Positions 1 through 64,000 of a stretch of 64,000 nucleotides of DNA are shown piece after piece; positions within the stretch are counted from its first letter, which is position 1; each line of letters starts with the position of its first letter. The notes beneath the pieces are model-generated. The model ran no database searches. It was given only the letters and a program-made list of their open reading frames with translations, and had not been told where the DNA came from. The position numbers and the translations under genes are program-made. The DNA comes from Paenibacillus sp. HW567 (GTDB taxonomy: Bacteria > Bacillota > Bacilli > Paenibacillales > Paenibacillaceae). Location: assembly GCF_000374185.1 (NCBI RefSeq), contig NZ_KB910518.1:1858162-1922161 (forward strand), written 5' to 3'.

Positions 1-1
1 C

Positions 2-1570
2 GAAATCCAGGGGCTGATGAGCAGGGTTGCTCTGGCGATTGAGCGGCTGATGATGTATGAGGAAATCGAGCATGGCCGCATGCTTAACCGGGATATCGTC
101 AACAATGTCAACGAAGGTATCCAGTTCGTCAATACGGATGGCGTGATGCAGCATATTAACAAGGCGCTTGGCGGGCTGTTTCAATACACGGAATGGACCG
201 AGGGCACGCTTGTTCCGGCAGAGGTGTGGCTGGAAGTGTTCTGCGGGATGTCCAATGAACCGGAAGAACTGCGGCAGTTCTATCAAAATGCGATGCTGGA
301 GCAGACGGTGGAGTCCAGCACCATGAAATATTCGCTTGGTACAGAGGAGATTAAGCATGTGGATGTCTATGCAATTCCGGTGCTCCGCCGTGAAGACCGG
401 ATCGGCACGCTGTTCGTACACCGGGATATCACCCGCGAGTACGAGCTGGACCTGATGAAATCAGAGCTGGTCAGCACAGTCAGCCATGAATTGCGGACAC
501 CGCTGTCCAGTGTGCTCGGGTTCACAGAGCTGCTGCTGTCCAAGACGATGAAACCCGAGAAGCAGCTCAAATATCTGGAGACCATTCATAAGGAAGCGAA
601 ACGCCTAACCGAGCTGATCAATGATTTTCTCGATCTGCAACGAATGGAGTCCGGTACGCAGCAATACACTATTGAACAGGCGCATCTCAGTGAGATTGTC
701 CTTAGCGTCATAGACCAGTACAAGCTCAGCGGCACTCATCATATCCTTCTGGAAGACGACGCGCTGCACGATGAAGTATCTGTGGACAAAGACAAGATGG
801 TCCAGGTGCTCACGAATCTGCTAAGCAATGCGATCAAATTCTCGCCGGGAAGCCAGGAGGTCAAGGTGCTGCTTCACAATGAGCCGGACCGGATTGTCGT
901 GCGGGTTCAGGATACGGGTCTGGGCATTCCCAAGAATCAGATCGGCCAGCTTTTCCAGAAATTCAGAAGAGTGGACAACAGCGCCTCCAAGCGGATTGGT
1001 GGAACGGGTCTCGGGCTTGCAATCTGCAAGGAAATTATTGAAAAGCACAAGGGGGCCATCGGCATCGAGTCAGTGGAAGGTGAAGGCACCACGGTATGGT
1101 TCAGTCTGCCTGTACAGCTTGCAAAGGACAGCAGTCAGGATGAGGAAATCTTCACAGACAAGGATAAGAAGCCGAATGTGATGATCGTGGAGGACGACTA
1201 CAGCCTGTCGCTGCTGCTCTCGGAGGAGCTGAAGGGCAAAGGCTTCAGGGTCACCCACCATTACCATCCGCAAAAAGCGTTCGACCAGGCGCTGAAGACG
1301 CCTTTTGTCGCGATTGTTGTTGATCTGATGCTCGGGGAGGAGCTGGACGGCTGGGATCTGATCCGTATGCTCAAGCATGATTCGCGGACAGAGCAGGTTC
1401 CGATCATAATCTCCTCTGCACTGGATCAGACAGATAAGTCCCTGCTGGAGAACGTAAAGACGTATCTGACCAAACCTTATCCGCCTGGTGAGCTGTCGGG
1501 TACACTGCAGAGAATTGTGGAGATTCAGTCGAAGTCCGGGGAAGTGCTGTTTCCCGACAGCGGCAGTTAA
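2..1570 (+). CDS. Hybrid sensor histidine kinase/response regulator, 5' end outside window
   Basis: The reading frame is open to the first base, so the true start lies upstream and the N-terminal sensor is missing. The visible part begins with a helical linker, then a PAS-like region (about residues 25-145) whose sequence speaks of a small-molecule or redox sensor of unknown ligand. A HisKA dimerisation helix follows with the phospho-accepting histidine in SHELRTPLSS, then a HATPase_c domain with an N box (NLLSNAIKFS), G1 (DTGLGIP) and G2 (GGTGLGLAI). The last ~120 residues are a receiver domain with acidic patch VEDD, the phospho-aspartate in VVDLML and the lysine in LTKPY. All catalytic residues are present, so an internal His-to-Asp relay is expected. 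No DNA-binding output is attached. The target is unknown. It ends 130 bp before lspA and does not look co-regulated with it. Confidence 0.9.
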   Translation, partial: EIQGLMSRVALAIERLMMYEEIEHGRMLNRDIVNNVNEGIQFVNTDGVMQHINKALGGLFQYTEWTEGTLVPAEVWLEVFCGMSNEPEELRQFYQNAMLEQTVESSTMKYSLGTEEIKHVDVYAIPVLRREDRIGTLFVHRDITREYELDLMKSELVSTVSHELRTPLSSVLGFTELLLSKTMKPEKQLKYLETIHKEAKRLTELINDFLDLQRMESGTQQYTIEQAHLSEIVLSVIDQYKLSGTHHILLEDDALHDEVSVDKDKMVQVLTNLLSNAIKFSPGSQEVKVLLHNEPDRIVVRVQDTGLGIPKNQIGQLFQKFRRVDNSASKRIGGTGLGLAICKEIIEKHKGAIGIESVEGEGTTVWFSLPVQLAKDSSQDEEIFTDKDKKPNVMIVEDDYSLSLLLSEELKGKGFRVTHHYHPQKAFDQALKTPFVAIVVDLMLGEELDGWDLIRMLKHDSRTEQVPIIISSALDQTDKSLLENVKTYLTKPYPPGELSGTLQRIVEIQSKSGEVLFPDSGS

Positions 1571-1700
1571 CTAAGCTTGCACCCGCGACAATCGCCCGGG
1601 ACCGCCGCCGGGGTGAATCCGGATGCATTATTGTGTTAAGCTGTACATGACAAATCAGCAACACATTCGCTGTTTATAAACAGTGCAGAGGAGGAACGCC

Positions 1701-2159
1701 ATGCTATTTTATCTGATTGCCATAGGGGTCATTCTGGCAGACCAGGCGGCCAAATGGGCGGTGCGCTCCAATATGCAACTGGGAGAGTCGATTCCGGTCT
1801 GGAGCGGGCATCTGCAGTTTACCTATTACGAGAACAGCGGGGCGGCGTTCAGCTCCTTTCAGGGATATGGGAAGTATTTCGCTATTGTGGCTGTGCTTTT
1901 CGTTGTTGCAATTTTCTATTACAGACGCAAAGGAGAGCTTCGCGGACCTGTGTTGGAAATGGCCAGCGGTTTTCTGGTCGGCGGGGCGATAGGCAACGCC
2001 ATTGACCGCATACTCTACCATCAGGTAACGGATTTTCTCGTCTTCGGGAGCCGAGGCGGCATTCTGAATCTGGCCGATCTGGCAATCAATGCCGGCGGTC
2101 TGCTGATTGTGGTGCACCTGCTGACAGGCCAGCTTAAGCGGTTTGCTTTTAAAAGATAA
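1701..2159 (+). CDS. lspA: Lipoprotein signal peptidase (signal peptidase II)
   Basis: Membrane aspartyl protease that cleaves signal peptides from diacylglyceryl-modified prolipoproteins. The 152-residue product has the usual length and four hydrophobic segments. Family motifs are visible: ADQAAKWAVR near the N-terminus, ENSGAAFS in the periplasm-facing loop, and the two catalytic aspartates in GNAIDR and NLADLAIN. VTDF lies between them. A GTG 18 bp upstream (1683) is in frame, but it precedes the GAGGAGG ribosome binding site at 1687-1694, so the ATG at 1701 is chosen. The gene stands alone here, whereas in many Firmicutes it precedes a pseudouridine synthase. It would be needed to mature the GerC-type lipoprotein encoded at 28716. 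Confidence 0.95.
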   Translation: MLFYLIAIGVILADQAAKWAVRSNMQLGESIPVWSGHLQFTYYENSGAAFSSFQGYGKYFAIVAVLFVVAIFYYRRKGELRGPVLEMASGFLVGGAIGNAIDRILYHQVTDFLVFGSRGGILNLADLAINAGGLLIVVHLLTGQLKRFAFKR

Positions 2160-2403
2160 GCCCCTCTTCACAGCATTCAACTATCATTTTATCTAATAGA
2201 AGTTATCATTAATTGTAATGAAGTCGGTTAAACCAGAGCTTTTTACTCTGATTTAAGCGGCTTTTGCGCATTTTATGGGATTATATTCTTTTTATTGCAG
2301 TAATTAGTTGAATTCAGACTCGTTGCTCGTTTCTTGTAATTGTGATAGCCTGATTCAAAGATGTTAAAAGGGAAGCAGATTTCATGCTGAGGAGAGGTCG
2401 ATA

Positions 2404-4266
2404 TTGTTGCAATTACAAGTTACGAACAGTCCTTTCAATGAGGAGCAGATAGAGCTACTGAACCGCCTTCTGCCGTCACTCACAGACTCGCAGCGGATTT
2501 GGCTCGGCGGGGATTTAGCCGCACTCTCATTGCAGGAGAGCACAGCCGGATCTGCCGCTTCAGTGGCTGCCCTTCCGGCAGCCGCTTTAGGCGCGGGAGC
2601 CGTACCTGCAGCCGTGCAGCCGGTGGTGTCCCGCGAAGTGACGGTGCTGTTCGGCTCCCAGACGGGCAACTGCCAGCGCCTAGCGTCCGGCCTGTCCCGC
2701 AAGCTGGAGGAGCAGGGCTTCCAGGTTACGACGATGGCGATGAACAGCTTCAAGCCAAACGTGCTGAAGAAGACGGAGAACCTGCTGCTTCTGGTCAGCA
2801 CCCATGGCGAAGGAGAGCCGCCGGATAATGCCCGTTCCTTTCACGAATTTCTGAACAGCAAACGGGCACCTCAGCTCGGTCATCTGCGCTACTCTGTGCT
2901 GGCGCTCGGTGATACCTCTTATGAATTTTTCTGCCAGACGGGCAAAGACTTCGATCAAAAGCTGGAAGAGCTTGGCGGTCAGCGGCTCAGCCCGCGTGTG
3001 GATTGCGATCTTGATTACGATGAGCAGGTGGCAGAGTGGACTGGGCAGGTGCTCAGCGCCCTAAGCGGTTCGCAGAATGCCCAGGGCGTTGCCGGGCAGG
3101 ATGTACCGGCTGCCGGGCAAGCTGAGCCGACGCAATCGGCATATTCACGGAATAACCCGTTTCATGCCGAGGTGCTCGAGAATTTGAATCTGAACGGCCG
3201 CGGCTCAGACCGGGAGACCCGCCATCTGGAGCTGTCGCTGGCAGGCTCCGATCTGACCTTTGAGCCGGGGGATGCCCTGGGTGTCTACCCGGAGAATCAT
3301 CCCCGGCTGGTCGAGGAGATTATTGCCGCAATGGGCTGGAATCCCGACGAAGCCGTTCAATTGAACAAAAAGGGCGAAGAGGGTCCGCTGAAGGAAGCTC
3401 TGCTTCGCCATTATGAGATAACCGTCCTGACCAAGCCGCTGCTTGAGCAGGCAGCGGGTCTGTCTTCGTCCGCCGCCCTGCAAGGGCTGCTGGGACCGGA
3501 TCGGCAGCAGGACCTGAAGGCGTATATCCAAGGACGCGATCTGCTGGATCTGATCCGGGATTTCGCGCCGTGGGAAGTCCCGGCCCGCAGCTTCGTACCG
3601 ATTCTGCGCAAGCTGCCTGCAAGACTGTATTCGATTGCCAGCAGCTATAAGGCTAATCCCGATGAGGTTCATTTCACCGTCCGTGCAGTCCGCTATCAGT
3701 CGCATGGCCGCGAACGCTACGGAGTCTGCTCGGTTCACTGTGCGGAAAGAGTGCAGCCAGGAGATACTCTGCCGGTCTATATCCAGAACAATCCCAATTT
3801 CAAGCTTCCGGCAAATCCCGCTGTGCCTGTAATTATGATCGGTCCGGGCACAGGAGTTGCGCCGTTCCGTTCCTTCCTGGAGGAGCGCGAAGAGCAGGGA
3901 GCGGATGGGAAAACATGGCTGTTCTACGGCGACCGCCATTTCGTGACCGATTTCCTCTATCAGACGGATTGGCAGCGGATGCTGAAGGACGGTGTGCTGA
4001 ATAAGCTGGATGTGGCATTCTCCCGGGATACCGAAGAGAAGGTGTATGTGCAGCACCGGATTCTGGAGCACAGCCGCGAGCTATACACCTGGCTGCAGGA
4101 GGGTGCCCACATTTATGTGTGCGGTGATGAGAAGCATATGGCCCATGACGTCCAATCGGCGCTGATTACCGTCCTTCAGGAGGAAGGCGGACTGAGCCCC
4201 GAAGCGGCTGCCGCCTATCTCGACAGCCTGCAGCAGGAGCAGCGCTACCAGCGCGATGTTTATTAA
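2404..4266 (+). CDS. cysJ: Assimilatory sulfite reductase (NADPH) flavoprotein alpha subunit
   Basis: Passes electrons from NADPH through FAD and FMN to the sulfite reductase hemoprotein, which reduces sulfite to sulfide for cysteine synthesis. The 620-residue protein has a short N-terminal helical region typical of Bacillus CysJ. A flavodoxin domain follows (FGSQTGNCQRLA phosphate loop, STHGEGEPPDNA), then a ferredoxin-reductase-like FAD module (RLYSIASS) and an NADPH-binding end (IGPGTGVAPFRSFL, YVCGDEKHMAHDV, C-terminal DVY). A linker rich in Ala, Gly and Gln joins flavodoxin to FAD modules. The start is a TTG at 2404 (or 2407) behind GAGGAGAGG at 2389-2397; no ATG fits. The gene is followed 54 bp later by cysI, so the two form an operon. 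Confidence 0.95.
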   Translation: MLQLQVTNSPFNEEQIELLNRLLPSLTDSQRIWLGGDLAALSLQESTAGSAASVAALPAAALGAGAVPAAVQPVVSREVTVLFGSQTGNCQRLASGLSRKLEEQGFQVTTMAMNSFKPNVLKKTENLLLLVSTHGEGEPPDNARSFHEFLNSKRAPQLGHLRYSVLALGDTSYEFFCQTGKDFDQKLEELGGQRLSPRVDCDLDYDEQVAEWTGQVLSALSGSQNAQGVAGQDVPAAGQAEPTQSAYSRNNPFHAEVLENLNLNGRGSDRETRHLELSLAGSDLTFEPGDALGVYPENHPRLVEEIIAAMGWNPDEAVQLNKKGEEGPLKEALLRHYEITVLTKPLLEQAAGLSSSAALQGLLGPDRQQDLKAYIQGRDLLDLIRDFAPWEVPARSFVPILRKLPARLYSIASSYKANPDEVHFTVRAVRYQSHGRERYGVCSVHCAERVQPGDTLPVYIQNNPNFKLPANPAVPVIMIGPGTGVAPFRSFLEEREEQGADGKTWLFYGDRHFVTDFLYQTDWQRMLKDGVLNKLDVAFSRDTEEKVYVQHRILEHSRELYTWLQEGAHIYVCGDEKHMAHDVQSALITVLQEEGGLSPEAAAAYLDSLQQEQRYQRDVY

Positions 4267-4320
4267 TTTAGAGTGTAGAAGTACGGAGGGGAAGTTTGGA
4301 ATTGGAGGAGACGATGAATA

Positions 4321-6045
4321 GTGGCAAATTATGAATCAGTGGTGAAGCCCATCGGCGGCCCGCCTAGTGATGTTGAACATATCAAGCAGGAGAGCAACTA
4401 TTTGCGCGGGGCATTAGTCGAAACGCTGAGCAATCCGGTCACCGGAGGCTTGCCCGAGGACGACAACCGGCTGCTCAAATTCCACGGCAGCTATATGCAG
4501 GATGACAGAGATTTACGGAGTGAGCGGGAACGCTCCAAGCTGGAGCCTGCCTTTCAGTTCATGCTGCGTGTTGTGGCTCCGGGAGGTGTTGCTACTCCGG
4601 CGCAGTGGCTGGTCATGGATGAGCTGGCCCATAAGTACGGCAACGGCACATTGCGGCTGACCACCCGCCAGGCTTTTCAAATGCATGGCGTGCTCAAATG
4701 GAATCTGAAAAAGACGATCAAGTCGATTAACGATACGCTGATGACCACCCTGGCTGCCTGCGGTGATGTCAACCGCAATGTGATGAGCGGTCCCAATCCG
4801 TACCAGTCCGAGGTTCATGGCGAGGTGTATGAGTGGGCCCGCAAGCTCAGCGACCATTTGGCGCCGCGCACACCCGCCTACCATGAAATCTGGCTGGATG
4901 GCGAGAAGGTAGTGGACAGCAAAGAAGGGGTGGAGGTGGAGCCGATCTATGGCCCGGTGTATCTGCCGCGCAAATTCAAAATCGGCCTGGCCGTTCCTCC
5001 CGCAAATGATGTAGATGTCTTCTCCCAGGACCTGGGCTTTATCGCCATTCTGGAAGACGGCAAGCTGGCCGGGTTCAATGTTTCCGTCGGCGGCGGCATG
5101 GGCATGACCCACGGCGATACCAGCACTTATCCCCAGCTTGGGCGGGTGATTGGCTTCTGCCGGCCGGAGCAGGTCATTGATGTGGCGGAGAAGACGGTCA
5201 CAATCCAGCGCGACTACGGCAACCGCTCTGTCCGCAAGAATGCCCGCTTCAAATACACCATTGACCGTCACGGCCTGGAATGGTTCAGCGGAGAGCTGCA
5301 TCACCGGCTGGGCTGGGAGCTGGAACCGGCGCGCACCTATCATTTTGACCACAACGGAGACCGTTACGGCTGGGTGAAGGGCGTGGACGGCAAATGGAAT
5401 CTGACGCTCTATATCCAAAGCGGACGGATTCAGGACCGCGAGGGCAATCTGCTCATGACAGGCCTGCGGGAAATTGCCAAAATTCACGGCGGAGACTTCC
5501 GGCTGACTCCCAACCAGAATCTGATCATTGGCGGCGTAAGCAGCGCGAAGAAACGCAAGGTCAATGAGCTAGCCAATAAGTACGGCCTGACCGACGGCGC
5601 ACATCATACCGCTCTGCGGCGGAGTGCCATGTCCTGTGTGGCGCTGCCAACCTGCGGGCTGGCTATGGCTGAGGCCGAGCGGTATCTCCCGCTGCTGCTG
5701 GATAAGCTGGAACTGGTTATTGACGAAGCGGGTCTCCGCGATGAAGAGATTGTTATCCGCATGACCGGCTGCCCGAACGGCTGCGCCAGACCGGCGCTGG
5801 GCGAAATCTCCTTCATCGGCAAGGCTCCCGGCAAATATAATATGTATCTGGGCGCGGGCTTTAGCGGGGACAGATTAAATAAGCTGTACAAAGAAAGTAT
5901 TGATGAGAAGGAAATTCTGGAGACGCTCACGCCGATCATTCACCGCTATGCCAAGGAGCGTCAGGCGGGCGAGCATTTCGGGGACTTTGTGATCCGCAGC
6001 GGTTACGTCAAGGCCGTTACCTCGGGAATCCATTTCCATGATTGA
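4321..6045 (+). CDS. cysI: Assimilatory sulfite reductase hemoprotein beta subunit
   Basis: Siroheme and 4Fe-4S enzyme that performs the six-electron reduction of sulfite to sulfide with electrons from CysJ. The 574-residue length matches the family. The N-terminal half carries [10 protein letters not shown] and NVMSGPNP, and the C-terminal half carries the cluster-binding cysteines in [15 protein letters not shown] and GCPNGCARP. The start is GTG at 4321, ten bases after GGAGGAG (4304-4310). An ATG at 4314 is out of frame and meets a stop after six codons, so it is not the start. A strong terminator follows directly, so the operon is cysJ-cysI only. No siroheme or sulfate activation genes are nearby. 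Confidence 0.96.
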
Positions 6046-6063
6046 CTAGGCACATTGTATACC

Positions 6064-6112
6064 TAACGAATCTGTTCTTCCCGGCAGCAGGGGGACAGAT
6101 TCGTTATTTATT
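6064..6112 (+). terminator. Rho-independent terminator after cysI
   Basis: A perfect 12-bp stem, TAACGAATCTGT paired with ACAGATTCGTTA (6064-6075 and 6095-6106), closes a 19-nt loop and is followed by TTTATTTT. It lies 18 bp past the cysI stop. Confidence 0.85.
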
Positions 6113-6238
6113 TTGGAGCACGCAAGATTAAATTTGGATTTCCGGCGATTTTCTTACATAATATAAAGGAGAACCAAAATACCATAACCAAGAGCCATTA
6201 TAGTGAGTAATGCGTTCTGTACAGAAGAGGCGAAATGT

Positions 6239-6985
6239 ATGATCATCATGAAAACGATGGAAGAGATCGAAAAAATGCGGGCAGCCGGCAAAATTCTTGC
6301 GGAATGCCACCGGCAAATCGCGCAAATAATCAAACCGGGAATCACTACCTGGGAGATTGACCAGTTTGCCGAGAAATTCATTCTTTCCCAAGGGGCAACC
6401 CCGGAGCAAAAAGGGTATCACGGTTACCCCTACGCAACCTGCGCATCTGTGAATGATGTGATCTGTCATGGATTTCCGAAGCATGAGGAGCTGAAGGACG
6501 GGGATATCGTGACCATTGATATGGTCGTGAACCTGAATGGCTGGCTGGCAGATTCGGCCTGGTCCTATAGCGTCGGAACGATCAGCGAGCAGGCGGACAA
6601 ATTGCTGAAGACAACCAAAGAGTCGCTCTTCAAAGGCATTGAACAGGCGGTGGCCGGCAACCGGATCGGTGATGTCGCCCATGCCGTACAAGTCTATGCC
6701 GAATCTAACGGCTTCTCGGTAGTCCGTGATTTCATCGGTCATGGCATCGGCTCCGAAATGCACGAAGCGCCGGAGGTGCCGCACTATGGGCCTGCCGGCA
6801 AGGGGCCGCGTATCAAGGAAGGCATGGTATTTACCATTGAGCCGATGCTGAACACCGGCAGCTACCGGACCAAGGTGGATGCAGACGGATGGACAGCCCG
6901 GACCATCGACGGCGGCCTGTCGGCACAATACGAGCATACTTTGGCAATTACCCCTAACGGTACAATTATCCTGACTGAGCTGTAA
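6239..6985 (+). CDS. map: Methionine aminopeptidase, type I
   Basis: Removes the initiator methionine from nascent proteins; a dinuclear metal enzyme of the cytosol. The 248-residue product has the type Ia length without zinc-finger extension. The five metal ligands sit in the expected order: Asp in TIDMVVN, Asp in LADSAWS, His in GHGIGSEMHE, Glu in FTIEPML, and Glu in YEHTLAIT. The start is the ATG at 6239, eight bases after AGAAGAGG (6223-6230). Longer in-frame starts exist at 6203 but add an atypical tail and lack a binding site. It is monocistronic between two terminators, away from the secY-adk-map cluster usual in Firmicutes, so it is probably a second map paralogue. Confidence 0.93.
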   Translation: MIIMKTMEEIEKMRAAGKILAECHRQIAQIIKPGITTWEIDQFAEKFILSQGATPEQKGYHGYPYATCASVNDVICHGFPKHEELKDGDIVTIDMVVNLNGWLADSAWSYSVGTISEQADKLLKTTKESLFKGIEQAVAGNRIGDVAHAVQVYAESNGFSVVRDFIGHGIGSEMHEAPEVPHYGPAGKGPRIKEGMVFTIEPMLNTGSYRTKVDADGWTARTIDGGLSAQYEHTLAITPNGTIILTEL

Positions 6986-6996
6986 CAGGATGAACA

Positions 6997-7050
6997 AATA
7001 ACCCGCGTGTTCTCCTTCTACAAGGGGGAAGCGCGGGTTATTTATGTGAC
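6997..7050. terminator. Terminator hairpin after map
   Basis: AATAACCCGCG (6997-7007) pairs perfectly with CGCGGGTTATT (7032-7042) around a 24-nt loop. T residues follow the right arm and A residues precede the left arm, so it could act on both strands. Confidence 0.75.
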
Positions 7051-7154
7051 AAATATCGAGTTTTCGTGCGATGTGTGTCGGAATTCACGGCTGGCTGTAG
7101 ATGAAATGCATATAATGGTAAGGTTTAAGGCTGAAGCAGAATAGAGGATTAAGA

Positions 7155-8585
7155 ATGGTTACAGTTAAAAATTGCAAGAATTTGCTCAAGGCTCCTAGTC
7201 CAGTCCAGTGCATGGAGCATTATGGCTGCATTTATGAGAACAACCATCTGATCACTTTAATGGTAGACCCGGTGGACGGCCGCATCACCGATGCGAACCG
7301 GGCGGCTTGTGAATTCTACGGATACAGCCCGCGTATCTTCAGAAAACTTCATATCACCGATCTGCAGGCGGACAGCGGGGCTGGAACGGAAGGGTTCCTG
7401 AAGAGTGCCATGCCCGGTGGAGAAGGCGGGAAAAACCGCGTATTTATGGACAGGCATCTTTTGGCCGGGGGGCATTTGATTGATGTGGAGATCCGCACCG
7501 GAATGATGTCGATACTTGGAAGGTCATGCATCTACACCGTAATTCATGATATCAGCGATCGGGTCCGTTCGGAGCAAAGACTCCGGGAGAGCGAAGAGAG
7601 GTACCGGGATCTGGTAGAGCTGTGCCCTGAAGCGATTCTGGTGTACAGCGGGGGCACTATTCTGTTCGCCAACAAACAAACGGAAAAAATGTTCGGCAAG
7701 GAGAAGAAAGAGCTGATCGGGCGGGGGATTGAAGCTTTTTTTAAAGAGGAATACATCAGCAGCGCCAAGGATAACCATCTGAAGACCTGGGGCACAACCT
7801 CCAAAGAAAGCTTTCGTATTGAGCAGCGGTTCATCCGGCATGACAAACGTGTGTTTGATGTGGAAATTTCCGGTGTGCCGATTGTGTATGAGGAGGAAAA
7901 GGCGCTGCAACTGGTGCTGAGGGACATCACGGAGAGCAAGAAGGAAGTGGAACGCGCAGTCAAGCTGCAGAATCACCGCCATTCCATTACGTTCCCGCTG
8001 GAGGACAAGGCAGAGCTGGACAAGCTGTATATCCCGGCCAGAACGCTTAGCGGCGATTTCTTTATTTTTCACAAAATAGATGAAAAGCGGGTAATCGGAA
8101 TGATCGGCGATGTTACGGGCAAAGGCATTTCGGCTGCGCTGAGCATCTCCGCATTGCGGGTGCTGTTTCTCGACTGCCTTACAGCTACAGATGATCCTTT
8201 GCAGGTCTTGAAGGGTCTCAATCAAAGGGCGCTCCAGCATCTGGGTGAGGATTATATTGCCGCCTGCTGCTTTCAGCTCGACTTCACGGCCGGGGTGCTG
8301 AAAGCGGCAGGCGCCGGGATTAATGAGTTTCTGTATATCCCGCAGGATCAGGAGGCCGAGAGCATTACGGTCAAAGGCGCGCCGCTCGGAATGTTCGGCA
8401 ACAGTGAATTTGAGGAGAAGACAGTAGCTTTTCATTCGGGCGACCGTTTTTGCTTTTATAGCGACGGGATGGAGCTTCTGTACGATAACGAAGAGCTGGG
8501 CCGTGATTACGATTATCTGTCTGCGAAGCTTGCCGGCGCTTGTCTGCAGGATGATTGCACCTGGCTCAGCCTGAATATCAAATGA
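7155..8585 (+). CDS. PAS-PAS-PP2C (SpoIIE/RsbU-type) serine phosphatase
   Basis: Predicted cytosolic metal-dependent phosphatase that dephosphorylates a STAS anti-anti-sigma-type partner when its PAS domains sense a signal. Two PAS domains lie at about residues 20-135 and 145-260, each ending in the PAC-like pattern (HDISDR, LRDITES). The SpoIIE/PP2C domain follows: LSGDFFIFHKID, GDVTGKGISAALS, FCFYSDGMELL and a C-terminal DDCTW, which supply the metal-binding aspartates. ATG 7155 stands behind AGAGGA (7143-7148). A TATAAT at 7111-7116 could be a -10 box but has no clear -35 partner. It overlaps the next gene region by coupling, and heads a four-gene operon with an RsbW-like kinase, an MCP and a STAS protein. 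The layout is like B. subtilis RsbP (PAS-PP2C). Confidence 0.88.
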   Translation: MVTVKNCKNLLKAPSPVQCMEHYGCIYENNHLITLMVDPVDGRITDANRAACEFYGYSPRIFRKLHITDLQADSGAGTEGFLKSAMPGGEGGKNRVFMDRHLLAGGHLIDVEIRTGMMSILGRSCIYTVIHDISDRVRSEQRLRESEERYRDLVELCPEAILVYSGGTILFANKQTEKMFGKEKKELIGRGIEAFFKEEYISSAKDNHLKTWGTTSKESFRIEQRFIRHDKRVFDVEISGVPIVYEEEKALQLVLRDITESKKEVERAVKLQNHRHSITFPLEDKAELDKLYIPARTLSGDFFIFHKIDEKRVIGMIGDVTGKGISAALSISALRVLFLDCLTATDDPLQVLKGLNQRALQHLGEDYIAACCFQLDFTAGVLKAAGAGINEFLYIPQDQEAESITVKGAPLGMFGNSEFEEKTVAFHSGDRFCFYSDGMELLYDNEELGRDYDYLSAKLAGACLQDDCTWLSLNIK

Positions 8586-8599
8586 AGAAGGAGAGGTTT

Positions 8600-8992
8600 A
8601 TGGAAGCTGTTCAGAAGGAAATCAGGTTTCACGGTTTGAACAATCACCAGGAGATTATTGACAGGATCATTCAGGAGCTTAAGCTGGAGGACTATGCCTT
8701 TGACATCCGGCTGATTCTGATTGAAGCCATCACGAATGCTTACTATCACGGCAATCACAGCGATTGCACCAAACCGATCACGATTAGATATTTGCTCAGC
8801 GGCGAGCAGCTTAACCTCCAGGTGGAGGACTCCGGGGAGGGAGGGGCCGCACTGGTCTTCCCGGATAGCATCAGCACTGACGAATTGCTTGGTGAAGGCG
8901 GAAGAGGCTTGTACCTGATCCGCTGCTACTCGGATAGTGTGGAGATGATTCACAATACGATGTACATCAGCAAATGTGTATGTCCCTCGTAG
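8600..8992 (+). CDS. RsbW/SpoIIAB-like anti-sigma serine kinase (HATPase)
   Basis: A 131-residue GHKL ATPase of the anti-sigma kinase type. It has the N-box-like ILIEAITNAYYHGN, G1-like VEDSGEGG, and the G2-like GEGGRGLYLIR. By analogy with RsbW and SpoIIAB it would phosphorylate the STAS protein encoded at 11031 and bind a partner such as a sigma factor or another regulator. The ATG at 8600 is preceded by AAGGAGAGG with ideal spacing. An alternative ATG at 8582 overlaps the stop of the phosphatase gene (ATGA), which would mean translational coupling. No sigma factor gene lies in the operon, so the controlled partner is unknown. Confidence 0.85.
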   Translation: MEAVQKEIRFHGLNNHQEIIDRIIQELKLEDYAFDIRLILIEAITNAYYHGNHSDCTKPITIRYLLSGEQLNLQVEDSGEGGAALVFPDSISTDELLGEGGRGLYLIRCYSDSVEMIHNTMYISKCVCPS

Positions 8993-9013
8993 AAATAAAA
9001 AGGAGAGAATCCT

Positions 9014-11029
9014 GTGAAAGTGAAATTAAGTTTAAAAGTAAAGATTAGCATCCTGCTGTTTCTTATTATAAGTGTGCCGCTCACTATTTCCGGCGTTATA
9101 TCCTATAATCTGGCTTCAGATGCGCTGCAAAAAACGATTGAAGAGGAATTGCGCGACACCACGAAATCGGCTGCCAAGTCAGTCGATGCACAGCTTGAAG
9201 CTGTAGGCAATTATCTGGGCATTGCCAGCAAGAACAATACACTGGCGAGCTTTGCCGCCAGCCCTGACGGGGCGGCAGACAAGAGTCTGGCCTATGATTA
9301 TATCTCCGGCCTGCAGAAGGACTATGCGAAGCTGCTGGAATCTTTGCTCATCGCGGACAAAGACGGACAGGTGCTGCTGACCAACAGCTCCGAGAACCCG
9401 GGACTGAGTGTGAAGGATCGTGATTATTTTCAGCAGGCGCTTCAAGGAAAAGAAGCTGTCAGCGAGGTTATTCTCTCCAAGGAGACCAATCAGCATATTG
9501 TAGCGGTTGCCCGTCCGCTGCAGCAGGGCGGGAAAGTAACAGGCGTGCTTATCGGAACGGTCGTTTTTGATACCATCTCCGCTCCTGTAGCCGAAGTTAA
9601 GATTGGAGACAACGGATACGGTTATATGATTGACCGTACAGGACTTATTGTCTATCATCCCGAAAAAGAGAAGATTCTCAAGGAAACACTGGACGGCAAC
9701 AGCAACAAGGAATTGAATGACCTTGTGCAGATTATGAAGAGCGGAAAAGCTTCGGATGGCTTCTATACCTATGAAGGCGTCCATAAGTACGTTTCCTTTC
9801 AGCCTGCGGGGAAATGGATTGTAGCTACCACGGCCAATGTTAAGGAATATATGACTCCAGCGACAGAAATCCGCAGTACTACGCTTTTGATTACTATTGC
9901 ATTTATACTGGTTGCCCTGCTCGCGGCTTATTTCTTCACCACACGCAACATTGTGAATCCGATTATCAAGCTGGAGAAGGCTATGGCTCTTGCCGGCGAT
10001 GGAGATTTGACCGTACATACCTCGATCCGCTCCGGGGACGAGCTTCAGACACTGAGTGAATCCTTCAATACGATGATTGACAAGCAGGAGGCCATTATTG
10101 AGAAGGTACGGGCCGGCTCCGTTACCCTGACTTCGATGTCCGAAGAAATGGCGGCCTCTTCGGAGGAGATCAGCGCGTCCATTCAAGAGATCAGCTCCAG
10201 CACTCAGGAAATCGCCTCAGGTGCGGAGAACAGCAATCAGTCTGTCCTTAACGCCTCACAGGTGCTGGTGCAGCTCTCCAGCCTGGTTCAGATGGCGCAG
10301 AGCAAGGCATCGGCAACCTCCGGCAATGCGGATCTTACCAATCAAGCCGCGAAGCGGGGAAGAGCGCAGGTTATGGATACGGTAGAAGCAATGAATATTA
10401 TCAGCAGCAGCACCAAGACAACCGAAGAGCAGCTTCAGACCGTCAGTGAGCTTTCAGGAAAGGTAGCGACAATTATCGGCACGATCAATGCGGTTGCCGA
10501 GCAGACGAACCTGCTGGCACTTAATGCGGCGATTGAGGCCGCAAGAGCAGGTGAAGACGGCAGAGGGTTCAGCGTGGTGGCCGGTGAGGTGCGGAAGCTG
10601 TCGGATGAGACGCACAGACAGGCGGATGAGATTTCCGTGCTGGTTCATGATATGGTCTCGCGGATCTCACAGGCTGTGGATTCAATGAGGGGCGCATCGG
10701 AGGCTGTGGAAGGCGGAGTCCGTGTGGTCAACGATACGGATACTGCTTTTATTCATATCATCAATTCCGTGGAGCTCATAACCGAAAGTGTCCGGGAGAT
10801 TCTGGATATTACCAAGGATGAGGTCGCAACCTCTGATCAAATTATCAAGCTTATTGATAATATGGGCAGCATTTCGGAAATAGCGGCAGCGAATAGCGAG
10901 AATGTATCCAGTGCGACAGAGGAGCAGGCGGCTACCGTCAACAACTTCGCGGCTTCGGCCCAGGAGGTAAGCGCTATGGCGAACGAACTGGAGACCCTCG
11001 TGGAGAAATTTAAAATCAGGGGTGAATAG
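9014..11029 (+). CDS. Methyl-accepting chemotaxis protein, dCache sensor
   Basis: A 671-residue transmembrane receptor. A first membrane segment (about residues 9-31) leads to a ~250-residue extracellular dCache-type domain, with features such as DYFQQALQGKEAVSE and YGYMIDRTGLIVYHP. A second membrane segment follows (about 288-310). Next come a HAMP domain (TRNIVNPIIKLEKAM) and a long coiled-coil signalling domain whose tip is [20 protein letters not shown]. The start is GTG 9014 after AAGGAGAG. The gene lies between the anti-sigma kinase and the STAS gene, with a one-base gap to the latter, so it is part of the partner-switching operon. This is unusual for an MCP and suggests that receptor output and partner switching are linked. 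Its ligand is not predictable; dCache domains often bind amino acids. Confidence 0.93.
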   Translation: MKVKLSLKVKISILLFLIISVPLTISGVISYNLASDALQKTIEEELRDTTKSAAKSVDAQLEAVGNYLGIASKNNTLASFAASPDGAADKSLAYDYISGLQKDYAKLLESLLIADKDGQVLLTNSSENPGLSVKDRDYFQQALQGKEAVSEVILSKETNQHIVAVARPLQQGGKVTGVLIGTVVFDTISAPVAEVKIGDNGYGYMIDRTGLIVYHPEKEKILKETLDGNSNKELNDLVQIMKSGKASDGFYTYEGVHKYVSFQPAGKWIVATTANVKEYMTPATEIRSTTLLITIAFILVALLAAYFFTTRNIVNPIIKLEKAMALAGDGDLTVHTSIRSGDELQTLSESFNTMIDKQEAIIEKVRAGSVTLTSMSEEMAASSEEISASIQEISSSTQEIASGAENSNQSVLNASQVLVQLSSLVQMAQSKASATSGNADLTNQAAKRGRAQVMDTVEAMNIISSSTKTTEEQLQTVSELSGKVATIIGTINAVAEQTNLLALNAAIEAARAGEDGRGFSVVAGEVRKLSDETHRQADEISVLVHDMVSRISQAVDSMRGASEAVEGGVRVVNDTDTAFIHIINSVELITESVREILDITKDEVATSDQIIKLIDNMGSISEIAAANSENVSSATEEQAATVNNFAASAQEVSAMANELETLVEKFKIRGE

Positions 11030-11030
11030 C

Positions 11031-11309
11031 GTGAGCGAGATTACGATTGAAATGCCCGAGATGTTTTCGGTGGAAGAAGCAAGTGAGTTTAGAGAGAGCA
11101 TTAGAGAGCATATTCAGAATGGGGTTTCCAGCTTATTGCTTGATTTTGGCGGCTGCAAGTTTATTGACAGCACCGGTCTTGGCGTCATTGTCAGCTCCTA
11201 CAAGAAGTGTGTGGAGAACGGCGGCACGATCAGGCTGAAGGCGTTGAATGCCAATGTGCGGAAAATCTTTGAGTTAACCAGACTAACGAATGTGTTTGAG
11301 ATTCTCTGA
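11031..11309 (+). CDS. STAS-domain anti-anti-sigma factor (RsbV/SpoIIAA-like)
   Basis: A 92-residue single STAS domain. The phosphorylatable serine is in FIDSTGLGVIVS, the family signature. When unphosphorylated it would bind the RsbW-like kinase encoded at 8600; the PP2C protein at 7155 would remove the phosphate. The GTG at 11031 is preferred because AGGGGTG lies six bases upstream. An in-frame GTG at 11022 overlaps the MCP gene but has no binding site. It is the last gene of the operon and is followed by a terminator. Confidence 0.88.
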   Translation: MSEITIEMPEMFSVEEASEFRESIREHIQNGVSSLLLDFGGCKFIDSTGLGVIVSSYKKCVENGGTIRLKALNANVRKIFELTRLTNVFEIL

Positions 11310-11317
11310 GTGATAAT

Positions 11318-11360
11318 AACGGCTGGGGCGTCCCTATAAGGACAGTCCAGCCGTTTTTTT
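11318..11360 (+). terminator. Rho-independent terminator of the partner-switch operon
   Basis: AACGGCTGG (11318-11326) pairs with CCAGCCGTT (11347-11355), extended by GTCC/GGAC inside, followed by seven T residues. Confidence 0.88.
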
Positions 11361-11396
11361 AGTATGACGGTGCAGGTATGTGGTCCGGGAAAATGG

Positions 11397-11801
11397 CTAG
11401 TCAGTGATGTTGCGGGTGTAGTATTCAATAATATCCTTCCGGCGGATAATGCCAAGGAAGATGCCGCTATCGTCCACAACCGGAACGAAATTCTGGTCCG
11501 CAGCCAGTGTGAGCATATCCTCCATCTGGGCATGAATCCCGACACTTTCGTTATGCACGTGCCGCTGGATTTCGTTTACTGTGACTTCACGCAAATTCTC
11601 AAAAGTTAAGCCCGTTGTATTCTTCAGCTTCCATAGCAGATCTCCCTCCGATAAGGTTCCAACATATTTACCTTCTTCATCAATGATCGGGATAGCCGAA
11701 TAATAATGATGCTCTAGCTGCTCCAGGGCTTCCAGCATGCTTATGGAGGAGGTGATGAAGGATACCTGAGCTTTGGGCAGCAAAAAAGAGGATATTTCCA
11801 T
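11397..11801 (-). CDS. CBS-domain protein
   Basis: A 134-residue protein made of two CBS motifs (about residues 10-65 and 75-132), with EGKYVGTLSEGDLLW and DDSGIFLGIIRRKDIIEYY as the typical ends. CBS pairs bind adenine nucleotides or c-di-AMP and act as energy or second-messenger sensors. It is close to the CbpB/YkuL type of stand-alone CBS protein in Firmicutes, but the length alone cannot prove this. The ATG at 11801 follows AAAGGAGC on the minus strand. It is transcribed alone, convergent with the partner-switch operon. Confidence 0.85.
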   Translation of the reverse strand: MEISSFLLPKAQVSFITSSISMLEALEQLEHHYYSAIPIIDEEGKYVGTLSEGDLLWKLKNTTGLTFENLREVTVNEIQRHVHNESVGIHAQMEDMLTLAADQNFVPVVDDSGIFLGIIRRKDIIEYYTRNITD

Positions 11802-11904
11802 AGGTAGGCTCCTTTCAGCAGAATTTTGCAGATCGCGTACCTATATTAAACCATAGTTTGCTATGTAAGCGTATTTAAAATTTGATTTTTTGCCCGGAGA
11901 GCTT

Positions 11905-14900
11905 CTATTTGCCCTCCGGCTTGTCCAATTGTGGAATCATAAAAGACACCGAAGTACCTTGATCCACCTTGCTCTGAATACTCAGCCCCCGGCCGTAGAG
12001 CTGGGTTAAACGCCTGTTCGTATTGAGCAGTCCGATCCCGCCGCTGAATTTGCGGGTATGATCCAACAGGTGGCCAATCCGTTCTTCCGATATGCCTTTT
12101 CCGTTGTCCCTGACCTCAAAGACGATGAAGCCGTCCATTCTGGAAATGCGGATGATAAGCAAACCTCCGCGTGATCGGCTGAGCAGTCCGTGTTTGACCG
12201 CATTTTCTACGATCGGCTGTAAGGTGAGCGGAGGGAGCAGCGGATCTAACCCTTCCTCAATCTCCCATTCTATGGATAGCCGCTCCTCGAACCGGGCTTT
12301 TTCGATATATAGATAGGCGCGAACCAGTTCCAGCTCATGAGAGAGAGCGACCAGTTGATTGGAGTTTATATAATCGAAGCTGATGCGCAGATAGGAGGAG
12401 AACGCCTCGCTGAGATCGCGCATTTTTTCGGTATCAAATTCGCTTAAGGCCATAATTGAATTCAGAGTATTGAACAGGAAATGCGGCTGGATTTGTGCCT
12501 GCAAATAGGCAGCCTCCATGCGCAGCTTCTCGTCGATGGATTGCTTCAGCCCTGTTAAAGACCGGACCCGGTACTTAAGCTCCAAGGCGTCAACAGGTTT
12601 GACCAGGTAATCGCTCGCCCCGGACAGAAAACCCGTATAGATATCCTCAGGCTGATTGCGGGCGGTCAGCAGCAGTATAGGCAGTTCGTAGCTTGAAAAG
12701 CGCTCACGAACAGTCCGGGTCAGCTCATAACCGGACATATTCGGCATCATCACATCGGCAATGAGGAGATCCCATTGTTCCGTGCCAAGCAGCTTCAAGG
12801 CTTCGCCGGCGCTTAGAACCGTTCGGATATGATAATGCTCCCCCGAGAGAATACTGGACAGCACCCTGAGGTTGACCGGATCATCATCGACTGCCAGGAT
12901 TTTGACCTCGCCTGCAGATATTTGCAATTCGTCAGGATGGAAAGTACTCCATAGCGTGGACAGGGCGGCAGAATGACTCCGCTGGGCAAGACATGCTTCC
13001 GAAGTCACGGTGTTCGCCATCATATCACCGCCAGAGATATCCAGCGCTCGTATCCTGTCAGAAGCATCGGCCAGGGGAAGTGTGAAGGAGAACATGGAGC
13101 CTTGGCCGGGTGCAGAGCGGACACTGAGGGTTCCCCCGTGAAGCTCCACAAGCTGCTTGCAAATACTAAGGCCTAAGCCTATCCCGCCGCCTTCATTGAT
13201 CCCTTGTTGTCCCTGTTCATAGGGCTCAAATATGCGGGCCTGCGTTGCTTGATCCATACCGGCACCCGTATCTGCCACATGAACAGATAGTTGCTTGCCT
13301 TGAGTCGCGGCGGATACGGTAATGCTGCCTTCGTTGGTATACTTGATTGCGTTGTGCAACAGGTTGAACAGAATCTGCACAAGCCGTTTCTCATCGGCGA
13401 ATACGGGAGGCAGCGAGTCTGCAATATCATTTTTCAGCATCAGCGCCCGGCCTTCTGTCATAAATTCAAACATGTCGATGACGCCTGAAACCAGCGATTG
13501 AAGGGACAGAGGCTGCTGCTGCAGCACAATCCGTTTGTCCTGAAGACGGGTTACGTCGAGAAGATCGTTCAGCAAATTGGACATCCGGCGGCTAATGGTA
13601 ATGAGCAGCTCCATGTCCTGAACGCTTTTGTGATCCATCACTGCCTGCTCTTTCGCCGCAATGGTCTGGGCGATATTGATGATGCCATGCAAAGGGGTTC
13701 TCAGCTCATGTGAGGTGTTGGCCAGGAATTGATCCTTCAGCCGGTCATTTTCCTGCAACTTCCACGTAAGCTTGGCATTCTCTTCCGAATTGCGGAAGTA
13801 ACGCTTGAACCAATAAGCTGAGAAGCCGACAATGGTCGCAATGACATCGACAGGGTAATAGTAGCTGCTGGTTTTTTCCAAGGATTCAACAGTACCCCAA
13901 GCTACACTGGAAGCAATGCTGGTTGCGGCAAAAAGCAAAAAAACCGCATCTTCTTGTTCCTGAATCACCATTCGCACAATCCTGCAGACTACGCCCGTCA
14001 CTGGAAGCAGATAGATAACGGCGAACAAGGGGATCGTGTGAAAAATATATTGTACAGGCACAATCAGCAAAAAGAGGGAATAGAGAAACAAGGTCGCAGC
14101 ATAGGCTTTGAACCATTTGCCGTATTTCGGGCTCCCTGAGAAGTTATAGCTGAGCAGCAGCATAAAAAAGGACAGCCATATGTAAGACAGCAGCTTGATT
14201 TTCAGCGCCCAGGCATAATTGATCGGCAGCCACAGGAGCAGCAGGGTATCATTATCTGCCACGATGGAGATGCCAACGGCCAGCAGTAGCAGGAAAAACA
14301 GCAAAAAGGCTTTTTGCCGGGGATTAAAAAAATACAATATCCCGGCATATAAGGCATGCAGAAGCAGAATAATGAATGTTACCAACTGAAAGCCGATCGA
14401 ATACCAGCGCTGGGTGTCTATTACCGCTTGAGTGCCGAAACGGATGGAATGGACGATGCCGCCATCCAGAGGCTGGTCGAAATTGGCGGTGCGGACGAGC
14501 AGCTCAATCTCCTGGCGGTTCGCGGCAATATAGGACGCAGTGTATGAAATTGCCTTTGGTGTGTATTCTGCCTTGCTGTCGGATAGCTTGCCGATGGGCA
14601 ATTCCTTTTGTCCGTTAATTTCGAGCTCTGAGGCAGCTTGAATGCGCTGAACCCAGAATCCGTATGGCTCATTTAGTGGTTGGCCCAGCAGAATCCGCAG
14701 CTTGTAGGTTGCAAAGCCGAAGGAGGGACGCTCCCCTTTAGTGACAGCATCACTCCAGTCGCCTGGAACCATGACAAAACCCGGCTTCTCCATATTAGGG
14801 TGCAAAAAATCCTCATGTGTCAAAAATTTGCCGGGATATATTTCCCACTCGCCGTCCAGTGTAATGGAGCGGGAGTCTTTGATATTCCAGCCGCGCAAAT

Positions 14901-15042
14901 CAAGCACACCTTGAACAGCCTTCGGGTGCTCAGGTGTGGCATAAGCGGTGAGCCATAACCAGCGGATGGCCAGGAGGATGGCCAAATACAACATAATGAG
15001 GGTTATATTTTTCAAGTAAAATTGAATTGGTTTATTCATCAT
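11905..15042 (-). CDS. 7TMR-DISM hybrid kinase with HisKA, receiver and LytS-type kinase domains
   Basis: A 1045-residue membrane sensor. One N-terminal helix leads to an extracellular 7TMR-DISMED2-like beta domain (about 40-195), then seven membrane helices (about 205-415). A complete HisKA/HATPase module follows (SHELRTPLHGII; NLLHNAIKYTNEG; GIGLGLSICKQL). Next come a receiver domain (VDDDPVN, phospho-Asp in LIADVMMPN, Lys in YLVKPVD) and a second kinase of the LytS/His_kinase family (QIQPHFLFNTLNSIMAL) with its own HATPase (VENAVKHGLL). It therefore has two histidine phosphorylation sites of different families in one chain. No cognate response regulator lies next to it. The start is uncertain: two ATG codons in tandem at 15042 with only a weak AAAG upstream. 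Confidence 0.92.
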   Translation of the reverse strand: MMNKPIQFYLKNITLIMLYLAILLAIRWLWLTAYATPEHPKAVQGVLDLRGWNIKDSRSITLDGEWEIYPGKFLTHEDFLHPNMEKPGFVMVPGDWSDAVTKGERPSFGFATYKLRILLGQPLNEPYGFWVQRIQAASELEINGQKELPIGKLSDSKAEYTPKAISYTASYIAANRQEIELLVRTANFDQPLDGGIVHSIRFGTQAVIDTQRWYSIGFQLVTFIILLLHALYAGILYFFNPRQKAFLLFFLLLLAVGISIVADNDTLLLLWLPINYAWALKIKLLSYIWLSFFMLLLSYNFSGSPKYGKWFKAYAATLFLYSLFLLIVPVQYIFHTIPLFAVIYLLPVTGVVCRIVRMVIQEQEDAVFLLFAATSIASSVAWGTVESLEKTSSYYYPVDVIATIVGFSAYWFKRYFRNSEENAKLTWKLQENDRLKDQFLANTSHELRTPLHGIINIAQTIAAKEQAVMDHKSVQDMELLITISRRMSNLLNDLLDVTRLQDKRIVLQQQPLSLQSLVSGVIDMFEFMTEGRALMLKNDIADSLPPVFADEKRLVQILFNLLHNAIKYTNEGSITVSAATQGKQLSVHVADTGAGMDQATQARIFEPYEQGQQGINEGGGIGLGLSICKQLVELHGGTLSVRSAPGQGSMFSFTLPLADASDRIRALDISGGDMMANTVTSEACLAQRSHSAALSTLWSTFHPDELQISAGEVKILAVDDDPVNLRVLSSILSGEHYHIRTVLSAGEALKLLGTEQWDLLIADVMMPNMSGYELTRTVRERFSSYELPILLLTARNQPEDIYTGFLSGASDYLVKPVDALELKYRVRSLTGLKQSIDEKLRMEAAYLQAQIQPHFLFNTLNSIMALSEFDTEKMRDLSEAFSSYLRISFDYINSNQLVALSHELELVRAYLYIEKARFEERLSIEWEIEEGLDPLLPPLTLQPIVENAVKHGLLSRSRGGLLIIRISRMDGFIVFEVRDNGKGISEERIGHLLDHTRKFSGGIGLLNTNRRLTQLYGRGLSIQSKVDQGTSVSFMIPQLDKPEGK

Positions 15043-15142
15043 AAAACTTTAATTCGACAAATAATTCGCATTTTCCTTCAAAAAAAGAATACAGAATCCT
15101 TCAGAAGAAGGTCCTATATCCTTAATATTTAGCGGTATAAGT

Positions 15143-15577
15143 TTAAGCGTTATTGCCAGCTTCACCATTGTCGTGGTTGAACTGCCAGATGATGCCGAAC
15201 TTGTCCTTCAGGCTGCCGTAACATTTGCTAAAGAAGGTCTCCTGCAATTCCATAGTTACAGTTCCGCCTTCGGCAAGCTTATGGTACCACCCTTTGAGCT
15301 TCTCGACATTGGTATTTGATAGTGTAAGATTTACGTTATTCCCTTCCACAAAAGGCATGCCCGGAAAAACATCCGAGAACATCAGCGGGCTGCCGTCAAC
15401 AAGCAGCATGGCATGCATTACAAGATCTTTGGCCTCGTCCGGCAGAGGGTAGGAAGGATCGGCAGGTGATTGTCCAAAAGTCATGATGTTCGGAGTTTCT
15501 GTCCCAAAGACGCCCGCATAAAATTCCACAGCTTCACGGGAGTTTCCGTTGAAATTCAAGTAAACATTAATTGCCAC
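15143..15577 (-). CDS. PhnB-like VOC (glyoxalase fold) protein
   Basis: Member of the vicinal-oxygen-chelate superfamily, PhnB/YjdN type, formerly annotated as 3-demethylubiquinone methyltransferase-like. Family marks are INVYLNFNGNSREAVEFY at the N-terminus, PLMFSDVFPG in the middle and KFGIIWQFNH at the end. Length after start correction is 144 residues. The GTG at 15577 is chosen since AGGAG (15586-15590) lies eight bases before it and the product then begins with the usual family N-terminus. The longer GTG at 15586 overlaps that binding site. Substrate and reaction are unknown for this family. It is a single gene with no obvious partner. Confidence 0.85.
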   Translation of the reverse strand: MAINVYLNFNGNSREAVEFYAGVFGTETPNIMTFGQSPADPSYPLPDEAKDLVMHAMLLVDGSPLMFSDVFPGMPFVEGNNVNLTLSNTNVEKLKGWYHKLAEGGTVTMELQETFFSKCYGSLKDKFGIIWQFNHDNGEAGNNA

Positions 15578-15811
15578 ATGCTTCACTCCTCAAGTGTTTT
15601 GTACAGACAAGCGTATTGCATCCACATTGTAGCATGTGCCTATCCATTTATAAATATACGGATCTATCCTGAAATAACGATGTCCGAACAGAGGACATTG
15701 TTATGGAAGCCTCGAATTTGGCGAAGCTAAATTGAGGGTCTTCTATGGAATTTCATCGTCTGAAGTGCCGCGAAAGAGCGGCATGGATGTCTGTTGTTCG
15801 TATAGTGAAAC

Positions 15812-16015
15812 TCATAATTCATTTAAAATTTCATTGACCCAGGAATAACATTGCTGCAATTGCTCATCGGTGATCAGGTCGGAACGGTGTTCGAACAGAT
15901 CAAGCCATTTGAAAAGGTATTCACTGCGCCCGGCCAATTCGCTTAACGAATATTCACTTTCGTATATGTTTCTCAAGCTCTCTGTTTCTGCCGGATCGAA
16001 TGGGGTGATATTACA
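15812..16015 (-). pseudogene. C-terminal remnant of an unidentified gene
   Basis: On the minus strand a 67-codon open frame ends in TGA (15812-15814) and begins directly after an in-frame TAA (16016-16018) without an ATG or GTG start. It reads like real protein: hydrophilic and aromatic-rich, with segments YESEYSLSELAGRSEYLFKW and QQCYSWVNEILNEL. Codon use is normal. I read it as the surviving end of a degraded gene of about immunity-protein or stress-protein size. The family is not recognised. The rest of the 667-bp gap (15578-16253) holds no other supportable gene; a short open piece near 16071-16130 (plus strand, AIELAAGALFG) may be a second scrap. Confidence 0.4.
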
Positions 16016-16253
16016 TTAAGTTGAACACTCTCGTGAGCAGAGGAAATAGTCATATGTTAAGATCATAGGGCGTTCTGTATGCCATTGAATTGGCCGCTGG
16101 AGCGCTCTTTGGCTGTGTACATGACAGGGAATAGGAAAATGGCAGAATGACTAAAGCACCAAGCAGGAATAATCTGGGCAGGTATCGAATAAATAGCGAG
16201 AATATCAGCATAATTCGACTTTACTTTCATACATAAGAGGGGTTGTCACTACT

Positions 16254-17417
16254 ATGAAGAAGAACAAGACGCTTTTCCTGATCGTGACGTTTGCTTTAAT
16301 TTTTCTGCTGCCTTTATTCGGGAGCTTAGCGAAATGGAAGGGGATGCCGCCGGGTTATGGCGATTTTCCCGCCCAATTGGCGGAGGCTGACCCGGGTTTT
16401 AGTGTGCTGTATTTTTCCCTGGCCTGCGTTGTTGCGCTGCTGATTACGCTGGTGCTGGTATTTCCCCGTCTTTTCGGATTCAAAAAAGTGAAAGAAGCTC
16501 CCGCGCCGAAAGGTAAGGCTACTCCTTTTCCGGTCTGGTTCTGGTGGAGCCTGCCTGTGCTGGTGATCAGTTGGTTTCTGATGTGGGCACGGGTGAAGCT
16601 CGTCATTTCACTGGAATATTACACTTTTGTCCCGCTGTGGTGGTCCTTCATTCTAATTCTGGATGGCCTGGTCTATAAAAGAAATAAAGGCGCGTCGATC
16701 ATCTCCCGCAAACCCCATGTCATGCAGCTTCTCGCTGTGGTGTCCTGCTTCAGTTGGTTCGCCTTCGAATACCTGAATTTTTTTGTCATCGAAAACTGGT
16801 ATTATCCCAATAACAAAATCTTCACGAATTTCGGCAATGTGTTCTGGTTCTCGCTGTCGTACACGACGGTGCTTCCGGCGATCATTGAATGGTATATGCT
16901 TCTTAAGACCTCCAGCGCCTTCAGGAACCGCTACAAATATGGCCCGAAGCTCTCCGTTTCCCGGACCCTTCTGATTATTTATTACATTCTTGGGTTGATT
17001 CTGGCCTTCGGCATGGGCTATTATCCTTATCTGCTGTTTTGGGTGCTCTGGGTCGCCCTGGTTCCGATGCTGTCCGCCGCAATGGCGCTGGTCGGCTACT
17101 GGACGCCTTTTACAACGATCAGGAACGGCGATTGGTCTAATGTAATTCTGATCGGTCTGGCGACGTTGTTCAACGGCTTCTTCTGGGAGTTCTGGAATTT
17201 CGGCAGCGAATGGTTTCACGATTCAGCTCCGACCAACCCGAATTTTTGGAAGTACTCCGTACCTTATCTGGACAAATTCCATATTTTCTCCGAGATGCCT
17301 GTCCTGGGCTATTTCGGGTATCTCTTTTTCGGGCTGAATTGCTGGATTATCTGGCTGATAGCTGCCTATGTGTTCAAATTTGACGCTGACTTCGAAGTGA
17401 CGGGAGATAACAGCTAA
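16254..17417 (+). CDS. Polytopic membrane protein of unknown function
   Basis: A 387-residue protein with about nine hydrophobic segments, rich in Trp, Phe and Tyr. The first segment is at residues 5-25, followed by an outside loop containing KGMPPGYGDFP. No transporter or enzyme motif is recognised. ATG 16254 follows AGAGGGG. The gene is 13 bp from the giant kinase-GGDEF gene downstream, whose ribosome binding site starts at its stop codon, so they are co-transcribed and probably translationally linked. The downstream protein has no membrane segment of its own, so this protein could be its membrane partner or sensor. That is inference only. Confidence 0.75.
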   Translation: MKKNKTLFLIVTFALIFLLPLFGSLAKWKGMPPGYGDFPAQLAEADPGFSVLYFSLACVVALLITLVLVFPRLFGFKKVKEAPAPKGKATPFPVWFWWSLPVLVISWFLMWARVKLVISLEYYTFVPLWWSFILILDGLVYKRNKGASIISRKPHVMQLLAVVSCFSWFAFEYLNFFVIENWYYPNNKIFTNFGNVFWFSLSYTTVLPAIIEWYMLLKTSSAFRNRYKYGPKLSVSRTLLIIYYILGLILAFGMGYYPYLLFWVLWVALVPMLSAAMALVGYWTPFTTIRNGDWSNVILIGLATLFNGFFWEFWNFGSEWFHDSAPTNPNFWKYSVPYLDKFHIFSEMPVLGYFGYLFFGLNCWIIWLIAAYVFKFDADFEVTGDNS

Positions 17418-17430
17418 AGGTGGAGTGGGT

Positions 17431-20400
17431 ATGATTGATTTCGAACATTATCAGATACTGGAGACCATTTCCGATAACTACATAAAATCAGTTTACAGAT
17501 GCAGGGATGCTTGGACTGGTGATACGGTCATTCTGAAGGTGCTCAAGTCGGAGTTCTCCGGGACTGAAGCTGTGCTGCGGTTCAAGCAGGAGTATAAGCT
17601 GCTCACAGAGCTGAACAAGAACATGCACGGTGTTATCAAGCCCTACAGGCTGGTAGAGCACAGCAATTGTTGCGTGATGGTACTGGAGGATATCGGGGGG
17701 CGTTCACTCAAGAAAATTATGGCAGAGGAGGATTTGGGCCAGGAAACGCTGCTGCAGCTTGCAGTCAGGGTCGTGGACATCCTCGGAGCGATTCATGAAC
17801 AGAACGTAATCCATAAGGATATCAAACCCTCCAACATTATATGGAACAGAGAGCGGGACATCGTTCAGATTATAGATTTTGACCTCGCCGTGAAGCTCAC
17901 CAGGGAGAAACGGGATTTTCAGAACAGCGGTGTGCTGGAGGGAAGCCTGCAGTATATTTCTCCGGAGCAGACGGGCCGAATGAACCGGAATATCGACTAC
18001 CGCAGTGATTATTATTCCCTGGGAGTTGTCCTGTATGAGATGATGACCGGAACGAAGCCCTACGCTGCTGATGAGATGCTGGAGCAGATCTATTCCATTA
18101 TCGCCAAAGAAGCGGTTCCGCCTTACAAAGCTACCGGAGGCAAGGTATCCAGCGCCCTGTCGGCTGTGATCATGAAGCTGATGGAGAAATCCTCGGAAGA
18201 CAGATATCACAGCGCCTACGGGATCAAAGCCGACCTGAAGAAATGCCTTGCCGGTCAGGAGAGTTTTGTGGTTGGCGCAGAGGACCGGCTGAATCTATTC
18301 CGGATTCCGCAGAAATTATACGGGCGCGAGCAGGAAACTACACGCCTCGTCGATGCGTTCCGCAGAAGTGTCAGGGGCAATCCCCAACTGATGTTTGTCA
18401 CGGGTGAAGCCGGTGTGGGCAAAACCGCTCTGGTGCATGAGCTGCATAAGTACATCAGCCAGGAGAAGGGATTGTTTGCTGAAGGAAAGTTCGACCAGTA
18501 TAACAAAAATATCCCTTACAGTGCGCTGATTCGGGCTTTCCGAAGATTGATCAGCCAGTTGCAGGGTAGCCCGGATGAGGAGCATAAGGATTATGTTAAG
18601 CGCTCCTTGACCAAAGCTCTGGACGGAAATGGCAATCTGATTGCCGCACTCATCCCGGAGCTTGCAGACTGGATTGGCGTCCAGCCCGAGATGGAGCCGC
18701 TTAACCCTGCGGAGGAAACAAACCGTTTCTTTCTCACCTTTGCCAAGTTCATTGAAGGAATCACGCGAAATGAAAGACCGCTGGTCCTGTTCCTGGACGA
18801 TGTCCAGTGGGCGGATTACTCCAGCCTCCAGCTTGTTGAGAGACTTGTGCTTGATCCCCAGTTGCGCCGGGTCTTTATCGTCTGCTCTTACCGGCAGAAT
18901 GAAATTCATGAAGGACACCCGCTCTTTGGCGCGATCGCCAAAATTGAGAAAAGCCGCGAGGTCGGAAGCATTACACTGAACCCCTTGTCCGAGGATAAGC
19001 TGGGGCGCTTGATCGCCGATACTTTGTACACCTCCAAGAGCCGGGTGCTAGAGCTTACGGAGGTGATATACAAGCGGACAAAAGGCAACTCTTTTTTTAC
19101 AAATGAAATTTTGAAGGATTTATATAAAAACGGTTATCTGTACTTTGACGATGTGCAGGGGGCATGGGATTGGCAGCTTGAACAGATCCTCTCCCTGCCG
19201 GTGAATGAGAATGTTGTTGATTTTCTGATGCTGCGGCAGCAGGAATTGCCGGAGGATGTACAGCGGATCTTGATGCTAAGCGCCGCGATAGGCAATGTGT
19301 TCGATTTTGGCATCCTGGCCTTGATTGCGGAAGAGCCGCTTGAAGTCATTGTCCGTGCGTTTGCAAAGACTGTGGAGGAGGAGTTCATTCTTCCGGTGGA
19401 TCACCGGTACGGGCTGATTTCCGGCTTCCTGGCGGAACCGGAGCCAGACCTGCTGGGCCGGATGAACCTTCAGTTCCGTTTTGCCCATGACAGGATTCAG
19501 CAGGCCTTTTACCAGAAGCTTGACTCCGGCAAAAGTGGGGGGCTGCATCTGGCGATTGGCCGTTTGCTGATTAAGCATCTGCCCTCTGAAGAAGCGGAAG
19601 AAAGAATCGTTGAGATCGCCTCGCATTTGAACAAAGGTCTGGAAGGGCTTGTGGACAAAGCTGATATCAACGATGTTATCGGGATTAACCTGAAGGCTGC
19701 GCGCAAGGCCAAGTCTGCTTTTGGTTATGACTCGGCCTTCAAGCTGCTTACAGCAGCCATCAGCCTGCTGCAGGGGGATGCCTGGGAAGAGAACACACCG
19801 CGAACGGCGGAAATCTATGAGCTGTATGCGGAGTGCGGCTATCTGACCCATCAGGTGGAAGCTGCCGATGCAGCTTGCAGAGAGCTGATTAAGCATACGA
19901 ACGACAGACTTGCCCTGGCGCAAATCTATGAAATGCAGGCCAATCACTATATGTATCTGGGGATGATGAAGGAATCCATTGACTCCGGCAAACGGGGGCT
20001 GTCTGCGCTTGGCATCAGAATTCCAGCAAAGGTAGGCATGGCCTCGGTTCTGGCCGAGCTGGCAAAGATCAAATTGGCGCTTCGCGGGAGAACTGTCGAG
20101 AGCATCTTCGAAGCCCCGGAAATGAAGGACCCGGAAATGAAGCTGATTATGCGGCTGCTGATCAATTTTATCCCTCCTGCTTTTATTTCCGGGGAAACCT
20201 CACTGTTTGGCTTTGCGGTACTGAAGAAGGTCGGGCTGACGCTGAAATACGGCAATTCGCCTGAATCCGCACTCGCTTTTATCGGGTATGCCATGCTGCT
20301 GTCCGGGTTCGGCGATATTAAGGGCGCGTTCGACTATGGCCGGCTGGGCGTGCGGATTAATGACAAGTTCCATGATCAGCAGTGGAAAGGGGCCGCTATC

Positions 20401-22854
20401 GTATTATATACGCTGTTCTGCCATGCCTGGACCGAGCCTTGGGACACGCTGCAGGAATGGTTCACTTCCTCGATCGAAGCCAGTCTGCGGACAGGGGATT
20501 TGCTCTATCTGGCGCATTCCTGCTTCTATGTGAATCTCTGGAATCCGACGCTGGATATTGCCGCCAATCTGCAGGAGAGCGACAGAACGATTGCCATGAT
20601 CGAGAATACCAAATACAAGGAATCACTTGCGACCGCACTGCTGGCCCGGCAGTATTTGCTGAATCTGGGTGGTGAATTGGAGAACAACCTTTCGTTTGAC
20701 AGTGAATCGTTCAGTGAAAGGGACTATTTGCGGGAGCTGGAGGAAGCCAAATATTATTCCGGGATTGCAATTTACTATATCTATAAAATGAAGCTGCTGT
20801 TCACTTATGAAAGCTACACCGAGTCTTTGGAATACATCGAGAAAGCCTACCCGATTATCGGCACACTGGCCGGTTCGGTATTTATGGAAGAATTCGCTCT
20901 CTACACGTTCCTGAATCTGGCTTATAGCTATAAGCGGCTGGGCGGGTATGAGAAGAGAAAAGCCCGGGCCAGAATGCGCAAGGAATACAGCCGGATGCAA
21001 AAATGGGCCAAGCATGCTCCCGGGACCTTCCGCCAGCATGAGCTGCTGATGAAGGCTGAATGGGCCAGAATCTCGGGCAAGGACGATGAGGCAGGCTACT
21101 ACTACGACTTGGCCATTGAGGCCAGCGAGCAGGGCGGCTTCCTACGGTATAAAGCGCTCACGAGTGAGCTGGCGGCACGCTTTTATTACAACAAGGATTA
21201 CAAGGAGTTCGCTGCTTATCTGCTGAGACAGTCCGTGTATTATTATTCGCTCTGGGGGGCAAAAGGGAAGGTCGGCTTTCTCAATAATCGTTACCCGGAG
21301 ATTGTCCGGAGAATATCCACCAAGGAGTTTCTGCACGGACGCACGATTACGGATTATTCCGAGAGCATAGATTTGAACTCGATGATTCTGGCTTCACAGG
21401 CCATTTCCAAAGAAATTGAGCTGAACAACCTGCTGGCAGCGCTGATGGAAATCGTCATTAAAAACGCCGGAGCGCAACGGGGCTGTATCCTCATGACCTC
21501 CAAGACGAATCTGCTGGTGGAAGGCGAATACCGCCCGGAGGATGATAAAATTTTCGTGGCCGTGCATGACCGTACAGTGTTTGATCCGCTGCCGTATTCG
21601 ATTCTGAAGCAGGTGGAGGAGAGCGGGGAGAGCCTGATCTACAAGGATGCGTTCTCGGAGACTCCGTTCGTCAATGATCCGTATATTGTCAAGCACCGGC
21701 CCAAATCCATGGTCTGCATGCCGCTGATCAACCAGAATAAGACCATTGCAATCATCTATCTGGAAAATAACCTGGTAACGGGTGTATTTACCGAAGAGCG
21801 GATGAAGATTATCAATCTGCTGTCCCGGGAAATGGTCTTCTCGCTGGAGAATGCCACGCTTTATTCGGAGCTGGAGCGTTCGGAGGAGAAATACCGCGAG
21901 CTGGTCAACAATCTGCAGGACGGCATCTTTATTACGCAGGACAAAATATGCAAATATGCAAATGAAGCCTTGGCGCAAATGCTTGGGTATGAAATCGAAG
22001 AGATGCTGGAGCAGCCCTTTGAGAATTTCGTCAGCCCCTCGGAGCGGGAGAAGGTCATGCATTATTACGCCAGAAGGGTAGAGGGCAAGCAGGCCCCCTA
22101 TGAATATGAGACTACTTTAATGCATAAGGATCAGGCCCGCGAGGTGACGGTGATTCACAAAGTGACGCGGGTCAATTACTTGAACCGGCCGGCGATCCAG
22201 GGAACAGTGAAGGACATTACGGAGCGCAAAAAAGCGGAAGGCGAGCTGCTCAGGCATAAGGAGCATCTGGAGGAGCTGGTTGCGGAACGTACGAGGGAGC
22301 TGGAGCTGAACAATGAGGAGCTGAACAAGTATATTCACCTGATCGAACGGATCTCCATCACCGATGAGCTGACGGGACTGTACAACCGCAGATACTTCAA
22401 TAAAGTGTTCCTGGAGGAAGTGGAGAAGGCCGCTTCCGGGTCGCAATATCTGACCTATCTGATGATGGATATCGACTATTTCAAGAAATACAACGATACC
22501 TACGGGCACTATGAGGGTGATACGGTATTGCGGAGAGTGGGAGCCTTGCTGCAGGAGCTGGCAGCGCGGGCGGACGGGTATGCGTTCCGGCTAGGAGGGG
22601 AGGAATTCGGCATCGTCATCACCGGCTTCACCCCCCGGCAGTCGCGCGAATATGCCGAGAGCCTCAGAAGAAGCATCGCCGAGCTGCAGATCCGGCATGC
22701 GCTCAGTGAGGATTACGGAATTATTACAGTCTCCATCGGGGTTGCCGCTGTCCGTGTGGATAACCACCGGGAAGAGGACATTTACAAGCTTGGCGACGAT
22801 GCGCTGTATCAATCCAAGTCGGAGGGCAGGAACTGTGTAACTCTGCTTCAGTAA
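17431..22854 (+). CDS. Giant Ser/Thr kinase-AAA ATPase-GAF-PAS-diguanylate cyclase
   Basis: An 1807-residue multidomain signalling protein. Domain order: Ser/Thr kinase (1-270; Lys36, HKDIKPSN with catalytic Asp130, DFD149-151 in place of DFG); STAND-like ATPase (Walker A GEAGVGKT at 325-332, Walker B LVLFLDDVQWAD at ~451); a long TPR-like helical region (~750-1300); GAF (~1320-1480); PAS (~1485-1605); a coiled coil; and GGDEF (~1640-1800), with DELTGLYNRR, MMDIDYFKKYND and an intact GGEEF at 1722-1726. The GGEEF site should make cyclic-di-GMP. The RxxD inhibitory site is not seen at its usual spacing (RADG instead). No membrane segment is present. The ATG at 17431 follows AGGTGGAG; an in-frame GTG at 17425 lies inside that site. 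This domain series is known from kinases of cyanobacteria and Paenibacillus, usually ending in a histidine kinase rather than GGDEF. Confidence 0.9.
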   Translation: MIDFEHYQILETISDNYIKSVYRCRDAWTGDTVILKVLKSEFSGTEAVLRFKQEYKLLTELNKNMHGVIKPYRLVEHSNCCVMVLEDIGGRSLKKIMAEEDLGQETLLQLAVRVVDILGAIHEQNVIHKDIKPSNIIWNRERDIVQIIDFDLAVKLTREKRDFQNSGVLEGSLQYISPEQTGRMNRNIDYRSDYYSLGVVLYEMMTGTKPYAADEMLEQIYSIIAKEAVPPYKATGGKVSSALSAVIMKLMEKSSEDRYHSAYGIKADLKKCLAGQESFVVGAEDRLNLFRIPQKLYGREQETTRLVDAFRRSVRGNPQLMFVTGEAGVGKTALVHELHKYISQEKGLFAEGKFDQYNKNIPYSALIRAFRRLISQLQGSPDEEHKDYVKRSLTKALDGNGNLIAALIPELADWIGVQPEMEPLNPAEETNRFFLTFAKFIEGITRNERPLVLFLDDVQWADYSSLQLVERLVLDPQLRRVFIVCSYRQNEIHEGHPLFGAIAKIEKSREVGSITLNPLSEDKLGRLIADTLYTSKSRVLELTEVIYKRTKGNSFFTNEILKDLYKNGYLYFDDVQGAWDWQLEQILSLPVNENVVDFLMLRQQELPEDVQRILMLSAAIGNVFDFGILALIAEEPLEVIVRAFAKTVEEEFILPVDHRYGLISGFLAEPEPDLLGRMNLQFRFAHDRIQQAFYQKLDSGKSGGLHLAIGRLLIKHLPSEEAEERIVEIASHLNKGLEGLVDKADINDVIGINLKAARKAKSAFGYDSAFKLLTAAISLLQGDAWEENTPRTAEIYELYAECGYLTHQVEAADAACRELIKHTNDRLALAQIYEMQANHYMYLGMMKESIDSGKRGLSALGIRIPAKVGMASVLAELAKIKLALRGRTVESIFEAPEMKDPEMKLIMRLLINFIPPAFISGETSLFGFAVLKKVGLTLKYGNSPESALAFIGYAMLLSGFGDIKGAFDYGRLGVRINDKFHDQQWKGAAIVLYTLFCHAWTEPWDTLQEWFTSSIEASLRTGDLLYLAHSCFYVNLWNPTLDIAANLQESDRTIAMIENTKYKESLATALLARQYLLNLGGELENNLSFDSESFSERDYLRELEEAKYYSGIAIYYIYKMKLLFTYESYTESLEYIEKAYPIIGTLAGSVFMEEFALYTFLNLAYSYKRLGGYEKRKARARMRKEYSRMQKWAKHAPGTFRQHELLMKAEWARISGKDDEAGYYYDLAIEASEQGGFLRYKALTSELAARFYYNKDYKEFAAYLLRQSVYYYSLWGAKGKVGFLNNRYPEIVRRISTKEFLHGRTITDYSESIDLNSMILASQAISKEIELNNLLAALMEIVIKNAGAQRGCILMTSKTNLLVEGEYRPEDDKIFVAVHDRTVFDPLPYSILKQVEESGESLIYKDAFSETPFVNDPYIVKHRPKSMVCMPLINQNKTIAIIYLENNLVTGVFTEERMKIINLLSREMVFSLENATLYSELERSEEKYRELVNNLQDGIFITQDKICKYANEALAQMLGYEIEEMLEQPFENFVSPSEREKVMHYYARRVEGKQAPYEYETTLMHKDQAREVTVIHKVTRVNYLNRPAIQGTVKDITERKKAEGELLRHKEHLEELVAERTRELELNNEELNKYIHLIERISITDELTGLYNRRYFNKVFLEEVEKAASGSQYLTYLMMDIDYFKKYNDTYGHYEGDTVLRRVGALLQELAARADGYAFRLGGEEFGIVITGFTPRQSREYAESLRRSIAELQIRHALSEDYGIITVSIGVAAVRVDNHREEDIYKLGDDALYQSKSEGRNCVTLLQ

Positions 22855-22932
22855 TGGAAGTTTGCACCGCCAAGGGTAATTTCCCCGTTTTTTGCAGATA
22901 CTCCTCCTAAAAAGGAAGGGGAGGCTGCTGCA

Positions 22933-24363
22933 ATGGAGCGTGACAAGAAAGGATTATCGGTGTGGGGGCTTACGATGCTTGCACTCGGGACGGTGGTGGG
23001 CGGCTCGTTTTTTCTTGGCTCGTCGGTAGCGATCCGTGCAGCCGGGCCGTCTGTGCTGCTGTCCTATGTGATCGGCGGGATACTGGTGTATTTCATCTTG
23101 TCCGCATTATCGGAAATGACCGTAGCGAATCCGGTCGCCGGCTCCTTTCGGACGTATACGGAGATGGCCTTTGGGCGGGGAGCGGGATTCACCGTGGGCT
23201 GGGTATATTGGACAGGGCTTGTACTCGCAATGTCCAGCGAAGCTACAGCGGTATCCATTCTGCTGCGGGGCTGGTTTCCCGCCCTGCCGCTGTCACTGCT
23301 CGGGTCCGGAATTATTGTGGGTGTGACGCTGCTTAACCTGCTCGGCGCAGAACGGCTGAGCAAGCTGGAGAGCGGCCTTGCCGCGTTTAAGCTGCTTGCG
23401 ATTGCTGCATTTGTAATCCTTGCCGTGGCTCTGATTGCGGGGATCGGCAGCAGAGGCACGGGAGCCGTAGGCCTGGGGGTTGTCCGCGGGCAGAGCCTTA
23501 TGCCGGGAGGGGTGGCCGGAATCGCCGGAAGCATGCTGATGGTCATGTTCACCTATGCCGGGTTTGAGGTGCTTGGTCTTGCGGCATCGGAAACAGCCAA
23601 TCCGGGGGTGACTATCCCCAAAGCGATCAGATATACAATCGTGTTATTAGTCAGCCTGTATTTAGCTGCCATAGCTGCGCTATTTCTGCTTCTTCCGCCT
23701 GCCCGGGTGTCAGAACAGGTGAGTCCGTTTGTATCGGCATTAAGCTTGTATGGCCTGGGGTGGACCGGGAATGTAATGAACATTGTACTGGTAACGGCTA
23801 TTCTCTCAACCATGCTGGCTTCTGTATTCGGTCTGGGCCGGATGCTGCGGTCATTGGCTGAGGAAGGCCATACTCCGGATTGGATGCGGGACCGTGCAGA
23901 CATTCCGTACCGGGGCATCCTGATCTCCGGGAGCGCGATGCTGGCCGGTCTATGGCTCGGTATGCTGCTGCCGCAGGGGGTCTACCTCTTTCTGGTCAGC
24001 TCGGGCGGCTTCTCGCTGCTGTTCTCGTATGTTGTTATCATGGCCAGCCATTACCGGCTGCGGAAACGGCACGGCAGTCCGTTAACCGGGGGGCATGGCC
24101 TGCGCGGTTATCCCTACACCTCCTGGCTTGCTATCGCAAGTCTGGTTGCTATTCTGGCGAGCATGCCGCTGATCCCCGGCCAGGGCGGGGGGCTCGCCGC
24201 CGGAGTGATGTTTGTTGTGCTGTTCTCGGGGATCTATGCTGTAGGATGGCGGAGGAGGGCAAGGGAACCGGGAAGAGTGCGGAAGCCCCTGCTGCAGATG
24301 CCATCCGTGAAAGCGCAGATGGAAGCTTCGGAGGAGCTGGAAGGGAAGAAGGAACGGAAATAA
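22933..24363 (+). CDS. APC-family amino acid permease
   Basis: A 476-residue transporter with about twelve membrane helices. It begins with the APC signature MLALGTVVGGSFFLGSS (glycine-rich unwound helix 1). MFTYAGFEVLGLAASET in helix 6 and a cytoplasmic charged tail are also typical. Expected to exchange or import amino acids or polyamines; substrate not predictable. ATG 22933 follows AAGGGGAGG. It is a single gene, 78 bp after the giant kinase gene, and is followed by a hairpin terminator. Confidence 0.88.
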   Translation: MERDKKGLSVWGLTMLALGTVVGGSFFLGSSVAIRAAGPSVLLSYVIGGILVYFILSALSEMTVANPVAGSFRTYTEMAFGRGAGFTVGWVYWTGLVLAMSSEATAVSILLRGWFPALPLSLLGSGIIVGVTLLNLLGAERLSKLESGLAAFKLLAIAAFVILAVALIAGIGSRGTGAVGLGVVRGQSLMPGGVAGIAGSMLMVMFTYAGFEVLGLAASETANPGVTIPKAIRYTIVLLVSLYLAAIAALFLLLPPARVSEQVSPFVSALSLYGLGWTGNVMNIVLVTAILSTMLASVFGLGRMLRSLAEEGHTPDWMRDRADIPYRGILISGSAMLAGLWLGMLLPQGVYLFLVSSGGFSLLFSYVVIMASHYRLRKRHGSPLTGGHGLRGYPYTSWLAIASLVAILASMPLIPGQGGGLAAGVMFVVLFSGIYAVGWRRRAREPGRVRKPLLQMPSVKAQMEASEELEGKKERK

Positions 24364-24372
24364 AAGAGAGAA

Positions 24373-24419
24373 GGGCTTCCATTAAGCAGATTTTTCCGCT
24401 TACAGGGAAGCTCTTTTTT
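24373..24419 (+). terminator. Probable terminator after permease gene
   Basis: GGGCTTCC (24373-24380) pairs with GGAAGCTC (24406-24413, one G-U pair) and runs into six T residues. The loop is 25 nt. Confidence 0.55.
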
Positions 24420-24515
24420 GTGCCTTGATAGCGTCTTAAACCTCATTCTGCCGAATAAGATTAGGTGATGCGGGACTCTGCAGACGATCCAAACCTGATT
24501 AAAGGGGGAGCTATT

Positions 24516-25175
24516 ATGCATCCGGCTACAACCTATGCGGCAACCGTCGATCCCCGGACCTTCATGACCTTTAGGGCGCTTGTTGAAGCGATCATTCCCG
24601 GTTCGCCGGTGACCTGCGCAGATGATGCGGAGCAAGCGGCCGGAGCCGTAGATTTGTGCATTCACGAGTACATGATCTGGGAGCTGGATCACAGTCTTTC
24701 GCTGGTGCTGGGATTGTATTTGACGGTTATTCCGCTATCCTGCTCTACTGCAAGACTCCTCGATGCGGGGGCGGTTCAGCTCGCTGCCTCGGGACAACTG
24801 CAGCATGCCCCAAACCATCTGCTATGGCGGAGCAGTCCGTTTGCCTCGTTGTGCCCGGCTGACCGGATTCGTGTGCTTGCAATACTGGAGCAAATGAAGG
24901 TTGATCTGGGAGCCTTGCCGCCTCCTTACCGGAATGATGGAGGTCTTGTCCGGTATATGATTGATTTTCTCACCAGGCAAACGATGTTTGGAAATTACTC
25001 GGAATGGTCAGCCTACGGGACGACCCGGCTTCGAACGCCGACTGCGCGAAGGCTGGAATATTTCCCGGTCAGTTGGAAGCAGGCAGGTTATCCGGGAGTG
25101 GTCCCTGGCTACCGTGTCCTCCTTGGCAATATGCTGACCATCGAGCGTAAGGGAGGGGAATCCACGATTGTATGA
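24516..25175 (+). CDS. Small partner subunit of GMC oxidoreductase (gluconate 2-dehydrogenase subunit 3-like)
   Basis: A 219-residue protein whose gene overlaps the start of a GMC oxidoreductase gene. The opening (RTFMTFRALVEAIIPGSP) and the position before a GMC enzyme match the gluconate 2-dehydrogenase subunit 3-like family, which helps assemble or export membrane-bound FAD dehydrogenases. No Tat signal with twin arginine is visible at the N-terminus, unlike many family members. ATG 24516 is six bases after AAAGGGGGAG; an upstream in-frame GTG at 24465 has no binding site. It overlaps the next gene by eight bases, so translation is coupled. Confidence 0.7.
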   Translation: MHPATTYAATVDPRTFMTFRALVEAIIPGSPVTCADDAEQAAGAVDLCIHEYMIWELDHSLSLVLGLYLTVIPLSCSTARLLDAGAVQLAASGQLQHAPNHLLWRSSPFASLCPADRIRVLAILEQMKVDLGALPPPYRNDGGLVRYMIDFLTRQTMFGNYSEWSAYGTTRLRTPTARRLEYFPVSWKQAGYPGVVPGYRVLLGNMLTIERKGGESTIV

Positions 25176-26892
25176 GGCTGAGGCAACGTTCGATGCGGAT
25201 GTAATTGTCATTGGGTCCGGCGGCGGAGGCGCCGTTGCGGCGAAGGAGCTTGGCGAAGCAGGCTTGAAAGTGCTGGTACTGGAAGCAGGCCCTTGGTACG
25301 GAAACAAGAAATGGGAGAATCCGAACAGCGAGCGTGGCGGGGAATGGAGCTCCGATTATAAGGATTTGGATGTGGGGATATACAAGAAGATTTTCAATGC
25401 ATATGAAAATAATATGAACGATGTGGTGTCTGGCGTATTCCGTTTTGGTCCTGCCGACCGCCGCCGGACGCCGTGGCACAGGGTTATGCGCCAGACGGGT
25501 GACATCTGGCAGGCGTCCGGTGTGGGCGGAACGACCCAACACTACTGGAGCCAATCGCCGCGCGCTTTTCCCGTTGCGGTTGATGATATTTGGCCGATCA
25601 GCTACCGGGAGCTGATGCCCTATTATGAGAAAGCGGAAGCTACGCTGCCCGTCCAGTTCGCACCTACAACGCCTAAGGAAGAGCTTTTTTACTATGGTGC
25701 CAAAAAAGCAGGCTGGCCGCTCATTCCGACACTCAACGTCACGACTCCGGGCTACCGTCCGAATCCGAATGCCATTTTGCCGCCGAACGAGCATCTGATG
25801 GACCCGAATTATTCACTTGAGCAATTATCGGTCATGGAAGGATGTACCCTGAAGGGGAATTGTGTCAATGGCTGCTCATCCGGGCCGTCCGTTGATAGAA
25901 TCGCGAAACGAAGCACCCTTGTCAGCTACATCCCGCTCGCGCTGAAGACCGGAAATGTCGCGGTCCGGCCCAACTCCTTCGTGATCAAAATTTTAACAGC
26001 ACATGATCCCAAGGGAGGACTGCGTGCTTCAGGTGTACAGTTTCGGGATACGTGGACGGGGGAAGTCGGCGAGCTAACGGCCAGAACCGTTGTTATGGCT
26101 GCGGGCTGCATTGAGACACCACGCCTCTGGCTCAATTCGGGTCTGCCTCAGAACGAATGGGTGGGCAGAGGACTGACCAATCATTGCTTCGACTGGGTCG
26201 CGGGCGTATTTGATGAAAAGGATCTGCTGAGCATTATGGGTCTGCCGTCCGTTTATCCGTACGCCGGTCAAACCTCGGGGGCCAGGGTGGATATTCCGGG
26301 AACGGGGATATTCCAGGTGTCCTGCTTAAGCCCGGGAATCATGTCATTTCTGACCTATGGCTTCAGTGAAGCGGGCTTTGACGCCCTTAATCCGCCGGAG
26401 CCGGGAGCGCCGTGGAACATTCGCGGCCGTGTCGTCGGCCCCAAGCTCAAAGAGCTGATGATGAACTATAGCCGGACGATGAGCATGCTGCTCCTTACGG
26501 ATGATGAGACGCTGTACCGCAACAGGGTTGAGGTCGATCCGCTGCTGAAAGACGAGAACGGACCGATTCCGGTCATTCATTATACTCCCAGCATCAAGAC
26601 GCTCAAGAGACGTGATAGGCTGGCGAGATATGCTTCGGAGACGCTGCAGCAAGCCGGTGCCAGAACGATTATCCGCTCGGATACGCCCTTTTCCTTCCTG
26701 CTCCACCTTGAGAGCACGATGCGGATGGGGTATGTCACCGATACGAACTGCGAGGCTTATCAAGTGAGCCGCCTGTTCATCGCTGATAACAGCGTACACT
26801 TCAATGGAATTGGCGGCCCGAATCCAACGCTGACCACACAGGCGCTGGCCACGCGGACAGCAGAGAAAATCGTCGCCAAGTATTTTAGCTGA
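25168..26892 (+). CDS. GMC-family FAD-dependent oxidoreductase
   Basis: A 574-residue dehydrogenase that should oxidise an alcohol or sugar. The FAD-binding motif VIGSGGGGAVAAKELGEAG is at residues 10-30, with LVLEAGP after it. The middle has GVGGTTQHYW and the cysteine-rich patch EGCTLKGNCVNGCSSGPS. The end has ESTMRMG and DNSVHFNGIGGPNPTLT, where the catalytic His/Asn pair is expected. The start is TTG 25168 behind AAGGGAGGGG, overlapping the previous stop. Gene pairing suggests gluconate or sorbose-type dehydrogenase activity at the membrane; no cytochrome c subunit gene is adjacent, so the electron acceptor is unknown. Confidence 0.88.
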   Translation: MYEAEATFDADVIVIGSGGGGAVAAKELGEAGLKVLVLEAGPWYGNKKWENPNSERGGEWSSDYKDLDVGIYKKIFNAYENNMNDVVSGVFRFGPADRRRTPWHRVMRQTGDIWQASGVGGTTQHYWSQSPRAFPVAVDDIWPISYRELMPYYEKAEATLPVQFAPTTPKEELFYYGAKKAGWPLIPTLNVTTPGYRPNPNAILPPNEHLMDPNYSLEQLSVMEGCTLKGNCVNGCSSGPSVDRIAKRSTLVSYIPLALKTGNVAVRPNSFVIKILTAHDPKGGLRASGVQFRDTWTGEVGELTARTVVMAAGCIETPRLWLNSGLPQNEWVGRGLTNHCFDWVAGVFDEKDLLSIMGLPSVYPYAGQTSGARVDIPGTGIFQVSCLSPGIMSFLTYGFSEAGFDALNPPEPGAPWNIRGRVVGPKLKELMMNYSRTMSMLLLTDDETLYRNRVEVDPLLKDENGPIPVIHYTPSIKTLKRRDRLARYASETLQQAGARTIIRSDTPFSFLLHLESTMRMGYVTDTNCEAYQVSRLFIADNSVHFNGIGGPNPTLTTQALATRTAEKIVAKYFS

Positions 26893-26904
26893 GTTTCAAA
26901 TTCC

Positions 26905-26994
26905 CTAGTTCCCCATTACGGTTGCGTAATACAGAACGGCGCCTGATAAAGCAACGATAAGCAAAAAGGCGATGGCTTTTCCGAACACCTTCAT
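26905..26994 (-). CDS. Possible 29-residue single-pass membrane peptide
   Basis: Minus-strand small frame: starts MKVFGKAIAF, has a hydrophobic stretch FLLIVALSGAVLYYA and ends VMGN. GAAGGG stands 12 bases before the ATG at 26994; an upstream ATG at 27006 gives 33 residues. No other gene explains this stretch. It is a plausible small membrane protein, but its length makes chance possible. Convergent with the GMC gene. Confidence 0.35.
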   Translation of the reverse strand: MKVFGKAIAFLLIVALSGAVLYYATVMGN

Positions 26995-27134
26995 TTTATC
27001 CAACATCCCTTCTGTTTGTCATGCAAGAAGTATGCACGGCAGCAGGGAAAATATACCTGGGTCCAGCCTGCCGGGGGCTATCTCAATGGTTTAGCCAAGA
27101 CCAGAGAGACAGCCCTTGTTTGATTTGAGAATAT

Positions 27135-27163
27135 TGAATAATCCATTAATGGATTGGATAATT
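27135..27163 (+). promoter_or_regulatory. Possible sigma-G promoter of the germination operon
   Basis: TGAATA (27135-27140) equals the known sigma-G -35 consensus. GATAATT (27157-27163), 16 bases later, resembles the -10 CATNNTA. The GerA-family operon starts 26 bp downstream, and such operons are usually sigma-G controlled in the forespore. A perfect 16-bp palindrome AATCCATTAATGGATT (27140-27155) fills the spacer and could be an operator. Confidence 0.45.
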
Positions 27164-27188
27164 TAAAATGGAAAGGGGTGGATGATGA

Positions 27189-28706
27189 ATGGGGAGGGAG
27201 AAAAAATTATCCGATTCTCTCGGAAAACGACTGATGCAGTCCGAGCCCGCCATTGACCTGGAAATCTCTGAGTCCCTCGACAGCAACGAGGAGGCTATTG
27301 CTCAATTGTTCGCCAATTGTTCCGATCTTGTCGTTCGCAGGCTCCATATGTTCGGCTCTATGCCAGGCATGGCGGTATATCTCGACGTTTTGGTGGACCA
27401 ACAGGCTTGGGACGACGGCTTCCTTGCTCCCCTGATGCAGCAGGAGGTTGTGCCTCTGGATAATTCCTCCCAAGTCTATGAACACCTGAAATTCAAATTT
27501 TCTTCGGTTGTACAGCCCACAGTTGTTTCAACTATGAATGAAATTGCTCAACGTATTCTCAAAGGACAGGCTGTTTTATTTGTTGAACGTTCCACGCAGG
27601 CCTTTTCCTTTGAACTGAAGGATAAGCTGAACCGTCCGCTGGAGGAACCGTCAACAGAGGCGGTTATCCGCGGTCCGCGATACGGTTTTATTGAGAAGCT
27701 GGATATCAACATTGCGCTGATTCGTCATCGCCTCCGTACCCCCCGGCTGAAGACGGTAAAGCTCAATGCAGGCAACATCTCCCATACCGACATCATGATT
27801 GTCTATCTTGAGAATATCGCCAAGCAGAGTGTGATTGATGAAGTGAAGAGCCGGATAGCCGGCATTGACATGGATAGTGTACTGGAATCCGGATATATTG
27901 AGGAATTGATCAATGATCATCCCTTCTCGCCTTTTCCCGTCATTCAGTCGACTCAGCGTCCCGACGTAGTTTCGGGTTCGTTAATCGAAGGCAAAGTGGC
28001 CGTCTTTACGGATGGCACTCCAATGGTGCTGATTTTGCCTGTAACGTTCTGGTTCGGTTTTCAGAGCGCTGAGGATTATTATATGAAATTTATGGTTGCT
28101 ACCATGCTGCGCTGGCTGAGATATTTTTTCGCTTTCCTGGCAATGTCGCTCCCTGCCATATTCATTGCGATTACGACCTATCACCAGGAGATGATTCCAA
28201 CAAGCTTAACCTTGAGTCTCGCTGCGGCGCGTGAAGTTGTTCCTTTTCCGGCGATGATGGAGGCCTTGATCATGGAGATCACATTTGAGGCGCTCCGTGA
28301 GGCAGGCATACGTCTTCCCCGTCCCGTGGGCCAGACGATCAGTATAGTGGGAGCGCTTGTGATTGGACAAGCCGCCGTTCAGGCAGGCATTATTTCGGCT
28401 ACGATTATCATTGTCGTATCTATAACAGGAATCTCTTCTTTCCTTATTCCCAATCCCGGCATGAGTCAAGCGATCAGCATTATACGTTTTCCGCTTATGC
28501 TGCTGGCTGCGACATTTGGACTTTATGGGGTAGGGGTCGGTCAGATAGCTATTCTAATACACCTGGTTAATTTGCGTTCCTTCGGTGTCCCCTACATGAC
28601 GCCGCTTGCACCGTTCAGACCCTCGGGGTTAGGAGATGTGTTAATCAGGGCCCCGTGGGGGAGTATGCTGAAACGCCATAAGCAATCAAGGCAGCGACTG
28701 GAGTGA
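27189..28706 (+). CDS. GerA-family spore germination protein, subunit A
   Basis: A 505-residue inner-spore-membrane protein of the germinant receptor. The soluble N-terminal half (to ~290) includes SNEEAIAQLF and the conserved PFSPFPVIQSTQRPD stretch. The C-terminal half has five or so membrane helices with the family segments PSFxxAI-like SLPAIFIAITTYHQEM and RLPRPVGQTISIVGALVIGQAAV. Together with the C and B subunits it forms a ligand-gated ion channel that starts germination on nutrient sensing. ATG 27189 follows AAAGGGG. First gene of an A-C-B operon. Confidence 0.95.
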   Translation: MGREKKLSDSLGKRLMQSEPAIDLEISESLDSNEEAIAQLFANCSDLVVRRLHMFGSMPGMAVYLDVLVDQQAWDDGFLAPLMQQEVVPLDNSSQVYEHLKFKFSSVVQPTVVSTMNEIAQRILKGQAVLFVERSTQAFSFELKDKLNRPLEEPSTEAVIRGPRYGFIEKLDINIALIRHRLRTPRLKTVKLNAGNISHTDIMIVYLENIAKQSVIDEVKSRIAGIDMDSVLESGYIEELINDHPFSPFPVIQSTQRPDVVSGSLIEGKVAVFTDGTPMVLILPVTFWFGFQSAEDYYMKFMVATMLRWLRYFFAFLAMSLPAIFIAITTYHQEMIPTSLTLSLAAAREVVPFPAMMEALIMEITFEALREAGIRLPRPVGQTISIVGALVIGQAAVQAGIISATIIIVVSITGISSFLIPNPGMSQAISIIRFPLMLLAATFGLYGVGVGQIAILIHLVNLRSFGVPYMTPLAPFRPSGLGDVLIRAPWGSMLKRHKQSRQRLE

Positions 28707-28715
28707 GCGGAGACA

Positions 28716-29888
28716 ATGCGCGTAGAAGCGATGGCACGAAGAGGTTTGGTTATTCTTATGATCCTCTGCTTGACTACCGGCTGCTGGGACCGCAGGGAAA
28801 TGGATGATCTTGCTTTGGTAGTGGCCACCGGAATCGACCTTACGGATGACGGGCAGATTGAAATGACCTATCAAGTAGCTCTCCCCACAGGAATACCCAG
28901 TGCCGTGAAGACTGGAGGAGGCGCTCAGAAACCGGTTGTCGTCATCTCGAACAAGGGACGTGACATACAGGAGGCCAATGACCGTTTACAGGAGCAAATG
29001 TCCCGCTTTATTTATTTTGGACACAGGGAAGTATTCATAATCGGGGAAAAGTGTGCGAGGCACGGCCTCAATCAAATTCAGGACCTGCTTACTCGTTTTC
29101 CTGAAAATAGATACAACTGCTTTGTACTGACAGCTTATGGAGCAACAGCCAAAGAAATTTTAAATGTGCCTTATCAGCTTGAGCTTATTCCGGGACTTGG
29201 TATAAGTAAACTTCAATCCAGCAGATCCAGCTTTTCGGTTAAGAGCGATGAATTATTTGAGGCCTTTTCCTCGCCGGGGATTTCGCCGGTAACCGCGGCC
29301 ATCCGAGTGTTAAATAAGGACACTGATAAGGAGTCATTTGCAGTCGACCATGCTGCAGTTTACTTGGGAGATCAATTGACCGGCTTTTTGAAGCCCGATG
29401 AATTGGAGCTGCTGCGCTGGTGGATTGATGATCCTTACCGGATAGGATTTACAGTGCAGGCGCAACCGGAAGACAAGCAATATAAGGGGACCATCAGTGT
29501 GAAGTCCTTAAAGAGCAGCGTAAAGGTAAAGACGGTGATAAAAAATGAGCTTCCCCAGGTGACCGCGTCATTCTCAACTTTGGTCCGGGTGGTCACTAAC
29601 AATTCGAGAATAGATCTGAATAATCCCCAGGATAGAATACTTGTCGAAAAACTATTCTCCAAACAAGTGCAAGGCAGAATCGAGAGCATGCTGGGATATG
29701 TACAAAAAAAGCTGAAGTCGGATATTTTCGGGATCGGAGAAGAGGTTCACATTGAACATCCTTACATCTGGAAAAAAATAATGAATAAATGGAGTGACAT
29801 CTTTCCGGATGTACCGGTGACTGTAAAGGTTGACCTCACAATTGAGCAGATAGGTAAAACACTGGGACGTTCCCATATAAGAAAATAG
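28716..29888 (+). CDS. Ger(x)C-family germination lipoprotein, subunit C
   Basis: A 390-residue lipoprotein of the germinant receptor. The signal peptide ends in a lipobox-like LTTGCWDRRE, with the family's CWD after lipidation of the cysteine; a Thr at -3 is slightly atypical. The rest shows the Ger(x)C pattern, for example ALVVATGIDLT and a C-terminal DVPVTVKVDLTIEQIG. Signal peptidase II (1701) would process it. It starts nine bases after the A subunit stop, from ATG 28716. Confidence 0.92.
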   Translation: MRVEAMARRGLVILMILCLTTGCWDRREMDDLALVVATGIDLTDDGQIEMTYQVALPTGIPSAVKTGGGAQKPVVVISNKGRDIQEANDRLQEQMSRFIYFGHREVFIIGEKCARHGLNQIQDLLTRFPENRYNCFVLTAYGATAKEILNVPYQLELIPGLGISKLQSSRSSFSVKSDELFEAFSSPGISPVTAAIRVLNKDTDKESFAVDHAAVYLGDQLTGFLKPDELELLRWWIDDPYRIGFTVQAQPEDKQYKGTISVKSLKSSVKVKTVIKNELPQVTASFSTLVRVVTNNSRIDLNNPQDRILVEKLFSKQVQGRIESMLGYVQKKLKSDIFGIGEEVHIEHPYIWKKIMNKWSDIFPDVPVTVKVDLTIEQIGKTLGRSHIRK

Positions 29889-29918
29889 CAGGTCACTATA
29901 TGGAAGAGGATGCTAACC

Positions 29919-31019
29919 ATGAAGATGAAATTAACAGGCATACAGGTATTCTGGATCATCTTCAGTATGGACCTCGGAATGACGCTGGTGATGACGCTTA
30001 CCCCAAGCCTGCAGGCGGCGAAGCAGGATGCGTGGATATCTATAGTCGTGGCCGGCTGCATTGCCTTGCTGGTTGGTATGCTGGCGACACAAACCGGGAA
30101 TCTCTACCCCGGAAAGTCTTTAATTGAATACAGCCAATTGATTCTTGGAACCTGGATTGGCAAAATTGTAATTGTTGTCTATTTGGTCCAATGGTATACG
30201 ATCATCCCAATCGTTCTGCGTCAATTTACCGACATGGTTCATATTATGCTGCTTCAGGCGACACCCAAAGAAGCGATCATTCTACTGATGATCCTATTGA
30301 TTGTCTATGCCACTTATGCGGGAGGAATCGAAAGCCTTGGCCGCTGCAGCGAGTTTCTGGGGCCGATCATTCTGGTCATGGTCAGCATTGCCCTGATCGC
30401 GAGCATCAACAATGTTGACTGGAAAAATATTCTTCCCGTGTATGCGGACAGCGGCATAACAGGAATACTGGGCGGTGCGCTGGCTCCCGCCTCTTATCTC
30501 GGACATTCCATTGAGTACCTTATGTTTGCATCATTTATGAGCAAGCCGCGCAAGGGGGTACCGTATGCGCTCGGGGCGGTAATTAGCGCGGTTTTCTTTG
30601 TACTGATGGCCACGATTATGATCATCTTCACGATAGGGGTCAATCTTGCGCCTAACATGTGGTATCCTTTTTTCGAAATGACCAAGAAGATCTCGCTATT
30701 CGGTTTTATCGACAATTTCGATGCGATTCCGGTCGTGATCTGGATTGCCAGCGTCTTCATCAAATTGGCCGTCTATTTCTTCATTGCAAGCTATGGAACG
30801 GCCCAATTTTTACATATCCGCAACTGGAGAACAATGATTTGGTTCCTTGCCCCGATAATGTTTATATTTGCGTTAATTCCCCAAAATGTGACGGAAGCGA
30901 CAACGAATTACCTGCAGCGGTACTGGGTGCCGGTTGCCCTGCCTGTGAACATGATCGGCCTGCCCCTGCTTTTGCTTATTGTTGGCAAATGGAAGCAGGG
31001 GAAAAAACAGGCTGCTTAG
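29919..31019 (+). CDS. GerB-family endospore germination permease, subunit B
   Basis: A 366-residue, ten-helix protein of the APC-like spore germination permease family, thought to bind the germinant amino acid. It begins MKMKLTGIQVFWIIFSMDLG as is usual for the family. The ATG at 29919 has AGAGGA eight bases upstream; ATG 29910 lies inside that site. Its stop codon overlaps that of the convergent asparaginase gene by four bases (31016-31019). The gene order is A-C-B, whereas the classical B. subtilis order is A-B-C. Confidence 0.93.
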   Translation: MKMKLTGIQVFWIIFSMDLGMTLVMTLTPSLQAAKQDAWISIVVAGCIALLVGMLATQTGNLYPGKSLIEYSQLILGTWIGKIVIVVYLVQWYTIIPIVLRQFTDMVHIMLLQATPKEAIILLMILLIVYATYAGGIESLGRCSEFLGPIILVMVSIALIASINNVDWKNILPVYADSGITGILGGALAPASYLGHSIEYLMFASFMSKPRKGVPYALGAVISAVFFVLMATIMIIFTIGVNLAPNMWYPFFEMTKKISLFGFIDNFDAIPVVIWIASVFIKLAVYFFIASYGTAQFLHIRNWRTMIWFLAPIMFIFALIPQNVTEATTNYLQRYWVPVALPVNMIGLPLLLLIVGKWKQGKKQAA

Positions 31020-32056
31020 TATTCATTGAACATGGCCGCAATTTCCTCGTACCCCGTGGTCTGGGTCAGCGCCAGCGACAGCAGAATCCGGGCCTTCTGC
31101 GGCACCAGACTGTTGCAGGGAATCGAATTGGCGGAGAGGTCAATATAGGAATCCTTCAGTGTGATGCCGCTGGAAATCCGGGAGCAGCGGACGACCGGGA
31201 TATTGTTATTTTTGAGTTCGCCGACTTTATCAATCCAGGGCTTGCTGTAGATTCCGCCGCCTGCTCCGGCAATGATAATGCCTTTGGAGATCGTGGACAA
31301 GTAATCCAGAATGCCCGGATTGGCATCGACATGGAAGTAGGCAACAGACACCTCCGGCAGCCCGGTCAGAGCTGAAACGTCGAACTGTGCGGCGGTGGTG
31401 TGTTTTTTGAGGGAACGTGTATAGAAAAAAGCTTGACTGTCCCGCATATAGCCCAAGCAGCCGAAATCCCGTTCATCAAAGGCGTTGGCCTTGAAGGTAT
31501 TCACCTTCTGCACATCGCGTCCGCTGTAGATTCCCTCGGCAAAAACAACCATTACTCCTTGTCCGCAGGCCTCGGGGTTGGCAGCTAGTGCCACCGACTG
31601 GTATAGATTGAGCGGTCCGTCCGCACTGATCGCCGTGGCCGGGCGCATGGAGCCGGTGATGATTACCGGTTTGTCGGTTTTTAGCACCAGGTTCAGGAAG
31701 TAGGAGGTCTCATCCAGTGTATCGGTTCCATGTGTAATCACAAAACCGTGGACATCCTCCCTGAGCGCCAGCGTGTTGATTAATGCCGCCAGAGTAAGCC
31801 AGTGCTCGCTGGTAATGTCCGCGCTGCACAGATTGCTGACCTGCACACCCGCGCAATTGGCTACCCGTTCGAGGTGGGGAACACTGTCCAGCAAATCCTG
31901 TATCGGCAGCGCGCCGGGTTCATAATTCAAGGTTTTATGCGCTTCGCCGCTGCCGGCAATCGTGCCGCCGGTGGCGAGAATAACTACATTCTTCAGGCTG
32001 GCGTTATAGAAAGAGGAAGCGGTAAAATTCACTTCTGGAGCTGGAATAATCATCAC
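31016..32056 (-). CDS. L-asparaginase
   Basis: A 346-residue asparaginase/glutaminase-family enzyme that hydrolyses L-asparagine to aspartate and ammonia. Catalytic signatures are both present: ILATGGTIAGSGE near residue 30 with the nucleophilic Thr, and VITHGTDTLDETSYF with the second Thr-Asp pair. A conserved DITSEHW lies between. The ~20-residue extension before the first motif does not look like a signal peptide, so a cytosolic location is likely. ATG at 32056 follows AAAGGA. It is next to a germination operon, but a link (for instance germinant amino acid turnover) is only speculative. Confidence 0.93.
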   Translation of the reverse strand: MMIIPAPEVNFTASSFYNASLKNVVILATGGTIAGSGEAHKTLNYEPGALPIQDLLDSVPHLERVANCAGVQVSNLCSADITSEHWLTLAALINTLALREDVHGFVITHGTDTLDETSYFLNLVLKTDKPVIITGSMRPATAISADGPLNLYQSVALAANPEACGQGVMVVFAEGIYSGRDVQKVNTFKANAFDERDFGCLGYMRDSQAFFYTRSLKKHTTAAQFDVSALTGLPEVSVAYFHVDANPGILDYLSTISKGIIIAGAGGGIYSKPWIDKVGELKNNNIPVVRCSRISSGITLKDSYIDLSANSIPCNSLVPQKARILLSLALTQTTGYEEIAAMFNEY

Positions 32057-32238
32057 TTGTGTTCCTTTCAGATCAAATCAAAAATGTATAAAATTTTGCT
32101 GAATGTATTATAACATACGATTTCCGGTTCAAAAGGTGTTTTTTTGTGGAGGATTGTTACAAACAATCCGTCCTTTAGTGCAAGCCATACTATAATATAA
32201 TGAGGGTAATCATTAAGTTATAGCAAGGAGCTAAGAGC

Positions 32239-33090
32239 ATGCTTACACTGGAGAGTAAAGATTATTGCAAAGGGTTGTCCCTGCTGGATCAAGTGAAAAT
32301 AAACACACTCTTTGCCAGGGCCGTGCTGGAGGAGTGTGTGCCCGGACAGGTTTACGCCGATGATCCGGACACGCCCCGTACCTTTTATGTGGTTCATCCT
32401 TATGGGATGTCGCTGCTGTTCGGAGATGCCGGCAATGAAGAGTTTAATCGCAGCCTGTATGATTACATAACGAATAAAGCGGGAATCCGCAATCACCCGG
32501 AATGGCTGCAGGGCGATCCGTCGGGAGCATGGAGTCCCCTGATAGACTCCATGCTTGCTGCCCATAACAGCACGGTGATAGGGAATGGGGATGAAGCTGA
32601 AGCGGAAGACCCCCGGCGGATTCAGAAGAATACCAGAGTCAACTTCAGCTTTGACCGCGAGGCTTATCTGGACGCCAAGAAGCAATTTTTCCGCCGGGAT
32701 GCAGCTCTTGTGCGGACGGGAAAAGAACAGTTTCGTGCACAGGCCGGCTCTGTGGTTCCACGTTTTTTCTGGCGGGACGAGGAGCATTTCCTGGCGGATG
32801 GCGTTGGCTATAGCATTCTGGAAGGGGAGGAGGCCGCTTCTACCGCCTTTGCATCTTGCCGCACGGAGCATCAACTGGAGATTGGGATAGAGACAGCCGG
32901 GGCTTACCGGGGCAAAGGATATGCGTTTACTGTATCCTCCGCCTTGATCGACTATTGTCTGGAGCATGACCTGGAGCCGGTATGGGCTTGCCGATTGGAG
33001 AATCAAGGCTCCTATCAATTGGCGCAGAAGCTGGGATTTCAGCCTTCACTGACGCTGCCCTATTACCGGCTGCCCGGATCTATAGGCTAA
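32239..33090 (+). CDS. GNAT-family acetyltransferase
   Basis: A 283-residue protein with a divergent N-terminal half and a C-terminal GNAT fold. The acetyl-CoA loop region is visible in IGIETAGAYRGKGYAFTVSSALIDYCLE, seen here in part as TAGAYRGKGYAFT, and the end QLAQKLGFQ is typical. The two-part build and length fit the GNAT_acetyltr_2-like group common in Bacilli. Substrate unknown. ATG 32239 follows AAGGAG. Tandem TATAAT boxes at 32191-32201 may be the promoter. Divergent from the asparaginase gene. Confidence 0.8.
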   Translation: MLTLESKDYCKGLSLLDQVKINTLFARAVLEECVPGQVYADDPDTPRTFYVVHPYGMSLLFGDAGNEEFNRSLYDYITNKAGIRNHPEWLQGDPSGAWSPLIDSMLAAHNSTVIGNGDEAEAEDPRRIQKNTRVNFSFDREAYLDAKKQFFRRDAALVRTGKEQFRAQAGSVVPRFFWRDEEHFLADGVGYSILEGEEAASTAFASCRTEHQLEIGIETAGAYRGKGYAFTVSSALIDYCLEHDLEPVWACRLENQGSYQLAQKLGFQPSLTLPYYRLPGSIG

Positions 33091-33120
33091 GCCCGCAGCA
33101 GGCAGACCCGGCTCGCGCAT

Positions 33121-33163
33121 AGCAAATCCCCCTGTCCGCATCAGCGGTACAGGGGGATTTGCT
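33121..33163. terminator. Strong hairpin between convergent genes
   Basis: A perfect 15-bp stem, AGCAAATCCCCCTGT (33121-33135) with ACAGGGGGATTTGCT (33149-33163). It lies between the GNAT gene and the convergent PH-domain gene. No T-run follows on either strand, so its termination strength is uncertain. Confidence 0.6.
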
Positions 33164-33184
33164 GTGTGAACCATACAATTACAA

Positions 33185-33613
33185 TCAGCCGTTCAGGCGC
33201 TTGAAATTTTCCGAGGCGATGCTGACCAGGGCAGTGTACAGAGGCTGTACATTAAATTTTTTGCCGAATTCGAACTTATAGGAAGCGGTCTGCAGATTAT
33301 TGCTTTTGTGATAAGGAGAAGTGATGTAGTGCAGTGTAACCTCGCAATCATCAAAGCCGGTGCCGCCTGTTTCCATCGTGACCTCGAAGATGGAGGCGAG
33401 GTGAATGGAAGCCACACGGGTCTTTTTGCCGGTTACGCCCTGGTGGTCAATCAGGATCAATCGTTCATCTGTAATAATAAAGGCGTCGCGGATTAATTTG
33501 AAGCCCATCTGAATTTCTTCCTGCGGCATAAGATAGGCCCCGTATTGATTCTTAAGCTCCGGGATGGTTACCTCCGAATAATTGCCCAATAACCCGCCAA
33601 ACAAGTTAGCCAT
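33185..33613 (-). CDS. Bacterial PH-domain protein
   Basis: A 142-residue protein similar to the stand-alone bacterial PH (YvbH-like) family. It has the pattern FIITDERLILIDHQGVTGKK followed by an IHLASI strand. The first 15 residues (MANLFGGLLGNYSE) form an amphipathic lead. Such proteins are thought to act in membrane or cell-envelope stress, but the role is not established. ATG 33613 follows GGAGGG. It forms no clear operon. Confidence 0.8.
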   Translation of the reverse strand: MANLFGGLLGNYSEVTIPELKNQYGAYLMPQEEIQMGFKLIRDAFIITDERLILIDHQGVTGKKTRVASIHLASIFEVTMETGGTGFDDCEVTLHYITSPYHKSNNLQTASYKFEFGKKFNVQPLYTALVSIASENFKRLNG

Positions 33614-33705
33614 TACATATTCCCTCCTGTTAGTTGTCCGTAAGCCGGACTTGGTGTTACATGCACAATGTTAATATTCACCAGGCAGTGGCGAAATCCT
33701 TTTCG

Positions 33706-34461
33706 TTACACCAATCCGGCATCCACAAAACAATGCAAATGCAGCGGGGAGAGCACCTTCAGCCCTTCGCCAATGTCGAACCCCTTCCCTTCGGCAAGCT
33801 GCCGGCCTTTCATATGGAAATAGAGGCGGTATAATTGCAGCATCTCCTCATTAAACTGGCTGCGGTGCAGTGCCATGGCGGTAAATTTCTGCTCGAAGTA
33901 CGGGGTGATATCAACTACCGTATTGGGTTCAGCGGTAAAATAGAAGCCGATTGCCTTCGGCTGCCAGGCCCGGGAGCTTGTCCCTCTAGGATATAGCGGA
34001 AGACCTGAGGACAGAAAGGCATGTGCGGCCGCCCGTCCGGTGACGATATGATCATAGTGGGCTTCATAGGCCAGCCACGGATCGGGGCAGAAGATGGCGT
34101 CCGGCTGTACAGTGCGGATGATCTCTGCAATTTCTGCAGCCAATGCCGGGATATGCGCAAGTGTGCCGTCGCCATGCTGCAATTGATGGAACACCGTAGC
34201 CCCGAGGGACCGTCCTGCTTCCTCCAGCTCCCGCATGCGGATCGCTGCAATTTCCTCAGAGGACAGCTTATCGTCCATTGCCCCAAGATCACCGTTTGTC
34301 ACGGTTAAGTAATGGATTTCACAGCCTCTCCCGGCAAAAGAGGCGATAATTCCGCCCATTCCGACCTCATTGTCATCCGGGTGCGGCTGCACACACAATA
34401 TTTTGCTGCAGCCCGTAAGATCGGGCGGGGCCATAAGATTAACCAGATCTGCTGAATCCAT
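33706..34461 (-). CDS. PIG-L/LmbE-family deacetylase
   Basis: A 251-residue zinc-dependent de-N-acetylase. The metal motif HPDDNEVGMGG lies near residue 30, and a further His comes from YEAHYDHIVTGRAA. This superfamily includes BshB of bacillithiol synthesis and GlcNAc-type deacetylases. The N-terminal extension of about 20 residues and the position 77 bp after a GPH-type sugar transporter gene suggest that the substrate is an imported N-acetylated sugar or conjugate rather than GlcNAc-malate, but this is inference. ATG at 34461 follows AAAGGAGC. Confidence 0.85.
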   Translation of the reverse strand: MDSADLVNLMAPPDLTGCSKILCVQPHPDDNEVGMGGIIASFAGRGCEIHYLTVTNGDLGAMDDKLSSEEIAAIRMRELEEAGRSLGATVFHQLQHGDGTLAHIPALAAEIAEIIRTVQPDAIFCPDPWLAYEAHYDHIVTGRAAAHAFLSSGLPLYPRGTSSRAWQPKAIGFYFTAEPNTVVDITPYFEQKFTAMALHRSQFNEEMLQLYRLYFHMKGRQLAEGKGFDIGEGLKVLSPLHLHCFVDAGLV

Positions 34462-34538
34462 ATTGATTCGCTCCTTTTACTCTATATCAATTGAACTATA
34501 GATTATCATACTGTATAGTCTATTTTTTTTCCCCGCGC

Positions 34539-35876
34539 CTACAGTGACCGGCTGTGCTCTAAATCTGTCAATATCCGCGCTCTTTGCTTATCACTAATAG
34601 TATAGAACAGGATAGGGATAATGGCAGCAAGAAAGCAGAGCGCAGGCAACAAAAACATCACAAGGCTAAGGCCGTGCTGAAGCCCCGGGGTAGACGGCTG
34701 ATTCTCTGCGTAATTCAGGAAGCCAAGGCTTGCTCCGATAATCAATCTGGACACCGCGCCGCTGAACTTGGTAATAAAGGTGTTCGTAGAAAAGACAAGT
34801 CCCTCCCCCCGGAAGCCCAGCTTCCACTCCGAATAATCAATCGTATCCAGCAGCATCGAGGTACTTACAATGATAGTCATCCCGGAGAAGAAGAAGCTGA
34901 CCCCGAAGAATACCAGTGTGAACAGGATATTCTGATCCCCGAACAGATAAGGAATAAGACAGGACAGACTGCCAAGGATGCAGGAGAAGATAAACACATT
35001 TTTTTTGGAAAAGCGCGTGAGCAGCTTGGGTGTTGCAATCATGCCCAGCAGCATCCCGGCCACGAGGCTGATTCCGAGCTGTGTTCCGTACCTGGCATCC
35101 CCCCATACATACACAACATAATACAATTGAATGCTCTGTCTGATGCCGGTGACCATGTTGATAATGAGCAGCGAGGCGAGCAGGGCAAGCAGCGGTTTGT
35201 TTTTGTAGATCGTTTGCAGATTTTTTTTGAAGGAAATTTTCTCGGTAGAAGGCGCAACCCGTTCTCTGGAAATCAGTCCGGTCAAAAAGATAGTCAATGC
35301 GGCGATGACAGCCACAATAATCGCGGAATACCAGTAGGCTGCTGTGCTTCTTTCGCCGCCGAAGGCCAGCAGGAGCTGGATGCCGCCTATAGTGATGACA
35401 ACTGTGCCGATAGTCCCGCCTATTTTGCCTAACGTAACGATTAGCGTCCGTTCACCCGGATCTGTGGAGATCACGGAGGAGATTGCCCAGAGCGGGGTAT
35501 CGCAGACCGTATAGAGCATTCCCCAGAGCAGATAGGAGACTGTGGCGACTACAAGCGTCAGTGTGGCGGAACCCCCGAAATCCCAGAAGCACAGGACGGT
35601 GGCCGCGGCAATCAGGAAGGGGGCGAACAGCAGGTAAGGTCTGAATTTCCCCCATTTGGAGCGGGTTTTGTCTGTAATCATGCCCATAAGCGGGTCCAGA
35701 CAGGCGTCAAATATACTCGCGGTCACCAGAATAACGCTGGCGGCAGTTGCCGGGATGCCAAGTAAATCAGTGTAGAAGAATAAAATGTACATCGACATAA
35801 AGCTGTATAACATATTTTGGCCCAGCAAACCGCCGGAGAAAACCATTTTCTCTGCCAAGGATACCTTTGTCCCCAA
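34539..35876 (-). CDS. MFS transporter, glycoside-pentoside-hexuronide (GPH) type
   Basis: A 445-residue, twelve-helix cation symporter. The N-terminus (SLAEKMVFSGGLLGQNMLYS) and the loop DPLMGMITDKTRSKWGKFRP are GPH family marks. Expected to import a glycoside or hexuronide with sodium or protons. The start is probably TTG at 35876, nine bases after AGAGGG on the minus strand. It is the first gene of a likely two-gene operon with the PIG-L deacetylase. Confidence 0.88.
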   Translation of the reverse strand: MGTKVSLAEKMVFSGGLLGQNMLYSFMSMYILFFYTDLLGIPATAASVILVTASIFDACLDPLMGMITDKTRSKWGKFRPYLLFAPFLIAAATVLCFWDFGGSATLTLVVATVSYLLWGMLYTVCDTPLWAISSVISTDPGERTLIVTLGKIGGTIGTVVITIGGIQLLLAFGGERSTAAYWYSAIIVAVIAALTIFLTGLISRERVAPSTEKISFKKNLQTIYKNKPLLALLASLLIINMVTGIRQSIQLYYVVYVWGDARYGTQLGISLVAGMLLGMIATPKLLTRFSKKNVFIFSCILGSLSCLIPYLFGDQNILFTLVFFGVSFFFSGMTIIVSTSMLLDTIDYSEWKLGFRGEGLVFSTNTFITKFSGAVSRLIIGASLGFLNYAENQPSTPGLQHGLSLVMFLLPALCFLAAIIPILFYTISDKQRARILTDLEHSRSL

Positions 35877-36041
35877 TGGACAGCCCTCTTTTCTGTAAAT
35901 GTATTATTGGGTAGAACCATTTGCTAATTATGTTTATTTATAGCTGATTTACTCCTGTTGTCAAGCCCACAGCTTAGCCGCATCCGGCAGGTGGCCGGCG
36001 GCTGAAATGCAGCTAATTTCATTATTGCGAAAGTTAGCTAT

Positions 36042-36068
36042 TAAAAATTTAACGAAAAATGTCGAAAA
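36042..36068 (+). promoter_or_regulatory. Possible sigma-D (motility) promoter of the MCP-CheW-CheA operon
   Basis: TAAA (36042-36045), exactly 15 bases, then GTCGAAAA (36061-36068). The known sigma-D consensus is TAAA-N15-GCCGATAT. It is placed 81 bp before the MCP start. Chemoreceptor genes of Bacilli are commonly under sigma-D. Confidence 0.5.
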
Positions 36069-36079
36069 AGAGCTAAGCT

Positions 36080-36117
36080 GTCCGCTGGCCCGTACAAGGT
36101 ACGCCAAGTGAGCGGAC
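36080..36117 (+). other. Extended hairpin in the 5' leader of the MCP operon
   Basis: GTCCGC (36080-36085) pairs with GCGGAC (36112-36117), continued by TGGC/GCCA and GTAC/GTAC around an AAG loop. It lies between the possible promoter and the MCP ribosome binding site and has no T-run, so it may be a leader structure that affects RNA stability or translation. No known riboswitch fold is recognised. Confidence 0.4.
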
Positions 36118-36148
36118 GCAAAGAAGCTATCCTCAGGGGGAATTTGAA

Positions 36149-37738
36149 ATGAAATGGTACGCTAACATGAAGACAGCAACAAAAATCATTTCTGCGTTTC
36201 TAACCGTAGCTTTGATTCTGACAGGACTTGGAGTGTATTCAATCTTCACACTGCGTACGGCAAACTCGAATATGAAGGTGATGTACAGCAATAATCTGAT
36301 CTCGGTAAGAGATCTCTCCGCTGCCCAAATCAGCTATCAGAAAGCAAGGGTGTATCTGCGGGATCTGAATATTTCTACGGATGCTGCGGAAATCTCAGGA
36401 CTCAAAGAAGACATTGCTGCAGTCCGTCAGGATATTGAGATGAAAGTGAACAACTACCGGCCGCTTGCTACTACTGCGGAAGAACAGGATTTGCTGCGCG
36501 CCTTTGATGAAGATTACGGGAAATATAAGAAGCTTTTTGATCAAGGTCTTCTTCTGGCGGAGCAAGCGGGTACGGATGCTTATATCAAGTTTCAAAAAGG
36601 GGAGCTGTCGGCCCAGGGTGAGTTTGTTATCAAAGATATGACCGAACTGATTGGGGTTAATGTAAAGCTCGCGGAGGAGACCGACCGCCATTCCCAGGAT
36701 TCCTATTCTTCGGCGCTGATCATTACCCTCTCAACTGTTGTTGGCGCAGTCCTGATCAGTATTCTAATCGGCTATTTCATTGCCCGATCCATTTCAAGAC
36801 CGCTGCTGCAGATGCTCGGACTTGCTTCCGAGGTGGCGAACGGCAATTTGACGCAAAAATCAGAGATTTCCTCGAAGGATGAAGTTGGACAACTGGCTGC
36901 CGCACTGAACCGGATGGTTGACAACCTGAAGGATCTGATTAACGGCATCGTAATGAACTCTCAAAGTGTTGCCGCCTCCTCCCAGCAGATTTCGGCGAGC
37001 ACACAGGAGATTGCCAGTACGAGCACCAGCCAGTCGTCTGCAGCGGCAAGCATTACTGAGCTCTTCAAAGAGCTGTCTCTCGCGATCAACTCTGTAGCTG
37101 GAAGCGCGGAGGAAGCCGCCGACCTGTCCAATGATACGGTCAAGACTGCCCGTGAAGGCGGATATGTAGTTGAAGCTTCGCTTCAGGGCATGCAGGCAGT
37201 GAATCAGAAGATGAGCCAGCTTGAAGAGGATTCCCATAAAATTGGCGACATTATCGAGGTCATTGACGATATCGCCGAGCAGACCAATCTGCTGGCTCTG
37301 AACGCGGCGATTGAAGCTGCACGTGCCGGTGAGCAGGGCCGCGGCTTTGCGGTTGTTGCGGATGAGGTCCGTAAGCTGGCGGAACGCAGCAGTGACGCAA
37401 CGAAGGAAATTACGAAGATTATCAAGGCGATGCAGGAAAATACGAAGCAGAGCGTCCGGGCGGTTGGCGAAAGCGTGGAGCAATCCGCAATGACCAGCCA
37501 GGCGTTTGAGCAGATTATCAGCATGGTGAACAACTCCTCGCTCAAGGTCAATGAAATTGCTGCGGCCTGTGAAGAAGAATCGGCTCAGGCTGCCGAAGTG
37601 ATGAGCTCGGTGGAATCCATAGCAGCCTCAAGTGAGGAATCTGCTGCCGCTTCGGAGGAAACGGCGGCAACCTGCCAGGCCTTGGCGCAGCTCTCGGAAG
37701 AGTTGGCCCACTCCGCTGCGGCATTCAAGACCCATTAA
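36149..37738 (+). CDS. Methyl-accepting chemotaxis protein, 4HB sensor
   Basis: A 529-residue chemoreceptor. Membrane helix at ~10-32, a short ~150-residue four-helix-bundle type sensor, second membrane helix at ~185-207, HAMP ([20 protein letters not shown]), and a signalling domain with the hairpin tip [23 protein letters not shown] 36149 follows AGGGGGAA. It is the first gene of an operon with cheW and cheA, so it probably signals through those dedicated partners. Confidence 0.93.
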
Positions 37739-37760
37739 TTCACAGATTGAAGGTGAAATC

Positions 37761-38186
37761 ATGTCCACGCTGCAAAAGGAACAATATATCGAGCTTGCCG
37801 TAGGCGCCGAAACCTGTGCGATTCGCATCGAAGAAATCCATGAAATTATCAAGATGCTCACCATTACGGATATCCCCTTCAGCAGGAGTGAAGTGAAGGG
37901 GGTAGTCAACCTTCGGGGCAAGGTAGTCTGCGTGATGAGCCTGCGCAATTTGCTGGGGATGCCCGATGAGCCTTACACCCGGGCTACGCGGATTATTGTA
38001 GTCCGCTTCCGGGATGAATTTGTGGGGTTAATTGTAGATAAGGTAAATAAGGTGACCACTTACGGTGAGATTCATCCTCCGTCAGCCGGGCATAGCCGCA
38101 GCCGGGAAGGTGTTTTTCTGGGGATTGGACAACGCGGCGACGGGCTGATCGGCATTCTGAAGCTGGAGGAAATACTCGGCGGTTAG
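37761..38186 (+). CDS. cheW: Chemotaxis coupling protein CheW
   Basis: A 141-residue single CheW domain that couples receptors to CheA. Visible marks are EIHEIIKMLTITDIPFS and VKGVVNLRGKVVCVMSLR, the usual NLRG motif. Start is ATG 37761 after GAAGGTGA; the frame is open further upstream inside the MCP gene, but without a matching site. 22 bp after the MCP gene and 16 bp before cheA. It is a paralogue rather than the CheW of the main flagellar cluster, judging by context. Confidence 0.92.
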   Translation: MSTLQKEQYIELAVGAETCAIRIEEIHEIIKMLTITDIPFSRSEVKGVVNLRGKVVCVMSLRNLLGMPDEPYTRATRIIVVRFRDEFVGLIVDKVNKVTTYGEIHPPSAGHSRSREGVFLGIGQRGDGLIGILKLEEILGG

Positions 38187-38202
38187 GAAGGAGAACAATA
38201 AG

Positions 38203-40194
38203 ATGATGGAGCTGTCAGCCTACCGCGATATTTTCATAGAGGAGCTGAACGACCAACTGGAGCGGATCGACCAATCCTTGATTGCCTTGGAGAATTCACC
38301 GACTCCAGAGCTGATTCAAACAATTTTCCGTGCTGCGCATACGATTAAGGGGTCATCCTCAACGATGGGCTTCCGAGAAATGAGCGATTTGACCCATGAA
38401 GTCGAGTATGCCCTGGAATGGGTACGGGAGAAGAAGCCGGAGATCACGGCGGTGTTGATTGATACTCTGTTTCGGGCACTGGATGCGATGAAGCTGCTGC
38501 GCAGCCAGTACATCAGTGGAGAAGCATTCTCGGACTGCCGTGACGTTGTGGCAGAGATCAAAGCTTTGCTCAACAAGCCTGAGCGTCAGGAGCCGGCCCC
38601 GCTGCAGGCTCTGACCGCAGCGGGGCTGCTCAAGGCCGAGGAGGCTGCTGCCGCTGGGCAACAGTTGCTCGCTGTCAGCATTACGCTGAAAGAAGATTGT
38701 CTGATGAAGGCGGCAAGACATTATATCCTGCTGCAGCGGATCGAGGATCTATGCGGCAGCATCATTGCCGTTACACTGTCTCCCGCCGCAGCTTCAGGTG
38801 CGGATGAGGATGAACGCTATGGCAGGTTTGCCGTTATAACGGCCACAGCCAAGGCGCCGCAGCTCGTGCAGGAGCTGCTTCGCAGTGACTCTGATATCCA
38901 GAGCGTGGATGTGACTCTGTACCAGCTTGAAGGCACTGCGGGGAGTGCAAGGGAGGCTGCCGATTCGGAAGCGGCAAAAGCCCCTCAGACTGTTACACAG
39001 TCCGAAGAACGGGGGAGAGCCAGCCATCCAACGGTCCGGGTCAACGTGGAGCGTCTCGATCATCTGATGAATCTGGTCGGTGAGCTGCTGATTGAGCAGA
39101 CATCCCTGGCGGATTTGAGTGCTGCCGGAATGCGTGACGATCCCGCCAGGGTTCTGCCGGGCATTGGCAGTGTGTCGGATCACATGGGCAGCCTGATCAA
39201 AGAATTGCAGGAAGGTGTAATGAAGACACGCATGCTGCCGATTGATCAGCTATTCAACCGCTTCCCCCGCCTGGTCAGAGATCTGGCCCAGAAGCTCGGC
39301 AAAGATATTGAGCTGCTGATACAGGGCGGTGAGACTGAGCTGGACCGGATGATTATTGAGGAATTAAGCGACCCGTTGATCCACCTGATCCGCAACAGCG
39401 CAGACCACGGCATTGAGAGTCCGGAAGTGCGGGCGGACTTGGGCAAGCCGGTGAAGGGAAGGATCACGCTTACCTCCTTCCACGAAGAGAACCATGTGGT
39501 TATCCGTCTGGAGGATGACGGGAAGGGCATTGACGCCGGCCGGATAAAGGCCTCCGCTCTGGGCAAAGGCATTATTACGGAAGAACAGGCCGGATATTTA
39601 ACTACCCAGGAAGCGGTTCATCTCATCTTCGAGCCTGGCTTCTCGACTGCTTCCGAGGTAAGCGACGTGTCCGGGCGCGGGGTCGGAATGGATATCGTGC
39701 GAAGTCAGATCGGCCGGCTGAACGGAATCATAGATATCGAAACAGAGCCGGGCACAGGTACGGTCTTCATCATCCGCCTGCCGCTCACTCTAGCCATTAT
39801 TAAGGGCCTGCTTGTGAGCGTCTCTGGCCGGGTGCTTATTCTCCCGATGTATAATGTAGCCGAAATTGTGCGGATTGCTCCCGAAGAGATTCAGACCGTC
39901 CAGGGGGCGCAAACGATTCTCAAGCATGGGCGGATTGTACCGCTCTCCTGGCTGGGGGATAAGCTGCATTACCCCCGGGTTACGCGCAGCTCCAAAACCA
40001 TTCCTCTGGTGATTGTCAGATCCGTTGACAAGATCGCAGCTTTTGCCGTAGATGAGATCATCGGCAACCAGGAGGTTGTCATCAAATCCCTGGGCGAATC
40101 TCTCGGGACAATGAACCATCTCTCCGGTGCGACAATTCTGGGCAATGGCCGGGTTGCCCTGATTCTGGATGCGTCTTACCTGGTAAGCCATTAG
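38203..40194 (+). CDS. cheA: Chemotaxis histidine kinase CheA
   Basis: A 663-residue CheA. P1 HPt domain with the phospho-His in RAAHTIKGSSSTMGF (about residue 46); a weakly conserved middle (~135-255) standing in for P2; P3 dimerisation helices (VNVERLDHLMNLVGELLIE); P4 ATPase (HLIRNSADHGIES, DDGKGID, GRGVGMDIV); and P5 regulatory domain. All kinase boxes are intact. ATG 38203 follows AAGGAGA. No cheY, cheB, cheR or cheD gene is in the operon, so the phosphoryl acceptor must be encoded elsewhere. Confidence 0.94.
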   Translation: MMELSAYRDIFIEELNDQLERIDQSLIALENSPTPELIQTIFRAAHTIKGSSSTMGFREMSDLTHEVEYALEWVREKKPEITAVLIDTLFRALDAMKLLRSQYISGEAFSDCRDVVAEIKALLNKPERQEPAPLQALTAAGLLKAEEAAAAGQQLLAVSITLKEDCLMKAARHYILLQRIEDLCGSIIAVTLSPAAASGADEDERYGRFAVITATAKAPQLVQELLRSDSDIQSVDVTLYQLEGTAGSAREAADSEAAKAPQTVTQSEERGRASHPTVRVNVERLDHLMNLVGELLIEQTSLADLSAAGMRDDPARVLPGIGSVSDHMGSLIKELQEGVMKTRMLPIDQLFNRFPRLVRDLAQKLGKDIELLIQGGETELDRMIIEELSDPLIHLIRNSADHGIESPEVRADLGKPVKGRITLTSFHEENHVVIRLEDDGKGIDAGRIKASALGKGIITEEQAGYLTTQEAVHLIFEPGFSTASEVSDVSGRGVGMDIVRSQIGRLNGIIDIETEPGTGTVFIIRLPLTLAIIKGLLVSVSGRVLILPMYNVAEIVRIAPEEIQTVQGAQTILKHGRIVPLSWLGDKLHYPRVTRSSKTIPLVIVRSVDKIAAFAVDEIIGNQEVVIKSLGESLGTMNHLSGATILGNGRVALILDASYLVSH

Positions 40195-40276
40195 CACCAT
40201 CGCTCGCAGTACGTGGTATAGAAACCGCAGCGATGGTGAAAAATATGGTAAGAAACACCAGGAAAGGGGTGGGATG

Positions 40277-40450
40277 ATGGATATTACACTGGGGTCAGAT
40301 GAAGTGATCAGCCGGATTCGGCAGCTTCAGTCGAGTGGGGGAACTGTGAATAAAAAGCAAGTCAAGCAGCAGGACCCCGAGCTCATGCGCAGTGCGCTGC
40401 ATTATTTCCCTAGCTGGGAGCATGCCTTGAAGAGCGCAGATCTTCTATAA
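40277..40450 (+). CDS. 57-residue protein resembling a homing-endonuclease-associated repeat
   Basis: Small gene 82 bp after cheA, starting at ATG 40277 (or 40274) behind GGAAAGGGG and ending just before a strong terminator. The product begins MDITLGSDEVISRIRQLQSS and ends FPSWEHALKSADLL. The pattern of an I-x-x-L helix, a turn, and a closing F-x-SWE-x-AL-x-x-A-x-L is like one unit of the HNH/homing-endonuclease-associated repeat, a small DNA-binding helical fold. Only one unit is present. Function unknown; its place at the end of a chemosensory operon suggests co-transcription. Confidence 0.6.
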   Translation: MDITLGSDEVISRIRQLQSSGGTVNKKQVKQQDPELMRSALHYFPSWEHALKSADLL

Positions 40451-40462
40451 TAGCCGCAACAC

Positions 40463-40516
40463 AAATAGCCGAAGGGACCACAGACAATTAACCTTGTGGT
40501 CCCCTCGGCTATTTCA
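40463..40516. terminator. Strong terminator hairpin
   Basis: AAATAGCCGA and GGGACCACA (40463-40482) pair with TGTGGTCCC and TCGGCTATTT (40495-40514). The A-rich left and T-rich right ends let it serve the chemosensory operon and the convergent gene at 40535. Confidence 0.8.
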
Positions 40517-40534
40517 ATGAACCGGCATATCCGG

Positions 40535-40942
40535 TCAGGCTTGTGATCCCCGCAAAACTCCAGTCTTGGGACAAAGGTATTGCTGGTCAATGGCCTTTTG
40601 GTTGAGTTGAAGCTCATTCATATAGACATTGATCTTGAGCTGCAGATTCTTCAGGATTTCCGACTGCATTTCATCAATCCGCTCCTCATCACAAAAGGCC
40701 GAACAGGCGAGAAAACCGTCCGTATAGGACTTGGTTTCATCAACGATGGTGTTCAGCTTTTCTTTGAAAATTCTTTTCACCGGGCCGTTCTCTGGCTTAA
40801 TCTCGTAATAACGGTTAGTCTCCAGAAGCAGCCGCCAGTGGCTGACTTTAAATTCATATTCATCTTTCTCTATTTCTGCGGATACTTTCACAATGCGGAT
40901 GTGACTGTTCGTGATGACTATGACCCTCCTGAATCCCTGCAT
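40535..40942 (-). CDS. Unknown protein, up to 135 residues
   Basis: No family recognised. The sequence is a mixed alpha/beta protein: strands VIVITNSHIRIVKVSAEIEK and WRLLLETNRYYEIK, then helices near RIDEMQSEILKNLQLKINV, and two cysteines. The only ATG (40942) has no ribosome binding site, whereas a perfect AGGAGG lies inside the frame, seven codons or so later, and is followed by no ATG, GTG or TTG at normal distance. A rare start (ATC or ATA) is possible, or the ATG is used weakly. Gene reality is supported by length, codon use and the shared terminator. Confidence 0.6.
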   Translation of the reverse strand: MQGFRRVIVITNSHIRIVKVSAEIEKDEYEFKVSHWRLLLETNRYYEIKPENGPVKRIFKEKLNTIVDETKSYTDGFLACSAFCDEERIDEMQSEILKNLQLKINVYMNELQLNQKAIDQQYLCPKTGVLRGSQA

Positions 40943-41000
40943 GACTGGGAATAAATTTCTGTTACACGGATTATGAGATTATAACATGTGAATATATCTT

Positions 41001-41030
41001 TTCCCACAGAAATTTTTGGTAGACTATAAT
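41001..41030 (+). promoter_or_regulatory. Possible sigma-A promoter
   Basis: TATAAT (41025-41030) with TTCCCA (41001-41006) 18 bases upstream, 57 bp before the gene at 41088. The -35 is a weak match. Confidence 0.35.
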
Positions 41031-41087
41031 AGAGTAAACTAATGCCATGTGATTAATATCAAATGCAGAAAGGGGGGAGTCCATAGA

Positions 41088-41606
41088 ATGAACATTGAAC
41101 ATAAGGTGCGTAAAAGGTGGTTCCGTATTTATGTGATTGTAATGACAACCGCAATTGCTGTCCTGCTGGTCCTGCTTGTGGTCTGGAAACCGGCGGCGGA
41201 CGGACAAGCAGCGGCAGAAGCAGAGGAGGCACAGGCGGCAACGAGTGCAGCAGCGGATGCAGTAGAAATCGAAGACAGCCCGGGTACTATCCCGCAGGAG
41301 GGTGTTTTATATATAAAAGAGGTCAGGCAGCAGGGAAGCAGCTTTGAAAATTACTTCACAGCGGTTCCAGACTACGGAACTGAGTTAAAGATTCACCTTA
41401 AAAACAACGGCGCCTCGGGCATCGCCATCTTCAATGTATACCGCGGGAGTCATGCATATGGATTCGTGGAAGTGAAGGCTGAACAAGAGCTGACAAGGAC
41501 GTTCCGAATGTCCGATGGCAGCGGGGTTTCCGGGGATTGGAAGGTCTATGCGACTACCCGGGATGGACATCGCATAGACATTAGCGCAGAGGCAGGACAG
41601 CACTGA
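41088..41606 (+). CDS. Single-pass membrane-anchored protein of unknown function
   Basis: A 172-residue protein with a basic N-terminus, one membrane helix (VIVMTTAIAVLLVLLVVW, about residues 15-33), an Ala/Glu-rich linker, and an extracellular beta-rich end of ~100 residues that looks like a jelly-roll or immunoglobulin-like fold (ELKIHLKNNGASGIAIFNVY). No family is assigned. ATG 41088 follows GAAAGGGGGGAG. It is 28 bp before the CPBP protease gene, so the two probably form an operon and the extracellular part could be a protease partner or substrate. Confidence 0.75.
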   Translation: MNIEHKVRKRWFRIYVIVMTTAIAVLLVLLVVWKPAADGQAAAEAEEAQAATSAAADAVEIEDSPGTIPQEGVLYIKEVRQQGSSFENYFTAVPDYGTELKIHLKNNGASGIAIFNVYRGSHAYGFVEVKAEQELTRTFRMSDGSGVSGDWKVYATTRDGHRIDISAEAGQH

Positions 41607-41634
41607 AACCAATCCAATAAAAAGGAGCAATAAA

Positions 41635-42393
41635 ATGAAAGAAAACACTGCAAAAGGGCATCCGGTATTATTTTCAATTATGCTGGGAGTTGTGCTGATC
41701 TTATTGGTCTCCGTGGCCTCCGCCGCCGCATCTATTATGGAGCTTGACGATACGGGGGTAAGGATTGCCCAGGCTTGTGCATTTTTCGTAATGGCAGTGA
41801 TCGTTAGTGTCTATATGACCCGAAAAGGCCGTTCCCTAGCCAGCTTCGGATTCAAAAAATTAAATCCGGCGAAGACGCAGCAGGTTTTGTATTATATTCC
41901 CTTGCTGATCATCGCTTTGTTCCAGCCGGCTATGAACGGTATCAACTTTGACCTGTCTGTAACCGAGGTTGTAAGTATTCTTCTGATGACGGTTCTGGTC
42001 GGCTTTACGGAAGAAACGATTTTTAGAGGAATCCTCCGGGAAAAGCTGCGGCTTAAGGGACCTGTGTTTTATATTGTTTTTTCATCTGTATTTTTTGGTA
42101 TCCTACATATGGCGAATGCGCTGAACGGAACCGAGTTTATACATATTTTACTGCAAGTGATCAACGCCCTGCTGCTGGGCTGTATGCTGGCGCTCTTGAT
42201 TGAAACCGCAGACAACATCATTCCTTTGATTGCGTTTCATTTTATCTATGACGCGCTGGCTATGGTCAGCAATGAAAATTTGGATCAGGAAATTCTGTTG
42301 GTATCGCTGCTGAATATTCTATATTTCCTGTATGGAATCTACTTAGTTGTTGTTCTGTTGCGCCGCAAGCAAAGCCATCATCTATCTGCATAA
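41635..42393 (+). CDS. CPBP-family intramembrane metalloprotease (Abi-type)
   Basis: A 252-residue protein with seven or eight membrane helices. The three motifs of the family are intact: EETIFRG (motif 1, catalytic Glu pair), FFGILHMAN (motif 2 His), and HFIYDALA (motif 3 His). CPBP proteases act in prenylated-protein processing, bacteriocin self-immunity and envelope stress. Target unknown. ATG 41635 follows AAAGGAGC. The gene ends 12 bp from the convergent serine hydrolase. Confidence 0.9.
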   Translation: MKENTAKGHPVLFSIMLGVVLILLVSVASAAASIMELDDTGVRIAQACAFFVMAVIVSVYMTRKGRSLASFGFKKLNPAKTQQVLYYIPLLIIALFQPAMNGINFDLSVTEVVSILLMTVLVGFTEETIFRGILREKLRLKGPVFYIVFSSVFFGILHMANALNGTEFIHILLQVINALLLGCMLALLIETADNIIPLIAFHFIYDALAMVSNENLDQEILLVSLLNILYFLYGIYLVVVLLRRKQSHHLSA

Positions 42394-42405
42394 GTCTGCG
42401 GACGT

Positions 42406-43353
42406 TCAAAGCCCGCTTGGAGCGGCAAGTGCAGGAGCAATAAGCTCACGGAACACTTCGGCCGGAGCGCTGCTCTTGCCCTGCTTGTCCTGTGTGAGGA
42501 CAACGACGGCTGCAAGCTCCGGCAGAACATAGACAAATTGGCCTCCGTAGCCCCGGGCGTAGTAATATTGCATCGCCGCCCCATCGCTTGAGGCCAGCGG
42601 ATAGGCATCCGTCCACCAATGCCAGCCGTACCCGCCTTGGTGGGGAGCGTCCACGGGAAGGGCAGCTTCCGTCGAACGGGCAACTTGCTCCCGCGAAATG
42701 ACCGGGTTGCCCTCCCAGACGCCTTGCTGCAAATAGAGCTGTCCGAATTTCAGCAGATCAGCGGGACGCAGCCGGAGTCCGAAGCCGCCGGTATGAATTC
42801 CTTGCGGATCTTGCTCCCATTCATAAGCTTCAATTCCAAGCGGTCCGAACAGATAACGCCCGGCATACTCCGCCGTTGTCATTCCCGAAGCCTGAACCAG
42901 AATGGCGGATAACAGTTGGGACACTCCAGAGTTGTATTCCATGCGCGTGCCGGGAGCATCGGCAAGCGGCTGCTCCAGTACATACTCCACCCAATTAGGG
43001 GATTTGGTCATTTTGGGAAAAGAATTCAGCCCGCCGAACTCGTTCCATTTGAACCCGGCTGACATGGTTAGCAGATGCTGAAGCGTAATCTCCTGCCTGC
43101 GCACATCCTTGCCCGCCTGTAGCTGCGGGAAGAATTGTGCTGCCGGAGCAGCGGGCTGCGGCAGCAGGCCTTGATCCATCGCGATGCAGATCAGCGCAGA
43201 GAGCACGCTTTTGGTGCAGGAATTGATCCTGGCAATCTCCTTCAGTGTGCGGTCATCCCGGTAATACTCGAACACAAGCCGGCCTTCGCGGCTAATTAGG
43301 CAGCTTCTCAAATTCAGCGGTGGAATGACTTCAGATAGTGCAGACAAATTCAT
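42406..43353 (-). CDS. Serine hydrolase, beta-lactamase class C-like
   Basis: A 315-residue enzyme of the beta-lactamase/DD-peptidase-like fold. The SxxK motif is in NSCTKSVLSALI, the Tyr motif in MEYNSG, and the region GYGWHWWTDA leads to a final YARGYGGQFVYV that replaces the KTG motif. No signal peptide is seen, so it may be a cytosolic esterase or a non-classical peptidase. ATG at 43353 follows GAAAGGACG. Confidence 0.85.
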   Translation of the reverse strand: MNLSALSEVIPPLNLRSCLISREGRLVFEYYRDDRTLKEIARINSCTKSVLSALICIAMDQGLLPQPAAPAAQFFPQLQAGKDVRRQEITLQHLLTMSAGFKWNEFGGLNSFPKMTKSPNWVEYVLEQPLADAPGTRMEYNSGVSQLLSAILVQASGMTTAEYAGRYLFGPLGIEAYEWEQDPQGIHTGGFGLRLRPADLLKFGQLYLQQGVWEGNPVISREQVARSTEAALPVDAPHQGGYGWHWWTDAYPLASSDGAAMQYYYARGYGGQFVYVLPELAAVVVLTQDKQGKSSAPAEVFRELIAPALAAPSGL

Positions 43354-43424
43354 GGGTCCCGTCCTTTCACGATGAAGTAGCAGATCCTAAGAATAACCCA
43401 TTACCCCTAAGTATATCCATAAAA

Positions 43425-43462
43425 AAAGTAAAAGCTGCCCTGTTCTCAAGGGCAGCTTTTTA
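43425..43462 (-). terminator. Terminator of the split-sigma operon
   Basis: AAGCTGCCCT (43432-43441) pairs with AGGGCAGCTT (43449-43458). On the minus strand it is followed by a T-rich run (the A-run at 43422-43433 on the plus strand), 80 bp past the gene ending at 43538. Confidence 0.75.
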
Positions 43463-43537
43463 TAATGAAATTATAGCCTCATTGTCAAAATTAAGATAGA
43501 TGATATGTACTGGACGGCCCGTCTTTGCTTATTAACC

Positions 43538-43756
43538 TTATAAATCCTGATGCACGATGTTGATGAGTTCAATCGTCAGGGTTTGAATCGCTTCTTCCCT
43601 GGGAAGCATAATAAATTTGGATAAATACTCGATGTCTCCCGAGAAGAGGGTGAGGATATCCTCCATAGAGTCTTTGTCCCCGCTTTGCGCCTTTTTTACG
43701 GTTTCAACGAAGTGATGAGATATTCTTTCAGGATTTCTAAGCCCTTTCGTTTCCAT
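43538..43756 (-). CDS. RsoA-like protein (sigma region 2-type half)
   Basis: A 72-residue protein: VKKAQSGDKDSMEDILTLF, then DIEYLSKFIMLPREEAIQTL and ELINIV. This is the helical pattern of the helix-turn-helix/conjugative and RsoA-like family, equal to the N-terminal core-binding (region 2) part of a sigma factor. In B. subtilis the small protein RsoA works with SigO (YvrI), which has region 4, as a two-part sigma factor. Here the ATG at 43756 follows AGGGGG at ideal spacing and lies 61 bp inside the end of the upstream region-4 gene, so both are translated from one message. Confidence 0.65.
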   Translation of the reverse strand: METKGLRNPERISHHFVETVKKAQSGDKDSMEDILTLFSGDIEYLSKFIMLPREEAIQTLTIELINIVHQDL

Positions 43757-44058
43757 TTGCTTACCCCCTGTTGAGTCATGTGCAATTCCTTTGCCACTTC
43801 TTGCTCAGGTATTCCATCAATTACCGTCTTCTTAATTATGTACCTGCATTTCTCCCAAGGTAGCGTTTCCAGCAATTCGTCTACAAACAGCTCTGATATG
43901 ATCATGTTCTCAAAGCTGTTGTCATAGAACTGGTTGTCGTAAAGCTGGTTGCACTCTCTTATTTGTTGAATACGAGTCTTATACTGGATTCTCCATGCTG
44001 AGCGTTTCAATAACTTCCGACAGGTTTCTACTAGCTCGTCATCGCAGGTAATCATCAC
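43696..44058 (-). CDS. SigO-like sigma factor region 4 protein
   Basis: A 120-residue protein with a C-terminal helix-turn-helix like sigma region 4: VDELLETLPWEKCRYIIKK and then EQEVAKELHMTQQGVSKWKR, where the recognition helix is clear. The N-terminal ~50 residues are too short for region 2. Upstream of a region-2-like gene with the same strand and overlap, it matches the B. subtilis SigO-RsoA arrangement. ATG at 44058 follows GGGGGAG. The likely target promoters are unknown; the divergent genes at 44270 and 44539 are candidates. Confidence 0.7.
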   Translation of the reverse strand: MMITCDDELVETCRKLLKRSAWRIQYKTRIQQIRECNQLYDNQFYDNSFENMIISELFVDELLETLPWEKCRYIIKKTVIDGIPEQEVAKELHMTQQGVSKWKRKGLEILKEYLITSLKP

Positions 44059-44269
44059 TACTCCCCCATGTTCATTGTTGATTCGCTTAGATTGATCTCC
44101 TCATATAACAAGTAGAATATTCCATAGATTCCACAACTAGCAAAAACATAAATTTACATGATTTCTAAATATCTTCTCAAAGTTGTAAAAATACTCTCTC
44201 AAATACCATTAATTATGAAGAATCATGTTGTCTTAATGTCGATTTTATACCTACTAGGAGGGGATGGCG

Positions 44270-44401
44270 GTGAAGGAGGATTTTACACCCGAGATTTTGA
44301 ACACATTTTTGACCTTGGTAGTGATTGCGCGGCCGGGTCAGGCAGCAAAGTCTAACATTACCTGTACCAGACAGAAGGTCACGAAGCTTGAGCAGAGCTG
44401 A
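44270..44401 (+). CDS. Possible 43-residue protein in divergent leader region
   Basis: Small frame starting at GTG 44270, eight bases after AGGAGG (an in-frame ATG at 44264 is only two bases after it). Product: MKEDFTPEILNTFLTLVVIA then a basic tail ending KLEQS. One short hydrophobic helix. Lies between the split-sigma operon and the giant surface protein gene. In B. subtilis the SigO locus has a small YvrJ protein near by; similarity to that is not evident. The remaining 44059-44263 and 44402-44535 hold the divergent promoters but no clear consensus boxes. Confidence 0.4.
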   Translation: MKEDFTPEILNTFLTLVVIARPGQAAKSNITCTRQKVTKLEQS

Positions 44402-44538
44402 AACGAAAATCGGATATTACGTAAATCGCAACAAGCAGTTGTAAAAAGCCGCCCGGAGTTCCCTTTGATTATTAAAGGAGGGGCATGCTGTCGTAATCAT
44501 AGTTTTTGTTCATCACTAAAAAAGTAAGGGGATGCATG

Positions 44539-47500
44539 ATGAAACATTCAAAAAAAGGATTGAAGCGTGTGCAGTATGGAGGCAAGGGCATCATCGCCAA
44601 ATGGCTTGGCTTGGCCCTGCTGGTTCTAATGGTCGCGCCCGGCGCTGTTTTTGGTTCTGAAAAGAGCCTTACGGTTGACTCTGCGGGTGCGGAAGCAGGC
44701 AAAGCCTATGCGGCGGTGTATGGCACAGAGCTTCCTGCTGAGCCGGTAACGAATGTGGTGCCGGTACAAGATTTAGTCAGCGGTTCCGTCAGCGGCTCCG
44801 TCTATGATTCGGTGTATGGCATAGACCCGACACTGGGAGTGATCCTGCACCGGGGCTCTCTATCCATGAGCTTGTTCGCTATGAGCGATGTGGAGGGGAC
44901 GATGGGCGCAGTCTCGCCGCCGCTGCAGCAGATCAAATTAGCGCAGGCCTCGGGTGTGATCCCGGGCGGCCGGGGTTTTATGCTTCCGCAGGTCGTAGCT
45001 GTCAAGGACCTGTCGGGTAACCCGCTTGCAGGTGTTCCGGTTACCTTCACAGCCTCGGAAGACAGCACCATAACCGCGGTGATGAGAGGTCTTAACAGCA
45101 ACGGCGTCACCGTCATGACGGATGCTAACGGCTACGCTTCTGCCGCCAACACCTACACCGGTTATGTGGGAGAAGGCTTCCAGGTCTATTCCAAGAGCAC
45201 CGGGGTTATCAAAACCTTGGAGGTAAAAGCCACCGTTCCCGGCCTCCAGCCGGTAACCTTCCGGGTAGAGATCGGAGCGGTAGGCTCCAACCTGATCGAC
45301 ACAACCCCGCCAAACATTACCGCAACTGCCTCACAGGATGGAGGGGGCAGCTACATTGCAGGGACATGGAGCAACCGCTCCGTGACTGTGCATTACACAG
45401 CGGCGGATACGTTATCTCCGATCAAATTCTTGACCGCCGATCAGGTATTTACTGCAGAAGGCGCGAATCAGATGGCTACAGGCAAGGCTATCGACAGCGC
45501 AGCTTCAAGCGACGACGACAAGAACCATTATTCCATTGCCACCTTCGGTCCCATCAACATTGACAACAGCCCGCCGGTTACAACAGTAACAGGGGGGAAT
45601 GAGGACTCCGGAAGCTGGAGCCATGATAAGGTCGCCCTTCATTTTGCGGCAGCGGACCCGTTGTCCGGGGTAGATTCCGTTTACTACAAGATAGGAGATG
45701 CCGAACCGGTCAAAACGGCAGGCGCCAATGCGGAAATAGAGCTTAGCGCTGAGGGAACCGCTAAGGTCAGTTATTGGGCTGTGGACAAAACCGGGAACAC
45801 TGAACCAGCCAAAACCGCCACGATAAAAATTGACAAAAGCGGTCCGGTTATTTCCAGTATTCTAAGCCCCGAAGCGAATGCAAAGGGCTGGAACAGTGCG
45901 AATGTCACAGTCTCACTGACCGCCTCCGATGCCAATTCGGGCGTGAAAGAAATCCATTATATTCTGGGCGCAGCCGGGGAAGAGAAGATTGTCCCGGGGG
46001 CCACGGCGGCCTTTACCGTTCAGACAGAGGGCATTACCCCGCTATCGTTCTGGGCTGTGGACCAAGCCGGAAACGCTACTCCCGCTCAGAGAACTGAGAT
46101 CAAAATAGATAAAACGATTCCTGTGCTCACCGTACCGGCAGATATCACTATCGAAGCTACGGCGATCCGCTCACCTGTCAATATTGGAAAAGCGTCGGTG
46201 CAGGATATTTCCATCCCGGATGTCACCGTAACGAACGATGCTCCGGCAGATTACCCTATCGGCACTACAACCGTTAAGTGGACAGCCGTTGACCCGGTAG
46301 GGAATACTTCCTCGCAGGTGCAGAAAATTACGGTAAAGGATACAACGAAACCTTTGCTTACCGTGCAGGGGGATATCGTAGTGGAAGCTACCGCTGTAAA
46401 AACACTGGTCGTAGTGAGCGGTGCGGTAGGAAAGGATATTTTCCCGGTCATTGTGGTGAACAATGCTCCGAAGGAATTTCCTGTCGGGACCACTGAGGTC
46501 ACATGGACCGCTACAGATGCGAACGGGAACATGGCTATAGCCACACAAAATGTAATTGTGGTCGATAGAACCAAGCCGGAGCTGACCGTTCCTGCAAACA
46601 TTACTAAGGAAGCTACAGGCAGAAAAACGCCGGTTGCCATCGGAACGGCTACGGCGAAGGATATTTTTAAAGTGACTATCACGAATAATGCACCCGCAGA
46701 TTATCCGGTGGGAACGACAAAGGTCACTTGGAAGGCAGTTGATGAGAACGGCAATGCCTCTTTTGCCGATCAACTGATTACCATCACGGACACAACCAAA
46801 CCTAATCTGACGATTCCGAAGGATATTACGGTAGAAGCCACCGCCAAGCGGATGAAGCTGGACATCGGGGAGGCCAAAGCAACCGATCTGTTCGATGTTC
46901 TGCTGATCAATAATGCACCGGCAGATTATCCGGTTGGAGTTACGAAGGTTACCTGGACCGCCACGGACGAGCATGGCAATGTCTCAGAGGCCGATCAGAC
47001 CATCACCGTCACCGATAAGACGGCTCCTGTGCTGACTGTACCGAAGGATATTACAGCAGAAGCCACCGGAATCAAGACACCGGTAGAGCTGGGAGAAGCA
47101 ACGGCTACGGATATTTTCAAGGTCACCATTTCCAGCAATGCCCCGGACAGCTTTGCCATCGGGAAAACGGTTGTCACCTGGACCGCCACCGATGAGAATG
47201 GCAACAGCACCAAGGGAACGCAAAATATTACGATTGTGGATACGACCAAACCGCTGGTTACACTGCCCGGCAACAAAACGGCAGAAGCAACCGGGGAACG
47301 CACCAAGGTGGAGCTTGGCCAGCCGGTAATTACTGAGATTTTTCCGGTGACGGTTAAAAATGATGCTCCGGCAGATTTTCCGCTGGGCTTGACGGTAGTC
47401 ACCTGGACGGTTACAGATGCGAACGGCAATGCAACGACAGGAACGCAGACGGTCAAAGTGGTCGATACGACCAAACCTGTTCTCAAGGTACCTGCGGATA

Positions 47501-50500
47501 TTACGGTGGAGGCAACGGCAATTCGCTCGATTGTTGATCTTGGCGAGCCAACCGTAACAGATTTGTTCAAAACCACTGTGATTAATGACGCTCCGGATGA
47601 TTTTCCGGTAGGCACGACAAAGGTAACGTGGATGGCTAAGGACACAAGCGGCAATGTGGCAATCGGCACACAGAATGTAACGGTTGTCGATACCACCGAT
47701 CCCGTGCTCCATGTGCCTGCAGATATCAGAATTGAAGCAACGGCTGTAAGATCGCCTGTAGTCATTGGACAAGCAACGGCGACAGATATTTTCCCGGTCA
47801 AGGTAACAAGCAATGCTCCGGCGGATTATCCGGTGGGAACAACCGAGGTTACCTGGACCGCTACGGATGCCAATGGCAGAGTATCGAAGGAGATTCAAAA
47901 AATTGTTGTAGTCGATACAACGCTTCCGGTGCTTAAGGTACCTGCGGATATCAGCGTAGAGGCTACAGCGGTAAATACACCTGTCAATATTGGCAAGGCG
48001 ACTGCTACGGATCTGTTCCCGGTGAACATTACAAGCAATGCTCCGGCCAGCTTCCCGCTGGGCAAGACGATTGTGACCTGGAAAGCTACAGATGCGAACG
48101 GCAATGTCAGCAACGAAACACAGACGATTACTGTAGTAGATACAACAGCGCCGGTTATAGCAGACACACCGGACCTTACGATTGAAGCAACTGGCAAGGA
48201 AACAGCGGTAGCGCTGACACCTCCGGCAGCCACGGATATTTTCGGCGTAAGCGAAATTACGAGTAATGCTCCGGCTAAATTCACGATTGGAGTTACAGAG
48301 GTCATCTGGACAGCCAAGGATGAGAATGGAAACATCTCTACCCGCAAGCAAAAGGTCACGGTAGCTGATACGACCAAGCCTGTACTGACCGTTCCAAAGG
48401 ATGTAAAAGTGGAAGCTACGGCGGTCAAGACCCCTGTAGAGATTGGACAGGCTGAAGCTACAGATCTATTCAAAGTGACCATTACCAGCAACGCACCGAA
48501 GGATTATCCGCTGGGTACAACAGAGGTCATCTGGACGGCGAAGGATGAGAACGGCAATGTATCCACAGGCGTGCAGAAGATTACGGTAGTGGATACGACG
48601 AAGCCGGTATTGACCGTGCCGAAGGATATTCAAGTGGAAGCCACGGCGGTGAAGACCCCTGTAGAGATTGGACAGGCTACAGCGGCGGATATTTTCAAAG
48701 TTGACATCACCAGCAATGCTAAGGATTCTTATCCGTTAGGCACAACAGAGGTTCTTTGGACCGCGACAGATGCAAACGGCAATGTATCCACTGGAATCCA
48801 AAAGATCACGGTAGTGGATACATCGAGACCGGTGCTGATTGTGCCGAAGGATCTGACGGTGGAAGCTACAGCAGTGAAGACCCCTGTAGAGATTGGGATG
48901 GCTACAGCGTCGGATATTTTCAAATACATGATTATGAACAATGCCCCTGAAAGCTATCCGCTGGGTATAACTGAAGTCGTCTGGACGGCGAAGGATGAGA
49001 ACGGCAATGAGAGCACTGGCGTACAGAAGATTACGGTAGTGGATACAACAAAGCCTGTTCTGACCGTGCCGAAGGATGTTACGGTAGAAGCAACTGCTGT
49101 GAGAACCCCTGTGGAGATTGGACAGGCGGCAGCAACGGATATTTTCAAATTCAATATTACGAGCAATGCTCCTGCGGATTATCCGCTGGGTATAACTGAA
49201 GTCGTCTGGACGGCGAAGGATGAGAACGGCAACGTGTCCACCGGTGTGCAGAAGATCACGGTAGTGGATACGACCAAGCCTGTTCTGACCGTGCCGAAGG
49301 ATCTGACCGTAGAAGCGACGGCCGTGAAGACTCCGGTGGAGATTGGACAAGCGGCGGCAACGGATATTTTCAAAGTAACTGTAACCAGCAACGCTCCGGA
49401 AGCTTATCCGCTGGGTATAACTGAAGTCGTCTGGACCTCAAGGGATGAGAACGGCAATGTATCCATCGGCGTGCAGAAGGTGACGGTTACGGATACAACC
49501 AATCCATTGCTGAAATTCAAAGGCTCGCTCCATATCACTCAGGAGGCTTCCGCGCTGGCAACACCTGTAGAACTGGAAGTACCTGGAGTACAGGAAATTT
49601 TCCCGTACACTTTAACAACCGATGCGCCAGGGTTCGGCGGCAAGGGACCGATCACTTCCGGGGAGACTCTTACAGCTAAATTCCCAATCGGAACGACAAA
49701 AGTGACCTGGACCGCCGAAGATGCCAACGGAAATGTCATGATTGGCATTGTGACAGTAACTATTACGGATACCGTCAAGCCTGTACTGAGGCTTCCGGCA
49801 GATATCACACTGGAAGCCACAGCAGTCAAAACACCTGTTGAGATTGGTAAAGCAACAGCGACAGATATCTTTGACGTAACCGTAGAGAGCGATGCCCCGG
49901 CAGAGTTTGCTCTGGGCACAACGGAAGTCACCTGGACGGCTACAGATGCGAACGGCAATGTAAGCACTGGCGTGCAGAAGATCACGGTAGTGGATACGAC
50001 GAAGCCGGGACTGACGCTGCCAGCCGACAAGACCGTCGAAGCGACTGCGCTGAAGACTCCGGTGGATATCGGAGAAGCGAAGGGCACAGACATTTTCAAA
50101 GTCACCGTAACCAGCAACGCTCCGGCAGATTATGCGCTGGGTACAACGGAAGTAAAATGGACAGCTACCGATGAGAATGGCAATGTGACCACAGGCGTGC
50201 AGAAGATCACGGTAGTGGATACAACGAAGCCAGCTTTAGAGCTTCCAGCGGATAAAACCGTAGAAGCAACTGCGCTGAAAACTCCGGTGGATATCGGAGA
50301 AGCGAAGGGCACAGACATTTTCAAAGTCACCGTAACCAGCAACGCTCCGGCAGATTATGCGCTGGGTACAACCGAAGTAAAATGGACGGCTACCGATGAG
50401 AATGGCAATGTGACCACAGGCGTGCAGAAGATCACGGTAGTGGATACAACGAAGCCAGCTTTAGAGCTTCCAGCGGATAAAACCGTCGAAGCGACTGCGC

Positions 50501-51813
50501 TGAAGACTCCGGTGGATATCGGTCAGGCGAAAGGCACAGACATTTTCAAAGTCACCGTAACCAGCAACGCTCCGTCAGAGTTTGCACTCGGAACAACGGA
50601 AGTAAAATGGACAGCTACCGATGAGAATGGCAATGTGACCACAGGTGTGCAGAAGATCACGGTAGTGGATACGACGAAGCCGGGACTGACGCTGCCAGCC
50701 GACAAAACCGTAGAAGCGACTGCGCTGAAGACTCCGGTGGACGTCGGTCAGGCGAAAGGCACAGACATTTTCAAAGTCACCGTAACCAGCAATGCTCCAG
50801 CAGAGTTTGCACTCGGAACAACGGAAGTAAAATGGACGGCTACCGATGAGAATGGCAATGTGACCACAGGCGTGCAGAAGATCACGGTAGTGGATACGAC
50901 GAAGCCGGGACTGACGCTGCCAGCCGATAAAACCGTCGAAGCGACTGCCTTGAAGACTCCGGTGGATATCGGTCAGGCGAAAGGCACAGATATTTTCAAA
51001 GTCACCGTAACCAGCAATGCTCCGTCAGAGTTTGCACTCGGAACAACGGAAGTGAAATGGACGGCTACCGATGAGAATGGCAATGTGACCACAGGCGTGC
51101 AGAAGATCACGGTTGTGGATACGACGAAGCCGGTGCTTAAAGCGCCAGCAGATGTATCTGTAGCCGCGACCGGAACCCGCACAAATGTAACGTTGGGCCA
51201 AGCCACAGCGAGCGATATTTTCGGCTATACACTGAAGAATGATGCTCCGGCAGATGGCTTCCCGGTTGGAAAAACAACTGTCACCTGGACCGCCACCGAT
51301 GCGAATGGCAATGTATCGACGGCAGTGCAGTATGTAACCGTATTTCAGACGTTTAAAGTCGAATCGTTCAATGCCAACAGAGCGAGCGTTACGAATACGA
51401 TTGCTCCAAGAATCTTATTCACGAATACGAGCAACAGCACTATCCAGCTCTCAAATATCAAGATTAGATACTACTACACCATTGATGGTGAGAAACTGCA
51501 AGGGTTCTACTCTGATTACGCCCGGGTATGGGGCTCTAGCAGCGCTATTCAGTCCTATATCACAGGAAGCTTCCAAAAGACCACCAGCAAGACGAGTAGC
51601 AATTATTACCTGGAGATCAGCTTCTCCAAAAGTGCCGGAAGTCTGAAGCCGGGTGAAAAAGTAGAAATCCAATGCAGATTCTGGAAAGCGGACTATTCTA
51701 ACTACATCCAGACTAATGATTATTCCTTCAATGCATCGGCAACAGATTATACAGATACCAATAAAATTACGGTCTATTCCTCTGGAAATCTAATTGCAGG
51801 GATAGAACCGTAA
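44539..51813 (+). CDS. Giant secreted HYR-repeat protein with C-terminal CBM3
   Basis: A 2424-residue exported protein. The signal peptide (basic start, then LGLALLVLMVAPGAVFG) should be cut after residue ~45. An invasin-like Ig (Big_1) domain follows at about 140-260 (PVTFTASED; TDANGYASAANTY), then three bacterial Ig-like modules (~265-525) with SGVDSVYYKIGD and SYWAVDKTGN. About 23 HYR repeats of ~75 residues come next (46110-51350), each with VPxDxxVEATAxxTPV, SNAPxxYPxGTTxVxWTAxD and VQKITVVDTTKP-type blocks. The end (~150 residues, from FKVESFNANRASVTN) is a CBM3-type carbohydrate-binding module. No LPXTG, SLH or LysM anchor is seen. ATG 44539 is seven bases after AAGGGG; ATG 44536 is also possible. 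A likely role is adhesion to polysaccharide or cell-wall glycan. It is divergent from the split sigma factor genes. Confidence 0.88.
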   Translation: MKHSKKGLKRVQYGGKGIIAKWLGLALLVLMVAPGAVFGSEKSLTVDSAGAEAGKAYAAVYGTELPAEPVTNVVPVQDLVSGSVSGSVYDSVYGIDPTLGVILHRGSLSMSLFAMSDVEGTMGAVSPPLQQIKLAQASGVIPGGRGFMLPQVVAVKDLSGNPLAGVPVTFTASEDSTITAVMRGLNSNGVTVMTDANGYASAANTYTGYVGEGFQVYSKSTGVIKTLEVKATVPGLQPVTFRVEIGAVGSNLIDTTPPNITATASQDGGGSYIAGTWSNRSVTVHYTAADTLSPIKFLTADQVFTAEGANQMATGKAIDSAASSDDDKNHYSIATFGPINIDNSPPVTTVTGGNEDSGSWSHDKVALHFAAADPLSGVDSVYYKIGDAEPVKTAGANAEIELSAEGTAKVSYWAVDKTGNTEPAKTATIKIDKSGPVISSILSPEANAKGWNSANVTVSLTASDANSGVKEIHYILGAAGEEKIVPGATAAFTVQTEGITPLSFWAVDQAGNATPAQRTEIKIDKTIPVLTVPADITIEATAIRSPVNIGKASVQDISIPDVTVTNDAPADYPIGTTTVKWTAVDPVGNTSSQVQKITVKDTTKPLLTVQGDIVVEATAVKTLVVVSGAVGKDIFPVIVVNNAPKEFPVGTTEVTWTATDANGNMAIATQNVIVVDRTKPELTVPANITKEATGRKTPVAIGTATAKDIFKVTITNNAPADYPVGTTKVTWKAVDENGNASFADQLITITDTTKPNLTIPKDITVEATAKRMKLDIGEAKATDLFDVLLINNAPADYPVGVTKVTWTATDEHGNVSEADQTITVTDKTAPVLTVPKDITAEATGIKTPVELGEATATDIFKVTISSNAPDSFAIGKTVVTWTATDENGNSTKGTQNITIVDTTKPLVTLPGNKTAEATGERTKVELGQPVITEIFPVTVKNDAPADFPLGLTVVTWTVTDANGNATTGTQTVKVVDTTKPVLKVPADITVEATAIRSIVDLGEPTVTDLFKTTVINDAPDDFPVGTTKVTWMAKDTSGNVAIGTQNVTVVDTTDPVLHVPADIRIEATAVRSPVVIGQATATDIFPVKVTSNAPADYPVGTTEVTWTATDANGRVSKEIQKIVVVDTTLPVLKVPADISVEATAVNTPVNIGKATATDLFPVNITSNAPASFPLGKTIVTWKATDANGNVSNETQTITVVDTTAPVIADTPDLTIEATGKETAVALTPPAATDIFGVSEITSNAPAKFTIGVTEVIWTAKDENGNISTRKQKVTVADTTKPVLTVPKDVKVEATAVKTPVEIGQAEATDLFKVTITSNAPKDYPLGTTEVIWTAKDENGNVSTGVQKITVVDTTKPVLTVPKDIQVEATAVKTPVEIGQATAADIFKVDITSNAKDSYPLGTTEVLWTATDANGNVSTGIQKITVVDTSRPVLIVPKDLTVEATAVKTPVEIGMATASDIFKYMIMNNAPESYPLGITEVVWTAKDENGNESTGVQKITVVDTTKPVLTVPKDVTVEATAVRTPVEIGQAAATDIFKFNITSNAPADYPLGITEVVWTAKDENGNVSTGVQKITVVDTTKPVLTVPKDLTVEATAVKTPVEIGQAAATDIFKVTVTSNAPEAYPLGITEVVWTSRDENGNVSIGVQKVTVTDTTNPLLKFKGSLHITQEASALATPVELEVPGVQEIFPYTLTTDAPGFGGKGPITSGETLTAKFPIGTTKVTWTAEDANGNVMIGIVTVTITDTVKPVLRLPADITLEATAVKTPVEIGKATATDIFDVTVESDAPAEFALGTTEVTWTATDANGNVSTGVQKITVVDTTKPGLTLPADKTVEATALKTPVDIGEAKGTDIFKVTVTSNAPADYALGTTEVKWTATDENGNVTTGVQKITVVDTTKPALELPADKTVEATALKTPVDIGEAKGTDIFKVTVTSNAPADYALGTTEVKWTATDENGNVTTGVQKITVVDTTKPALELPADKTVEATALKTPVDIGQAKGTDIFKVTVTSNAPSEFALGTTEVKWTATDENGNVTTGVQKITVVDTTKPGLTLPADKTVEATALKTPVDVGQAKGTDIFKVTVTSNAPAEFALGTTEVKWTATDENGNVTTGVQKITVVDTTKPGLTLPADKTVEATALKTPVDIGQAKGTDIFKVTVTSNAPSEFALGTTEVKWTATDENGNVTTGVQKITVVDTTKPVLKAPADVSVAATGTRTNVTLGQATASDIFGYTLKNDAPADGFPVGKTTVTWTATDANGNVSTAVQYVTVFQTFKVESFNANRASVTNTIAPRILFTNTSNSTIQLSNIKIRYYYTIDGEKLQGFYSDYARVWGSSSAIQSYITGSFQKTTSKTSSNYYLEISFSKSAGSLKPGEKVEIQCRFWKADYSNYIQTNDYSFNASATDYTDTNKITVYSSGNLIAGIEP
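46110..51350 (+). repeat. Tandem HYR-coding repeats, about 23 units of ~225 bp
   Basis: Protein-level tandem repeats with 75-residue period. Early units are diverged. The units starting at 50008, 50233, 50458, 50683 and 50908 are nearly identical in DNA at an exact 225-bp period, with only scattered changes such as GGACTGACG versus GCTTTAGAG at their starts. One unit (~49510-49790) carries a ~17-residue insertion rich in Gly. Confidence 0.9.
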
Positions 51814-51840
51814 GCACATAAGGGTAGTGAAGGACCATTT

Positions 51841-51876
51841 CCAGGCTGCCGTCCGCTCATGAATGCGGCAGCCTGG
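51841..51876. terminator. Hairpin after the giant surface gene
   Basis: CCAGGCTGCCG (51841-51851) pairs perfectly with CGGCAGCCTGG (51866-51876). It lies 28 bp past the stop. There is no T-run, so it may stabilise the message end as well as terminate. Confidence 0.55.
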
Positions 51877-51924
51877 AGCTTAAGATGAGAGATCAACCAA
51901 CCAGCTCCATTCCGGGGGTACTAT

Positions 51925-52191
51925 ATGCCAGATGACATGAATGAAATATTACAACGGTTGACCCGCGTAGAAACAAAGCTCGACATTATGAACTCCGCAA
52001 GGGATATTGCGCTTGAGGCGATGCAGAGCACCAAATCGGCACATCTGCGCATAGATGAGATGCGGGATGAGCTGGCCAGATTGAAGGTTCGGCAAGGTGA
52101 GAACCAGCGGTGGCTGGTAGGAACCATTATCAGCAGTGTGGGATTATTTATTGCGGCTGCAGGGCTTTTACTGAAAATAATGCTTGGATAA
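51925..52191 (+). CDS. XhlA-like hemolysin/phage coiled-coil membrane protein
   Basis: An 88-residue protein: an N-terminal coiled coil (EILQRLTRVETKLDIM with heptads) followed by one membrane helix (WLVGTIISSVGLFIAAAGLL) and a short tail. This is the build of XhlA of the PBSX defective prophage, an accessory to holin-mediated lysis. No XhlB-type holin or endolysin gene is next to it. ATG 51925 follows GGGGG. Its position just before an eCIS locus suggests a role in membrane attachment or release of that particle, but this is inference. Confidence 0.75.
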   Translation: MPDDMNEILQRLTRVETKLDIMNSARDIALEAMQSTKSAHLRIDEMRDELARLKVRQGENQRWLVGTIISSVGLFIAAAGLLLKIMLG

Positions 52192-52196
52192 CATTT

Positions 52197-52280
52197 ATGC
52201 AGGAGCACTAATGCAGGAGCACTAATGCAGGAACACTAATGCAGGAACACTAATGCAGGAGCACTAATGCAGGAGCACTA
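52197..52280 (+). repeat. Six tandem copies of a 14-bp unit with start, SD and stop
   Basis: Six head-to-tail copies of ATGCAGGAGCACTA (52197, 52211, 52225, 52239, 52253, 52267); copies 3 and 4 read GAACAC. Each unit holds an ATG, an AGGAG-type Shine-Dalgarno site, and with the next unit a TAATG stop/start overlap, so it encodes Met-Gln-Glu-His-stop in series. The last copy runs on for 19 codons into the terminator. It lies between the XhlA-like gene and its terminator. Confidence 0.9.
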
Positions 52281-52287
52281 TTTGCTT

Positions 52288-52314
52288 AAGCCACCCTTGG
52301 GTGGCTTTTTGGCA
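52288..52314 (+). terminator. Rho-independent terminator after the 14-bp array
   Basis: AAGCCACCC (52288-52296) pairs with GGGTGGCTT (52299-52307), followed by a T-run. It separates the XhlA-like gene from the cargo protein gene. Confidence 0.85.
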
Positions 52315-52427
52315 TTTTATTTTTGAAAAAAATTCAATAAATAGATTTATTTATGTTTCCGGCTGTAAAAAGCGCTATAGAATTTACATCTTCTATAGGA
52401 CTGATTTTTACAGAGGGGGGACCTAGC

Positions 52428-55400
52428 TTGCAGACTCAGGTAAAGGTGAGCAAGGAAAAGGAACAGACTTCCGTTCATCATAAACCATACAGCTATGAGC
52501 AGACGTATAGGAAGCCAGCGGCTGCGCGGCAGCCGGACCCGGTGGAAATTATCCGGCGTATCCGCAAGAACCCGGCTTCGTTGACGCGGGAGGATCAGAT
52601 GGCGCTTCAGCGGACCCTGGGCAACCGCGCGGTGGTTCAGTTGTTATCCGAGCTGAAAAAGAACGGCAAGAAAGAGGAAAAGACGGGTAGCGAGGCTGAA
52701 GTGAAGCAGGAGGGACCGGGAGGTCAGGAGAAGGCCGGTGAGGTTCAGGAGGTTCAAGGGGGAGAGGCGGCTCTAGCTGCACAATCCGAATCTGAACAAC
52801 TTGAACAACCCATACAACCCGCACAGTTAGAAGAAGCACCGGTGGTTCAGGTGGAACCGGCAAATGAGGCGCAGTCGCAGGTGCGGCAGACTCAGAGTGT
52901 GGCAGCAGCGGCTGCGAAACAGAGCAGCGCTGTTCTTGAGCAGCAGCCGAGCCAGAAGGCGAAGCCAAGCGAGAAAATAAAGGGAATTCTAAAGAAGAAT
53001 CTGCTGGAAAGCCCTGTAAAGGGGAAAGCTTCGGCTGGCAGCGTAGAAGGCGCTGGGAAATCGACTGCTGGGCAAACGGGTGGAGAAGAAAAAGCTATAG
53101 CGGCTCAGAAGAAGGACGCAGGGGCTGCTTCCAAGGCTACGGGCGGCGGGAATGAACCAGCGGCCGAGCCGGCTGAAGTGCAGTCAGCGGATGAGAAGGA
53201 CGGCAAGGCTGGCGGAGACGCAAAGGACAGCAAGGAAGCTGAGGGTGCTAAGGGAAGCAAGGACGCTAGGGAAACCGAGGAAGGCAAGGCTGGAAAAGGG
53301 ACCAACGGCGCTAAGGACGCCTCGGAGAAAGCAAGAAAAGCCGAGCAAGCCGCGTCAAAGGAGCCTTCACTGGGAGCCGCTCTCGGCGCCATAGCCGGGG
53401 ACGGCAAGGAAACCCCGGCCAAGGCCAAGAAGGTCAATATCCGCGGCGAAGATCCGGGGCAGATCCTGGACCAGTTGACTCAAGTCCAGCCTACTCAGAT
53501 GGGGGATGCCTATGCCCAGGCTGTTGACGTTTCCGCAGGAGCTTTTGCGAAGCAGAAGCAAAAGGCGAAGCAGTCCCTCCCGGTCATTCCCGCACCGACC
53601 GGACTGAAAGGGAAGGTGCTGCAAGCCCGGAGAAAGCCGGTGCCGCTGAAGCACGCTGCTCCAGAGAGCTATAAGAGCGAACGGTCCGGGGGAGCTGCAG
53701 CTCCGGGGAACCTCGAACGCATGAACATCGGCTCCTCCGGCCCAGAGGAAAACCCCGAAGCCATCATGAGCGAAATCCGTTCCGCCGCAGCCCAGCCGCC
53801 CGGCATCAGCATGACCGGCGAAGCCGATCCTTCCCAAGTGGAGGGCTTCAGCCGAGAAGCCACGCAGCAAGTAGGCGCAGCGAAGCAAGCGGAGATGGGC
53901 CAGATCAGCACCCCGTTCGGTGAGAATGATATCTTCCCCGAACCGGATGGCTCGACCCTGAAGGCAAACGCAGAGCTGCAAGGCGGCAATGCTCCTTCTG
54001 CCAAAAAGCTGCCGGGCCTCGCCATCCCGGGCGAGATGACCGCAGGCCTGAACAAGACGCTGGCCCCGGAAATGAACAAGCAGCTCGGTGCCAAGCAGGC
54101 CGAATACAGCAAGGAAAAAGAAAAATTCGACAGCAAAGTCATGCTCTCCAAAGCGGATAGCCACTCGCAAATCCAGAAGGCCGAAGCTGAAGCCAAAGAG
54201 CAGCAGCTCAGCCAGCAGGCCGGAGCCAAGGCCGAAGTGAATGCCCTGCGCGGCGAGTGGAAAAGCGAACTGGATGCCGCCGAAGCCGACTATGCCGGAC
54301 AAGCCGGAGCCGCAGCCCAGCAGAAGAAAAGCGAAATCAACACCGTGCGCACCGAAAAGGAACGCGAAGCCCAAAAGCGGCAGTCCGAAGCCGAACAAGA
54401 AGCCACAACCGCCTACAGCAAAGCCAAAAAAGAGGCTGACGGCAAACATCAAGAGGAAAAAGCCAAAGAAGAGAAAAAAGGCGGCTTCCTCGGCTGGGTG
54501 AAGAACAAGCTCGAAGCGGTAGTCGAAGTCGTCAAGAAAGCCGTCAACTTCATTTTCGAGGGTCTGAGAAAAGCGGTGAAGTTTATTTTTGAAAAAGCAA
54601 AGCAAGCCGTGCTGGGCATTATTGAGCTGGGCCGCAAGCTGATCACCACCCTGATCAAAGGCTTAGGCACCCTGCTCAAAAAGCTGGTCTCCGTCGTGTT
54701 CGCCAAATTCCCGGGTATCGCCGCCAAGATTTGCAGCAAAATTGACGGCGTAGTGAACAAAGCGGTCAAAGCCGTCAACCAGCTCGCGCAGAAGCTCAAA
54801 ACGAAAGTCACCCAGGTTATGGACTTCTTGGCAAGCAAAGTGGATCAGGCCTTGGCGGTTGTGCAGAACTTCTACACGAAACTAATCTCCACCATAGGCA
54901 ACCTCCTGATCGCTGTTTTCCTCGATGTGATGGAACGGATCGGGGCGCTCGGCAAGGCAGCGAAGCGGTCGTTCAGCCATTTGGAAGGCAAGATGTGGGA
55001 GTATCTGCTCGGTGTGGACATTTCGAAGCCGCTGGGCGCAGGTGCCGCAGAAGGCGGAGCAGAGCAGGAACAGGAAGCGGGAGAACCGCAGCCGGAAGAG
55101 AAGCTTACCGCAGACGACATCGAAATGGAGTCGGTCGAAGAGGGAGAAATGGACCCTGAGCTGGTTCAGGACATGAACCTCAAGGACGGCGAAACCAAGC
55201 AGCTTCCGGGCAGCAGCGATCCGCATACGATGGAGAGCATCATGGAGGATTTTGATACCGGAAAAGCGAACCAAAGCCTCGGCGGCAAAATCGCAGACGG
55301 CGTGTCGCTGCGGGCGAACAATGCCAAAATGGTGTTTGACCAGATCAAAACATATGTAATAAAATGGATGAAAGCTCATGGATTACAGCTCTTGGCCGCC

Positions 55401-56546
55401 ATTGTAGGAATACTGGTCGGCGTTGTGGCTGCGGAAATTCTCACAGGCGGAGCGGTCACGGCTTTTCTTCCGGTCCTGATGAATATTGTCATGACCGTCA
55501 TGGAAGCGCAGGCGATTGTATCCGTGGCGCAAACCCTCGCACAGGCCTCGGGCTATATCGGCACGTACCTGAGCCAAGGCTGGCAGAAGCTGATCGAACC
55601 GGCGGCTATTGCGCTGGCAACAGCGCTGGCGATGGGGCTGGTGGAGCTGGCGATGGAGCTGGGCTTCAAGGGCCTCGGCAAGGGACTCAAGAAGGCCGGA
55701 CAAGCCGTGAAGAAGGGCGCAGCAGCAACCGCCAAAGGCGTGAAGGCAGTCGCGGGCGCAGGAGCCAAGGGCATCAAGAGTCTGCTCAAAACTGGAGCCA
55801 AACTAGCCTCCAAGAGCGGCAGCATGATCATCCGCAATGGCAAAATCGTGATCAAGAGCCTGCAAAAAGGGTTCATGAAGGGGGCTAAGAAGCTCCAAGC
55901 TCTGCTTGGCCGGATTCTTGCGAAGTTTAAGTTCAAGAAGTTTAAGCTGGAGCGCAAGGGTAGGCATATCCTTCTTTACGGAGAGGTTAATCCTTGGGTG
56001 CTGCTGGCTAAGGGGGAAATTGAAGAAGTCGATAGTCTGGAAGGCAGAAAAGCAGGAATCAGCACCCAGGCTGAACTCGATAAGATCAAGAGCTTGACGG
56101 ATGCCCAAAGAGTAGACGTCTATAATAAAGCCGTTGCTAGCAAAGACGGTAAGATTGATTTTGATAGTATAAAGGCGCCTGAAAGTAAGAAGAAAACTAG
56201 GTGGCAATATATAACAGAGTGGCATGATAAAAGGGTCTCAGAGTTATTCGGGAATGAAAATGGTAGAAGGGTTAAGGATGCTGGGCGAAATTATGATGCA
56301 CGTTATAAAGGAAAGGATATAGAATTTAAATCAGATAATTTTAGCAAAGGACCCAGAACACAGTCAGAAATATCGCGTATGGAAGGACAGATAAATAAAG
56401 ATATAGAACTTTTCAATTCAGGAGAAGCAAATCCACATTGGCATTTTGATCATGATCCGACAGTGTCACCTGAAATGAAGCCTTTACTTGATAAATTAAC
56501 AAGCGCAGGTATACCTTGGACATTTGGTCCCAAAAAACCATTTTAG
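52428..56546 (+). CDS. eCIS-associated polymorphic toxin-like cargo protein, nuclease tip
   Basis: A 1372-residue protein. LQRTLGNRAVVQLL at residues 60-73 is the motif found near the N-terminus of many eCIS cargo proteins. A Gln/Ala/Lys low-complexity region spans ~90-330; a conserved-looking part starts IRGEDPGQILDQLTQ (~338). A charged coiled coil (~545-685) is followed by amphipathic helices (~690-845), membrane-like helices (~985-1080), and a pre-toxin linker with YGEVNPWVLLAKGEIEEV (~1185). The tip (~1255-1372) has Asp1290, Glu1299-Phe-Lys1301 and WHFDHDP, which resembles a PD-(D/E)XK nuclease. No signal peptide is seen. The start is TTG 52428, seven bases after GAGGGGGG. The tip DNA becomes AT-rich from ~56.1 kb. 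A possible immunity gene starts 18 bp later. Alternative: a tape-measure-like or contact-toxin protein, less likely. Confidence 0.72.
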   Translation: MQTQVKVSKEKEQTSVHHKPYSYEQTYRKPAAARQPDPVEIIRRIRKNPASLTREDQMALQRTLGNRAVVQLLSELKKNGKKEEKTGSEAEVKQEGPGGQEKAGEVQEVQGGEAALAAQSESEQLEQPIQPAQLEEAPVVQVEPANEAQSQVRQTQSVAAAAAKQSSAVLEQQPSQKAKPSEKIKGILKKNLLESPVKGKASAGSVEGAGKSTAGQTGGEEKAIAAQKKDAGAASKATGGGNEPAAEPAEVQSADEKDGKAGGDAKDSKEAEGAKGSKDARETEEGKAGKGTNGAKDASEKARKAEQAASKEPSLGAALGAIAGDGKETPAKAKKVNIRGEDPGQILDQLTQVQPTQMGDAYAQAVDVSAGAFAKQKQKAKQSLPVIPAPTGLKGKVLQARRKPVPLKHAAPESYKSERSGGAAAPGNLERMNIGSSGPEENPEAIMSEIRSAAAQPPGISMTGEADPSQVEGFSREATQQVGAAKQAEMGQISTPFGENDIFPEPDGSTLKANAELQGGNAPSAKKLPGLAIPGEMTAGLNKTLAPEMNKQLGAKQAEYSKEKEKFDSKVMLSKADSHSQIQKAEAEAKEQQLSQQAGAKAEVNALRGEWKSELDAAEADYAGQAGAAAQQKKSEINTVRTEKEREAQKRQSEAEQEATTAYSKAKKEADGKHQEEKAKEEKKGGFLGWVKNKLEAVVEVVKKAVNFIFEGLRKAVKFIFEKAKQAVLGIIELGRKLITTLIKGLGTLLKKLVSVVFAKFPGIAAKICSKIDGVVNKAVKAVNQLAQKLKTKVTQVMDFLASKVDQALAVVQNFYTKLISTIGNLLIAVFLDVMERIGALGKAAKRSFSHLEGKMWEYLLGVDISKPLGAGAAEGGAEQEQEAGEPQPEEKLTADDIEMESVEEGEMDPELVQDMNLKDGETKQLPGSSDPHTMESIMEDFDTGKANQSLGGKIADGVSLRANNAKMVFDQIKTYVIKWMKAHGLQLLAAIVGILVGVVAAEILTGGAVTAFLPVLMNIVMTVMEAQAIVSVAQTLAQASGYIGTYLSQGWQKLIEPAAIALATALAMGLVELAMELGFKGLGKGLKKAGQAVKKGAAATAKGVKAVAGAGAKGIKSLLKTGAKLASKSGSMIIRNGKIVIKSLQKGFMKGAKKLQALLGRILAKFKFKKFKLERKGRHILLYGEVNPWVLLAKGEIEEVDSLEGRKAGISTQAELDKIKSLTDAQRVDVYNKAVASKDGKIDFDSIKAPESKKKTRWQYITEWHDKRVSELFGNENGRRVKDAGRNYDARYKGKDIEFKSDNFSKGPRTQSEISRMEGQINKDIELFNSGEANPHWHFDHDPTVSPEMKPLLDKLTSAGIPWTFGPKKPF

Positions 56547-56563
56547 ATAATTGGAGGATCACT

Positions 56564-57226
56564 ATGGGGCAAACTTTTAGTAAGGATATGGAAGAAACAC
56601 TTGGTGTAACTGTTGCAGCGGCAGGGTTCAAAGTAACTCCACCATTAATTTCTGAAGGTGATTATTGTGTATTTGTAAAACGCTATAATGAAAAAATTGC
56701 GCTATATATTAAGTGTACGGATAATCGAGCGAAAGGGGGCGACGTGGTTATAGCTCTCTGGATAGCACCGGTCGAATTTCCTGACGATAGAATAGAAGTC
56801 CTTAATATTGGATTTAAGATCGTTGTTTATTCCGACTATGAAGTCTCTGATGAAATCATATACTCAGTGGGACAAAAACTTGTTGAACTAAGTAGCAATA
56901 TAACAAGTTTAGCTTTCTCAGTAGAGAGGGATATGGCTAATCCATTCATAGTAAATAAACGCACAAAATTCTATTTCTATTCAAGGGAGATGTACAATAA
57001 ACTTTGTTCAGCTAAAGAATTTTCGGAAGCATTTGAAGAATTGAAATCTTTAGCTAGAAAATGTATAGATAACAATGCATCATTTGATAAATTGAAGGTT
57101 CAATGTACTTCATTTATTGATAAATTAGGGGAGGATTATTTCACCGATGCACTATCATCTTTGAAATCTCAAGAAAAAGGCAGGTTACTAGCTTGTGTTT
57201 TATATGCAGAAATGTTGATACAATAA
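56564..57226 (+). CDS. Possible cognate immunity protein of the nuclease tip
   Basis: A 220-residue protein with no recognised family, with alternating strands (CVFVKRYNEKIALYIKC) in the first half and helices in the second. It begins at ATG 56564, seven bases after GGAGG and only 18 bp after the toxin stop. This is the place where the specific immunity gene of a polymorphic toxin is expected. AT-rich like its neighbours. A terminator follows at 57343. If the tip is a nuclease, this protein should bind and block it in the producing cell. Confidence 0.55.
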   Translation: MGQTFSKDMEETLGVTVAAAGFKVTPPLISEGDYCVFVKRYNEKIALYIKCTDNRAKGGDVVIALWIAPVEFPDDRIEVLNIGFKIVVYSDYEVSDEIIYSVGQKLVELSSNITSLAFSVERDMANPFIVNKRTKFYFYSREMYNKLCSAKEFSEAFEELKSLARKCIDNNASFDKLKVQCTSFIDKLGEDYFTDALSSLKSQEKGRLLACVLYAEMLIQ

Positions 57227-57342
57227 TTATCTGAACGAAAATTTGAATAGGGAATTTCATCAAAAGAAGGATCTATAAAGTGATAACAGAAAGTGTGAAG
57301 ATATGGATATGAAAGTTAAATAATTGCTATGTTACGTAAGTC

Positions 57343-57384
57343 AGGTTGATTGTGGTGGGATGTACCATGATCGACCTATTTTTT
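57343..57384 (+). terminator. Terminator after first immunity candidate
   Basis: AGGTTGATTGTGGT (57343-57356) pairs with ACCATGATCGACCT (57364-57377) using some G-U pairs, followed by ATTTTTT. Confidence 0.7.
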
Positions 57385-57422
57385 GTTAACATCGTTTGCT
57401 TCAAAACTAGTTTTCATGTTAG

Positions 57423-57485
57423 TCGAAGCAGCTTGAATGCGGCGGCAAGAAACCGATCAGCCTTAGCGAAAAGGATAAATTTTCC
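57423..57485 (+). other. GC-richer in-frame scrap before the SUKH gene
   Basis: An open stretch after a TAG (57420) reads QLECGGKKPISLSEKDKFS and continues in frame into the SUKH gene without its own start. It is richer in G and C than the flanks and could be the leftover C-terminus of an older toxin tip that once preceded this immunity gene. Confidence 0.25.
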
Positions 57486-58154
57486 ATGATGGTGGATGAC
57501 TCAATTGAAGAATTGAAAAAACGTTTATTAGCATTGAGGATCACTGCAAAAGATAATAAAAATCATAATTCGGCGATTATTGAAAGAATAGAAGAGAAGT
57601 ATGATTTAGTTCTTCCAGAATTGTACAAGCACTTTATGGTGTATGGAGATTGCAATCTTAATGAATCTCTTCAGTATCAAACTATTGAAAGAACACCATG
57701 GTCTGACCAGAATAATACTGAATCAATTGGGTCATTCTTTACTACTGGCGCCGGAGTTAATAATCTTGAAAAAAGTATACAGCAATACTATGAAAGAATT
57801 CCTGGATCAATTTTACCGATAGCCAATGATTCTGCCGGTAACCTAATATGTATTGGGGTAAGTGGCGAAGCTAGCGGAAAAATTTACTTTTGGGATCATG
57901 AGAATGAGCTTACAGCTAAGGTTATGTTGGATGAAGCTCCATCAGGTAGTATAACAATTGATAATTATTGGGATAACATTTATTTAGTTGCAAATTCTTT
58001 TATTGAATTCATCAGGAGTTTGCAGGTCAAGGAAGAGAAAGTAATAAGCGATATTAATTCTAAAATTGCTAGTATAAATATTAGTGATGATTTTATGGAG
58101 AAAATGAGATTAGCAAGGGAAAGATTAGAGTCAAAAGAAAGAGGAGGAGAATAA
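57486..58154 (+). CDS. SUKH (SMI1/KNR4)-family immunity protein
   Basis: A 222-residue protein with SUKH superfamily marks: IERIEEKYDLVLPELYKHFM at the N-terminus, then PGSILPIANDSAGNLICIGV and GKIYFWDHENE, and a helix WDNIYLVANSFIEFIRSL at the end. SUKH proteins are common immunity factors of nuclease-type polymorphic toxins. A charged C-terminal tail of ~35 residues (KEEKVISDIN to end) is additional. ATG 57486 follows AAAAGGA. It is not beside a matching toxin tip here, so it may be an orphan immunity gene. Confidence 0.82.
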   Translation: MMVDDSIEELKKRLLALRITAKDNKNHNSAIIERIEEKYDLVLPELYKHFMVYGDCNLNESLQYQTIERTPWSDQNNTESIGSFFTTGAGVNNLEKSIQQYYERIPGSILPIANDSAGNLICIGVSGEASGKIYFWDHENELTAKVMLDEAPSGSITIDNYWDNIYLVANSFIEFIRSLQVKEEKVISDINSKIASINISDDFMEKMRLARERLESKERGGE

Positions 58155-58234
58155 ATCGTAAGTGAAAACTCATTCAGCCAGTGTTGATAACATGTAACAG
58201 TAAGAGTTGTAAGTTTATCTGGATCAAATATAGA

Positions 58235-58282
58235 AACCAGCAAGTCTCAGACATCTGAAGAGATTTGCTGGTTTTGGTTTTA
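58235..58282 (+). terminator. Terminator after SUKH gene
   Basis: AACCAGCAA(G)TCTC (58235-58248) pairs with AGAGATTTGCTGGTT (58259-58273), followed by TTGGTTTTATTTT. Confidence 0.7.
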
Positions 58283-58362
58283 TTTTGAGCCAAGGGTAAC
58301 TGTAAAATCGTGATTAAGAGCTTTGATATTAGTTTACCCTAATGAAAGGAGGTTGTTTTTTA

Positions 58363-58767
58363 ATGAGCTCAGAAGAATTTCTTCCTACTAATGAGATAAT
58401 TGAAGCTATAATAAAAAATTCGATTAACCCTATTCTTATACAACTAGAAAATGACATTGGAGAACTTAAGTATAGATGTTCTGTTTATGTCGATGATAAC
58501 GAAATGAGTTCGCAAATATTGGGATTTTCTAAAACGGACATTTCTAATGAAAACTCACAACCAATACGATTGAGATTCAGACCAGCATTTAGTGCTAATC
58601 AACTAAAATTTCAAGTCCAAGCCGTATTTTCACAAGATGTTTCTCCTCAAGGAACAGGTTTTTCCGGCTTTTGGACAAAGGGGAAAATTAATACTGATAA
58701 TTTTATAGTAAAGAAATCACCCTGGGTAGCACAGTATAATGTTTGGAAATGGAGAGGATGGAAATAA
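58363..58767 (+). CDS. Unknown protein in the immunity array
   Basis: A 134-residue protein with helical start (EFLPTNEIIEAIIKNSI) and beta-rich remainder with several Trp near the end (SPWVAQYNVWKWRGWK). No family recognised. ATG 58363 stands 11 bases after AGGAGG; an in-frame ATG at 58342 is just before that site. Its AT-rich DNA, small size, and position point to an orphan immunity protein, but the end with basic and Trp residues could also be a piece of another module. Confidence 0.5.
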   Translation: MSSEEFLPTNEIIEAIIKNSINPILIQLENDIGELKYRCSVYVDDNEMSSQILGFSKTDISNENSQPIRLRFRPAFSANQLKFQVQAVFSQDVSPQGTGFSGFWTKGKINTDNFIVKKSPWVAQYNVWKWRGWK

Positions 58768-58848
58768 GTTAGTTAGAAAATGCACGTTTGAGATTTTGAG
58801 CGAATTGATGTTGTAGAACTAATAAAAGTTGACTAGGAGACGGTAAAG

Positions 58849-59082
58849 GTGGACCCTGTTCAAAAAATAGATCCGGTTATTGAAAAGCTTATAGATGGTT
58901 TAAGTCCATACCTTCAGTCCTTAGGATTTGTTTACAACAAAAAAAGAAACTTCCTAAGAAAGCTGGAAGAGTGCGATCAAGGACTTAGTGTGCAGTTCCG
59001 TCGTATCAAAGGTGAAGAAGCAGGCTATCTTGAAGTTTGTCCAAATGTTATTTTTGAAAAAAGGGTAGACCCGATGAGGTGA
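58849..59082 (+). CDS. Short DUF4304-like fragment in the immunity array
   Basis: A 77-residue product from GTG 58849 after GGAGACGG. The pattern PVIEKLIDGLSPYLQSLGF followed by NFLRKL and LSVQFRRIKGEE looks like the first half of the DUF4304-type proteins, which are found as immunity-like genes. Those are about twice as long, so the gene has likely lost its 3' half; it stops right after VIFEKRVDPMR. No continuation of the family is visible in the 64 bp before the next gene. May be a pseudogene. Confidence 0.45.
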   Translation: MDPVQKIDPVIEKLIDGLSPYLQSLGFVYNKKRNFLRKLEECDQGLSVQFRRIKGEEAGYLEVCPNVIFEKRVDPMR

Positions 59083-59146
59083 CGGTCCAACAATGTCTAT
59101 TTAAAATTAATAATCTTGACTTAAACTCCATAGTAGGAGGGAAAAA

Positions 59147-59542
59147 ATGATATTCGAATCAGAAAATGGCCACCGTATAGAAAATATTCAGAAGAATGAA
59201 CTTTTAAGCTGCTTACGAAAAATAAATGGAACTTCTAATTCTTATGCGGTATTAGAAACAGGGGAGGGTAATTATATCCAAGTTGGCGGTGGTCCGGTAG
59301 AATATACCGTTGAGATCAGGAAGATGCTTCAAGATGCAGAATTCTCTCATTGGAAGGCCAGAAAAATAAATGTTGAAAATGAGGGGATAAAAAAAATAAT
59401 AATTTCAGGTTCAGTGGTTGATGTTAAGTCGAATCAAGTCATAGACCTGGATACGGTTTTAAAGTTATTTGATGCTTATTTTGATGGACAACCTTTACCA
59501 TTATCTACAGAATGGGATGATATTACGAATATGTTTTTGTGA
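59147..59542 (+). CDS. Imm1-like possible immunity protein
   Basis: A 131-residue protein: AVLETGEGNYIQVGGGPVEY in the first half and an end DAYFDGQPLPLSTEWDDI. The closing pattern of an aromatic helix, Gly, Leu-Pro and Trp with acidic residues is like the Imm1 immunity family and some other toxin-immunity folds. The match is by eye and weak. ATG 59147 follows AGGAGGG. AT-rich, same strand as the other array genes. Confidence 0.5.
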   Translation: MIFESENGHRIENIQKNELLSCLRKINGTSNSYAVLETGEGNYIQVGGGPVEYTVEIRKMLQDAEFSHWKARKINVENEGIKKIIISGSVVDVKSNQVIDLDTVLKLFDAYFDGQPLPLSTEWDDITNMFL

Positions 59543-59574
59543 ATTTTTTAAGTGATCTTTTGTTACTAGCGAGG

Positions 59575-59643
59575 TGCACCTCATAAAGTTGATATTGGAG
59601 TAGGCTCTTGTTTAATCCAGTCAATTCTGTGAGGTGCATTTTT
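59575..59643 (+). terminator. Inverted repeat with T-run after Imm1-like gene
   Basis: TGCACCTCA (59575-59583) and TGAGGTGCA (59630-59638) are perfect inverse copies 46 bp apart, followed by TTTTTA. Could be a terminator with a long loop or the ends of a deleted cassette. Confidence 0.4.
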
Positions 59644-59727
59644 ATAGCCAACAGGGCAGAAAAAGGGGTTAAGAAAGGCAAGAAAGCTATAGTAGGTGCG
59701 AGTGGTATAAGGAGGTTGGAGCACCCT

Positions 59728-60147
59728 ATGAAAAACATAAATGATTCGCTCAAAGTCTTAGAAGAATGTTTATTTAAGATTGGTCTACCACCTAGAGAAA
59801 TAAACTATTCTGAAGAGGGAATTACGGAAATTGAGGAGAAATATCACATTTCGCTTCCGGATTTTTGGTATCACGAAAATGAATTAATTGCAAACCTAAT
59901 GCTAAATGAGAAGAAATACAGAAACGTTAGTTTAGATGATTATTGGGATAATGTCTTTTTAATATCAGATAATTTTCTTGATTTTATAAAAAGTTTTCAA
60001 GTTGAAGAGGAAAAAGAACAACAAGACGTTGGATTGAAAATTGTAAGTGAAAGAATGAATGCTGACTTCATGGCTAATATGCTAGCCGCAAGAGCAGAGC
60101 TGGAAGCCGAAGAAAACGCAAGAAAAGATAAGAAGAAGCGGAAGTGA
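59728..60147 (+). pseudogene. SUKH immunity gene with a large internal deletion
   Basis: A 139-residue frame, ATG 59728 after GGAG. It begins like a SUKH protein (EGITEIEEKYHISLPDF) and then jumps directly into WYHENELIANLMLNEKKY and DDYWDNVFLISDNFLDFIKS, which equals the end of the intact SUKH protein at 57486 (WDHENELTAKVM; DNYWDNIYLVANSFIEFI). About 80 residues between LPDF and the HENEL part are missing, in frame. A charged tail like that of the first SUKH protein remains. It is probably a decayed paralogue; a shortened but expressed product cannot be excluded. Confidence 0.6.
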
Positions 60148-60171
60148 TTTTGCATAAAAAAGATGAGCAAA

Positions 60172-60220
60172 ACAGGTCGATTACAGTCCAAAGACTGAAT
60201 AATCGGCCTGTCTTTTTTTC
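60172..60220 (+). terminator. Strong terminator closing the immunity array
   Basis: ACAGGTCGATTA (60172-60183) pairs with TAATCGGCCTGT (60200-60211, one G-U), extended by CAGTC/GACTG, then CTTTTTTT. Its stem resembles the one at 57343-57377 (AGGTTGAT / ATCGACCT). Confidence 0.88.
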
Positions 60221-60327
60221 CTCTTCTAACTCTCCCCAAATTTCCTCCCTCATCCAGTTGTAAACCCCCACCCCAAACTTACTTTATATATGAACGAGAA
60301 AATATAGAGTGAGGACATAAACGGGCG

Positions 60328-62772
60328 ATGAAATTTAAAAAACTTGCCAGAACCTTTCGTCAGGAAACGCCGAAAGCCGAGTATGTGGAAGGCGAAGCAG
60401 CAGCCACTTTGAAGCAAGATTCTACGCAAGCTAGGAATGTGGAGCTAGCGCTGGGCCTGAGCGTTGAACACGCTCTGGATCAGGCAAATGAACAGGCTGC
60501 GAATCCTGCGGCTGAACCCGCTCCTGATGCGGCCAATGCAAGCAAGGCAGCGGACTCAACGTCCGCTCGTTCCCCGGTTCCCGATGCTGCTTCCGAAGCC
60601 GAGGCGGACGAGGCGGTCCAGCCCTACACCTCCAGCCATGAGCATCTGGCGGAGGAGTTGCGGCGGCTGAATTTGCAGCTTCTGCTGCAAATGCTTGCGA
60701 AGCCGCAGATGGACGCCGAGCTGGTCCTGTTGGACAGTGAGATCCGTTGTCTGCTGGATGCTGAGGTAACAGGGGAGGAGGATGCCAGTCTCCTGACTGC
60801 AAAGCTCGGCCTGCTGGAGCTGCGCATCGCAGCCAGGCTGGAGGCTAGCAGCCAGCAAGGAATCAAGCTGCCGCTTGTGCAATTGGCAGCCAGGCTGAAT
60901 CTGTCGCAACTCGAAATGCGGTGCATTATCGCTTGTCTTGCCCCTGAGCTGGACCGGAGGTATGAGCGCATTTACGCTTTTCTGCAGAATGATATGTCGG
61001 ATATGCGTCCTTCTGTGGATTTTATCCTGCAATTGTTTACTCAGACGGAGGAAGAGCGGCTCGCGGCCCGTCTGCTGTTCGGCGCCGATGCGCCATTGAT
61101 GAAGCTCCTGCTGGAACGGAGGGGGGAATACGGCGACAGCCGCATCCCGCTTCTTGCCAGACTGCTCAAGCTGGAGGATTGGACGGTGAATGCGCTGCTG
61201 GGTTATGAGGTGCTCGATGAACGTCTGGCGAAGGTGGCCGGCCTCTATCCCCCAGAGCTCCCGGAGCAGACGGGGCAGCCGGATGAAACGGAGCAGAGCA
61301 TGCTCCGGTTTGTGAAGCACTACAGCGGCAGGATGGAACGAAGGAGCGGCAGCCTCCTGTACTGCAGCGGGCCGGATGAAGCCGGGAAGCTTCGCTCGGT
61401 CAAGGCGGTCAGCGTCCGGCTTGGCGCTTCGCTGCTGGTGGTCGAGATGGACAAGCTGCTGCAACCGGAGGCGGATTACAGCGAAATGCTGCGGCTGCTG
61501 GGAAGGCACACTCTTCTTATAACAACAGCATTGTGTATTACGGGCTTTGACAGCATCGCAACTGAGGATGACCGCTACAAGCTGAAAAGCCGGATGCTGG
61601 TGGACATGCTGGAGACTTATGCGCCGCTGACTTTCATCCTTGGAGAGTCGGAGTGGGGAATGAGCTTGACCGGATACAGTCTGAATTTCATCCAGGTTGA
61701 TTTTCCATTCCCGGATGCTGCGGCCCGCAAGCAGGCTTGGGCAACCTTCAGTCAGGATTACAGGCTGTCTCCGCAGATCAGCATGGAGGATCTCAGCGGC
61801 AGCTTCCGCTTTACCTCCGGGCAGATCCGGGCCGCGTTGACCGGAGGCGAGAACATCGCCGTCTGGAACGGCTCCGGCAGCGGGGAGATTAGCCCGAAGG
61901 AGCTGTACCAGGCGTGCTACTTCCAATCCAGCCGCAAGATTCAGGCGCTGGCCACGAAGATCCGTGCGGCCTATACCTGGGACATGCTGGTGCTTCCGGG
62001 CGAGCAGATGAGCCAATTGCGGGAGATTTGCAACCAGGTGAAGTACCGCTCGCTGGTCTATGGAGAGTGGGGCTTCGCGGGACGTTTGTCACTTGGCAAG
62101 GGGCTGAACATTCTGTTTTCCGGCCCGCCGGGGTCGGGGAAGACAATGGCTGCGGAGGTAATCGCAACGGAGCTGAACCTGGAAATCTACAAAATTGATG
62201 TTTCGCAGATTGTGAGCAAGTATATCGGGGAGACGGAGAAGAATCTTTCGCGGATTTTTGAGGAAGCGGAAACCTCCAATGCGATTCTCTTCTTTGATGA
62301 GGCGGATGCCTTGTTCGGCAAACGCTCCGAGGTCAAGGATGCGCATGACCGGTATGCGAATGTGGAGATCAGCTACCTGCTGCAGAAGATGGAGGAGTAT
62401 ACGGGAATCGTCATTCTGGCTACGAATCTCAATCAGAACCTGGATGATGCCTTTGCGCGCAGGCTGCATTTCAAGCTGGAGTTCCCGTTCCCGGAAAAGA
62501 ACCAGCGCGGGCTGATCTGGCGGGGCATGTTCCCGCAGGGAGCGCCGCTTGATCCTGACATGGATTACGATTTCATGGCGGACAAGTTCATCCTTGCCGG
62601 AGGCAATATCAAGAATATTGCGCTGAACGCGGCCTTTTATGCTGCGCATGAGGGCTGCCCCATCGGGATGAAGCAGATCATGCTTGCAGCCAAACGGGAA
62701 TATCTCAAGCTGGGCAAAACCTTTTTGCAATCCGATTATGCCCCCTACCACAAACTGATCGAGGTGAAATAA
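60328..62772 (+). CDS. AAA+ ATPase of an extracellular contractile injection system
   Basis: An 814-residue ATPase. The first ~110 residues are Ala/Glu-rich; a helical domain with winged-helix-like repeats follows (~110-550; VQLAARLNLSQLEMRCII). The AAA+ core has Walker A FSGPPGSGKTMAAEV (~596-610), Walker B AILFFDEADALFG (~652-664), sensor-1 ILATNLNQNLDDAF and arginine pair ARR. This is the architecture of the AAA protein encoded by almost all eCIS loci (Afp15/Pvc15-like), thought to help assembly or cargo loading. ATG 60328 has only a weak upstream GAGG. It is 2 bp from the DUF4255 gene, so they form an operon. GC content returns to normal here after the AT-rich array. Confidence 0.85.
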   Translation: MKFKKLARTFRQETPKAEYVEGEAAATLKQDSTQARNVELALGLSVEHALDQANEQAANPAAEPAPDAANASKAADSTSARSPVPDAASEAEADEAVQPYTSSHEHLAEELRRLNLQLLLQMLAKPQMDAELVLLDSEIRCLLDAEVTGEEDASLLTAKLGLLELRIAARLEASSQQGIKLPLVQLAARLNLSQLEMRCIIACLAPELDRRYERIYAFLQNDMSDMRPSVDFILQLFTQTEEERLAARLLFGADAPLMKLLLERRGEYGDSRIPLLARLLKLEDWTVNALLGYEVLDERLAKVAGLYPPELPEQTGQPDETEQSMLRFVKHYSGRMERRSGSLLYCSGPDEAGKLRSVKAVSVRLGASLLVVEMDKLLQPEADYSEMLRLLGRHTLLITTALCITGFDSIATEDDRYKLKSRMLVDMLETYAPLTFILGESEWGMSLTGYSLNFIQVDFPFPDAAARKQAWATFSQDYRLSPQISMEDLSGSFRFTSGQIRAALTGGENIAVWNGSGSGEISPKELYQACYFQSSRKIQALATKIRAAYTWDMLVLPGEQMSQLREICNQVKYRSLVYGEWGFAGRLSLGKGLNILFSGPPGSGKTMAAEVIATELNLEIYKIDVSQIVSKYIGETEKNLSRIFEEAETSNAILFFDEADALFGKRSEVKDAHDRYANVEISYLLQKMEEYTGIVILATNLNQNLDDAFARRLHFKLEFPFPEKNQRGLIWRGMFPQGAPLDPDMDYDFMADKFILAGGNIKNIALNAAFYAAHEGCPIGMKQIMLAAKREYLKLGKTFLQSDYAPYHKLIEVK

Positions 62773-62774
62773 GC

Positions 62775-63347
62775 ATGGCCGTGGATACCGGTACGGTAAT
62801 AAGAGATGTCAGCACCAGCCTCAAGGCTCTGCTGAAGGCACATGTGCCGGAGTTGAATGACGACAGCTTCATCAGCTTCGGCTCACCAAGCGACATTGAC
62901 AGCTCAACGATGAAGCTCTCGATGTGCTTGTACTATTTAAGCCACAGCCCCAGCATGCGCAACAGTGAGAAGGAAGAGATCAGCGGCACGAACGAGTTCC
63001 ATTACCCGCCTGCCTATCTCGATTTGTATTATCTGCTCACCCCGTATGCCAAGGACAGAGAGACGGAGCAGCTCATTCTGGGCAGAATTTTTCAACTGTT
63101 TCATGAGCACCCGGTGCTCAGCGGAACGGATCTGACCGGCAACCTTGCCGCATGCGGCAACGAGAAAATCAGGATATCCTACAACAATCTCACGATTCAG
63201 GATATCAAGCAGCTCTGGGAGGTTTTTCCCGGCAAGCCTGCCAAGGTCAGCCTGTCCTATCTGGTGTCACCGGTAAGGCTGCCGGCTGACAAGACTATCA
63301 AGATTCCGCGGGTTCAGGTAAAGGATCTGGGCATCCACCCCATTTAA
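62775..63347 (+). CDS. DUF4255 (Pvc16/Afp16-type) tail terminator protein
   Basis: A 190-residue protein of the Pvc16 N-terminal/DUF4255 family: VIRDVSTSLKALLKAHVPEL at the N-terminus, PPAYLDLYYLLTPYAKDRE in the middle, and PGKPAKVSLSYLVSPVRL near the end. In eCIS particles this protein caps the tube and sheath and fixes their length. It starts two bases after the stop of the AAA gene (TAAGCATG). No other eCIS gene lies between it and the sheath gene, apart from the 312-bp repeat region. Confidence 0.85.
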   Translation: MAVDTGTVIRDVSTSLKALLKAHVPELNDDSFISFGSPSDIDSSTMKLSMCLYYLSHSPSMRNSEKEEISGTNEFHYPPAYLDLYYLLTPYAKDRETEQLILGRIFQLFHEHPVLSGTDLTGNLAACGNEKIRISYNNLTIQDIKQLWEVFPGKPAKVSLSYLVSPVRLPADKTIKIPRVQVKDLGIHPI

Positions 63348-63386
63348 ATAGAATGGCCCAGGCTTCTTCTTTGAAGGGAGTGATTC

Positions 63387-63449
63387 ATGGAAGGAATAAG
63401 CTCATCTGCAAGGCAACCCGAATCAGCGGATATTCCGCAAAAATTCTAG
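63387..63449 (+). other. 20-residue leader-like open frame before the repeats
   Basis: ATG 63387 behind GAAGGGAG encodes MEGISSSARQPESADIPQKF and stops at the TAG that starts the first 67-bp repeat. It may be a leader peptide, a former gene start cut by the repeat, or chance. Confidence 0.25.
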
Positions 63450-63650
63450 CGTATGCTTCCGAAGCTAGTTTTGTACGAAGACAGTTCATGGAGGCATGTG
63501 CTAACAAAACTTTTAGCGTATGCTTCCGAAGCTAGTTTTGTACGAAGACAATTCATGGAGGCATGTGCTAACAAAACTTTTAGCGTATGCTTTCGAAGTG
63601 ATTTTTGTACGAAGCGGAATCCGTGAAGTAATGCTAACAAAAATTTAGGA
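63447..63650 (+). repeat. Three tandem 67-bp repeats before the sheath gene
   Basis: Units begin at 63447, 63514 and 63581. The first two differ by only a couple of bases (ACAGTTC/ACAATTC); the third is diverged in its second half. Each has the palindrome GCTTCCGAAGC and an AGTTTTGT ... ACAAAACT inverted pair, so each can fold into a hairpin. They fill most of the 312-bp gap inside an operon; ordinary genes are absent. Confidence 0.85.
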
Positions 63651-63659
63651 GGGTAAGAG

Positions 63660-64000
63660 ATGGCAAATTATTCATCGCCAGGAGTGTATGTAGAGGAAGT
63701 CTCAAGCGGTGTCAAGCCGATTGCCGGCGTGGGCACATCTGTGGGGGCTTTTGTAGGGATTGCGGAGAAAGGTGTGATCGGCAAAGCGGTGCTGGTCACG
63801 AACTGGAGCCAATTCGTAAGCGAGTTCGGCCAATTTATTCCGAATGGCTATCTGGCCTATGCGGTGTATAACTTTTTCGCCGAAGGAGGCACCTCCTGCT
63901 ATGTGGTAAGAGCGGCAGCTAAAGATATTCAGCCAGCTTCCCTTACGATCAGAGATACAGACAACCTGGATCTGTTCAAGGTGGTTGCACGCTCCGAGGG
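63660..64000 (+). CDS. Contractile tail sheath protein, 3' part outside window
   Basis: The first 113 codons of a phage-tail-sheath-family protein. ATG 63660 follows AGGAGGG. It opens MANYSSPGVYVEEVSSGVKP and continues with IAGVGTSVGAFVGIAEKG, then NGYLAYAVYNFFAEGGTSCY, all typical of the N-terminal region of eCIS and myovirus sheath proteins. The sheath forms the contracting outer tube. The gene runs off the window, so its length and the presence of a second sheath gene cannot be judged. Confidence 0.92.
   Translation, partial: MANYSSPGVYVEEVSSGVKPIAGVGTSVGAFVGIAEKGVIGKAVLVTNWSQFVSEFGQFIPNGYLAYAVYNFFAEGGTSCYVVRAAAKDIQPASLTIRDTDNLDLFKVVARSE

What the first reader, a model, noticed from the sequence alone, without database searches (positions are those of the whole stretch)
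52428..64000. Start of an extracellular contractile injection system locus in a spore-forming Gram-positive
A cargo-like protein with LQRTLGN motif, an Afp15-type AAA+ ATPase, a DUF4255/Pvc16 protein and a contractile sheath gene lie in a row on one strand, with no capsid, terminase or integrase genes in the window. eCIS loci are known from established work (Afp, PVC, MAC and others), yet Gram-positive examples and their cargo are little studied. The gene order, with the AAA and terminator genes before the sheath, and the cargo plus immunity genes at the 5' edge, is worth describing.
Basis: partly seen in the sequence, partly recalled or inferred. Interest (0 to 1): 0.88.

Follow-up and report, generated by a model that had tools for sequence, protein, structure and literature searches.

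The report
Injection machine with swappable toxin payloads
This spore-forming bacterium carries a complete phage-tail-like injection machine whose large payload protein keeps one constant body but varies its toxic tip, with spare tips and antidote genes stored nearby, which would explain how such machines could change weapons without harming their owner.

Summary
Confirmed: the locus is a complete eCIS. Past the window's end come tube, CIS_tube, hub, spike, PAAR, gp25, two baseplate-J proteins, Tail_P2_I and two fibre-like genes; three phage head families are absent from the whole genome.

The novelty is the cargo at 52428-56546. It is one of four copies in this genome (backbone 98% identical), two of them far from the eCIS, each ending in a different toxin-like domain. 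In 394 family genomes the backbone occurs strongly in 17, all with the eCIS gene pvc16 (present in 60 of the other 377), and those 17 lack the usual eCIS_core/DUF4157 domain that 43 of those 60 have. Truncated spare tip/immunity cassettes lie beside it. Thirty-eight C-termini fall into about 17 families, many of them nucleases; tips and downstream genes travel together. Backbones are homogenised within genomes while tips differ. In one pair of close genomes a tip differs at the same site, with the other genome's matching downstream gene retained. An N-terminal LQxxxGNxA motif is shared with most eCIS_core ORFs examined.

Best reading: a polymorphic, probably antibacterial eCIS payload system with stored immunity. 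New variant of a known kind; delivery, toxicity and protection are inferred.

The parts
51925..52191 (+). XhlA-like holin gene (88 aa), candidate lysis/release gene
   Evidence: PHROG 689 holin E=2.6e-11; Pfam XhlA E=1.3e-4, below its cut-off; present at 86-93% identity beside an eCIS-linked or contig-end cargo copy in 13 other genomes
52428..56546 (+). Cargo 1: 1372-aa polymorphic effector (constant backbone + variable C-terminal tip); TTG start
   Evidence: copies and relatives; conserved start
52605..52631 (+). N-terminal LQxxxGNxA motif (LQRTLGNRA)
   Evidence: pattern shared with 23 of 30 eCIS_core ORFs
55368..55664 (+). Hydrophobic stretch of the backbone, candidate membrane-translocation segment
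   Evidence: hydropathy only
55977..56006 (+). YGEVNPWVLL boundary motif, after which identity between copies collapses
56187..56546 (+). C-terminal tip of cargo 1 (119 aa), presumed toxin, no Pfam family
   Evidence: 80% identical to a spare tip in G091; those 2 of 394 family genomes only; no Pfam or NCBIfam toxin family
56516..57226 (+). Presumed cognate immunity gene (236 aa), overlapping the tip's 3' end by 28 coding bases
   Evidence: 65.5% identical to the gene behind the G091 copy of the same tip, with the same overlap
57486..58154 (+). Orphan SUKH immunity gene (222 aa) with no toxin found in front
   Evidence: PF09346 E=5e-14; 47% to the gene paired with a G066 tip
58342..58767 (+). 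Small gene (141 aa) in the A+T-rich immunity cluster, unknown
   Evidence: no Pfam match
59147..59542 (+). Small gene (131 aa) in the A+T-rich immunity cluster, unknown
   Evidence: no Pfam match
59608..60147 (+). Partial SUKH-type immunity gene
   Evidence: two partial matches to the G066/G083 immunity family; weak Imm43 below cut-off
60328..62772 (+). AAA+ ATPase, Afp15/Pvc15 type (814 aa)
   Evidence: PF22977 E=8e-48, PF00004 E=7e-32
62775..63347 (+). Pvc16/DUF4255 protein, tail-terminator-like
   Evidence: PF14065 E=2e-39
63660..64000 (+). Contractile sheath gene (continues to genome C1:1923359)
   Evidence: PF17482, PF04984; PHROG 23 tail sheath E=3e-62

Best explanation
The locus encodes a complete extracellular contractile injection system whose payload is a polymorphic toxin. 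Shown by sequence: a constant ~1200-residue backbone (N-terminal LQxxxGNxA motif, a hydrophobic stretch) carries a variable C-terminal tip, often a nuclease, followed by a matching gene. Several genomes hold two to four copies whose backbones are homogenised but whose tips differ. Truncated spare tip/immunity cassettes and orphan immunity genes lie next to them. Inferred: the polar N-terminus with its motif is the loading tag read by the AAA+ ATPase, in place of the DUF4157/eCIS_core domain that much other eCIS cargo carries. The particle is loaded, released by lysis (XhlA-like holin, in most relatives with a glycoside-hydrolase-like gene), binds other bacteria through its fibres, and injects the cargo. 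The hydrophobic segment helps the tip across the membrane. The gene behind each tip protects the maker and its kin. Homologous recombination in the shared backbone and linker swaps tips between expressed and spare copies; the old immunity gene is kept, giving an archive of resistance to relatives' payloads.
For: eCIS core present; no portal, HK97-type capsid or TerL in the genome. Association: strong backbone hits in 17 of 394 family genomes, all 17 with pvc16, which 77 of 394 have (Fisher p=2e-13; 1e-10 with the 3 weak hits). eCIS_core in 0 of those 17 but 43 of the other 60 pvc16 genomes. Four copies in this genome; identity collapses just after GEVNPWVLL. 38 C-termini, 36 over 110 aa, 17 single-linkage families; of 35 scanned, 10 match WHH, 9 Colicin-DNase (models overlap), 4 Endonuclea_NS_2, others HNH types. 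Of 40 tip-related pairs among 35 cassettes 26 are also related in the downstream gene, 2.1 expected, 0 of 10,000 permutations. Of 35 downstream genes, 10 match SUKH-1, 3 YezG-like, 1 each Imm47, Imm25, SUKH-4. Concerted evolution: paralogues 98.1/97.8 and 99.3/99.2% versus orthologues 96.6/95.2 and 97.1/96.7%, flanks syntenic. Tip difference at one site with the matching downstream gene retained. Tips A+T-rich (0.37 G+C against 0.56 for the backbone). Pvc15 loads effectors by N-terminal signal peptides (PMC11495950, abstract and passages).
Against: No experiment: particle, loading, toxicity and immunity are untested. The cargo 1 tip has no recognised family and a poor model (pLDDT 63; no PDB fold match at E<=0.001). 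The association is not corrected for shared ancestry: 16 of the 17 genomes are one genus. Four copies have split frames (G082 both, G086, G053 unlinked). 14 of 40 tip-related pairs lack a related downstream gene, one at 70% tip identity, and 6 downstream-related pairs lack a related tip. Reciprocal immunity in G048/G053 holds for the eCIS-linked tips only: for the tips at the unlinked sites no close immunity gene was seen in the other genome's fetched stretches. The glycoside-hydrolase-like gene was not found in this genome. The motif pattern was widened after a first one gave 8 of 30, and the P. macerans cargo has only a variant.
Confidence: 0.75

Rival explanations
1. It is a prophage, or a phage-tail bacteriocin of PBSX/R-type, not an eCIS; the big protein is a tail or tape-measure protein.
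For: An XhlA-like holin gene is of the kind found in PBSX-type lysis modules (recalled); the S74 fibre is phage-like.
Against: AAA+ ATPase with WHD domain and Pvc16 mark the eCIS branch (Pvc16 rings in 0 of 14 control genomes); Phage_portal, Phage_capsid and TerL_ATPase absent from the whole genome (other capsid families not searched); the cargo varies in nuclease-type tips with immunity-type genes and also occurs far from the tail genes.
Confidence: 0.03
2. The machine is intracellular, as described for Streptomyces CIS: it acts inside the producer in cell death or development, and the toxins act on the producer.
For: Gram-positive, spore-forming host (gerA operon at 27189-31016); Streptomyces CIS papers seen as listings with the start of their abstracts.
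Against: Two large fibre-like genes (one with S74; the other by eye), lysis-type genes beside the cargo in most relatives and matching downstream genes behind most tips examined point to release and to protection of kin; retained orphan immunity genes make little sense for suicide toxins.
Confidence: 0.12
3. The payload is aimed at eukaryotes (amoebae, nematodes, insects); immunity genes only protect the producer while the toxin is being made.
For: Four eCISs are known to mediate interactions with invertebrate hosts (PMC8213781, abstract); nucleases would harm any cell; a Paenibacillus fibre grafted on PVC bound human cells (PMC12923769, abstract and passages).
Against: Many tip alleles, reciprocal immunity genes for the eCIS-linked tips of two close genomes, and stored immunity genes fit competition among related bacteria better; a P. 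jilunlii eCIS toxin inhibited E. coli but not yeast (PMC8213781, table passage).
Confidence: 0.2
4. The copies and cassettes are passive leftovers of duplication and decay; there is no ongoing tip exchange or selection for stored immunity.
For: Sixteen of 38 tips are truncated spare pieces and 4 copies have split frames; an IS630-like element sits in one cassette in this genome.
Against: The same tip is fused in one genome and spare in another (for example cargo 1's tip in G091); paralogue backbones are more alike than orthologues; intact immunity genes stand behind toxin remnants at 10 of 66 sites and with no toxin at 8, whereas a complete toxin with a broken immunity gene was seen once (toxin-only sites are under-counted by that search).
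Confidence: 0.12

Closest known systems
eCIS of Afp/PVC/AlgoCIS type
   Same: Sheath, tube, CIS_tube protein, hub, spike, PAAR, gp25, baseplate J, Tail_P2_I, AAA+ ATPase and Pvc16
   Different: AAA and Pvc16 genes precede the sheath (order in Afp/PVC recalled, not compared here); S74 fibre; cargo lies upstream of the structural genes and at distant sites
PVC-metallopeptidase (DUF4157/eCIS_core) polymorphic toxins of Zhang et al. 2012 (PMC3482391)
   Same: Constant N-terminal part and variable C-terminal toxin with a PVC-type system; LQxxxGNxA motif shared with 23 of 30 eCIS_core ORFs
   Different: No HExxH/eCIS_core domain; matching downstream genes usual, whereas that paper says a notable proportion of PVC-dependent systems lack adjacent immunity genes; homogenised copies and spare cassettes
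CDI/Rhs orphan toxin-immunity modules (PMC3150448, abstract)
   Same: Orphan C-terminal modules with downstream immunity genes; same module orphan in one genome and fused in another
   Different: Platform is an eCIS cargo, not CdiA or Rhs; spare tips keep 50-460 residues in front of the boundary motif
MafB silent cassettes of Neisseria (PMC4287609, passages)
   Same: Spare C-terminal cassettes with immunity genes and a conserved boundary motif
   Different: Secreted MafB versus eCIS cargo; not compared by sequence
eCIS-associated toxins with immunity partners (PMC8213781, PMC11297309, passages)
   Same: Antibacterial eCIS toxins, one from Paenibacillus jilunlii (EAT8); some toxin-immunity pairs
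   Different: There most tested toxins had no immunity gene next to them, named a mystery; here matching downstream genes and stored immunity genes are usual. Whether EAT8 belongs to this backbone was not tested

Membership tests
Extracellular contractile injection system | Sheath, tube, hub, spike/PAAR, gp25 and baseplate genes in one locus | tested here: met
Extracellular contractile injection system | Dedicated AAA+ ATPase (Afp15/Pvc15 type) and Pvc16 | tested here: met
Extracellular contractile injection system | No capsid, portal or terminase genes | tested here: met
   PF04860, PF05065, PF03354: 0 matches in the whole genome, controls ring in 3-4 of 14; 25 of 59 PHROG families printed for 49 nearby proteins, none named as a head family
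Extracellular contractile injection system | Particles released and active outside the cell | not testable with these tools
   Fibre-like and lysis-type genes are suggestive only
DUF4157/eCIS_core cargo (PVC-metallopeptidase toxins) | eCIS_core domain with HExxH | tested here: not met
   No match in the whole genome; no HExxH in cargo 1
DUF4157/eCIS_core cargo (PVC-metallopeptidase toxins) | N-terminal LQxxxGNxA motif (noted here, not a published criterion) | tested here: met
Polymorphic toxin system | Constant N-terminal part with many unrelated C-terminal domains | tested here: met
Polymorphic toxin system | Gene directly downstream that follows the tip family | tested here: met
   (co-inheritance in 26 of 40 pairs; protection itself not tested)
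Polymorphic toxin system | Standalone toxin cassettes nearby | tested here: met
   16 spare tips, some fused elsewhere; recombination itself is inferred
Polymorphic toxin system | Toxicity of the tip and neutralisation by the partner | not testable with these tools
   Needs expression assays

The most novel reading that the evidence does not exclude
In these Paenibacillus an eCIS uses a DUF4157-free cargo chassis kept uniform within each genome by gene conversion between distant copies, while its toxin tips are exchanged with a bank of silent cassettes and the antidotes of discarded or rivals' tips are stored. The eCIS is thus a weapon in warfare among relatives, and a short LQxxxGNxA box, not DUF4157, is the general eCIS cargo address.
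Probability: 0.5. Interest if true: 0.85.

Novelty: new variant of a known kind. Interest (0 to 1): 0.72.

Why it matters
PMC8213781 calls it an intriguing mystery that antibacterial eCIS toxins mostly lack immunity genes. PMC11297309 states that no specific conserved sequence was detected in the loading signal, though PMC11495950 reports that eCIS signal peptides can be grouped by alignment. This family speaks to both points: it has regular tip/downstream-gene pairs and stored immunity genes, and a short N-terminal motif shared by DUF4157-bearing and DUF4157-free cargo. Many natural tips on one backbone would let loading, delivery and kin competition by an eCIS be tested directly.

Tried and rejected
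Prophage or tailocin reading: rejected, see rivals. DUF4157 in the cargo: absent. Structure of the backbone: AlphaFold model useless (pLDDT 37). Structure of the cargo 1 tip: weak model (pLDDT 63), no PDB match at E<=0.001; a PD-(D/E)xK nuclease is only a guess from the recalled D...ExK pattern at residues 37-48. Solved-structure sequence search: two serum-albumin matches at E=0.41, taken as chance. Relatives of the tip in phages and plasmids: none at E<=0.01. A profile of the first 89 residues against other-genus eCIS loci found the P. macerans cargo (two overlapping loci) and only short motif matches elsewhere. A first DNA tree mixed strands and was discarded, then redone. Strict motif LQR..GN was too narrow (8 of 30). 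Outside the family, 3 strong eCIS_core ORFs did not match the pattern; 2 of the 3 show a Q...GNRY variant, seen after the fact.
Full report
Observation. The four items in the finding are real, in the stated order, and far above chance: AAA+ ATPase with WHD domain (PF22977 E=8e-48), Pvc16 (PF14065 E=2e-39), and a contractile sheath (PF17482 E=2e-19).

Beyond the window. The window is C1:1858162-1922161 of a one-contig 6.84-Mb genome. After the sheath come a gp19-type tube (1923383), a small protein resembling a tail assembly chaperone (1923967; PHROG 508), a second gp19-type tube (1924527-1925006), a 517-aa protein of unknown family, a CIS_tube protein, a hub (Phage_GPD), a spike (Phage_base_V), PAAR, gp25, baseplate J (1215 aa), a short J-like protein (Pfam below cut-off, PHROG baseplate wedge E=8e-8), Tail_P2_I, and two large fibre-like proteins of 951 and 1990 aa. 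The 951-aa one has a Peptidase_S74 domain; the 1990-aa one has a similar C-terminus by eye only. Genes of other kinds follow to 1958 kb (TetR, amidohydrolase, esterase and ABC transporter by Pfam for the four of them given). Phage_portal, Phage_capsid and TerL_ATPase have no match anywhere in the genome, while each rings in 3 or 4 of 14 control genomes. A PHROGs scan of 49 nearby proteins printed 25 of 59 families, none named as head. The locus is an eCIS. Such systems in Paenibacillus are in print (PMC8213781 and PMC12923769, passages).

The cargo is a multi-copy family. A search with 565 residues of the backbone found four full-length copies in this genome: cargo 1 (window), cargo 2 (C1:1958230-1962534, about 14 kb beyond the fibre genes), and C1:1440770 and C1:3367425 (98% protein identity over the searched part), plus fragments and one distant relative. 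In 100 genus genomes 16 gave strong hits (E<=3e-82) and 3 weak ones: G026 has remnants only, G050 and G073 a distant relative at 45-46%. The same 16 have pvc16. In 394 family genomes there were 17 strong hits and 3 weak, and pvc16 occurred in 77; all 17 are among the 77 (Fisher p=2e-13; with the weak ones 1e-10). These p-values ignore common descent. In draft genomes G030, G037, G091 and G092 contigs end inside the backbone, as near-identical copies would cause.

It replaces the usual eCIS cargo domain. eCIS_core (PF13699, the former DUF4157) was found in 44 of 394 genomes: 43 of the 60 pvc16 genomes without the backbone, 1 genome without pvc16, 0 of the 17 with the backbone (lists compared; p=5e-8, same caveat). 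Cargo 1 has no HExxH. Yet its N-terminal LQRTLGNRA box is shared: [LMF]Q...GN.A lies N-terminal to the HExxH in 23 of 30 eCIS_core ORFs examined (64 matches were listed; the 30 are those given as loci), against 0.005 per 30 in shuffled sequences and 3 of 329 control ORFs. Those three are cargo 1 itself and two ORFs 8-11 kb from pvc16 in G355, which lacks eCIS_core. The control set left out L113, where two motif ORFs had been seen before, one of them with eCIS_core. The pattern was widened after a narrower one gave 8 of 30, and the 23 hold 19 distinct strings. No paper in the library holds any of six versions of the word.

Polymorphic tips. The four copies in this genome agree up to a YGEVNPWVLL motif and then diverge; two linker types follow before the toxin proper. 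From 15 of the 16 genus genomes 38 C-termini with the motif were found, and 7 hits without it (G092 and G026 gave only such hits; G149 was not included). Of the 38, 15 are on open full-length genes, 4 on copies with split frames, 3 at contig ends, and 16 are spare, with 50-460 residues in front of the motif (the split and contig-end ones were sorted by me). Thirty-six exceed 110 aa and fall into 17 single-linkage families. Of 35 scanned (a 113-aa fragment was left out), 10 match WHH, 9 Colicin-DNase, 4 Endonuclea_NS_2, 3 HNH, and 1 each LHH, Tox-SHH, Tox-GHH and Tox-HNH-HHH (models overlap, and the union is not printed). Cargo 1's own tip matches none. Tips have median G+C 0.37 (0.338-0.429, n=36) against 0.557 for the backbone end (n=20).

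Immunity. The gene behind each tip tends to follow the tip family: of 40 tip-related pairs among 35 cassettes, 26 are related in the downstream gene too; permutation mean 2.1, 0 of 10,000 as high. Fourteen tip-related pairs lack a related partner, one at 70% tip identity, and six partner-related pairs lack a related tip. Three cassettes whose downstream ORF was a transposase or a toxin fragment were dropped beforehand. Of 35 partners, 10 match SUKH-1, 3 YezG-like, and 1 each Imm47, SUKH-4 and Imm25. For cargo 1 the partner is 56516-57226: its G091 homologue (65.5%) stands in the same 28-base overlap behind the same tip (80%), which in G091 is a spare cassette. That tip was seen in those 2 of 394 genomes only.

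Exchange and homogenisation. In G043/G082 and G048/G053, copies near the eCIS and copies about 1 Mb or a contig away lie in syntenic places. Within-genome backbone identities (98.1, 97.8; 99.3, 99.2%) exceed those between the same sites of the two genomes (96.6, 95.2; 97.1, 96.7%), and same-genome copies form clades. Gene conversion is the simplest cause. At the eCIS-linked site of G048 and G053 the flanks are 96-99% identical but the tips differ. G053 carries its own tip and partner (275 aa), then a gene 99% identical to the partner of G048's tip, with no match to that tip there; that G053 lost the tip and kept the gene is the simplest order of events, not proven. G048 in turn holds a 97% copy of G053's partner without a toxin, at its unlinked array. 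For the tips at the unlinked sites no such close match was seen in the other genome's fetched stretches. Of 66 sites with immunity-family genes, 56 are intact: 38 with a toxin of at least 80% length (most of these are the 35 query sites), 10 behind toxin remnants and 8 with no toxin; one complete toxin has a broken partner. Toxin-only sites would be under-counted by this search. The window's 57486-58154 and 59608-60147 are such orphan immunity genes, one intact and one partial.

Release. An 88-aa XhlA-like holin gene (51925-52191; PHROG holin E=3e-11) stands upstream of the cargo in 14 genomes, this one included; it was not found in the stretches fetched for G027, G030 or G149. In 12 genomes a glycoside-hydrolase-like gene (PF08924 in the two scanned, E=2e-28 and 3e-28) lies beside it or, in G149, alone. 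It was not found in this genome nor in the stretches of G091 and G092.

Mechanism. Shown: gene content, copy number, tip diversity, co-inheritance of partners, homogenisation, one site with different tips and a retained partner. Inferred: loading through the N-terminus by the AAA+ ATPase (by analogy with Pvc15, PMC11495950, abstract and passages), lysis release, delivery into bacteria, nuclease activity, protection, and recombination as the route of exchange.

Known and new. Polymorphic toxins of PVC-type systems were described in 2012 with a metallopeptidase domain as their marker and often no adjacent immunity genes (PMC3482391, passages and section 13). Orphan toxin/immunity modules are known for CDI/Rhs (PMC3150448, abstract) and MafB (PMC4287609, passages). 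The listings of searches showed no paper on such modules, homogenised copies or stored immunity for eCIS; I did not read every listed paper, and subscription papers and preprints are not held. Hence: new variant of a known kind.

Noticed in passing
C1:1309975-1314312 (L055); also G050, G073 and five other genomes: A second, distant cargo-like backbone (1445 aa, 46% over about 215 residues); its C-terminus differs between this genome and G050, and two carriers lack pvc16.
   Followed up: partly
C1:1963997-1965126 (L005): An IS630-like pair (HTH_32 and DDE_3) lies inside a spare toxin cassette next to cargo 2; the related tip is on a full-length cargo in G058.
   Followed up: partly
G082 (both copies), G086, G053 unlinked copy: Cargo reading frames are split in these genomes; in G082 both copies are affected, which could be spread by gene conversion or an assembly artefact.
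   Followed up: no
window 44506-51813: A 2435-aa secreted-looking protein of many near-identical repeats (HYR-like by eye) lies upstream of the eCIS; similar repeat ORFs lie upstream of the eCIS-linked cargo in G048, G086 and G149 (by eye).
   Followed up: no
C1:1933404-1933661 (L003:11405-11662): A stretch without a called gene between the two baseplate-J genes contains ...GGAGCGTTAGCGTCCGCC..., which looks like a dispersed repeat.
   Followed up: no
C1:1925006-1926559 (L003:3007-4560): A 517-aa proline- and leucine-rich protein with no Pfam or PHROG family sits between the second tube and the CIS_tube gene; it may be the tape measure, otherwise not identified.
   Followed up: no
G355:C1:2344373-2348063 (L106): Two ORFs 8-11 kb from pvc16 carry the LQxxxGNxA motif without eCIS_core, so they may be further DUF4157-free eCIS cargo.
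   Followed up: partly
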